Shown here: in pieces, positions 1 to 29,067 of the stretch
Layout of the letters: every line of letters starts with the position of its first letter
Position numbering within the stretch: position 1 is the first letter of the stretch
Source: a virus
Virus record (IMG/VR): IMGVR_UViG_3300033143_002180
Coordinates: 1-29,067 of that record
Length of the DNA: 29,067 nucleotides
Reading direction: 5' to 3' (one strand)
Position numbers and translations under genes: made by a program
Notes under the pieces: generated by a model
Database searches by the model: none
The model's input: only the letters and a program-made list of their open reading frames with translations
Told to the model about the DNA's origin: nothing

Positions 1-3000
1 GCCCAGGTACAGGTGTATTAGAAGGTACAGGTTCTACACCTTTTCTACCAGAAATAAGTTCTTCAGTTATTTCCTCCATCTCCGTTTTTAAGTTTTTAAG
101 TGTCTCTAATTTAGCATCAAGCTCTTCCTCTATTCTCTGTAAATCAGATTTTAATGTAGCTGTCTCTTCTTCTGATATGCCACTTAAGTCATTCTTTAAA
201 TCTTCACGAAGTTTCATTAATCCTTGTTGTTCTAAGTATAATCCCTTTATTTGTGATGAAATTTCTTTAAGTCTGGTATCAGCTTCTATTGTTTTCTTTA
301 AAAATTCTTCTTCTGTTTTTAATGCTTTGGTTATTTCAGCAGCAGCTTCTTTTTGAACAGCTCCAAGATCTGCTGCACCTTCCATGGCACCTAATAACCC
401 TTGTATACCTTGTAATGCCTCAGCAGGCTTTACATCCTTTTGCCTCATTATTTCTACTAAATCAAGATATCTTTCTGATATATCTTGTAATGCAAATGAA
501 GCTATTGGACCCTCATTTGCTATACCCCGTAATGCTGTTTTTATACCCTCAAACTGATCAAAACCCAAAGCCGAACCAGTAGCATCTGTAACTTTTCTTA
601 TATTACTTAAGGAATTAGCTATTGAGATATTAGAGTCTTGTATACCCCAACTAGCTTGCCTCAATGCAGATTCATAAGCTATGACCTCTTGAGTTGGTGC
701 TTCATATATTTTTGCTTTTTGTGTAATACCTAATGCTTTATCTAATAAATCTTGACTTTTCTTTTGTTCTATAACAATTTCTTTTGCATCTTCCTTAGAT
801 TTTTTCATTGCTTTTTCATCAATATTTAACCAACTTCCAACACCTTCTTTTTGTTGTCTTGTAATTGGTATATCTAAAGATTTTTGAAGCTCAGGTACCT
901 CTTTTTGAGCATCCTTTACAGCTTCATTAAATTTTTCTAATTCTTCTTTAGCTTTACGTATACCAGCTGCTAATAATGTAAATGCCTTAGTTAAAATAGT
1001 AGAATCAGTACCTAAATCAGTAAGTAAATTAAGGGTATTTTCTAAGACATTAATTAAAAGTGGTAATGATTTTTGTATTTGCTGTTGACCTACTCTTATA
1101 GCATTATTAAGCCTGTCCATATTTTCACTGGCGTTAACCATAACTTCTATATTTTTTAAATGTACCCTTTCAAATTCTGCTATAGCATCTAATTGCTCTT
1201 GATTACCACCTGCAAGTGCCCTAGCAGAAGCTACAATATCTTTAAAAGTTTTTGCAAATTTTTCTGGGTTAAAGTGTTCTAAATTATTTAGTTGGTTATT
1301 GAGAGAAGCTACAGCATTGTCGAAATTTTTAAGATCTTGTATAGCCCCACTACTAATACCTGTTTCTGCGGCTGCCGCAGCATCACCCATTCTTAATAAG
1401 GCTCTAGTAAGGAAACCAAGACCTAATGTTTCCTTCTCAAGAAGAGGTAAATGTATTTTTATTTTTTCACCAGCTTCACCTAACTTACCACCAAACTCTG
1501 TTTGTTGATATGTTAAATATTTAATAGTTTCACCAATAAGTCTTACTTGATTTTTAAAATCTTCAGCTAATTGTACAATTTCATTACCACGAGTTCTAAC
1601 TTCAACTTCTTTACCAGATCTTTTTTCTATTGATTCATCGGCAAGAGTTTGAAATACATCATTAAGAGACTCCATTAATTTATCAGCATCTAATGTTGCT
1701 TTTTGAAGGTTTCTACTTAAATCTTTTATTATACCAGGTTCACCCATTTTCTTAAGTAATATTCTTGGGCCATCATTTGCTGGCAAAAGCATATCTTCAA
1801 ATTCTTTACTTAGTCTATCATAAACAGATTTTATTTCATTATATAATTCTAGTGCGGCTTCCTTATCTCCTTGTAAAAGTAAAGCATTAAGTTCTTGGAC
1901 CTTCATCCTTGCCCAGCCCATAAATCTCTGTACAGCTTCCCTAGCATTACCTTGTTCTATAGCTATCTCTATTGCTAATTTTTCAACACCTTCTATACCA
2001 CGTATTTCAGCTAAAAATCTATTCCATATAGAATTTATAGCTGCTAAATCTTGAAATATCTTTCTCTTTACTCTTTCAAAACTTTCAGAAAATGCTCTAT
2101 CTAATAAAAATAACTCATCTGAGATAATATTTCTTGCTTCAGCTGCCGCCTTAGCTATTTGATCAAGCTGTTCCTGTGAGTATTTTGCAAAATCAGAGAA
2201 CACCTCTCTCATAGCATCCCGATACGCATAAGCAGCTAGCGTACCTGCAACAAATATTGCAGCTAAAACAGCACCAGCTGGTCCACCAGCAAGAGCTAAA
2301 AGGGCACCTAAAGCTTTTGTAGCTAAAGCTAATGCTTTAGGGAATAAAGTAACACTTACAAGAACTTTTTCTGCACCAACTGCCCATAACCCGAAACCAT
2401 ACACAATAGAAGTTAACCTGGTTACAAATCCAGCTAGCAATACAGCACCTAAAACTAGACCTAATCCTTTTAATGCAACAGCAAGATATTCTATAACAGT
2501 AGATAATTTAACTATTTTTTCACTAAATGCAGCTACTGTATTAACAATACCCTCACCAAAATCGAATAAAAAGAAATTCTTTATACGTGTAAATTCTTCT
2601 TGTAATATACGTCCCGCTGTTCTAACTTCATCTTGAGCCGCCGCAGCATCATAAGCAGCATCACTAATTTTATCAAAAGATTCTGCAAATTTATCAGCAT
2701 CAAGACCAGCCGCACCCATGATGGCTCTAATACGACCAAATAATTCCCCCAATTCTCCTAAAGGATCATTAGTTGCATTAATATGTTGTTGTAATTTTTT
2801 TAGAAATCCACCGAAACCATATGTCTCAACAGCAGCAGTAGCAGATGAAACACCTAATTCGTGGAAAAATGCAGTCATAGCCTTAGTTGGCCTGACCATT
2901 TTTAATAACACATTACGCAAGAATGTTTGTGATTGTGATACCTGAACACCTTGAATAGATAACGTAGCAATAGCTGCCTCAAGCTCTTGGAATGAGACAC

Positions 3001-3796
3001 CTACCTTAGACGCAATAATAGCTACATTACCAATAGTTTCAGCTATTTGATCTAATCTTAATCTACCTAACTCAATAGTCTTAAATAATGAAGCAGACAC
3101 TCTGTCTGCTGCTTCTGCTTCAAGACCATAAGCATTAAGAATACCAGTTAATGCTTGAACGGCTGTAGAAGCATCTGTTACTGTAATACGTGCTAATTGA
3201 AGTGCCTCACGTAAAAAGATTATTGCTTCTGCACCATGAGCCACCTGATTAGATAATGTTTGATAAGCTGCCTCAGCTATATCTATAGCTGGTTTGCCGA
3301 ATTCATCTGATAATGCTCTTAATTCTTTAGACCATGTTGCTGTTGCTGTAGCAGCTTCTTGGTTAATGGTCTTAAGCTCGCCAATTTTAACACTAAATTC
3401 TTGAGCTTCTTTTACGGCTTGCTGGAAACCTCTTACAAGATCAGTAGTGAACCTAGATATAATAGTTCCTACTAAAACTCTACCAACACTCCTCCAAGAA
3501 ACTAATACTGATTGTGTGCTAGTATTTATTTTCTTTGTGGCAGTATCGACTCGTTTTAATTGATCCCTTAATCTTTTAGCCTCAGCTTGACTTTTATTTA
3601 ATTGTGCTTTTAATTTAGCAGCTGCCGAAGCTGCACGTTTCATACCTGTTGAACTTGAACTAGCACCCATCTGCCTGCCAAGCTCAATATGTTTTTCTAA
3701 TAATTTATTAGCACCATGTACAGATGCTAAAAATTTCTTTACTGCTGGATCAATAACAGCAGATAACCTTAATTCTGTGTGTTTTTCATCAGCCAT
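1..3796 (-). CDS. Phage tail tape measure protein (3' end beyond window)
   Basis: The frame is open from the ATG at 3796 to the left edge, giving at least 1265 residues with no stop, so the C-terminus is missing. Residues 55-95 are rich in Lys, Ala and Leu and look coiled-coil. Residues about 100-330 resemble the TP901 / PhageMin_Tail core (PF10145): a helical Ala-rich stretch, then the hallmark VGVSFQELEAAIATLSIQG followed by TFLRNVLLKM and RPTKAM. Residues about 425-520 hold hydrophobic segments (LGLVLGAVLLAGFV, LLALAGGPAGAVLAAIFVAG), as expected for a protein threaded through the tail and inserted at the host membrane. The last 100 visible residues are Glu/Lys/Leu-rich coiled coil, then a Pro/Val-rich stretch. 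Tape measures set tail length and scaffold the tube. It follows the tail chaperones and one further tail gene, the usual place. The preceding gene ends on the same base where this one starts. Confidence 0.93.
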   Translation of the reverse strand, partial: MADEKHTELRLSAVIDPAVKKFLASVHGANKLLEKHIELGRQMGASSSSTGMKRAASAAAKLKAQLNKSQAEAKRLRDQLKRVDTATKKINTSTQSVLVSWRSVGRVLVGTIISRFTTDLVRGFQQAVKEAQEFSVKIGELKTINQEAATATATWSKELRALSDEFGKPAIDIAEAAYQTLSNQVAHGAEAIIFLREALQLARITVTDASTAVQALTGILNAYGLEAEAADRVSASLFKTIELGRLRLDQIAETIGNVAIIASKVGVSFQELEAAIATLSIQGVQVSQSQTFLRNVLLKMVRPTKAMTAFFHELGVSSATAAVETYGFGGFLKKLQQHINATNDPLGELGELFGRIRAIMGAAGLDADKFAESFDKISDAAYDAAAAQDEVRTAGRILQEEFTRIKNFFLFDFGEGIVNTVAAFSEKIVKLSTVIEYLAVALKGLGLVLGAVLLAGFVTRLTSIVYGFGLWAVGAEKVLVSVTLFPKALALATKALGALLALAGGPAGAVLAAIFVAGTLAAYAYRDAMREVFSDFAKYSQEQLDQIAKAAAEARNIISDELFLLDRAFSESFERVKRKIFQDLAAINSIWNRFLAEIRGIEGVEKLAIEIAIEQGNAREAVQRFMGWARMKVQELNALLLQGDKEAALELYNEIKSVYDRLSKEFEDMLLPANDGPRILLKKMGEPGIIKDLSRNLQKATLDADKLMESLNDVFQTLADESIEKRSGKEVEVRTRGNEIVQLAEDFKNQVRLIGETIKYLTYQQTEFGGKLGEAGEKIKIHLPLLEKETLGLGFLTRALLRMGDAAAAAETGISSGAIQDLKNFDNAVASLNNQLNNLEHFNPEKFAKTFKDIVASARALAGGNQEQLDAIAEFERVHLKNIEVMVNASENMDRLNNAIRVGQQQIQKSLPLLINVLENTLNLLTDLGTDSTILTKAFTLLAAGIRKAKEELEKFNEAVKDAQKEVPELQKSLDIPITRQQKEGVGSWLNIDEKAMKKSKEDAKEIVIEQKKSQDLLDKALGITQKAKIYEAPTQEVIAYESALRQASWGIQDSNISIANSLSNIRKVTDATGSALGFDQFEGIKTALRGIANEGPIASFALQDISERYLDLVEIMRQKDVKPAEALQGIQGLLGAMEGAADLGAVQKEAAAEITKALKTEEEFLKKTIEADTRLKEISSQIKGLYLEQQGLMKLREDLKNDLSGISEEETATLKSDLQRIEEELDAKLETLKNLKTEMEEITEELISGRKGVEPVPSNTPVPG

Positions 3797-4371
3797 TACG
3801 AAAGTCTCACAGTTTTAGTCACAACTCTTAAATCCCTATGCAAAGCTTTATAGAACTCTCTTTTTGGCATATCAAATTTTAAATAAGTCTTGAAAGCCCT
3901 TTTACCTGCATCAAAAGCTGCCCAAGGTGGATTACTTGGTAATTTAATCCACTTTGGTGCAGGTGAAATATCATTCCATAATACATAAGGCAATTTTTCA
4001 TCAAAAATAAAAGTATACATAGGGTAGTTATAACGTAATTCATATTCAGCATAGTTATTTGAACCTGATCCAACACTAAATCTTTCACCTTGGATTATTA
4101 TATAACCTTTCTTTAATTTTGCTTGTCTTTGCCTTTCAAATTTTGAATCATAATAACTTACGCCTTTACCTACAGCTACTTTTAATTCTCTACCAAGTGG
4201 CTTAAATGTACCTCTAGCGGTACCCGTATATTCTGGTACTTTAAGTAAAACTGCTTTTAGCCACTCCCTTGTAGCATTACGTAATTGTCTCTGAAAAAAT
4301 TTATCTAATTCATTGTGACCTTTAAGACCATCAACTTTCATTAATTGTACAGTTGATTTTAATTTTAACAT
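3796..4371 (-). CDS. Conserved virion morphogenesis protein, HK97 gp10-like
   Basis: This encodes 191 residues. The N-terminal part (residues 20-65) has a basic helix followed by KVPEYTGTARGTFKPL. It resembles the V-P-x-x-T-G-x-x-R signature near the start of HK97 gp10-type and related tail-completion proteins. The C-terminal half carries NPPWAAFDAGKRAFKTYL, a PW...AF..Y pattern I associate with phage proteins of this neighbourhood. It has no membrane segment or signal peptide. The start overlaps the stop of the frameshifted chaperone by one base (TAATG), so translation is probably coupled. Its place between chaperone and tape measure suggests a minor tail or tail-completion role. That role is inferred from context and a short motif; the virion location is more certain than the exact function. 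Confidence 0.55.
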   Translation of the reverse strand: MLKLKSTVQLMKVDGLKGHNELDKFFQRQLRNATREWLKAVLLKVPEYTGTARGTFKPLGRELKVAVGKGVSYYDSKFERQRQAKLKKGYIIIQGERFSVGSGSNNYAEYELRYNYPMYTFIFDEKLPYVLWNDISPAPKWIKLPSNPPWAAFDAGKRAFKTYLKFDMPKREFYKALHRDLRVVTKTVRLS

Positions 4372-5038
4372 TACTTTAACTTAGCTCCAGATATTGCTTC
4401 AAGCTCATAACCACGTTCAACCTGCCTTATTTGCTCATAAGCAAACATCTTAGCTTGCGACCATGGACTATTATCCTCAAATTTTTCTTCAATACCTGGT
4501 GGTCTAAGTCTAAATCTTTCACATATTCGATATATTAAATATTCTATAGTTCTACCTTTCGGTATTATTTCGCGTTTTTCAGAGACTGACCTTGTAAAAA
4601 AGATTTCTTAGCCTCTTTGAGCATTTCATCATCAAGAGAATTAGCTCGCATAACACCTTGTAATAGTCTAAACATTTCTATTTCAGTAAATCCAGATTCT
4701 TTAAGCTCTTCTTGATATTTATCCCAAGTGGAAGGTTTTTCCATATCAACCTTTTCCCACTCTAAATCTTTACTATTTTCTAAAGATTTTAATACAGTGT
4801 AATGGGTACGTAAGGTAGCCCAAGCTTCTAATTGTTCTTTATACTCTGGGTTTTCAGTATCCTCCTTCCTAACACCACCAGGATACAATCTCTCTGGTGG
4901 CTTAGGAGGAGGACACAATTCATTAAATTCATCATAATCTGGTATGGCTTCACAGAAGAATGGAATATCTTCTTCAGGCCGTGGTATTACAACTACTTCA
5001 ATATTACGACCTTCTATCTTTTTTCCTTTAATCTTCAT
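4371..5038 (-). CDS. Tail assembly chaperone GT fusion made by -1 frameshift
   Basis: This is the long product of the chaperone gene, about 222 residues. The first 148 codons (5038-4595) are shared with the short product. Ribosomes slipping back one base on T TTT TTA (4595-4601) continue in the -1 frame for 74 more codons to the TAA at 4373-4371. The extension begins TRSVSEKREIIPKGRT and ends SGAKLK; it has no start codon of its own at its beginning and no Shine-Dalgarno. The arrangement matches lambda G/GT, where the short form is abundant and the fused form recruits tube subunits to the tape measure. The extension stop overlaps the next start by one base, which supports its being translated. 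The open -1 frame and the correctly phased slippery heptamer are seen directly; slippage in vivo is inferred. Confidence 0.82.
4565..5038 (-). CDS. Tail assembly chaperone, short (G-like) product
   Basis: This is the in-frame product of 157 residues, beginning MKIKGKKIEGRNIEVVVIPR and ending QGQSLKNAK. I chose the ATG at 5038 because AAGGAG lies just upstream (5050-5045). A start 34 codons further up would run into the tail tube gene and add an unrelated hydrophobic stretch. The N-terminal beta-like portion followed by an acidic, helical C-terminal half fits siphovirus tail chaperones. It is likely to bind the tape measure before tube polymerisation and to be absent from mature virions. It lies between the tail tube gene and the tape measure. 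Sequence similarity to named chaperones is not obvious by eye, so the call rests on position and the frameshift. Confidence 0.78.
   Translation of the reverse strand: MKIKGKKIEGRNIEVVVIPRPEEDIPFFCEAIPDYDEFNELCPPPKPPERLYPGGVRKEDTENPEYKEQLEAWATLRTHYTVLKSLENSKDLEWEKVDMEKPSTWDKYQEELKESGFTEIEMFRLLQGVMRANSLDDEMLKEAKKSFLQGQSLKNAK
4595..4601 (-). other. -1 programmed frameshift slippery site (T TTT TTA)
   Basis: On the coding strand the heptamer is TTTTTTA, with zero-frame codons TTT and TTA preceded by T from a TCT codon. This is the X XXY YYZ pattern used by phage tail chaperone genes. The -1 frame then stays open for 74 codons and stops exactly at the next start codon. No strong downstream hairpin was found by eye. 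Confidence 0.8.
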
Positions 5039-5063
5039 AAATATCTCCTTGGGTTGGGTAAAC

Positions 5064-5867
5064 TTAAGCACGCCGTGCAAGAGTAGCATAATTACGATTA
5101 GCACGACCAGAGACAGCAACAGTACCATCACGTAAGTCATGGTCTAACGATTCCCAGTAAAATTCTTCGATAGTGATAATTTCATTATCGGCAGAACCAC
5201 AATCTGGGTTATTAAGCACTTCTAAGTCAACCGAATAAGGTTGACATGGATCAGTAGAACTACTAATCCAAGCAGCAGCAAGACCAGTCTTCTTCATAGC
5301 TTCTTCAAGAGTAGGAACACTGTCACCAGAAGCTGAAGACAGAAAATCCCAAGTAAAGTCCATAGATACATCCATTGGCTCTTCATCCGCAAGCCTAACA
5401 GTATCAATAAGACCTCTGTCGAGCGTAAACTCAATAGGTCGTTTTTCACTATAAGTAATATTACCTTCACCAATGGTGACGGTCATACTATTTTGACCTA
5501 AAAGAGTCTGCTCAGCAAGAGCTTCAACAATACCAGTGCCAGCAGTCTCAAGAGCAACAGTAACTAATGCAGCAGCATCAGAGTCAGCATCAATAGCTGT
5601 CTTAAGTAAAGCTGCTGTAGTTTCAATAGCACTACCAGTACCAGTGGCAAGGCTAACATCAATATCTTCATTATCAACTGTGATCGTAAGAGACTGTGAA
5701 GCACTCCCAGGATCAGTAAAAGTAATAGTAACAGGCTTACTACCATGATGTGTACTAACAGTAGTGAAAATTAAATCACTATCAGAATTAGTGCTATCCA
5801 TGGTAGTAACAGAGGGTGTACCGTCCCAAATTTTAATGGTACATTCCTTGATGTCGATTTGAGCCAT
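5064..5867 (-). CDS. Major tail tube protein with an inserted beta-domain
   Basis: This encodes 267 residues, with start at 5867 preceded by TAAGGAG. The protein looks composite. Residues 1-20 (MAQIDIKECTIKIWDGTPS) and about 126-267 (SMTVTIGEGNITYSEKRP onward, including DVSMDFTWDFLSS) resemble a siphovirus tube subunit. Residues about 30-125 look like a separate module seen in various phage structural proteins, with TITFTDPG, SLTITVDNEDIDVSLAT and TALLKTAIDADSDAAALV-type segments. Such a module would probably project from the tube. Downstream genes are the chaperones and tape measure; upstream is the tail terminator. The tube call rests on order and on the single-domain beta pattern; the insertion is inferred from the split of the core. 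Confidence 0.78.
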   Translation of the reverse strand: MAQIDIKECTIKIWDGTPSVTTMDSTNSDSDLIFTTVSTHHGSKPVTITFTDPGSASQSLTITVDNEDIDVSLATGTGSAIETTAALLKTAIDADSDAAALVTVALETAGTGIVEALAEQTLLGQNSMTVTIGEGNITYSEKRPIEFTLDRGLIDTVRLADEEPMDVSMDFTWDFLSSASGDSVPTLEEAMKKTGLAAAWISSSTDPCQPYSVDLEVLNNPDCGSADNEIITIEEFYWESLDHDLRDGTVAVSGRANRNYATLARRA

Positions 5868-5879
5868 TATTTATGCTCC

Positions 5880-6422
5880 TTATGGAGTGACAGTTAAATC
5901 TGCTGTAACTGAAGCAGACGAAGTAACATTGACAGAGCATAAAACTAAATCTAATACTAATCTATAATGGCCTTCTGCTGTATTTTGTACTATTCTCACA
6001 TCTTGTTGAATTATACCGTACTGGTTAATTTCTATTTGTTGATCTAACTCTCTTCTTAATTTTAAGCAACCTATTTTAGATCCATCATCTTGTGATTCAT
6101 CACCTAATTTATATATAGGTATTGTTAAAGTGAAACCTGATGCTAATGCACCAATTACTTCTTGTGGTCTATATAAACTCCTACTTTGTGTTACCGAAGC
6201 TAAAACATTAATATCTACATATTCATATCGCTCACCCTTCGCAGGTATAACGGTCCAAGGACCATCCATTCTATATTCTACATATTCAGGTAAATCATGA
6301 GTATTACGATTATCACCTTCAATATAAAAAGGAATATTTTTACGGTTAGCTACAGCTTTAAAGTGCTTAGCACCTGAAGCATATAACCATCGTACAATAT
6401 TACCGTTAATTAAGTAATTCAT
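5880..6422 (-). CDS. Tail terminator-like protein with a C-terminal repeat motif
   Basis: This encodes 180 residues between the neck protein and the tail tube protein, the usual slot for the tail terminator that caps the tube and joins it to the head. The N-terminus (NIVRWLYASGAKHFKAV) is helical, followed by an alternating beta pattern, as in the family. The last residues, SVNVTSSASVTADLTVTP, match the 14-residue repeat core (ITSSALVTADL type) found about 50 times in the 1371-residue protein encoded at 9980-14095. That tail looks like a module added to the core protein. The start overlaps the stop of the previous gene (TAATG), and GAAAGGGAAG serves as ribosome site. Function is assigned by position. 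Confidence 0.6.
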   Translation of the reverse strand: MNYLINGNIVRWLYASGAKHFKAVANRKNIPFYIEGDNRNTHDLPEYVEYRMDGPWTVIPAKGERYEYVDINVLASVTQSRSLYRPQEVIGALASGFTLTIPIYKLGDESQDDGSKIGCLKLRRELDQQIEINQYGIIQQDVRIVQNTAEGHYRLVLDLVLCSVNVTSSASVTADLTVTP

Positions 6423-6907
6423 TAAGCTTCCCTTTCTACAGTTTGACTTAATGACATAACAGAAATAACGGTAGTCATGTGCGTAAGCACTTGACCCTGA
6501 GTTTCTCTACATACACAGACTATAGCTGAATTATTTTCATACTCCTGTAAAGATTTAATATCGTATCTTTTATTCTTAATCATGAAAAACTGATTTAGAT
6601 TTAAGTCACCCCAATCTCTTGGGATGTCTCTTTTTCTATCAACAACCACAATACGATCTGATGGATCAAAAAACCCTCCCATTGTAAAATCTTTGTTTGC
6701 AGATATATAAGCAAGATCATAAACAAAACTACGCATTTCTCTAGTAGGCTCAACTAAAGCCTTTCTAATATTAGTAACAGTAAATGTTTCAGTTATAGTA
6801 CCAGTATCAATATCAGTAACGCTAATATATTTATATAAAGACACAGGGATACCATAAGACCTTTTGAGTCTGTACAGTGTCCTATTAATGAATCTTAATT
6901 TGTGCAT
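6422..6907 (-). CDS. Head-tail neck (head closure-like) protein
   Basis: This encodes 161 residues. I place the start at the ATG at 6907 (MHKLRFINRTLYRLKRSYG), which has GGGGAGG seven bases upstream. An alternative start ten codons earlier lies inside the terminator hairpin of the coat gene and is unlikely. Residues about 90-145 (DWGDLNLNQFFMIKNKRYDI, then a Tyr-Glu pair) resemble the C-terminal half of phage neck proteins that join connector to tail. The extreme C-terminus, ISVMSLSQTVE, resembles the S-N-T-L-x-L-x-Q-x-V repeats of the protein at 16653-17987, perhaps another grafted module. It sits directly after the coat gene and before the tail terminator. No enzyme motif is seen. Confidence 0.55.
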   Translation of the reverse strand: MHKLRFINRTLYRLKRSYGIPVSLYKYISVTDIDTGTITETFTVTNIRKALVEPTREMRSFVYDLAYISANKDFTMGGFFDPSDRIVVVDRKRDIPRDWGDLNLNQFFMIKNKRYDIKSLQEYENNSAIVCVCRETQGQVLTHMTTVISVMSLSQTVEREA

Positions 6908-6925
6908 GTGCAAACCTCCCCATAA

Positions 6926-6951
6926 CCTGGCCCACATGGTTGTGGGCCAGG
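6926..6951 (-). terminator. Hairpin after the coat protein gene
   Basis: A perfect 11-bp stem, CCTGGCCCACA / TGTGGGCCAGG, closes on a 4-base loop 14 bases past the coat stop codon. It is not followed by a T-run, so it may act as a partial terminator or an mRNA 3'-end stabiliser, which would help coat outproduce the downstream neck and tail genes. Confidence 0.6.
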
Positions 6952-6964
6952 ACAGTTAAGGGGA

Positions 6965-8380
6965 TTAACCAATTAATGCTGCACCGTAAGCAGTGTTAAG
7001 AACCTTAACACCTAACAGAACATCAACTGTCACAAGAACACCCTGCGAGGAACCATTATAAGTAATGGTGATACGGATACCAACACCACCCATATTAGCT
7101 GTGGAACTAATAGCAAGACCAGCAGGAGCCGGAGCTAATGGTCGACTGACAAGAGCAATAGCATTCTTATGGAATGCAAAGTTAACGTCAGCAGGAGGAC
7201 TGAACAGAACCACATCATTATCAGTAACAGCAACATCTAACGAACGATTAAGAGTGATACCAGTCGTGTTAGTTGCGGTATCAGTAACAGCAATAACACT
7301 GTAAACACCACTCAAGATAACATTAGGTGTGCCAACAGTGGCAAAACTAACTAAAGTACCTACTGGAATAGAACCAACGATACCGTCTACAGTCATTTCC
7401 TTATTATAACCGACAGCATAATCGTCACTATCATCAATAAGACCTGTATCACCAATGGTAACAACATCATCATCAGCAATAGCAACCCGTAATCCAGGAC
7501 TGATAGTAACATCAATATCCTGAGTAGCTAATGTACCAAGAGTAGTAACCTGGTGAAGGACACCACCAATAGTAATCCACTGACCAACAGCAAATTGATC
7601 ACCAGCAGTATCACAGTGAATAACTGTGTCACCAATATCATAACCAGCAGTAAGATCAACAAGTGCTGTAACAGCAGTAACAGGTACTCCAGTAGAACTA
7701 GGAGCATTCTGGCACATAAACATATTAAACTGCAACTTACGTCCTAAGGACGCTTCACGCATTGCAGTACCTTCATCACCAATCTTATCAGCACTAATGA
7801 ACAAGTCAAGATTAAGTGCAGTAGATTCAGTCGTAGGACTAAGAATTAAGTTACGACCTGCCTCTGGGCACTTATTGATATTCATCCTCTTACGAGTTTC
7901 AAGGATGTACTGCTTAATGTTAGCAGAGGTTAATCCACCAGCAATACCTTCCTGGTTGGCAGTAAATTGATACGCACAACCTAAGATAATCTTATCAACA
8001 GCCTGAGCGATTGAAAGAACAGCAGGCTCAAGATACTCGTCACGCAACTGCTTGAAAGACTTACTCTCTTCACCATCCTTAATCATAAAGGACGTATGAA
8101 GATGCTGATCCAGAGGAATCTGAATATCAGTTGCATCTGCATCCTGAACAGTAACAGCATCAGCATTAGTCTTACGCTTAGCAGTAAATTCTGCTGGTTG
8201 ACGTGTATGGACAATATCGCCAAAATTGGCAACCAGTGGCGAAAAATCCTTATGAACAAGGTTACCAACAACCATGTTTTCAGTAAGGATAGCTACAGAC
8301 TCATTCGCCCATAATTCAGGAATATAGGCGTCAAGACTATTAGCATACACTAACTTAAAAGGCTTAGAAAACTTTAACAT
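6965..8380 (-). CDS. Major capsid protein, P22 gp5-like, with inserted domain
   Basis: This encodes 471 residues; start at 8380 follows GAGGAAG. Residues 1-235 contain the coat N-arm and core: VVGNLVHKDFSPLVANFGDIVHTRQP, a DQHLHTSFMIKD strand, a long helix AVLSIAQAVDKIILG, and a helix-turn with NLILSP. Residues about 400-471 (FAFHKNAIALVSRPL, then LLGVKVLNTAYGAALIG) match the end of P22-type coat proteins, where a similar F-h-x-x-A-I-x-x-V-S-x-P-L segment occurs. Between them, about 235-395, lie two similar Gly/Val/Asp-rich beta segments (AVGQWITIGGVLHQVTT; then IVGSIPVGTLVSFATVG). They resemble surface insertions that decorate or stabilise capsids. There is no protease gene nearby, so a P22-like scaffold exit without cleavage is plausible. 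It is preceded by the scaffold gene with one spacer base. Confidence 0.85.
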   Translation of the reverse strand: MLKFSKPFKLVYANSLDAYIPELWANESVAILTENMVVGNLVHKDFSPLVANFGDIVHTRQPAEFTAKRKTNADAVTVQDADATDIQIPLDQHLHTSFMIKDGEESKSFKQLRDEYLEPAVLSIAQAVDKIILGCAYQFTANQEGIAGGLTSANIKQYILETRKRMNINKCPEAGRNLILSPTTESTALNLDLFISADKIGDEGTAMREASLGRKLQFNMFMCQNAPSSTGVPVTAVTALVDLTAGYDIGDTVIHCDTAGDQFAVGQWITIGGVLHQVTTLGTLATQDIDVTISPGLRVAIADDDVVTIGDTGLIDDSDDYAVGYNKEMTVDGIVGSIPVGTLVSFATVGTPNVILSGVYSVIAVTDTATNTTGITLNRSLDVAVTDNDVVLFSPPADVNFAFHKNAIALVSRPLAPAPAGLAISSTANMGGVGIRITITYNGSSQGVLVTVDVLLGVKVLNTAYGAALIG

Positions 8381-8381
8381 T

Positions 8382-9206
8382 TTACTTCCTCAATTTACTA
8401 AAGTCCAAATCCGGATTCTTCTTACGCCACTCAGCGTAAGCAACAGGGTCATTCATAATAGCTGACAAAGCAGCTTGTGGTGTGCTATCACCACCCCTGC
8501 TACTATTAGCATTTAACCCACTAGTAGCAGTAGATTCAAATAAGTGACCATATTTATCGGTCAACTCCGCCATTCTTTTTAATACACCTTCAGGTGGTAA
8601 GTCTAAAGTTACAGGGTTACCGTCTTCATCTGAATCAGAAAACTTAACTCTTACTTCATAATTACCATTAGGCTGACCATCCACTAGCGACTGTGCTAAG
8701 TGTGTTTTCCCACCCAACATATCAACAATAACATCTGGGTTAATTGATTTTGCACCAACAGCAGCATCAAGTAATTCCCTACTTATCCTTGATTGAGTGT
8801 ATCTATTCTTCCAAGAATCTGCTTCCTTAGTAACCTTTTCGAGAAGCTTCACATGTTCTTTCTTATTTTTCTCTTGTTCTCGTTTTGATAACTCTTCTTT
8901 AGTTAAAAATTGATTTTGTAATTGTTCAATCTGTGCTTCAAGCTCTTCTTTCTGTTGAGCTGTGCCAGAGAACTGATCTTTAATAGTTGTTAACTGACCC
9001 ATTAACTCTTGATTCTGAGTAGTTAATTTTTTTCTATTATCAGACATCATCTTATTAAGTTCATCTTGGGCACCAGGTGTACCTTTAATATAATCAGATA
9101 ATGTTTTTGGCTCTTTAGGTGGTGGTGGATCACCAGGAGGTGGATCACCAGGAGGTGGATCACCTTCATACGCTAAACGCCATGCTTTAATACTTTTCTT
9201 TAACAT
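8382..9206 (-). CDS. Capsid scaffolding protein
   Basis: This encodes 274 residues; start at 9206 is preceded by TAGGAG. After a basic N-terminus there is a proline-rich repeat, GDPPPGDPPPGDPPPP (residues 15-30). A long Gln/Glu/Lys heptad region follows (about 45-145, with KEELEAQIEQLQNQF) and is very probably coiled coil. Then comes a small domain with SRELLDAAVGAKSINPDVIV. The C-terminus is short and charged (WRKKNPDLDFSKLRK), typical of the coat-binding tail of scaffolds. It lies immediately upstream of the coat gene. This order and architecture are standard for phage scaffolds of the minor structural type; it should be present in procapsids and lost from virions. The Pro-rich linker resembles that in the secreted protein at 27757-28572, but the rest does not. 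Confidence 0.82.
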   Translation of the reverse strand: MLKKSIKAWRLAYEGDPPPGDPPPGDPPPPKEPKTLSDYIKGTPGAQDELNKMMSDNRKKLTTQNQELMGQLTTIKDQFSGTAQQKEELEAQIEQLQNQFLTKEELSKREQEKNKKEHVKLLEKVTKEADSWKNRYTQSRISRELLDAAVGAKSINPDVIVDMLGGKTHLAQSLVDGQPNGNYEVRVKFSDSDEDGNPVTLDLPPEGVLKRMAELTDKYGHLFESTATSGLNANSSRGGDSTPQAALSAIMNDPVAYAEWRKKNPDLDFSKLRK

Positions 9207-9215
9207 TAGAAACTC

Positions 9216-9983
9216 CTAAGAAACCCTACTTAATTCAATAGCCTGAGGATCACACAAATAAGGCTTTAAATGTATCCAAGCTTCCGCACTAGGTATACCA
9301 GCCCTAATATACTCAGCCACAAAGGACGCATCGTAGGTAGAATGTGTCCCTAGATATTTGTTTTGAGTAATACCAATTGATTCGATTTCGTCCTGCATAT
9401 CCACATCATCAAGATACTTTAAAGAACATTCGTATGCTGCAAGTTCTAAGTCGAGTGGAACAACAGTATCAACACCCCGTGGAAATTGTAAAGACTGATC
9501 TTCATCGGTTTTTACCCCTGCAAAATTTAATCGATCAATAGCACGGGTAGCCATGATCAATGCTTTTTGCCTATCGTTAGCTAATGCTACCTCCCATGGG
9601 TCAGAGTTAAGACGTTGACTACCAAAATACAAATTAGCTCCAGTTATTGATCCATAGTAAGATATACTTCCTACTATACTACTTACACCAGTTATATAAC
9701 TATAATCTGGATCATCAACTGTGGCAATTGTAAATTGTGCTGGTACTGCTTCTATATGTGTAAACAGTAATCCTATAATATCCCCATCCATCTCAGCAGA
9801 TGTTAAAGCAATTGACCATTGACCATTACCTTCATGTACTGCTGAATTAGTTAATGATTGTTGAACACCACCGTCAATAGTCACAAAGCCATTAACAATA
9901 CCATTAAGTATAGCCGACCCATCCGACCTACTTATTAAGGCAAAAGTGAAACCATTAACAGATTTACCTTTTTCAAAACTCAT
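9216..9983 (-). CDS. Head-tail connector/adaptor fused to an N-terminal beta-domain
   Basis: This encodes 255 residues in two parts. Residues 1-90 form a beta-rich module (GFTFALISRSDGSAI, DGGVQQSL, HEGNGQWSIALTSAEMDGD), a type that recurs on phage structural proteins. Residues about 95-255 resemble the adaptor family that docks under the portal: a region around NLYFGSQRLNSDPWEVA, an Ala-rich helix with DRQKALIMATRAIDRLNFAG, a segment with QFPRGVDTVVP, and LAAYECSLKYLDD. The A-T-R-A-I-D-x-L and x-F-P-R pattern is common in adaptors of siphoviruses. The start overlaps the stop of the 1371-residue protein (ATGA). It is unusual that the connector precedes the scaffold and coat here rather than following them. 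Confidence 0.6.
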   Translation of the reverse strand: MSFEKGKSVNGFTFALISRSDGSAILNGIVNGFVTIDGGVQQSLTNSAVHEGNGQWSIALTSAEMDGDIIGLLFTHIEAVPAQFTIATVDDPDYSYITGVSSIVGSISYYGSITGANLYFGSQRLNSDPWEVALANDRQKALIMATRAIDRLNFAGVKTDEDQSLQFPRGVDTVVPLDLELAAYECSLKYLDDVDMQDEIESIGITQNKYLGTHSTYDASFVAEYIRAGIPSAEAWIHLKPYLCDPQAIELSRVS

Positions 9984-12900
9984 TGTTCTTGCTCACCAGT
10001 TACGAGTCTGTTTAAGTCCTTAGCGTAACTTGCTTTCCAACCAGGTATAACTTCATCAGTTATACTACCTGACATGTTAGCAGAGGATCCAAAAGATACA
10101 CTTAAGCCTCTAGTTATTTTTGTTGCTAATGTAACTGTTCCAGTACCATCGAAACCAGTTGTAAAAGCTTTATCGATATTTACAAAAGATGTAACGGTAG
10201 CTGTACTAACAAAAGCAGCAGCGAGAGACTGACTGAAACCTAAATTAGCTGTTAATGTACCTGTGCTATTTATTGCAATATTAAGTGGCTTACTACCACT
10301 TAACCTTGCTGTCATAGTTCCGAAGGAACTTACAGCAAAAGATAATTGTTTATTTACTCTTAAATCTGCTGCCATACTGCCAGAGGCAGTTATACTAGCA
10401 AAGAAACCTTCACTTGTTTTTAAAGCAGCTGTTACTGTAGCAGTTGACGTTATTGCAGCAACTAATGCTTTAGTAGCTGTAATATTAAAATCAGCTGTTA
10501 TAGTAGCAGAAGCAACTATACTTGTAGATAAAGCGGCTTTGTTTAATACTAATTCTGCCGTCATATTAGCGGCAGCAATGATAAACGCACCTAAAGGTTG
10601 CGTGGCACCTGATCTAACCCAAGCTGTCACAGTACCAGTAGAAATTATATCTGTTGATAAGGCGGCTTTATTATAATTTAAGGAACCAGTTAATATTCCG
10701 CTAGAAGTTATAGAAACATTAAAGTATTTAAAATTACCTGCATCTAACGATGCTACCATTACACCAGTAGCATTTATAGCAGCAGTTAATCCTCTAGTTC
10801 TATTTAAGTCCCCCGTCAAGGAACCAGTAGAAATTATAGCAGCAACTAACTGATGTGTTTCACCCTTAGTAACATCAGCCGTTAAGAAACCAGTAGAACT
10901 TATAGCAGCAGTTAGGCCCCTAGTTCTTTCTAAATCTGCCGTCAGAGTACCAGTTGAAGTTATAGCAGCAGTAAGTGTTTGCGTACCACCTGTAGTTATA
11001 TCTCCCGTAAGGGAACCAGTAGAAGTTATATCAGCAGCAAACTGCTTTACTCTGTTAAGGCTACCAGTTAACAAACCACTTGAAGTTATATTAGCAGATA
11101 AGGCTGCTTTATTAAGTGTAAGGTCACCAGTTAATAAGCCATTAGAAGTTACATGGAGATTGAAATTTTTAGAATTACCAGCATCAAGGTCTGCTGTCAT
11201 AGTACCAGAGGCAACTATGTCAGCAGCAAACTGTTCTGTTTTACTTAAAGTACCTGTTAAAGTACCACTGGAAACTATAGCAGATGTAAATGTTTTCTCT
11301 ACATCTAAGTTACCAGTTAAAGTACCAGTAGAAGTTATATCAACAGATAATGACTGTATACCACCTGTAGTAATATCTGCTACTAAAGTACCAGTGGAAG
11401 TTATATCAGTAGTAAATTGTTTTATTCTGTTAAGATTACCAGTTAATAAGCCACTGGAAACTATAACAGATGTTAATCCCCTAGTTCTTTCAATATCAGC
11501 AGTTAAAGTACCAGTAGAAGTTATATCAGCAGCAAGTGCTTTAGATGCTGTTGTAGTAATATCTGCTACTAAAGTACCAGTAGAAGTTATATCAGCAGCA
11601 AACTGCTTTATACGGTTAAGGCTACCAGTTAATAAGCCATTGGAAATTATATCAGCAGATAGGGCTGCTTTATTAAGTATTAAGTCCCCAGTTAATAAGC
11701 CACTGGAAGTTATATGTAGATTAAAGTTTTTAGAATTACCAGCATCAAGATCAGCTACTAATGTACCAGTAGCATTTATTGCAGCAGCTAATTGTCTAGT
11801 TCTAGTTAAATCCCCAGTTAATAATCCACTAGAAACTATGGCAGATGCAAATGTTTTCTCTACATTTAAAATACCAGTTAAAGTACCAGTAGAAGTTATA
11901 TCAGCAGCAAGTGCTTTAGCTGCACCTTTAGTTACATCTCCCGTCAAGGTTCCAGTTGAAGTTATATCAGTAGCAAACTGTCTAGTTCTATATAAATCCC
12001 CAGTTAATAAGCCACTAGAAGTTATAGCAGATGATAAAGCTGCTTTATTATAATTTAAATCAGCAGTTAAAGTTCCACTGGAAGTTATATCAGTAGTAAG
12101 TGCTTCTATAACAGCAGCAATAGTGACATCAGCTGTCATTAAGCCACTAGAAACTATACTTGTTATAAAGAATTTTCTAGGATCAACATATATAACCTCG
12201 ACACCTAATTGAGTTACTCTTGCTTTAGGCGTACCGTAGTCTAAGCGTATGACTTCGACCGCTTGTTGAGTGACTCTGGCCTTAGGTGTACCAACATTTA
12301 AATATACTACTTCAGAACCTTGTTGTGTTAAGCGAGCCTTAGCTACACTATCTCTACTTAAATCTCCTGTTAGTAAGCCTGAACCAGTAAAATCAGCAGC
12401 TAATTGATGTGTTGCATTTTCCCACAGATTAGCAGTTACTACACCTGAGCCAGTAAAATCAACAGAAAGAGCCTCTATAACCTGACCCTGTTTTTGTAGA
12501 TCAGCTGTTACTAACGCTGAACCAGTTATAGCAACAATTAATGGTTCATAATTAGGTATATGAATAACTTCAAGATATTGACCAGTGACTCTGGCAGTAG
12601 TTGTTTCTGTTACTGTATAAATAACTTCAAGGGGTAAGTGCGTTACCCTAAGGTGATTACTCTCAGCAATAAATTTTGTAATATCAGCAGTTACTAAGGC
12701 GGTTGAAGTTATAGCAGCAGATAGTGCTACTTCATAATTTAGATTCCCCGTCAGGGAGGCGGTTGAAATTATATCAGATGTAAGACCTCTAGTTCTTTTG
12801 TAATCAGCCGTCATAGTGCCAGAGGCAGTTATATCAGCTGATAACGATTCTGTAGAACCTGTTGAAAGATCACCCGTTAATAAAACACTGGAAGTTATAT

Positions 12901-14095
12901 CAGCAGTTAATTGTCTTTCTCTAGTTACGTCAGCCGTTAAAGTACCAGAGGCAACTATAGCAACTGATAATGATCTAGTTCTTTTTACATCACCCGTTAA
13001 TAAGGCACTGGAAGTTATATTAGAAGTTAATGTTTTAGTTGCACCTGCATTAATATCAGCAGTTACTAAAACATTTGAAGTTATATCTGAAGTTAAATAC
13101 CTAATTCTTTTAGAATCAGCTGTTAAAGTACCAGAAGCAACTATAGCAGTAGTTAAGCCTTTATATCTTTTTACATCAGCTGTCATAGTTCCTGAAGAAA
13201 CTATATCAACTAAAAGGTACTCTGTTATTATCTCTGATAGGTCAGCCGTTACAGTAGCAGTAGATGTTATATCAGAAGCTAATTGTCTTTCCCTATACAA
13301 TAAAGCTGCCATATTACCACTGGCAACTATGTCAGATGTGAACTGACATTTTCTACCAATGTTGGCTACCATTAAGACATTAGAAGTTATATCAGTTGTT
13401 ACACCTCTGATTCTTTTTACATCTGCTGTTACTAAGCCTGAACCAGTTACAGCAGCAACTAATTGCTCTGTTACTGGTTCATCTGCTTCCTTAAATGATA
13501 TACCAATTAAGCCCCAGTCATCAGCAGAAATATTAAAGCCTACGGCTTTGCTACCTGCTGTACCACCATCTAAATCATACTCAGTGCCCCATACCTGATT
13601 ACCGGCATCATAAGTATGGACTAATGTATAATTTGTACCCGCCGTAGGCGGAGTACGGTAGCCATGGCCTAATCCACCATATATAAGAGCATTATCAACA
13701 ACCGTCAGGTTAAGTGTTGGGTTAGCTGTAGTACCTGTGGCACTATTAGAATTATCATAAGCTGCTGTTTTTAATGTAGCTACATCAAAAGAAGTAATAC
13801 TTGCTTGAATATTGAGTAAGCCTGTGTTAGGTATACTTAATGTATTTGAACCAGTTGATGGCTCAATAACATACCATACCTCAACACCTGCTTCAATTGA
13901 TACTTGGAAACCTTGGCCACTATCGACCATTGGTAAAGAGTTATAGGTGGGAGCCCCACCTGCACGTGCTACAGCATTACGGATAAAAATAGTCAATACA
14001 AGTAGCTTACAACTGCTACCACACGAATGTGTGGTATCATTTGGGTTAGCAGCACCATAAGTGCCCTGCGTACTTGTATCAACAGTAAAAGCCAT
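9980..14095 (-). CDS. Giant repeat protein, putative fibre or decoration (1371 aa)
   Basis: Residues 1-207 form an N-terminal domain rich in Gly, Thr and Asn, ending WGLIGISFKEAD, that is probably a beta-sandwich. From about 211 to 1340 there are about 50 copies of a roughly 21-residue repeat with core A-D-I-T-S-T-G-T-L-T-A-D-L, joined by basic linkers such as NRIKQF or ERTRGL. Two interruptions carry a different motif, R-V-T-x-x-x-x-E-V-I-Y (two copies near residue 490, three near 600). The C-terminus (GWKASYAKDLNRLVTGEQEQ) is non-repetitive. A beta-solenoid or extended fibre is likely. The protein is rich in Ser, Thr, Ala and Leu and has no transmembrane segment. The start codon overlaps the stop of a sulfotransferase gene by one base, so the two are made together. 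A role at the virion surface is inferred from neighbours; no enzymatic domain is seen. Confidence 0.6.
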   Translation of the reverse strand: MAFTVDTSTQGTYGAANPNDTTHSCGSSCKLLVLTIFIRNAVARAGGAPTYNSLPMVDSGQGFQVSIEAGVEVWYVIEPSTGSNTLSIPNTGLLNIQASITSFDVATLKTAAYDNSNSATGTTANPTLNLTVVDNALIYGGLGHGYRTPPTAGTNYTLVHTYDAGNQVWGTEYDLDGGTAGSKAVGFNISADDWGLIGISFKEADEPVTEQLVAAVTGSGLVTADVKRIRGVTTDITSNVLMVANIGRKCQFTSDIVASGNMAALLYRERQLASDITSTATVTADLSEIITEYLLVDIVSSGTMTADVKRYKGLTTAIVASGTLTADSKRIRYLTSDITSNVLVTADINAGATKTLTSNITSSALLTGDVKRTRSLSVAIVASGTLTADVTRERQLTADITSSVLLTGDLSTGSTESLSADITASGTMTADYKRTRGLTSDIISTASLTGNLNYEVALSAAITSTALVTADITKFIAESNHLRVTHLPLEVIYTVTETTTARVTGQYLEVIHIPNYEPLIVAITGSALVTADLQKQGQVIEALSVDFTGSGVVTANLWENATHQLAADFTGSGLLTGDLSRDSVAKARLTQQGSEVVYLNVGTPKARVTQQAVEVIRLDYGTPKARVTQLGVEVIYVDPRKFFITSIVSSGLMTADVTIAAVIEALTTDITSSGTLTADLNYNKAALSSAITSSGLLTGDLYRTRQFATDITSTGTLTGDVTKGAAKALAADITSTGTLTGILNVEKTFASAIVSSGLLTGDLTRTRQLAAAINATGTLVADLDAGNSKNFNLHITSSGLLTGDLILNKAALSADIISNGLLTGSLNRIKQFAADITSTGTLVADITTTASKALAADITSTGTLTADIERTRGLTSVIVSSGLLTGNLNRIKQFTTDITSTGTLVADITTGGIQSLSVDITSTGTLTGNLDVEKTFTSAIVSSGTLTGTLSKTEQFAADIVASGTMTADLDAGNSKNFNLHVTSNGLLTGDLTLNKAALSANITSSGLLTGSLNRVKQFAADITSTGSLTGDITTGGTQTLTAAITSTGTLTADLERTRGLTAAISSTGFLTADVTKGETHQLVAAIISTGSLTGDLNRTRGLTAAINATGVMVASLDAGNFKYFNVSITSSGILTGSLNYNKAALSTDIISTGTVTAWVRSGATQPLGAFIIAAANMTAELVLNKAALSTSIVASATITADFNITATKALVAAITSTATVTAALKTSEGFFASITASGSMAADLRVNKQLSFAVSSFGTMTARLSGSKPLNIAINSTGTLTANLGFSQSLAAAFVSTATVTSFVNIDKAFTTGFDGTGTVTLATKITRGLSVSFGSSANMSGSITDEVIPGWKASYAKDLNRLVTGEQEQ
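10060..13465 (-). repeat. Coding tandem repeat, about 63 bp unit, about 50 copies
   Basis: The repeats encode the 21-residue units of the giant protein. Copies are diverged overall, but blocks are far more alike: a stretch at about 11031-11190 recurs at about 11592-11750, offset by 561 bp (187 codons) and mostly identical. This indicates recent duplication of a multi-repeat block. Confidence 0.9.
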
Positions 14096-14964
14096 TACAC
14101 TAAGATTGCTCTCTTAGTTGTTAATTCGTAATCAAACTCTTCCATCATCTCACTATGGTCTTCCTCGATTTTAGTCACTTGCTCCTTAGTTAATATGTCT
14201 TTCCATTGATTAGCTTTGCCAACTCTAAAGAATTTACCACTTGCACTATTTTCACTTAACTCTGCGAAACCATTCTCTTCCTCATGTTTACGTAAGTTCT
14301 TAAAAGTGTTTTCTTTAATAGCAAAATCTAATCTATCTTGGTCAACTGGCATAGTTAAGAATTGTATTACTTTTGTAAATTCTTCATGTGGCTTATCTAA
14401 TAAGTCTTCAAATTTTAATACTAATGTTTTAATATTTTCATTAAGTTTGGTCCATGTCTTAACATGCTCTGACCAAGTTAAAAGTATGTGATGTAAGTTA
14501 TCTTTATTTTTAAGTGCAAATTTTATGTTACACATATGGGCAATAGCTTCATCAATATCTTCACCCAAATGATCAGCAAAACTAACAGCAATATCTCTTG
14601 GGTCTCTGACAAGATATACTGCCCCTCTACTCAACTGAAATGGGCAAACAGGAATATCATTGACAGCTATTTTCGCATGATGTGTTTTTAATACTATATC
14701 TCTTGTAGCATAGACATTAAGGAAATTAAGTAAGGTCGCTGGTCTATAATATGATTGCTCTTCAAATGTCATCCGATCTAACGGTCTGGCACAAGTTATT
14801 TGTACAACCTGTGAAGTTAAATCGTTATATGCAAACTGGAAAGCACTATTAATGTCAATAGGGAAACCAGACACATAAGAATTAATAAACATACGCAACC
14901 AAGTATTACCACTTTTAGGGTAACTAGCGAACCACCATATTTTTCTTTCTGACGGATGGATCAT
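14095..14964 (-). CDS. PAPS-dependent sulfotransferase (second of pair)
   Basis: This encodes 289 residues with the sulfotransferase fold signature (PF00685). The 5'-phosphosulfate loop is SYPKSGNTW at residues 14-22, with Lys17 as the phosphate-contacting lysine. A K-T-H triad, KTHHAK at 93-98, supplies the candidate catalytic histidine. The 3'-phosphate site is VRDPRDIAVS at 119-128, with Arg120 and Ser128. Near the C-terminus, FFRVGKANQWKDILT (about 246-260) corresponds to the R-K-G-x-x-G-D-W-K region. The length is normal for a soluble sulfotransferase, and there is no signal peptide or TM segment, so it would act in the host cytoplasm using host PAPS. The start overlaps the stop of the upstream sulfotransferase by four bases; the stop overlaps the start of the giant repeat protein. 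The acceptor is unknown: host glycan, metabolite or virion protein are all possible. Confidence 0.88.
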   Translation of the reverse strand: MIHPSERKIWWFASYPKSGNTWLRMFINSYVSGFPIDINSAFQFAYNDLTSQVVQITCARPLDRMTFEEQSYYRPATLLNFLNVYATRDIVLKTHHAKIAVNDIPVCPFQLSRGAVYLVRDPRDIAVSFADHLGEDIDEAIAHMCNIKFALKNKDNLHHILLTWSEHVKTWTKLNENIKTLVLKFEDLLDKPHEEFTKVIQFLTMPVDQDRLDFAIKENTFKNLRKHEEENGFAELSENSASGKFFRVGKANQWKDILTKEQVTKIEEDHSEMMEEFDYELTTKRAILV

Positions 14965-15740
14965 AAATACTTACAACCTTTCATTGTTTTACCGTGATGT
15001 TCCTCAATAAGCTTAGTTTGTTTCTTTGTTAGATACTTTTTCCATTGATTCGCCTCACCCATTCTAAAGAAATTACATGCCCCGCCTCTCTCGGTGAAAC
15101 CATTTTCTATTTCTAATTTTTTAAGATTATTGAAACTAGCTTCTTTAATAGCAAATTTTACTCTTTCTTCACTATGTCGCGGTAAATATAATACTTTTAT
15201 TATGGCTTTAAAAGCCGCTTCTGTATGCTCTAGTAAGTCTTCATATTTAAAGCCTTTCAGATTTGTGTTCCACCAAGAGTCTACATGTGTTGACCAACTA
15301 CTTAGTACATGACCCATGTTATTAACTTTTGATGATATAAAACACGATTCATCATTCATAAAGTCTATTGCTTCATCTATCTCTATACTATAATGTTTAG
15401 ATAAGCTTATAACTACGTCTCTTGGGTCTCTTATTACGTAAATACCACCATTAGTTTTACTTAAAGGTATTAATCTTTTATCCTTGACTTTAACATTAGC
15501 GTTATGTGTTTTTATACATATGTTTTCTAGCTTACTTATGGACTCATTATAATTACCTAAGTATTCATAAAGATCTTTAGCTTTAGGATGTAAATCAGGT
15601 TGTATATCACTTATTACAAATTGTTTATCGGTATTTATGTCTATTTTCTCACCTGTTAGGTAAGCTAATAGAAACATTCTTACCCAGGTGTTACCGCTTT
15701 TTGGGTAGCTTGCGAGCCACCATATGTTACCAAGTTTCAT
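14961..15740 (-). CDS. PAPS-dependent sulfotransferase (first of pair)
   Basis: This encodes 259 residues, a diverged paralogue of the next gene. The 5'-phosphosulfate loop is SYPKSGNTW at 11-19. The K-T-H motif is KTHNAN at 77-82. The 3'-phosphate site is IRDPRDVVIS at 103-112. The C-terminal FFRMGEANQWKKYLT matches the equivalent segment of the neighbour. Both retain all cofactor-binding motifs, so both should be active rather than one being decayed. The protein stops about 30 residues earlier than its partner. No strong Shine-Dalgarno precedes the start at 15740. A dispersed TACTGGA repeat lies in the short gap before the gene. Having two complete enzymes side by side suggests either two acceptors or a heterodimer; this is inference. 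Confidence 0.88.
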   Translation of the reverse strand: MKLGNIWWLASYPKSGNTWVRMFLLAYLTGEKIDINTDKQFVISDIQPDLHPKAKDLYEYLGNYNESISKLENICIKTHNANVKVKDKRLIPLSKTNGGIYVIRDPRDVVISLSKHYSIEIDEAIDFMNDESCFISSKVNNMGHVLSSWSTHVDSWWNTNLKGFKYEDLLEHTEAAFKAIIKVLYLPRHSEERVKFAIKEASFNNLKKLEIENGFTERGGACNFFRMGEANQWKKYLTKKQTKLIEEHHGKTMKGCKYL

Positions 15741-15775
15741 ATCAATAACCTAATATCCCTTATTATATTTTTAAA

Positions 15776-15789
15776 TACTGGATACTGGA
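15776..15789. repeat. Dispersed TACTGGA repeat, two tandem copies
   Basis: Two direct TACTGGA heptamers abut the TAG stop of the Gp80-like gene. The stretch 15771-15791 (TTAAATACTGGATACTGGACT on the plus strand) differs at two positions from 27367-27387, showing common origin. Confidence 0.7.
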
Positions 15790-16227
15790 CTAGGCTAATG
15801 TTACAGTAATAGCACCAGTAGTAAATTCAGCAGTGTCACCACTGTCAATAGCTTTACCCGTATCAACAGTAGAGTAGAACCACATTTCACCAGTATTATA
15901 AGTAGCATTATCAACGATAGCACAACTACCTACAGTACCCCAAGAACCAGTAGCTTGCGGATATGTAATAGCGGTAGCATTATCCGTTTGACCATCACCA
16001 CCAGCTGTAGCAGTCCAATTAGCATCAAGTGGAGCTAATGCCTGACGAGCATAGGTATCAGTGGTAACGACTTCAACACCAGTACCAGTAGTAAAGATAG
16101 CGGTATCGCCGTCAATTGGTGTCGTAGTGCACAGTGCTATTGCCACTACTGAAGGCTTTGCGAATGTTGCCGTCCTGAACAGATGGCCGATCAATGTGTC
16201 TTCCAAATAATCTGACATTTCCGACAT
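15790..16227 (-). CDS. Gp80-like phage structural (tail fibre-associated) protein
   Basis: This encodes 145 residues beginning MSEMSDYLEDTLIGHLFRT. The pattern S-D-Y-L-E, then h-F-R-x-x-x-F-x-x-P and V-A-I-A-L, is characteristic of a small phage protein family often called Gp80-like. Later family features are also present: a Y-A-R-Q segment (DTYARQAL), an N-A-T-A-I-T-Y-P-Q-A-T-G-S-W-G block and a C-terminal G-A-I-T-V-T-L. Members are found among virion genes, often near fibres, and are predicted beta-rich. The ATG at 16227 has AAGGAG seven bases upstream. It begins 116 bases before the previous gene ends. The virion role is family-based; the precise position in the particle is unknown. Confidence 0.7.
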   Translation of the reverse strand: MSEMSDYLEDTLIGHLFRTATFAKPSVVAIALCTTTPIDGDTAIFTTGTGVEVVTTDTYARQALAPLDANWTATAGGDGQTDNATAITYPQATGSWGTVGSCAIVDNATYNTGEMWFYSTVDTGKAIDSGDTAEFTTGAITVTLA

Positions 16228-16660
16228 TTGTAATCTCCTTCTCAGAGTTTTCAGGGTGTTGGTCTAAAACAAAATCGGGACTCAATTTACCAAGCTCGAT
16301 GGCTGCTTTGGCCCGTTTTACAAAAGTTTGTATTGTCACCCCATACAACCAAACTCTTATAGGTTCGACCGTAGCATCAACATAAATTTTTCTTTTATCA
16401 CCCACTGGTTCACCAATAAGCAAACTAGCATGTGCATATCTGAGAATATGTGATTTAAACATCTCCTCTTCAGTGACATCCATTTTACCATGTATGACAT
16501 GTGTCCCATCAGTATAAAAAGTTATTTTTTTACCTAATATTCTACAAGTAGCCAATACATTTGCTTTACTACCTTCAGAAACATCACCTTGATGTCTTAA
16601 TAACCTCTTCATCATTAAGGAAGGCTTCATATGTGCTACAAATTGTTTTACTTTAGCCAC
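16112..16660 (-). CDS. Unknown phage protein, long overlap with next gene
   Basis: This encodes 182 residues that I do not recognise. The N-terminus is basic (MAKVKQFVAHMKPSLMMKRL). A central part with GKKITFYTDGTHVIHGKMDV and a helical segment VKRAKAAIELGKLSPDF suggest a mixed alpha/beta fold. There is no TM segment, signal or obvious catalytic motif. Its start overlaps the end of the previous gene by eight bases. Its final 38 codons share DNA with the start of the Gp80-like gene in another frame, so the C-terminus is constrained by two proteins or is dispensable. A role in virion assembly is suggested only by position. Confidence 0.6.
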   Translation of the reverse strand: MAKVKQFVAHMKPSLMMKRLLRHQGDVSEGSKANVLATCRILGKKITFYTDGTHVIHGKMDVTEEEMFKSHILRYAHASLLIGEPVGDKRKIYVDATVEPIRVWLYGVTIQTFVKRAKAAIELGKLSPDFVLDQHPENSEKEITNVGNVRLFGRHIDRPSVQDGNIRKAFSSGNSTVHYDTN

Positions 16661-17987
16661 TTAATTGTACTCCTTCAAATTCTAAGTCTATTTCTACTTG
16701 AGGTCCACAAACTGCACCTCTTCTTGGTTGGTTGAAACTTAATGGATTAGTTATTAAGAACACTCTCCAAATTTCACCCTCCCAAGTTGTAAGTTTCATA
16801 CTATGGCCATTATGTTGTTTTAAGAAGTATTCAAACTCAAGCCCTTTGTTTCTAGTCATACTGAAAGTGTAAGTCAACCTACGACTAGTATTATATTTTA
16901 TATATGTTCTCTTAACACCATTCATGCTTTTCTTTAATAATAAATCTGATACAATATTTTCTGTATTACCAACTAAAGGCTTAGGTAAAGTTATTACGTG
17001 TTCTGGTCCCTCAAAAGGTGACTGAAGAGTCATGTACTCATTCAGTAATGTGCCTATTGCAACCTGGTTAAAAGTTAATAGACTAGTTGCACTTCTATCA
17101 CCTTGCGTAGTAAGCAAAACATCTAAAGTACCTGTACCAGTAAAACTTACAGAAAAATTAGAATCAGCAGTATACGTTACATCTTGGGTGAGATTTAAAG
17201 TATTACTTGCTACACCTGGTAAATAATCTACTGAACCTTCTGCTAGGTGGGTGAAATTTAAAACACTGAATACTGGTCGTGAAGGATCAACATCCTGTAA
17301 TAAAACTAAAGTATTGTCAGCTACTTTATTATATAACTTACCGCCTACAGCTAACTGACTAAGAAGTAATACATTAGATGCACTTACATCAGTTGCTCTA
17401 CCTACAGATACTTCATCACTAAGTGATAGAGTATTTGAAGGTGTAACATTAAATACATTCTCTGTTGTTACATCTTGTGTAAGCTGTAGTAAGTTACCTG
17501 GGTACTGTTCAGGTACTAATATTGCTTGTAAATTACCTGTACCTACAAAGTCTACTGCGAACTGTACAGCACCTGCTCTTGATAAATTAGCAGTAACTAC
17601 CGCATTAGAATAAAAACCTACAATAAAACTACCAGTCAAATCCTCTGTAGAATGTATAACCTCAATATATTGACCAGTGACTCTGGCTGTAGAATCTATG
17701 TTATATGTATAAATTACCTCAAGAGGTAAATGAGTTACACGTAAGTGGTGACCTTCAGTTAAAGTTAAATCTGCTGTTAAAAAAGCTGTAGCATTAATAT
17801 TTGCTACTAAGCCTTTACGGCTATCTACATATATTACTTCAGTACCTAGTTGTGTTACTCTTGCTTTAGGTGTACCACTCCTTAAAAGTATAACCTCATT
17901 ACCTTGTTGAGTAAGGCGAGCATTAGGGGTGCCGGTATCTAAATAGATAACCTCTACACCCTGTTGTGTAAGACGTGCTGTCGCCAT
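16653..17987 (-). CDS. Repeat-bearing tail/fibre-like structural protein (444 aa)
   Basis: The protein is a mosaic. Residues 1-57 hold three copies of R-(L/V)-T-Q-x-G-x-E-V-I-x-L (as in ARLTQQGVEVIYL), nearly the same as the insert in the giant repeat protein. Next come one or two ITSSGLLTADL-type units (VANINATAFLTADL), then RVTHLPLEVIYT and RVTGQYIEVIHS, again shared with the giant protein. Residues about 175-310 carry several S-N-T-L-x-L-x-Q-x-V units (SNTLNLTQDVTY and similar). The last about 130 residues are a non-repetitive domain (VSDLLLKKSMNGVKRTYIKY, then MKLTTWEGEIWRVFLITNPL), probably a compact beta-domain that anchors it. The start at 17987 is preceded by AAGGTCTGGA. A structural role is inferred. 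Confidence 0.58.
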   Translation of the reverse strand: MATARLTQQGVEVIYLDTGTPNARLTQQGNEVILLRSGTPKARVTQLGTEVIYVDSRKGLVANINATAFLTADLTLTEGHHLRVTHLPLEVIYTYNIDSTARVTGQYIEVIHSTEDLTGSFIVGFYSNAVVTANLSRAGAVQFAVDFVGTGNLQAILVPEQYPGNLLQLTQDVTTENVFNVTPSNTLSLSDEVSVGRATDVSASNVLLLSQLAVGGKLYNKVADNTLVLLQDVDPSRPVFSVLNFTHLAEGSVDYLPGVASNTLNLTQDVTYTADSNFSVSFTGTGTLDVLLTTQGDRSATSLLTFNQVAIGTLLNEYMTLQSPFEGPEHVITLPKPLVGNTENIVSDLLLKKSMNGVKRTYIKYNTSRRLTYTFSMTRNKGLEFEYFLKQHNGHSMKLTTWEGEIWRVFLITNPLSFNQPRRGAVCGPQVEIDLEFEGVQLSG

Positions 17988-17995
17988 TCCAGACC

Positions 17996-19039
17996 TTACG
18001 CAGTTATCTCAATACCAAACTCAGCAGCATTAACATCAGATTCAGTCCACGCAACAGCTGTATCGGGGTTAAGTTCCCACATACTAGTTAAAAATTGATA
18101 TTCAGCATCAGAAGGTATTAAAGTATCACCCTGGTAATTTGTACTACTTATTCTTGTTAAAGCCTTAAATTCTCTTGTACCAGGGACATCTTTTTTAACT
18201 GTAGAGACAACCTGTACACCTGCTACTGAAGATATAGTACCTGTAAGTGCTTCATAATTAAATAAGTCAACATCAGATATATTATCTGATTCTACATAAG
18301 TTGTATCACCATCATTAGGCTCTTCATCAACTAATAGATAATTATCAACACTATTACCATCTGACCCAGAAAAATCACTAGTAGTTCCATTGCTGTCAGG
18401 CATTATTGTTTCAATATTCAACATACCTATAAAATCAGACCATGTGCCTGATCCAGTATCATCCCAAATAACTAAAGAATCTAAATAAGTATAAGTACCG
18501 TGACCATTATAGGTGAAACTGTGAATAATACCTGCTGATGCACCGTAATTAGTGTCTTCACCAGCTATTAAATCTAACCATATTTCACCATCAATTTTAA
18601 CTACACAGTCACCTGTTGAACAAGAATCGGTACTAGTACCCTTTATTTCAAAATGGTGCCAAGTATTTAATGTTAAGCTTTTTATAGAGGAACTACCAAG
18701 TTGAGCATCAGTATAAGTACTCCAATGAATTTGCCCACTATCTTCTAAAAATAATTTAAAGTAGTATTGACCAGTTGATGATGTTTTAAACAAACATAAC
18801 ACATTATCAGTTAAAACAGCGGACCTATACCACCAAAAAGACACAAATAAAGAACCGGTAAATGATGTTGTAAGATATGTGTATGTAACTTGTTCATTAG
18901 TTATAAATCTAATACTAGCCCTACCATTTTTTACAATAGTTGTTTCTATATCAGGTGAAGCAACATAACCCAAACCTCTTTTATTTAAATCACTAATAAT
19001 ATCATAAAAGTCAAAGCTATCAGCCAGTAAGAAAGCCAT
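17996..19039 (-). CDS. Concanavalin-like structural protein, paralogue 3
   Basis: This encodes 347 residues and is the third of three tandem paralogues. The N-terminal about 215 residues look like a lectin/LamG-type beta-sandwich, with TSFTGSLFVSFWWYRS, then a W-H-H-F-E-I-K strand, DCVVKIDGEIWLDL and a Y-L-D-S-L-V-I-W-D strand. The C-terminal domain has DEEPNDGDTTYVES and ends NPDTAVAWTESDVNAAEFGI, a closing pattern shared by all three. The start follows AAGGGG. Such proteins are common in the structural regions of aquatic phages; binding to host carbohydrate is possible but unproven. It might equally decorate the capsid. Confidence 0.6.
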   Translation of the reverse strand: MAFLLADSFDFYDIISDLNKRGLGYVASPDIETTIVKNGRASIRFITNEQVTYTYLTTSFTGSLFVSFWWYRSAVLTDNVLCLFKTSSTGQYYFKLFLEDSGQIHWSTYTDAQLGSSSIKSLTLNTWHHFEIKGTSTDSCSTGDCVVKIDGEIWLDLIAGEDTNYGASAGIIHSFTYNGHGTYTYLDSLVIWDDTGSGTWSDFIGMLNIETIMPDSNGTTSDFSGSDGNSVDNYLLVDEEPNDGDTTYVESDNISDVDLFNYEALTGTISSVAGVQVVSTVKKDVPGTREFKALTRISSTNYQGDTLIPSDAEYQFLTSMWELNPDTAVAWTESDVNAAEFGIEITA

Positions 19040-19049
19040 CTTATTCCCC

Positions 19050-20090
19050 TTAAGTTTTCACTTTAATGCCGAATTCCGCAGCATTAACTTCGGATGGTGT
19101 CCAAGCTGTAGCTGTGGCAGGTGATTCTGTCCAAATCTTTTGCATTGCTCTATATGTATCTTGTGCTGAGTTAGCAAGGTCATGATCGTAATCTGCTGCA
19201 CTGATACGTGTTACAGGTACTATTGTTCTGTAATTAATACCTGTTGACCTTCTAGCGACAGTGTTAACACATACAGCATCAATAGTATTGACAGAGGCAT
19301 GTAAATCTTCAAAAGTGTACAAGTCTTTATTGTTTAAGGTACTAGTGCTAACATAAGATGTATCATCATCATATTCTACTTCATCAACCATCTCATAATT
19401 AGCAGCACCACCTGATCTGGTCCACTGGCTACTGTTGCCTGCTCCATTAACCTTTAATGTGCTAATGTATCTTGGACCCATGAAATCATTCCATGTTGAT
19501 CCTTCTGTATCATAAACAATTACATCATCAAAATACATTTGCTGACTTATATTAGCAGCAAGTTGAAAATTATCAAAATATGGACCACCAGAGTACGCTG
19601 TATCAGTTGTAGCTGGTACATTTATAACTTCATTACCATCTACCCTAACGATACAATCATCAGTAGCTATTGAGTCTTTTAAAGTAACTTTAACTTCAAT
19701 ATAATACCATTTACCATCAGTCATGATCCCTGGGACAGAACTACCTAATGTTGTGTAATTACCACTTACAAAAGATAAAGATCCATCATTAAAATTAAAT
19801 TTTAACATCATTTGTATTGTGTCTTTTTGTAGCATTCTACAAAAATAGGTATTAATAACAGGAGAAGTAATAATATATGCCCAAAAAGCAATATACGCTG
19901 TTTCTTCATAGAATGTATATTTTGGAAGAGCTATTCTATTATTACTGGTTAATTTAACACTTTGTCTACTATGTACACTACATACTACACTTTCTTCTAA
20001 AACTGGCGTCCCAAATGCTGTCATATCACTTTCACTTATATCATCAGCATTAAGAAAATAATCAAAGCCTGTAGCGTAAAGTATGCTCAT
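19050..20090 (-). CDS. Concanavalin-like structural protein, paralogue 2
   Basis: This encodes 346 residues with the same architecture as its neighbours: an opening MSILYATGFDYF, a middle strand set with WYYIEVKVTLKDSIATDDCI and RVDGNEVINVPATTDTAYS, a MYFDDVIVYD strand, then a C-terminal domain with DEVEYDDDTSYVS and ESPATATAWTPSEVNAAEFG. The start overlaps the stop of paralogue 1 by four bases (ATGA). The three share motif spacing, but their sequences have diverged well beyond a recent duplication. That fits selection for different ligands or different positions in the particle. Confidence 0.6.
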   Translation of the reverse strand: MSILYATGFDYFLNADDISESDMTAFGTPVLEESVVCSVHSRQSVKLTSNNRIALPKYTFYEETAYIAFWAYIITSPVINTYFCRMLQKDTIQMMLKFNFNDGSLSFVSGNYTTLGSSVPGIMTDGKWYYIEVKVTLKDSIATDDCIVRVDGNEVINVPATTDTAYSGGPYFDNFQLAANISQQMYFDDVIVYDTEGSTWNDFMGPRYISTLKVNGAGNSSQWTRSGGAANYEMVDEVEYDDDTSYVSTSTLNNKDLYTFEDLHASVNTIDAVCVNTVARRSTGINYRTIVPVTRISAADYDHDLANSAQDTYRAMQKIWTESPATATAWTPSEVNAAEFGIKVKT

Positions 20091-21124
20091 ACTTCTATTT
20101 TCACTCCAAACTCAGCCGCATCAAATTCAGACTGTGTCCAAGCTACTGAGGTAGCTGGTGATTCATCCCAAATTTTATTTTCATACCAAGACCATGTTGT
20201 ATTCGTTTCAGTTATAGCTGGCCCGTCATAATTAGTAGAACCTATTCTTGCAAAATGTCTAAAATCTCTTTGATTTGCGAATGACGTACTTCTTGTTCTT
20301 GATTTTAAATTAACACCTAAAATAGTAACAGATGATTCACTTATATCTTCATATTCATAAGAGTCTCTTTCATCAACGATACCTGATTCAACATATGTTG
20401 TATCATTATCTACGTTGCCTATATCATCAACCATTAAATAATTTGTACCACCTGATGTACTAAATTCACTATAATTACCTGACGCATTAGGTACTCGCAT
20501 TTCAACAAAAGCTTCCCCTGCAAGGGAATCATTATACCCACTTTGATTATCCATCATTATGATATTATCATAATATAACCTAGTGTATGTGCCAGCGTGG
20601 TGAAATCTTACATAACGCAATGTTTCATCAGCAGAATCAGCAGTATCAGTTGTAGCAGCTAAATTAAGTACCTCATTACCATCTACTTTAATAATACAAT
20701 CATTAGTGCTTATAGAATTAGATATAGTCATTTCTATTTCTATATAATGCCATACATCCTCATCTATTTTAAAATCTGATGTACCTAATATTGTCGAACC
20801 TCTTTTAAATTGTAATTGTCTCTTACCAGTTATAGTCCATGAAGATTGTAATACATTTGAAATATTATAAAATGATATAAGATCATTATTAATATGTCTA
20901 TAATCAAAATACACATGAAATTGAATAAATATTTTACTATTAGCTATAGCTGAACCTTTATCATATACACCATAATAAGTATCAGATGATGAAGCTATAC
21001 CAGAATATGTTCCAGTTTTCACCTCTGTAACACTTGAAGTTATAGATGTTCCAGAATAAGTAGACCAAGTCCTATTACTAAATGCACCACCTATATCAAA
21101 ACTTTGTGTGAAAAGCAAAGACAT
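20087..21124 (-). CDS. Concanavalin-like structural protein, paralogue 1
   Basis: This encodes 345 residues, immediately after the portal gene. It opens MSLLFTQSFDIGGAF, then has VWHYIEIEMTISNSISTNDC and KVDGNEVLNLAATTDTADS, and a LYYDNIIMMD strand. The C-terminal part carries DNDTTYVES and ESPATSVAWTQSEFDAAEFG. The ribosome site GGGGAGGG is inside the end of the portal gene, two bases from the stop. The DCIIKVDGNEV segment is the closest match between paralogues 1 and 2, so these two are probably the most recent pair. There is no signal peptide, so it acts in the cytoplasm during assembly. Confidence 0.6.
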   Translation of the reverse strand: MSLLFTQSFDIGGAFSNRTWSTYSGTSITSSVTEVKTGTYSGIASSSDTYYGVYDKGSAIANSKIFIQFHVYFDYRHINNDLISFYNISNVLQSSWTITGKRQLQFKRGSTILGTSDFKIDEDVWHYIEIEMTISNSISTNDCIIKVDGNEVLNLAATTDTADSADETLRYVRFHHAGTYTRLYYDNIIMMDNQSGYNDSLAGEAFVEMRVPNASGNYSEFSTSGGTNYLMVDDIGNVDNDTTYVESGIVDERDSYEYEDISESSVTILGVNLKSRTRSTSFANQRDFRHFARIGSTNYDGPAITETNTTWSWYENKIWDESPATSVAWTQSEFDAAEFGVKIEV

Positions 21125-22945
21125 TTACTTACCCTCCCCACGGGAATCATCTTGTGGGACGATGCCTTTCATCTGACTATCATCTTTTTCACTTCTTGAG
21201 GCATTGGATATTCCTCCGAGTTCCGGAGTGCCGCGAGCTTGAGATTGTGATTCCGCAATACGCTTAATTCGGTCAGCATGATCTGTTTTGGCTTTTTCAA
21301 CTTCATCGTCTGGATACGTCTTTGCCTGGCTTGCTGAGTCAAGGCTAATTAATCCTTGTTCTATGTCTTTGGATAATGTGTCAGAGTCAGAAAATACAAT
21401 TTTAGCAGCATCAATCTCTTTGTTAATTTCTTCTAATGTCTCATTAGATACATCTGAGCCTATGCTAAGCTCTACAGCTTTTTTAAGTGCTTCCTTCTTA
21501 TAAGTTATTGAGGGAACTACTTCAGCAGTTTCTAAAAGCTTACTTGCCTCTTCTCTCTTATCCTTATCCGTTTTTATATGGTATTTCTTTGGGTAAACAA
21601 TAGTGGGTAACTTGCCACTTTTATCTTTGTACCAAGTCCAATATTTAGCTATGCTTCTTTCACCATGCTCTAATTCAATACCAATATAGCTCAATCCTGC
21701 CTCTAGTGAGCGTTCGTCATACCCTTTACTCTCAGCTGAAGCCATTTTAGGCTGAATATTTGTTACTGCTAAGTTAATAAGTAGACGTATGTCTTTTTTG
21801 ATATCTTCCTGTTTCTTCATTGAAGCCAGTAAAGGCTCAGGAGATGGATGTATAAAAACTGGATAATCGAGATCTTTTGGTACTCTCCGACCGGAGACTA
21901 CACCAAGTGTTATCTCTTTATTTTCACCTACAGCAGCCTGTTCAGCAGAACCAGGTCTGACTATAGACACACCGTCACTTTGTGTTGTATTACCTGGTGT
22001 AGCTGTACGAGCCCAGACATTATCTACTCTTGGGTCATATTTTTCAGCATAAAAAGCATAATTACTCTTTAATGAATAAGCCACATCACTTGATGACATA
22101 TTCATAAGAGCAATTTGGTAGTTTGAGACATCAGCTAACAAACTTTCTGTTATCTCAAACTGAACAAAAGGTATTGACGGTAGATTTAAGGTTATTATAT
22201 CTATACCTAGCTCACCGAACCTATCTATAGGCTTTGACTCTTCATCAAAAAACTGAACTAAAGTTACACCGTCTTTAACCCACATTAAGCGGTACCGCTC
22301 AACATAAGCTGTAGGTAAGAAGCAATTTTCGTTAGTTTTATACGTGTGGTCCCTTAGTAAAAGGGCTTTAAACTCTGCACCATCTGCTGTTGTATCTGTG
22401 GCCCAGTTTAAAATGTCTTCAGCCGGGTAAGAGTATAAATATGGCCTAGCAAGTGACGCATCTTTAATTGTGGATCCACGTAGCATAGGCATATCTACAA
22501 ATACGCCTATTTTCTGCATAGCTAATAACTCAGGTAGGATTATACGTCCTACATAGCTATTCATAGTGCTACCAATAAGGTCTACACCACCACTCTTACC
22601 TAAAATAGCCTCTTGGTAACTATCTACACCACCTAATCTTGTAACATCCGGTACACGTTGGAAAATAGAGTTTTTAATATCACTTAACCCTGCTTTAGCA
22701 AAAGCAGTAGAGTAAGTCATAGCCTTACGACTGGCAAAATCATCATCGCTTTCACGTTTGCTGAATTTTTCCAGATATTGATCAATAAAATCGTCACCAC
22801 TCTTTTTTACTGCCCGCCACTTGTACCAATTATCTACGTTAGCCTCATACTCAGGGTGGAGCATAGTGCTTATGTCATTATTACATGACTCTAACACTTG
22901 ATCTACATCAAACGCACCTAAAGTGCGAAGTTCGTCTACTGCCAT
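21125..22945 (-). CDS. Portal protein
   Basis: This encodes 606 residues, start at 22945 after GAGGTAGAG. Size, position directly after the large terminase, and content fit a dodecameric portal, close to the DUF4055-type portals. The N-terminal part has W-Y-K-W-R-A-V-K-K, then FASRKAMTYSTAFAKAGLSD and helical segments. A middle block has YLYSYPAEDILNWATD, a short motif seen in such portals, and NLPSIPFVQFEI. A helical region about 360-420 (KKQEDIKKDIRLLINLAV) fits the stem/wing, and the Lys/Glu-rich residues after 440 fit the crown. The last 60 residues are polar and probably disordered. It would sit at a capsid vertex and serve as the packaging channel. Confidence 0.82.
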   Translation of the reverse strand: MAVDELRTLGAFDVDQVLESCNNDISTMLHPEYEANVDNWYKWRAVKKSGDDFIDQYLEKFSKRESDDDFASRKAMTYSTAFAKAGLSDIKNSIFQRVPDVTRLGGVDSYQEAILGKSGGVDLIGSTMNSYVGRIILPELLAMQKIGVFVDMPMLRGSTIKDASLARPYLYSYPAEDILNWATDTTADGAEFKALLLRDHTYKTNENCFLPTAYVERYRLMWVKDGVTLVQFFDEESKPIDRFGELGIDIITLNLPSIPFVQFEITESLLADVSNYQIALMNMSSSDVAYSLKSNYAFYAEKYDPRVDNVWARTATPGNTTQSDGVSIVRPGSAEQAAVGENKEITLGVVSGRRVPKDLDYPVFIHPSPEPLLASMKKQEDIKKDIRLLINLAVTNIQPKMASAESKGYDERSLEAGLSYIGIELEHGERSIAKYWTWYKDKSGKLPTIVYPKKYHIKTDKDKREEASKLLETAEVVPSITYKKEALKKAVELSIGSDVSNETLEEINKEIDAAKIVFSDSDTLSKDIEQGLISLDSASQAKTYPDDEVEKAKTDHADRIKRIAESQSQARGTPELGGISNASRSEKDDSQMKGIVPQDDSRGEGK

Positions 22946-22988
22946 GGCTCTACCTCAAAGTACACAACTTATTGTACTTAATTATGCG

Positions 22989-23016
22989 TACTGGACTCTT
23001 TCTTCTTTATACTGGA
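22989..23016. repeat. Dispersed TACTGGA repeat, two copies at the TerL end
   Basis: Two TACTGGACTCT copies 21 bp apart lie in the terminase-portal gap; the second encodes part of the last residues of the terminase (IQSPV) and overlaps its stop. They belong to the same family as the copies at 15776, 25749, 26842 and 27378. Confidence 0.7.
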
Positions 23017-24662
23017 CTCTGGATTGTTTCAGACTTGCCAACACTAACAGTAAGTGGTAATGCTATCTCAGAATAGGTACGGGCATGTGCTAAATGGTCG
23101 TTAGATGACCCTGCTTTCACGTACTTGCCTACTGGGTTACCGTCAGCGTCTTTTTCATACACTCTAACAGGGGATTTGATGTGTTCTTTATATTCCATAC
23201 TTAAATCAACTGGTAGACTTATCATTTTATTTCTAAAACGACCTAACGACAAATCTAACCAACTTGTTCTGTCGACTGTTAAAGTTAATTCGTCCTCAGA
23301 GTGGATATTTATATTTTTACCTTGAATTCCACGACCATAAAAGCACATTCTTACTCTACCCCAGAACTTTTGGGCAAATTCATACGCTTTACGCCTCTCA
23401 GGTTGTATGTCTATTACACACCCTTGCACCTGATAACGGTACATAAGGTCTTCAAGCTCTTCAAAAGTGGCAACTTTACCTTCAGCTATCAATTGACACT
23501 TACTTTCAGTGTTTACATCAATAGCATTAGGATGTATATGCCACTTGTCTATTTCATAATGTAACCAAGTGCCAACATCCACACCCATTGTTACAAGACC
23601 ACTGTCATTCTCGGCAAATTTACCATAACTACCGATACATTGATTAATATCTTTATCAGTTACTCGTGCCCCCTCTACTACATGGGGCAAACCAAGCTTG
23701 GAATTGTAAAACTCTTGCTCGTCCGCTGGGTTGACCCTGGCTTTAAAGTATAATTCTATAAAAGTACCAGGTGAGACTGTGGGAGAATACATCTGATTGA
23801 TGTGAAAACCGCGAATATTGCGGCTTTTATGTGCGGGAACCCATTCTGCTGAAGCTAACCACTCATGTTTTGTCTCATGATCTAGTTTCATGTTACATTT
23901 ATGACATTTTATATATGATTTATGTATACTTATATCATTAATGTCTTCGCCAACAATTTCAAAGTTATCTGGGAACTTTAATTGTATTTGTCTTGAACAA
24001 TGTGGGCAAGGGAAAAAGAACTCTTCTTGTGTACTTTGATTAAAAGTCTCATTAATACCCCAACCATCAACAGTTGGTGTACTTATCTCCCATGTCTTCT
24101 TAATAACTTGCCCTGATTGACGTTCTCTGGCTAAGGGTACATTTTCTTGATTCATTTCATCTTTTTCATCAAGAATAAGTACACCAACCGGCACAGATTT
24201 TAAGCCAGCTCTACTTTTTGATCCACGAATATACAAATTCGTGTTACCTGCTCGCTTATGCCCTACATTTTTCACGTCGGAAAATAGTTTTTCCAAATGT
24301 GGTGACATATCGATAGCGGGATCAAAACGAGCAGCACTAAAATCACTAGCATCGGGGGTTTTTGCGGGTAGTACATAAAGGCAGTCCAGACCATGTACGT
24401 CTATATAAAAGAATACTATATTTAGGACACACTCAGTGAAACCCATCTGAGCTGCTTTTTGTCCTACATTATAGTCTGTTGCCGAATCGTGCATCCCCCT
24501 TAACCAAGGATGATATTTAAATCTCCACGGTCCAGGAAAAGGTTGTCCCATTTTCCTGTAATTCTCTGCCCACTTACTTGGTTGTGTAATAGTTTTACGT
24601 ATTAAGCCAGAGCTTAAACTCTCATTAAATAGTCGGATAAGTTCATGATTATAATCAATCAT
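23007..24662 (-). CDS. terL: Terminase large subunit, GpA-like
   Basis: This encodes 551 residues. The N-terminal ATPase has a degenerate Walker A around residues 66-76 (VGQKAAQMGFT), as in lambda gpA where the loop is also non-canonical, and a Walker B VLILDEKDEM at 161-170. Two Cys pairs, CPHC (219-222) and CHKC (253-256), form a likely zinc ribbon known in GpA relatives. The nuclease half begins with MGVDVG (359-364), followed by CVIDIQPERR and the D-H-L-A-H-A-R-T-Y segment near the C-terminus, as expected for an RNase H-like nuclease. It cuts concatemers and drives DNA through the portal. The start overlaps the stop of the preceding one-TM gene by one base (TAATG). The final codons are made of a dispersed DNA repeat. 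Confidence 0.93.
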   Translation of the reverse strand: MIDYNHELIRLFNESLSSGLIRKTITQPSKWAENYRKMGQPFPGPWRFKYHPWLRGMHDSATDYNVGQKAAQMGFTECVLNIVFFYIDVHGLDCLYVLPAKTPDASDFSAARFDPAIDMSPHLEKLFSDVKNVGHKRAGNTNLYIRGSKSRAGLKSVPVGVLILDEKDEMNQENVPLARERQSGQVIKKTWEISTPTVDGWGINETFNQSTQEEFFFPCPHCSRQIQLKFPDNFEIVGEDINDISIHKSYIKCHKCNMKLDHETKHEWLASAEWVPAHKSRNIRGFHINQMYSPTVSPGTFIELYFKARVNPADEQEFYNSKLGLPHVVEGARVTDKDINQCIGSYGKFAENDSGLVTMGVDVGTWLHYEIDKWHIHPNAIDVNTESKCQLIAEGKVATFEELEDLMYRYQVQGCVIDIQPERRKAYEFAQKFWGRVRMCFYGRGIQGKNINIHSEDELTLTVDRTSWLDLSLGRFRNKMISLPVDLSMEYKEHIKSPVRVYEKDADGNPVGKYVKAGSSNDHLAHARTYSEIALPLTVSVGKSETIQSPV

Positions 24663-25009
24663 TATTCCTCATTTTCATCATATAACAATGAATCTTTGGC
24701 TTTATCTGTATTCTTCATCACTGCCTCTTCATCATTCTTTGCCAAACCATTAATACCACCTAAAGCATAATAAAATGCTTTATGTCCATGCGTTGCATGT
24801 TTTGTTAAATCTTCCATAATACGTATTTGATGTTCTGTTGATTCTTTAAGTGCTTCAGCAAGTATTATTTGCGAATCAAACCATTTTTTTGCTGAATCTC
24901 CAGCTACAGAACAGATATTTTTCATCAATTTATAAATTACAAACAGGATCCCAACTGTCACTGCAATTGGGAAACCTACTGTAGCTATAAAGTGTTCAAG
25001 GTCTGCCAT
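24662..25009 (-). CDS. Small one-TM protein, holin candidate
   Basis: This encodes 115 residues. After a short N-terminus, residues about 11-29 (VGFPIAVTVGILFVIYKLM) form one membrane helix. The V-G-F-P-I-A-V start recalls YvrJ and other small phage membrane proteins. A charged, helical tail of about 85 residues follows (KKWFDSQIILAEALKESTEH) and should lie in the cytoplasm. Holins of the BhlA/UviB type have one helix and a charged tail, so a holin or a pore regulator is possible. It lies directly before the large terminase, where some phages carry lysis genes. There is no endolysin of standard type beside it. Confidence 0.45.
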   Translation of the reverse strand: MADLEHFIATVGFPIAVTVGILFVIYKLMKNICSVAGDSAKKWFDSQIILAEALKESTEHQIRIMEDLTKHATHGHKAFYYALGGINGLAKNDEEAVMKNTDKAKDSLLYDENEE

Positions 25010-25010
25010 T

Positions 25011-25562
25011 TTAATCTACTTTAACTTCAATCACAGCTGTAGCCTTGACCATTTCAACGCTAATAGCTTCAATCACATCTGGTTCACTGACATGCTCATT
25101 AATAATTTCAACATATCTTTGTGCAAGATACAAAATACTATTTTTATCTAATAATAACCCCATTCTATTTTCTAATTTGTCACAAGATACTACTAACTTC
25201 TCAATTTTCATCACTAAATCAGAAATACGTTGTGAATAAAGTATTAACTCCATTGAGTCGCTACACGACTCTAACATAGTCTCTAATGTTAATCTTAAAA
25301 TACCTATTTCATCACGAAGTGACTTAATCCCTGGCGAATCTGCGAACTCTCCTACCCTGTTCTTCCATTTAGCTAACCTATAATTACGTAACCGTTCAGT
25401 CTTTTGTGCTATTAAAGAACTATTAGCTCCATGTCGTGGGCAATAATTTGTACTTGCTACCTTACAGTATGGACACTGGGCATCTTTACCAGTGGCCTCA
25501 CATCTTTCACTCGGGTGATGTATTTTTACGTCCCATCTTACAAAATTTGAGTCTACTATCAT
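25011..25562 (-). CDS. Cys/His-motif and helical protein, small terminase candidate
   Basis: This encodes 183 residues. The N-terminal 45 residues hold Cys21, then C-P-Y-C (30-33) and C-P-R-H (41-44), a plausible zinc knuckle. The rest is strongly helical: WKNRVGEFADSPGIKSLRDE, ILRLTLETMLESCSD, RISDLVMKIEKLV and YLAQRYVEIINEHV. This helical pattern with a S-L-R-D-E-I segment is one I have seen beside GpA-like terminases in phages. A DNA-recognising small terminase fits both place and motif, but no small terminase is otherwise identified here. A hairpin 16 bases upstream may affect its translation. The start has no close Shine-Dalgarno. Confidence 0.4.
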   Translation of the reverse strand: MIVDSNFVRWDVKIHHPSERCEATGKDAQCPYCKVASTNYCPRHGANSSLIAQKTERLRNYRLAKWKNRVGEFADSPGIKSLRDEIGILRLTLETMLESCSDSMELILYSQRISDLVMKIEKLVVSCDKLENRMGLLLDKNSILYLAQRYVEIINEHVSEPDVIEAISVEMVKATAVIEVKVD

Positions 25563-25578
25563 AATTTTTATTTAATTT

Positions 25579-25621
25579 CCTGGGTGCGGGTTCTCTCGTA
25601 AAGAGAAAAACCCGCCCCAGG
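25579..25621 (-). other. GC-rich hairpin upstream of the small terminase candidate
   Basis: The arms pair as CCTGGG with CCCAGG, GCGGGTT with AACCCGC, and CTCT with AGAG, with small bulges. On the coding strand it ends 16 bases before the start codon at 25562 and has no T-run after it. A translational control element or partial terminator are both possible. Confidence 0.5.
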
Positions 25622-25649
25622 CCCACCCAAGGAGATAAATTAACTTAAC

Positions 25650-25862
25650 TTAACGACAGCAACGTACTCTACGTACTCTGTGTACTCTGTTTACTCTGTA
25701 TACACGGGTACTACGTACTCTGCGTACTGGCCTAATACGGATACTGCGTACTGGACTAACATAGGTGCTACTAACACAAGTAGTCTGTACGCACATATCA
25801 CATGCTGCTGGTGGTGCTGGCGAGCTACAACTCAACACACAAAAAAGTATTAACGAACCCAT
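25650..25862 (-). CDS. Small Arg-rich lipoprotein-like protein
   Basis: This encodes 70 residues; ATG at 25862 has GGAGGG upstream and lies 13 bases inside the end of the peptidase gene. Residues 1-11 are hydrophobic (MGSLILFCVLS) and Cys12 sits in a lipobox-like V-L-S-C. There is no basic residue before the hydrophobic stretch, and the signal is short, so lipidation is uncertain. The following P-A-P-P-A-A resembles outer-membrane spanin linkers. The last 33 residues are almost purely Arg/Val with Ser, Tyr and His. They are encoded by repeats of A-G-A-G-T-A-C type, part of the dispersed repeat family at 15.7-27.5 kb, so the tail may be a by-product of repeat expansion. Confidence 0.4.
   Translation of the reverse strand: MGSLILFCVLSCSSPAPPAACDMCVQTTCVSSTYVSPVRSIRIRPVRRVRSTRVYRVNRVHRVRRVRCCR
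25659..25760. repeat. AGAGTAC / TACTGGA repeat cluster in the lipoprotein gene
   Basis: On the plus strand the region is a run of GTACTCTG-like units, one TACTGGC and one TACTGGA copy (25725 and 25749). The unit is near 9 bp in the coding part. It is related to the dispersed repeats near genes at 22989 and 27373. Confidence 0.6.
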
Positions 25863-26788
25863 CCTCTACCCTCCAAATATAGAAATACTTCACGTTTATA
25901 ACCAGCTAAAGAACCAACCACGTAGCGGTTCATCTGATTAGAATATTTACCTTGTACCCAAAAGCTACCATCTGGTTGATCGTTAACTTTTGGCCCACTG
26001 TTCCATAACCCCCATGAGTTTTGGATTAAAACTAATGGGCCGCTATATTTCTGCCGGCTTGCATCTCGATCATCGAAACCGACATGAGCCATTGCATGGG
26101 ACCAACCTTGCGGTGTCCTCATGCTGACTCCGTCAGCGTTCCGTGTCTTCTCAAAACTTAAGCCACTACAAGCTGACACTCCAAAGCCTGTAGCAATGGC
26201 ATCTCTCTCCTCTTCGAGAGATTCTATCCTTAATACTCTTAACGCTTTATTTTCTGAAGCTATTTCGTTAACCCAGTTAGGCGTACCTGTTCGACCCCAA
26301 TTGTGACCTATTGTACTGTTATAAACTGATAAATCCAGTTGACCGTATTCCTTACGGACTAAAAAACCACCAGCCCCACTATCGCTTACATAACCTGCTA
26401 ACCTATCGCATGATGCTCCCTGCCCACCGTGGCCTCTTGCACCATAAATATTTTCTGTAGCTAGACGACCCTCGTAAGAGGTCTCACCCATTAAAGCGTC
26501 TATGCAATAATCTAACATACCACAGTTGCGGGTACTGTGACTTACACAGTCGCCTGTCGTTTGTGACTCACAAGATCCATAGGTTGGGTCGAGTTCTAAA
26601 GCCGCTAGGTAAGGTAGGGACAATCTACCTGCTCCGCTCCCGCGACTCTCCGGGTATGCTTCGTAAAATGTTGGCACTTCTAAGTTATAACTTAAATCTG
26701 TGATAATACCTTTAAAAGTATTATCTTCATATAAAGTTTGTAAGTCTTCGGGACTGAGTGATACGCCTAAATAGTCTTCCCAACCCAT
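25850..26788 (-). CDS. Papain-family (C1) cysteine peptidase
   Basis: This encodes 312 residues. The catalytic motifs are in order: oxyanion Gln76 and nucleophile Cys81 in QTTGDCVSHS, histidine His231 in WSHAMAHVGFDD, and Asn257 in QNSWG. Spacing fits the C1 family. The N-terminal 70 residues could be a short propeptide or a separate region. No signal peptide is visible, so export would need lysis or packaging into the virion. There are 8 Cys residues, including C-N-C-G-like pairs that might form disulfides outside the cell. The start at 26788 follows AAGGAG at a good distance. It overlaps a lipoprotein-like gene by 13 bases and follows the RebB-like gene and its terminator. Lysis (cutting a cell wall or host protein), virion maturation and host takeover are all possible; nothing in the sequence decides between them. 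Confidence 0.85.
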   Translation of the reverse strand: MGWEDYLGVSLSPEDLQTLYEDNTFKGIITDLSYNLEVPTFYEAYPESRGSGAGRLSLPYLAALELDPTYGSCESQTTGDCVSHSTRNCGMLDYCIDALMGETSYEGRLATENIYGARGHGGQGASCDRLAGYVSDSGAGGFLVRKEYGQLDLSVYNSTIGHNWGRTGTPNWVNEIASENKALRVLRIESLEEERDAIATGFGVSACSGLSFEKTRNADGVSMRTPQGWSHAMAHVGFDDRDASRQKYSGPLVLIQNSWGLWNSGPKVNDQPDGSFWVQGKYSNQMNRYVVGSLAGYKREVFLYLEGRGWVR

Positions 26789-26802
26789 GATCTCTCCTTA
26801 AA

Positions 26803-26856
26803 ATTATTAATCCAGTAGGCAGGTTATAGTATTATACTGCATACTGGATTAATAAT
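26803..26856. repeat. 54-bp inverted repeat containing TCCAGTA/TACTGGA
   Basis: Arms ATTATTAATCCAGTA (26803-26817) and TACTGGATTAATAAT (26842-26856) pair perfectly, and GCAG/CTGC extends the stem after one mismatch, leaving a 14-base loop. It lies between the RebB-like terminator and the peptidase gene and contains two head-to-head copies of the dispersed repeat. Confidence 0.75.
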
Positions 26857-26865
26857 AATATAAAG

Positions 26866-26892
26866 CCAGTGCCCAGGCAAGCTGGGCACTGG
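26866..26892 (-). terminator. Terminator of the RebB-like gene
   Basis: A perfect 11-bp stem CCAGTGCCCAG / CTGGGCACTGG with a 5-base loop lies 12 bases past the stop; on the coding strand it is followed by CTTTATATTATT. This fits an intrinsic terminator of moderate strength. Confidence 0.7.
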
Positions 26893-26903
26893 AGTGGGGC
26901 AGA

Positions 26904-27248
26904 CTACGATGAGGGAGGAGTAGTCTGAGCGGCCTTAACGATCTCTTGGATGGCTGCTACACTCGCACCGAGGTTAGCCAATTGCTCGGCAACACTGTTA
27001 CCAGTGAACAGAGTCTGAAGTGACTTAGCCTCAGCTGGATCTACTTCATTCATCGCCTTAAGCGATGCAGCTAAAGCATTTTCAGCAAGCACGTTAACAC
27101 GGTTCTGATGGGAAATTGCATTTTCTAACCCCATCGTGGTTAGCATAGCAGGGGTGTCGCCCAAAACTTTAAAGTTCGCACCTGCCACACTCTTAACGAT
27201 TTCGTGGTCTACGCCCGTAGCTTGGGCTTCGACATCTTCCGCTGCCAT
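26904..27248 (-). CDS. RebB-like ('killing trait') R-body family protein
   Basis: This encodes 114 residues; start at 27248 follows CCAAGGAG. Residues 16-60 match the RebB pattern (PF11747): IVKSVAGANFKVLGDTPAM, then MGLENAISHQNRVNVLAENA. Known RebB proteins share I-T-D-x-V-x-x-x-N-x-K-V-L-G-x-x-P-A-M, followed by a Leu/Ala helix with N-A and x-Q-x-x. The rest is helical (SLKAMNEVDPAEAKSLQTLF and an Ala-rich C-terminus), with no TM segment. RebB and relatives polymerise into R-bodies, coiled protein ribbons that extend in some bacteria. Only one such gene is visible, so an R-body is not assured; a virion or toxin role is possible. The gene has its own terminator, a leader hairpin and a tandem repeat array upstream, which suggests independent control. 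Confidence 0.68.
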   Translation of the reverse strand: MAAEDVEAQATGVDHEIVKSVAGANFKVLGDTPAMLTTMGLENAISHQNRVNVLAENALAASLKAMNEVDPAEAKSLQTLFTGNSVAEQLANLGASVAAIQEIVKAAQTTPPSS

Positions 27249-27269
27249 AATAAAATCTCCTTGGGGTAA

Positions 27270-27309
27270 TCCAGTAAGCAGTACCTATAAAATAGGTTGG
27301 AGGCTGCTT
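27270..27309 (-). promoter_or_regulatory. Leader hairpin of the RebB-like gene
   Basis: ACCTAT/ATAGGT form an inner stem with a 3-base loop and AAGCAG/CTGCTT an outer stem, beginning about 22 bases upstream of the start codon. It includes one TCCAGTA repeat copy (27270-27276). A leader structure affecting stability or translation is possible. Confidence 0.4.
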
Positions 27310-27360
27310 GTTGGAGTTAAAAGTAAGCATAAACACTTAAAGGTTCAGTATATAGTATAT

Positions 27361-27463
27361 AGTATTTAAATACTGTGTACTGGACTCTGTGTACTGGACT
27401 CTGTGTACTGGACTCTGTGTACTGGACTCTGTGTACTGGACTAATGATTCTGTGTACTGGATT
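27361..27463. repeat. 14-bp tandem array upstream of the RebB-like gene
   Basis: A perfect palindrome AGTATTTAAATACT (27361-27374) runs into five head-to-tail copies of CTGTGTACTGGACT (27373-27442), a 7-base spacer and a variant copy CTGTGTACTGGATT (27450-27463) that contains part of the stop codon of the 79-residue gene. The period of 14 is not a multiple of three, so it is not shaped by coding. It could bind a regulator in front of the RebB-like gene. Confidence 0.9.
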
Positions 27464-27701
27464 ATTCATCTGAAAACAGATCAATAATTTTAAGAATAGC
27501 ATTAAGGATTTCTTCCCAATGTTCTGAAAGCCAATCTAACAAATCAAAAGGTGAACCATAAAATTCTGAAGCTAAGTATTCATTAAATACTTCTAATAAT
27601 TCACGATCTTTCATAAGCCTATCAATGGCTTTTACAGCTCGTGTATTATCTGCTCTACGTGCTTTTAATTTTAAAATTCTAAGTGCTAAGCGATTTAACA
27701 T
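27462..27701 (-). CDS. Small helical protein of unknown function (79 aa)
   Basis: ATG at 27701 follows AAAGGAG. The N-terminal third is basic (MLNRLALRILKLKARRADN). The rest is acidic and helical, ending DWLSEHWEEILNAILKIIDL, an amphipathic helix that might lie on a membrane. I recognise no family. It is too polar for an ordinary transmembrane helix, so a holin call is not supported, though a membrane-associated role is possible. It lies between a secreted protein and the RebB-like protein, and its stop codon is part of a dispersed repeat. Confidence 0.6.
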   Translation of the reverse strand: MLNRLALRILKLKARRADNTRAVKAIDRLMKDRELLEVFNEYLASEFYGSPFDLLDWLSEHWEEILNAILKIIDLFSDE

Positions 27702-27756
27702 AACTTCTCCTTTGGTAAGTAATATGATACGACCTGTATCAAGAATGGCAATAGGG

Positions 27757-28572
27757 TCACGAACTTCCTGTTGCCTTGGGAAAGGGAGTCAGAGGGGCCA
27801 CCACTCCCTTTGTACGTTTTTTGATTTGGGGTATATTTGTTGTTTTTATAACTTTACCTACTTCATTAAATAAATCTAAGTGACTGGTATAATCATTAGG
27901 GTCAAGACCTTGACCATCCATCCATTTCGCTAAAGGCAAAAAGAAAGAACCAGCCCACTGCCTTGTGGTCTCTGGTCCTAGCGTTTGAAGATTTAAAACT
28001 TTGACTCTCCCAACCATATCATCACGAGGATTTTTAGATGATGAAGATACATCTTGGGCAGCCACAATATAATTTTGACCAACATCTTTAATTGTTGTCG
28101 AAGATCGAAATTCGCTTGGTACATTTAGTAACCAACTTTTTACTAATTTATTTAATTCTGTTTCAGGGACCGGCGGTGGCTTAGGTCCAGGAGGTGGTTT
28201 GGGTCCAGGAGGTGGTACCGGGTCACCTTCAACTTTAATATATATTCTATCTAATTTACTTTTTCTGTTTTCGTAATCAACATATTGAAAAAGTATTAAA
28301 ACTGTACCGGAAGATGGTGCAGCAAAAACTAAATATTTATTATTTTCATATGTATTATTTTTTAAAGTAATAGGTTCCATTACTAAATAATTTAAATCAT
28401 AATCTGAACTATCAACTAAAGTTTTAACTTCAACTAGTTCATGCGGTGCTACTTTTTCAGGGTATGAAATATCTTGTGCAAAAGTACACTTTGCAACAAT
28501 TATAAAAATAAAAAGTTGAACACTTTTTTGACAAAAATTTTGACACTTTTTTAGGCCAGTCGCACAAAACAT
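27757..28572 (-). CDS. Secreted protein with Pro-rich linker
   Basis: I place the start at the ATG at 28572 (MFCATGLKKCQNF), since GGAGGG lies eight bases upstream; a start five codons earlier has only a weak ribosome site. The product is 271 residues. The N-terminus is a signal peptide: a basic region, VQLFIFIIVAKCTFA hydrophobic core, and likely cleavage before QDISYPEK. Residues about 36-115 form a beta-domain of Ig-like character (ending RIYIKVEGDP). A linker PPPGPKPPPGPKPPPVP (about 120-136) follows, then a C-terminal domain with NKLVKSWLLNVP and YIVAAQDVSSSSKNPRDD. It would be exported to the periplasm or outside. The function is unknown. It is the first gene after the right-hand regulatory region, so it leads the operon. 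A 20-bp inverted repeat spans its start. Confidence 0.65.
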   Translation of the reverse strand: MFCATGLKKCQNFCQKSVQLFIFIIVAKCTFAQDISYPEKVAPHELVEVKTLVDSSDYDLNYLVMEPITLKNNTYENNKYLVFAAPSSGTVLILFQYVDYENRKSKLDRIYIKVEGDPVPPPGPKPPPGPKPPPVPETELNKLVKSWLLNVPSEFRSSTTIKDVGQNYIVAAQDVSSSSKNPRDDMVGRVKVLNLQTLGPETTRQWAGSFFLPLAKWMDGQGLDPNDYTSHLDLFNEVGKVIKTTNIPQIKKRTKGVVAPLTPFPKATGSS

Positions 28573-28647
28573 ATCAATACCCTCCATTATTATATTACCC
28601 TACGGTCCTCAATTTTCCACAGAATTATTTTTGTCAAAAAAGTGTTC
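28518..28647. repeat. 20-bp perfect inverted repeat spanning the first gene start
   Basis: GAACACTTTTTTGACAAAAA (28518-28537), inside signal-peptide codons, is the exact reverse complement of 28628-28647, upstream of the gene. The arms are 90 bases apart and enclose the start codon. CTTTTTTAG (about 28546) and CTAAAAAAG (about 28670) are a second, shorter complementary pair. Confidence 0.85.
28589..28594 (-). promoter_or_regulatory. Possible -10 element of the secreted protein gene
   Basis: TATAAT on the coding strand lies 16 bases before the chosen start. No good -35 is at the right distance; a TTGACA at 28637-28632 is too far upstream to pair with it. This is a weak call. Confidence 0.2.
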
Positions 28648-28812
28648 AGAAAAAATTCAATTTGAAAACTAAAAAAGCACTTTTGACCCCTTTGAAAAAA
28701 TTTATACAAATCTTATAGTATAGGGGGTGCCAGGCCACATCGGACATACGCATCCGCTATTCCGGATTAGACCCCACCCTATCCTTATCAACGTAGTCAT
28801 GTATCAGAGTCC
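28648..28812. other. Gene-free AT-rich to mixed region
   Basis: No ORF is supported between the first gene and the right edge (28573-29067). This part is AT-rich to about 28715, with TATACTATAAG on the minus strand (about 28716) as a possible promoter-like run, then becomes mixed in composition. Confidence 0.4.
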
Positions 28813-28932
28813 GCATATTCAGCTGATTGCATATTCGTATTCTTGCATATGCGTGATGTTGCATATATCTGTATGCATTGTCGACTATATGCTAAAGCAT
28901 GCATATGCTAAAGCGTGCATATGCTTAAACCG
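28813..28932. repeat. 16-bp-phased GCATAT array (iteron-like)
   Basis: GCATAT starts at 28813, 28829, 28845 and 28861, exactly 16 bp apart, and again at 28901 and 28917. A 16-bp direct repeat ATATGCTAAAGC(A/G)TGC occurs at 28887 and 28903, with a partial third copy at 28919. Spaced, part-palindromic repeats in non-coding DNA resemble iterons or operator arrays. Confidence 0.65.
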
Positions 28933-28973
28933 TTTTGAGACCGTTTTGGCCGTTTGGCATTCATTCTGTTTCC

Positions 28974-29067
28974 GCCCAGCCTCAGCCCAGCCTCAGCCCA
29001 GCCTCAGCCCAGCCTCAGCCCAGCCTCAGCCCAGCCTCAGCCCAGCCTCAGCCCAGCCTCAGCCCAG
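28974..29067. repeat. 11-bp tandem array at the right edge
   Basis: Eight perfect copies of GCCCAGCCTCA and six bases of a ninth run to the window end. It is GC-rich, unlike the surrounding phage sequence. Confidence 0.95.

Follow-up and report, generated by a model that had tools for sequence, protein, structure and literature searches.

Tandem sulfotransferase genes in the virion operon of an uncultured phage and their possible role in virion sulfation

According to the account in PMC12363180, which cites Freeman 2023, mycobacteriophages glycosylate their capsid and tail-tube proteins by means of their own glycosyltransferases. Sulfotransferase (ST) genes have been reported in cyanophages, OM43 phages and glacier viruses (PMC10580990, PMC8290583), and the passage on phage sulfotransferases in PMC10580990 called their role unclear in 2023. 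In bacteria, the gene of the PAPS sulfotransferase RaxST of Xanthomonas lies beside that of its polypeptide substrate RaxX (PMC6637879), an arrangement comparable to the STs beside virion genes presented here. Our searches of the open-access literature for a phage sulfotransferase near structural genes, or for a porin-linked sulfotransferase, returned nothing relevant.

The stretch of DNA analysed here (the window; 29,067 nucleotides, positions 1 to 29,067 of IMG/VR record IMGVR_UViG_3300033143_002180) is a contig of an uncultured virus. It encodes two predicted PAPS-dependent sulfotransferases on the minus strand: ST2 (14961-15740; 259 aa), the upstream member of the tandem pair with respect to transcription, and ST1 (14095-14964; 289 aa). 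The two genes overlap by four bases (ATGA, 14961-14964), and the stop codon of ST1 shares base 14095 with the start of a gene for a 1371-aa protein (TAATG). An earlier interpretation without database searches (the sequence-only reading) had named overlaps of four bases and one base, and both are exact. In a profile search, both proteins matched PF00685 (Sulfotransfer_1) over its full length (profile positions 5-254/255; cut-off 22), ST1 with an E-value of 7.5e-25 and 88.2 bits and ST2 with an E-value of 2.9e-24 and 86.3 bits; they share 39% identity with each other. The cofactor motifs SYPKSGNTW, KTH and RDPRD, described earlier as retained, were all found in both proteins, as were the PAPS 5'-PSB and 3'-PB motifs and the catalytic histidine. 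When 50 members from phages and bacteria were aligned, K17, S18, G19, T21, W22, K93, H95, R120 and S128 (ST1 numbering) proved invariant, and the PAPS-binding and catalytic residues were unchanged among phage members down to approx. 30% identity.

Structure prediction points in the same direction. The AlphaFold2 model of ST1 (mean pLDDT 95.8) has a predicted sulfotransferase fold; its top Foldseek match was Teg12 with PAP (E 1.2e-12), followed by SULT1A1-PAP, and TM-scores to PAP-bound enzymes were approx. 0.6-0.67. Judged by these features, ST1 and ST2 are intact PF00685 members that look catalytically competent. Since the PAPS and catalytic residues are invariant and the modelled fold of ST1 matches PAP-bound sulfotransferases, both enzymes are expected to work, and the earlier claim of two active enzymes is borne out as predicted competence. 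The two copies may serve separate acceptors or form an ST1-ST2 heterodimer.

The pair had been placed inside a phage virion operon, and profile matches from terminase to tape measure confirm this. The surrounding genes, all on the minus strand, encode the terminase large subunit TerL (23007-24662; PF05876, E 3.9e-33; phrog_675, E 1.4e-86), the portal protein (21125-22945; phrog_145, E 8.3e-28), an Ad1-like head-tail adaptor (9216-9983; phrog_477, E 1.2e-10), the head scaffolding protein (8382-9206; phrog_206, E 2.8e-14), a P22-like major capsid protein (MCP; 6965-8380; phrog_283, E 2.1e-57; PF11651, E 1.9e-26) and the tail tape measure protein, which is truncated by the window end (2-3796; phrog_1272, E 1.5e-33; PF10145). 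In transcription order, a Gp80-family gene is followed by ST2, ST1, the giant 1371-aa repeat protein, the head-tail adaptor, the scaffold and the capsid. A further contig, IMGVR_UViG_3300033153_004539 (52.4 kb), is 99.98-99.99% identical across the whole window and carries the same ST pair, which is therefore not a single-contig assembly accident. This contig supplies the missing part of the tape measure gene and, in addition, a block of replication genes for family A DNA polymerase, exonuclease, primase-type proteins, ParB-like proteins, helicase and methyltransferase.

The window ends in 8.5 copies of the 11-bp repeat GCCCAGCCTCA (28974-29067), and since the 52.4-kb contig likewise ends in GCCCAGCCTCA, the assembly probably broke at this repeat. 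A perfect 14-bp tandem repeat, CTGTGTACTGGACT, occurs five times at 27373-27442. Copies of its TCCAGTA core, perhaps putative binding sites, are scattered at 22989-23010, at 25749 and at 15776-15789, the last between the Gp80 gene and ST2. Three tandem paralogues of phrog_2448 (17996-21124) lie between the portal gene and the cassette that contains Gp80.

The passages on phage sulfotransferases in PMC10580990 and PMC8290583 treat them as auxiliary metabolic genes, the role of which is unclear. Solved relatives of ST1 and ST2 act on phenols, steroids and glycopeptides. The pair might accordingly sulfate a metabolite or a lipid and have no link to the particle. We regard such a metabolic function as improbable: the pair is not accompanied by metabolic genes, and the recurrent neighbours of viral STs are structural. 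No APS kinase match was obtained in the 52-kb contig, and linked sulfate-activation genes were not found in this phage. An APS-kinase match above the cut-off appeared in one of 50 records (L041), where the APS-kinase-like gene (8909-9286; PF01583, E 3e-22, 95 of 152 positions) is located between the capsid gene and the ST.

Relatives of the STs are encoded by 80 loci in IMG/VR, which were sampled by PKSGNTW-type patterns, so that more divergent phage STs are under-represented. The sequence-only reading had treated the tandem pair as a unit. Most relatives have a single copy: among 71 viral records checked as a whole, the pair was present in one, the window's phage, one more record (L018) harbors two separated copies, and all the others contain a single ST. 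In L018 (6875-10274), the two STs are set apart by two genes, one of 204 aa and one whose product has a phrog_3758-type domain. The pair is hence not a conserved unit across relatives; it is a rarity of the window's phage, and the single enzyme represents the family, which is common in uncultured viral contigs. Searches of cultured phages with four query proteins gave no significant ST homologue (E 1e-3).

The Gp80-family gene, 49 nt upstream of ST2, encodes a virion protein of 145 aa (15790-16227, minus strand; PF23140, E 9.9e-30), and its profile matched the 'Virion-associated phage protein' 8jou_a in the PDB (E 1.1e-11). It belongs to a cassette together with a 182-aa protein with a GTG start (16112-16660, minus strand), homologues of which adjoin Gp80 in six related loci (L006-L010, L019), and a 444-aa repeat protein (16653-17987, minus strand; phrog_13560, E 2.1e-6). 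Gp80 and the 444-aa protein are candidate acceptors. The 444-aa protein is related to the 1371-aa repeat protein (9980-14095, minus strand; E ~1e-41), and the position of these related proteins on either side of the Gp80-ST-ST genes suggests a duplication within a fibre-like cassette. In most relatives with the window's capsid family the portal gene is followed directly by Ad1, and an ST is missing. In the window's subfamily, the slot bordered by portal (upstream) and Ad1 (downstream) contains the 444-aa protein, a 182-aa-type protein, Gp80, an ST and often repeat proteins. Within this capsid family, no ST was seen in the slot without the Gp80 cassette. Gp80 itself does not need the ST, because no ST of the window's kind was found in any of 16 cultured or deposited phage records with Gp80.

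The giant repeat protein had been proposed as the target of the pair, with co-occurrence of the two as a check. It is the immediate downstream neighbour with a one-base overlap, Ser and Thr make up 26% of its residues, and the ST of L019 is likewise followed by a shorter homologue. However, the head-tail adaptor gene comes directly after the ST in L007, where the giant protein is absent between them, other genes separate ST and repeat protein in L006 and L008, and in L010 the ST is upstream of gp80. Moreover, STs linked to MCP or phrog_3758-type genes lack such a protein altogether. These arrangements weaken the proposal, and the giant protein is a possible, non-constant partner; a reading in which the pair acts specifically on it, as a special case of virion sulfation, appears very doubtful. 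The constant partner of the ST in the window's phage family is the Gp80 gene with its cassette.

Virion genes are also the prevalent neighbours of viral STs in other phages. Genes immediately upstream of 58 viral STs included P22-type coat (7/58), Gp80 (7/58), phrog_3758 'virion structural protein' (8/58), a phrog named 'head protein' (4) and SU10 capsid (1); these neighbours were scored independently, and the head families may overlap. By gene-order reading, an MCP, Gp80 or phrog_3758-type gene was adjacent or next-but-one to the ST in at least 39 of the 50 cases from the phage group; for the phrog_3758-type cluster this adjacency holds by construction, because its members first came to light as genes upstream of STs. 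The virion nature of this cluster is taken from the PHROG label and a structure model, and its member next to the STs models as a tail-fibre-like fold (best solved match tail fibre 9rkv_A, E 9.6e-5). A common ancestry of this neighbour and Gp80 was unsupported (hhalign probability 1.2%). Outside the window's family, 23 loci show both MCP and ST, and in 22 of them the ST follows MCP at a distance of no more than one gene, compared to approx. 5 expected by random gene position; these loci fall in few lineages, mostly one with MCPs 50-81% identical, which limits the independence of the count. The MCP label is not circular, since in the window MCP and the STs are not neighbouring genes. More distant relatives of the capsid-linked group usually show the order MCP followed by a gene of approx. 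210 aa, and an ST between the two occurs only in the closest members of the group. The ST has therefore entered virion operons at more than one site and has remained next to virion genes. Linkage to virion structural genes, the absence of which from relatives had been set as a refuting condition, holds in diverse phages whose lineages are partly non-independent.

Two observations concern the proteins encoded at these loci. The capsid gene of L045 (8709-9956) and related capsid genes of ST-bearing phages contain two short Ser/Thr-rich insertions or loops missing from most ST-less relatives, a lead only, since the ST-bearing members form one clade. An apparent fusion of ST and virion protein in L032 was rejected, as the additional N-terminal part resembles an open frame that continues upstream, with a TTG start, on a GC-rich contig.

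In the phylogenetic tree, bacterial STs formed a clade (support 97) and phage STs fell outside; the one exception, L147, comes from a metagenome bin. Apart from L147, a single branch separates the viral group from the rest, but as the root of the tree is not fixed, this group may be paraphyletic. The nearest relative of ST2 is the only ST of L019, with which it grouped (support 99), and ST1 fell with STs of other members of the window's family, which indicates two old copies rather than a fresh duplication. The phrog_3758 and Gp80 neighbour labels each changed at least twice on the tree; the position of the ST switches between contexts, yet stays by virion genes.

Bacterial relatives show a layout of their own. 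A porin-like gene is located directly upstream of at least one ST in approx. 30 of 80 bacterial loci (L085-L164), mostly from Alphaproteobacteria (for example L128:6758-9694, L133:5930-8831 and L118:2087-8834). Directly adjacent STs are present in 24 of the 80, with up to nine in L116, and L118 contains the porin-ST-ST unit twice. A YggS-like gene often comes after the porin-ST loci, and because it commonly adjoins, the porin-ST arrangement may go back to a single ancestral locus. The order 'abundant surface protein, then ST, ST' is the same as in the window, and the bacterial loci may point to an undescribed sulfation of outer-membrane proteins.

Since bacterial relatives follow porin-like genes, often as tandem STs, outer-membrane proteins may be substrates of the wider family. 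Morons are common in late operons, and ST1 and ST2 might be such genes that sulfate an outer-membrane protein or polysaccharide of the host, with the benefit of masking the receptor against superinfection or of keeping progeny off debris. In contrast, the phage STs do not belong to the clade of the bacterial STs, a function at the host surface would not need a position right after capsid or fibre genes in several contexts, and glycan-synthesis genes adjoining the window pair were not found. Overall, host-surface sulfation is the main rival reading, though rather unlikely.

We favor PAPS-dependent sulfation of a virion surface protein over sulfation of the host surface and assign it a probability of about 0.5. 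The proposal builds on intact enzymes with the correct fold, on co-directional, tightly packed genes of a virion operon and on the recurrence of virion genes as neighbours in other phages. We infer the catalytic activity, late expression, acceptor, sulfated residue and benefit in the following scheme. ST1 and ST2 would be working enzymes of the cytosolic type, produced late in infection alongside particle proteins. With host PAPS as donor, they would add sulfate to hydroxyl groups of an exposed virion protein whose gene shares their operon, with members of the Gp80-containing cassette as the likeliest acceptors. The virion surface would gain negative charge, which might alter adsorption, stability or recognition. 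Sulfation of a particle protein is favored because the steady partner of the ST is a virion gene and not a metabolic pathway, because cytosolic-type enzymes would meet virion proteins prior to assembly, and because an APS-kinase-like gene accompanies MCP and ST in L041. Several points count against it. Morons of any function can insert in late operons, and SULT-fold enzymes mostly sulfate small molecules. An APS kinase was not detected in the window's phage, and Gp80 is present in cultured or deposited phages in which no such ST was found. Furthermore, the linkage in the capsid-linked group may be one event retained by descent, since this group is one clade, and the virion-gene neighbourhood was read from IMG/VR contigs, which are enriched for hallmark genes.

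In dozens of environmental phages, similar enzymes are encoded next to capsid or fibre genes, which suggests that some phages might sulfate their own particles. Only tentatively do we extend this to a widespread phage system, in which dedicated STs beside capsid and fibre genes sulfate the particle, with a matching porin-ST-ST system in bacteria. If true, virion sulfation would be a kind of phage protein modification that we did not find described in the literature searched. A charged modification would then join glycosylation in phage particle biology, and would affect how particles adsorb, how stable they are and how they are recognized. Phage sulfotransferases would also have a testable target in the capsid or fibre protein encoded next to them, and in Alphaproteobacteria the porin-ST-ST layout would make outer-membrane protein sulfation worth looking for.

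With SULT1A1, Teg12 and StaL of PF00685, ST1 and ST2 have the whole-domain match, the PAPS and catalytic motifs and, as far as the ST1 model goes, the fold in common. In contrast to these enzymes, with which they share approx. 20% identity, they are phage-encoded in a virion operon. The previously reported phage genes differ as well. Those of OM43 phages are described as Sulfotransfer_3 (PF13469), whereas ST1 and ST2 belong to PF00685, and the sulfotransferase of Synechococcus phage S-SCSM1 matched ST2 at chance level (E 2). The passages on cyanophage, OM43 and glacier-virus sulfotransferases in PMC10580990 and PMC8290583 do not describe the linkage to virion genes that is present for STs of the window's type. 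RaxST, likened to the STs by its description, is cellular and a tyrosylprotein sulfotransferase with a known tyrosine substrate (PMC6637879). The virion glycosylation of Che8, Corndog and Myrna, as outlined in PMC12363180, resembles the present proposal in that a phage-encoded transferase acts on the phage's own particle proteins; there, an unrelated enzyme family attaches a sugar, as proved by experiment, whereas ST1 and ST2 are proposed from sequence to attach sulfate.
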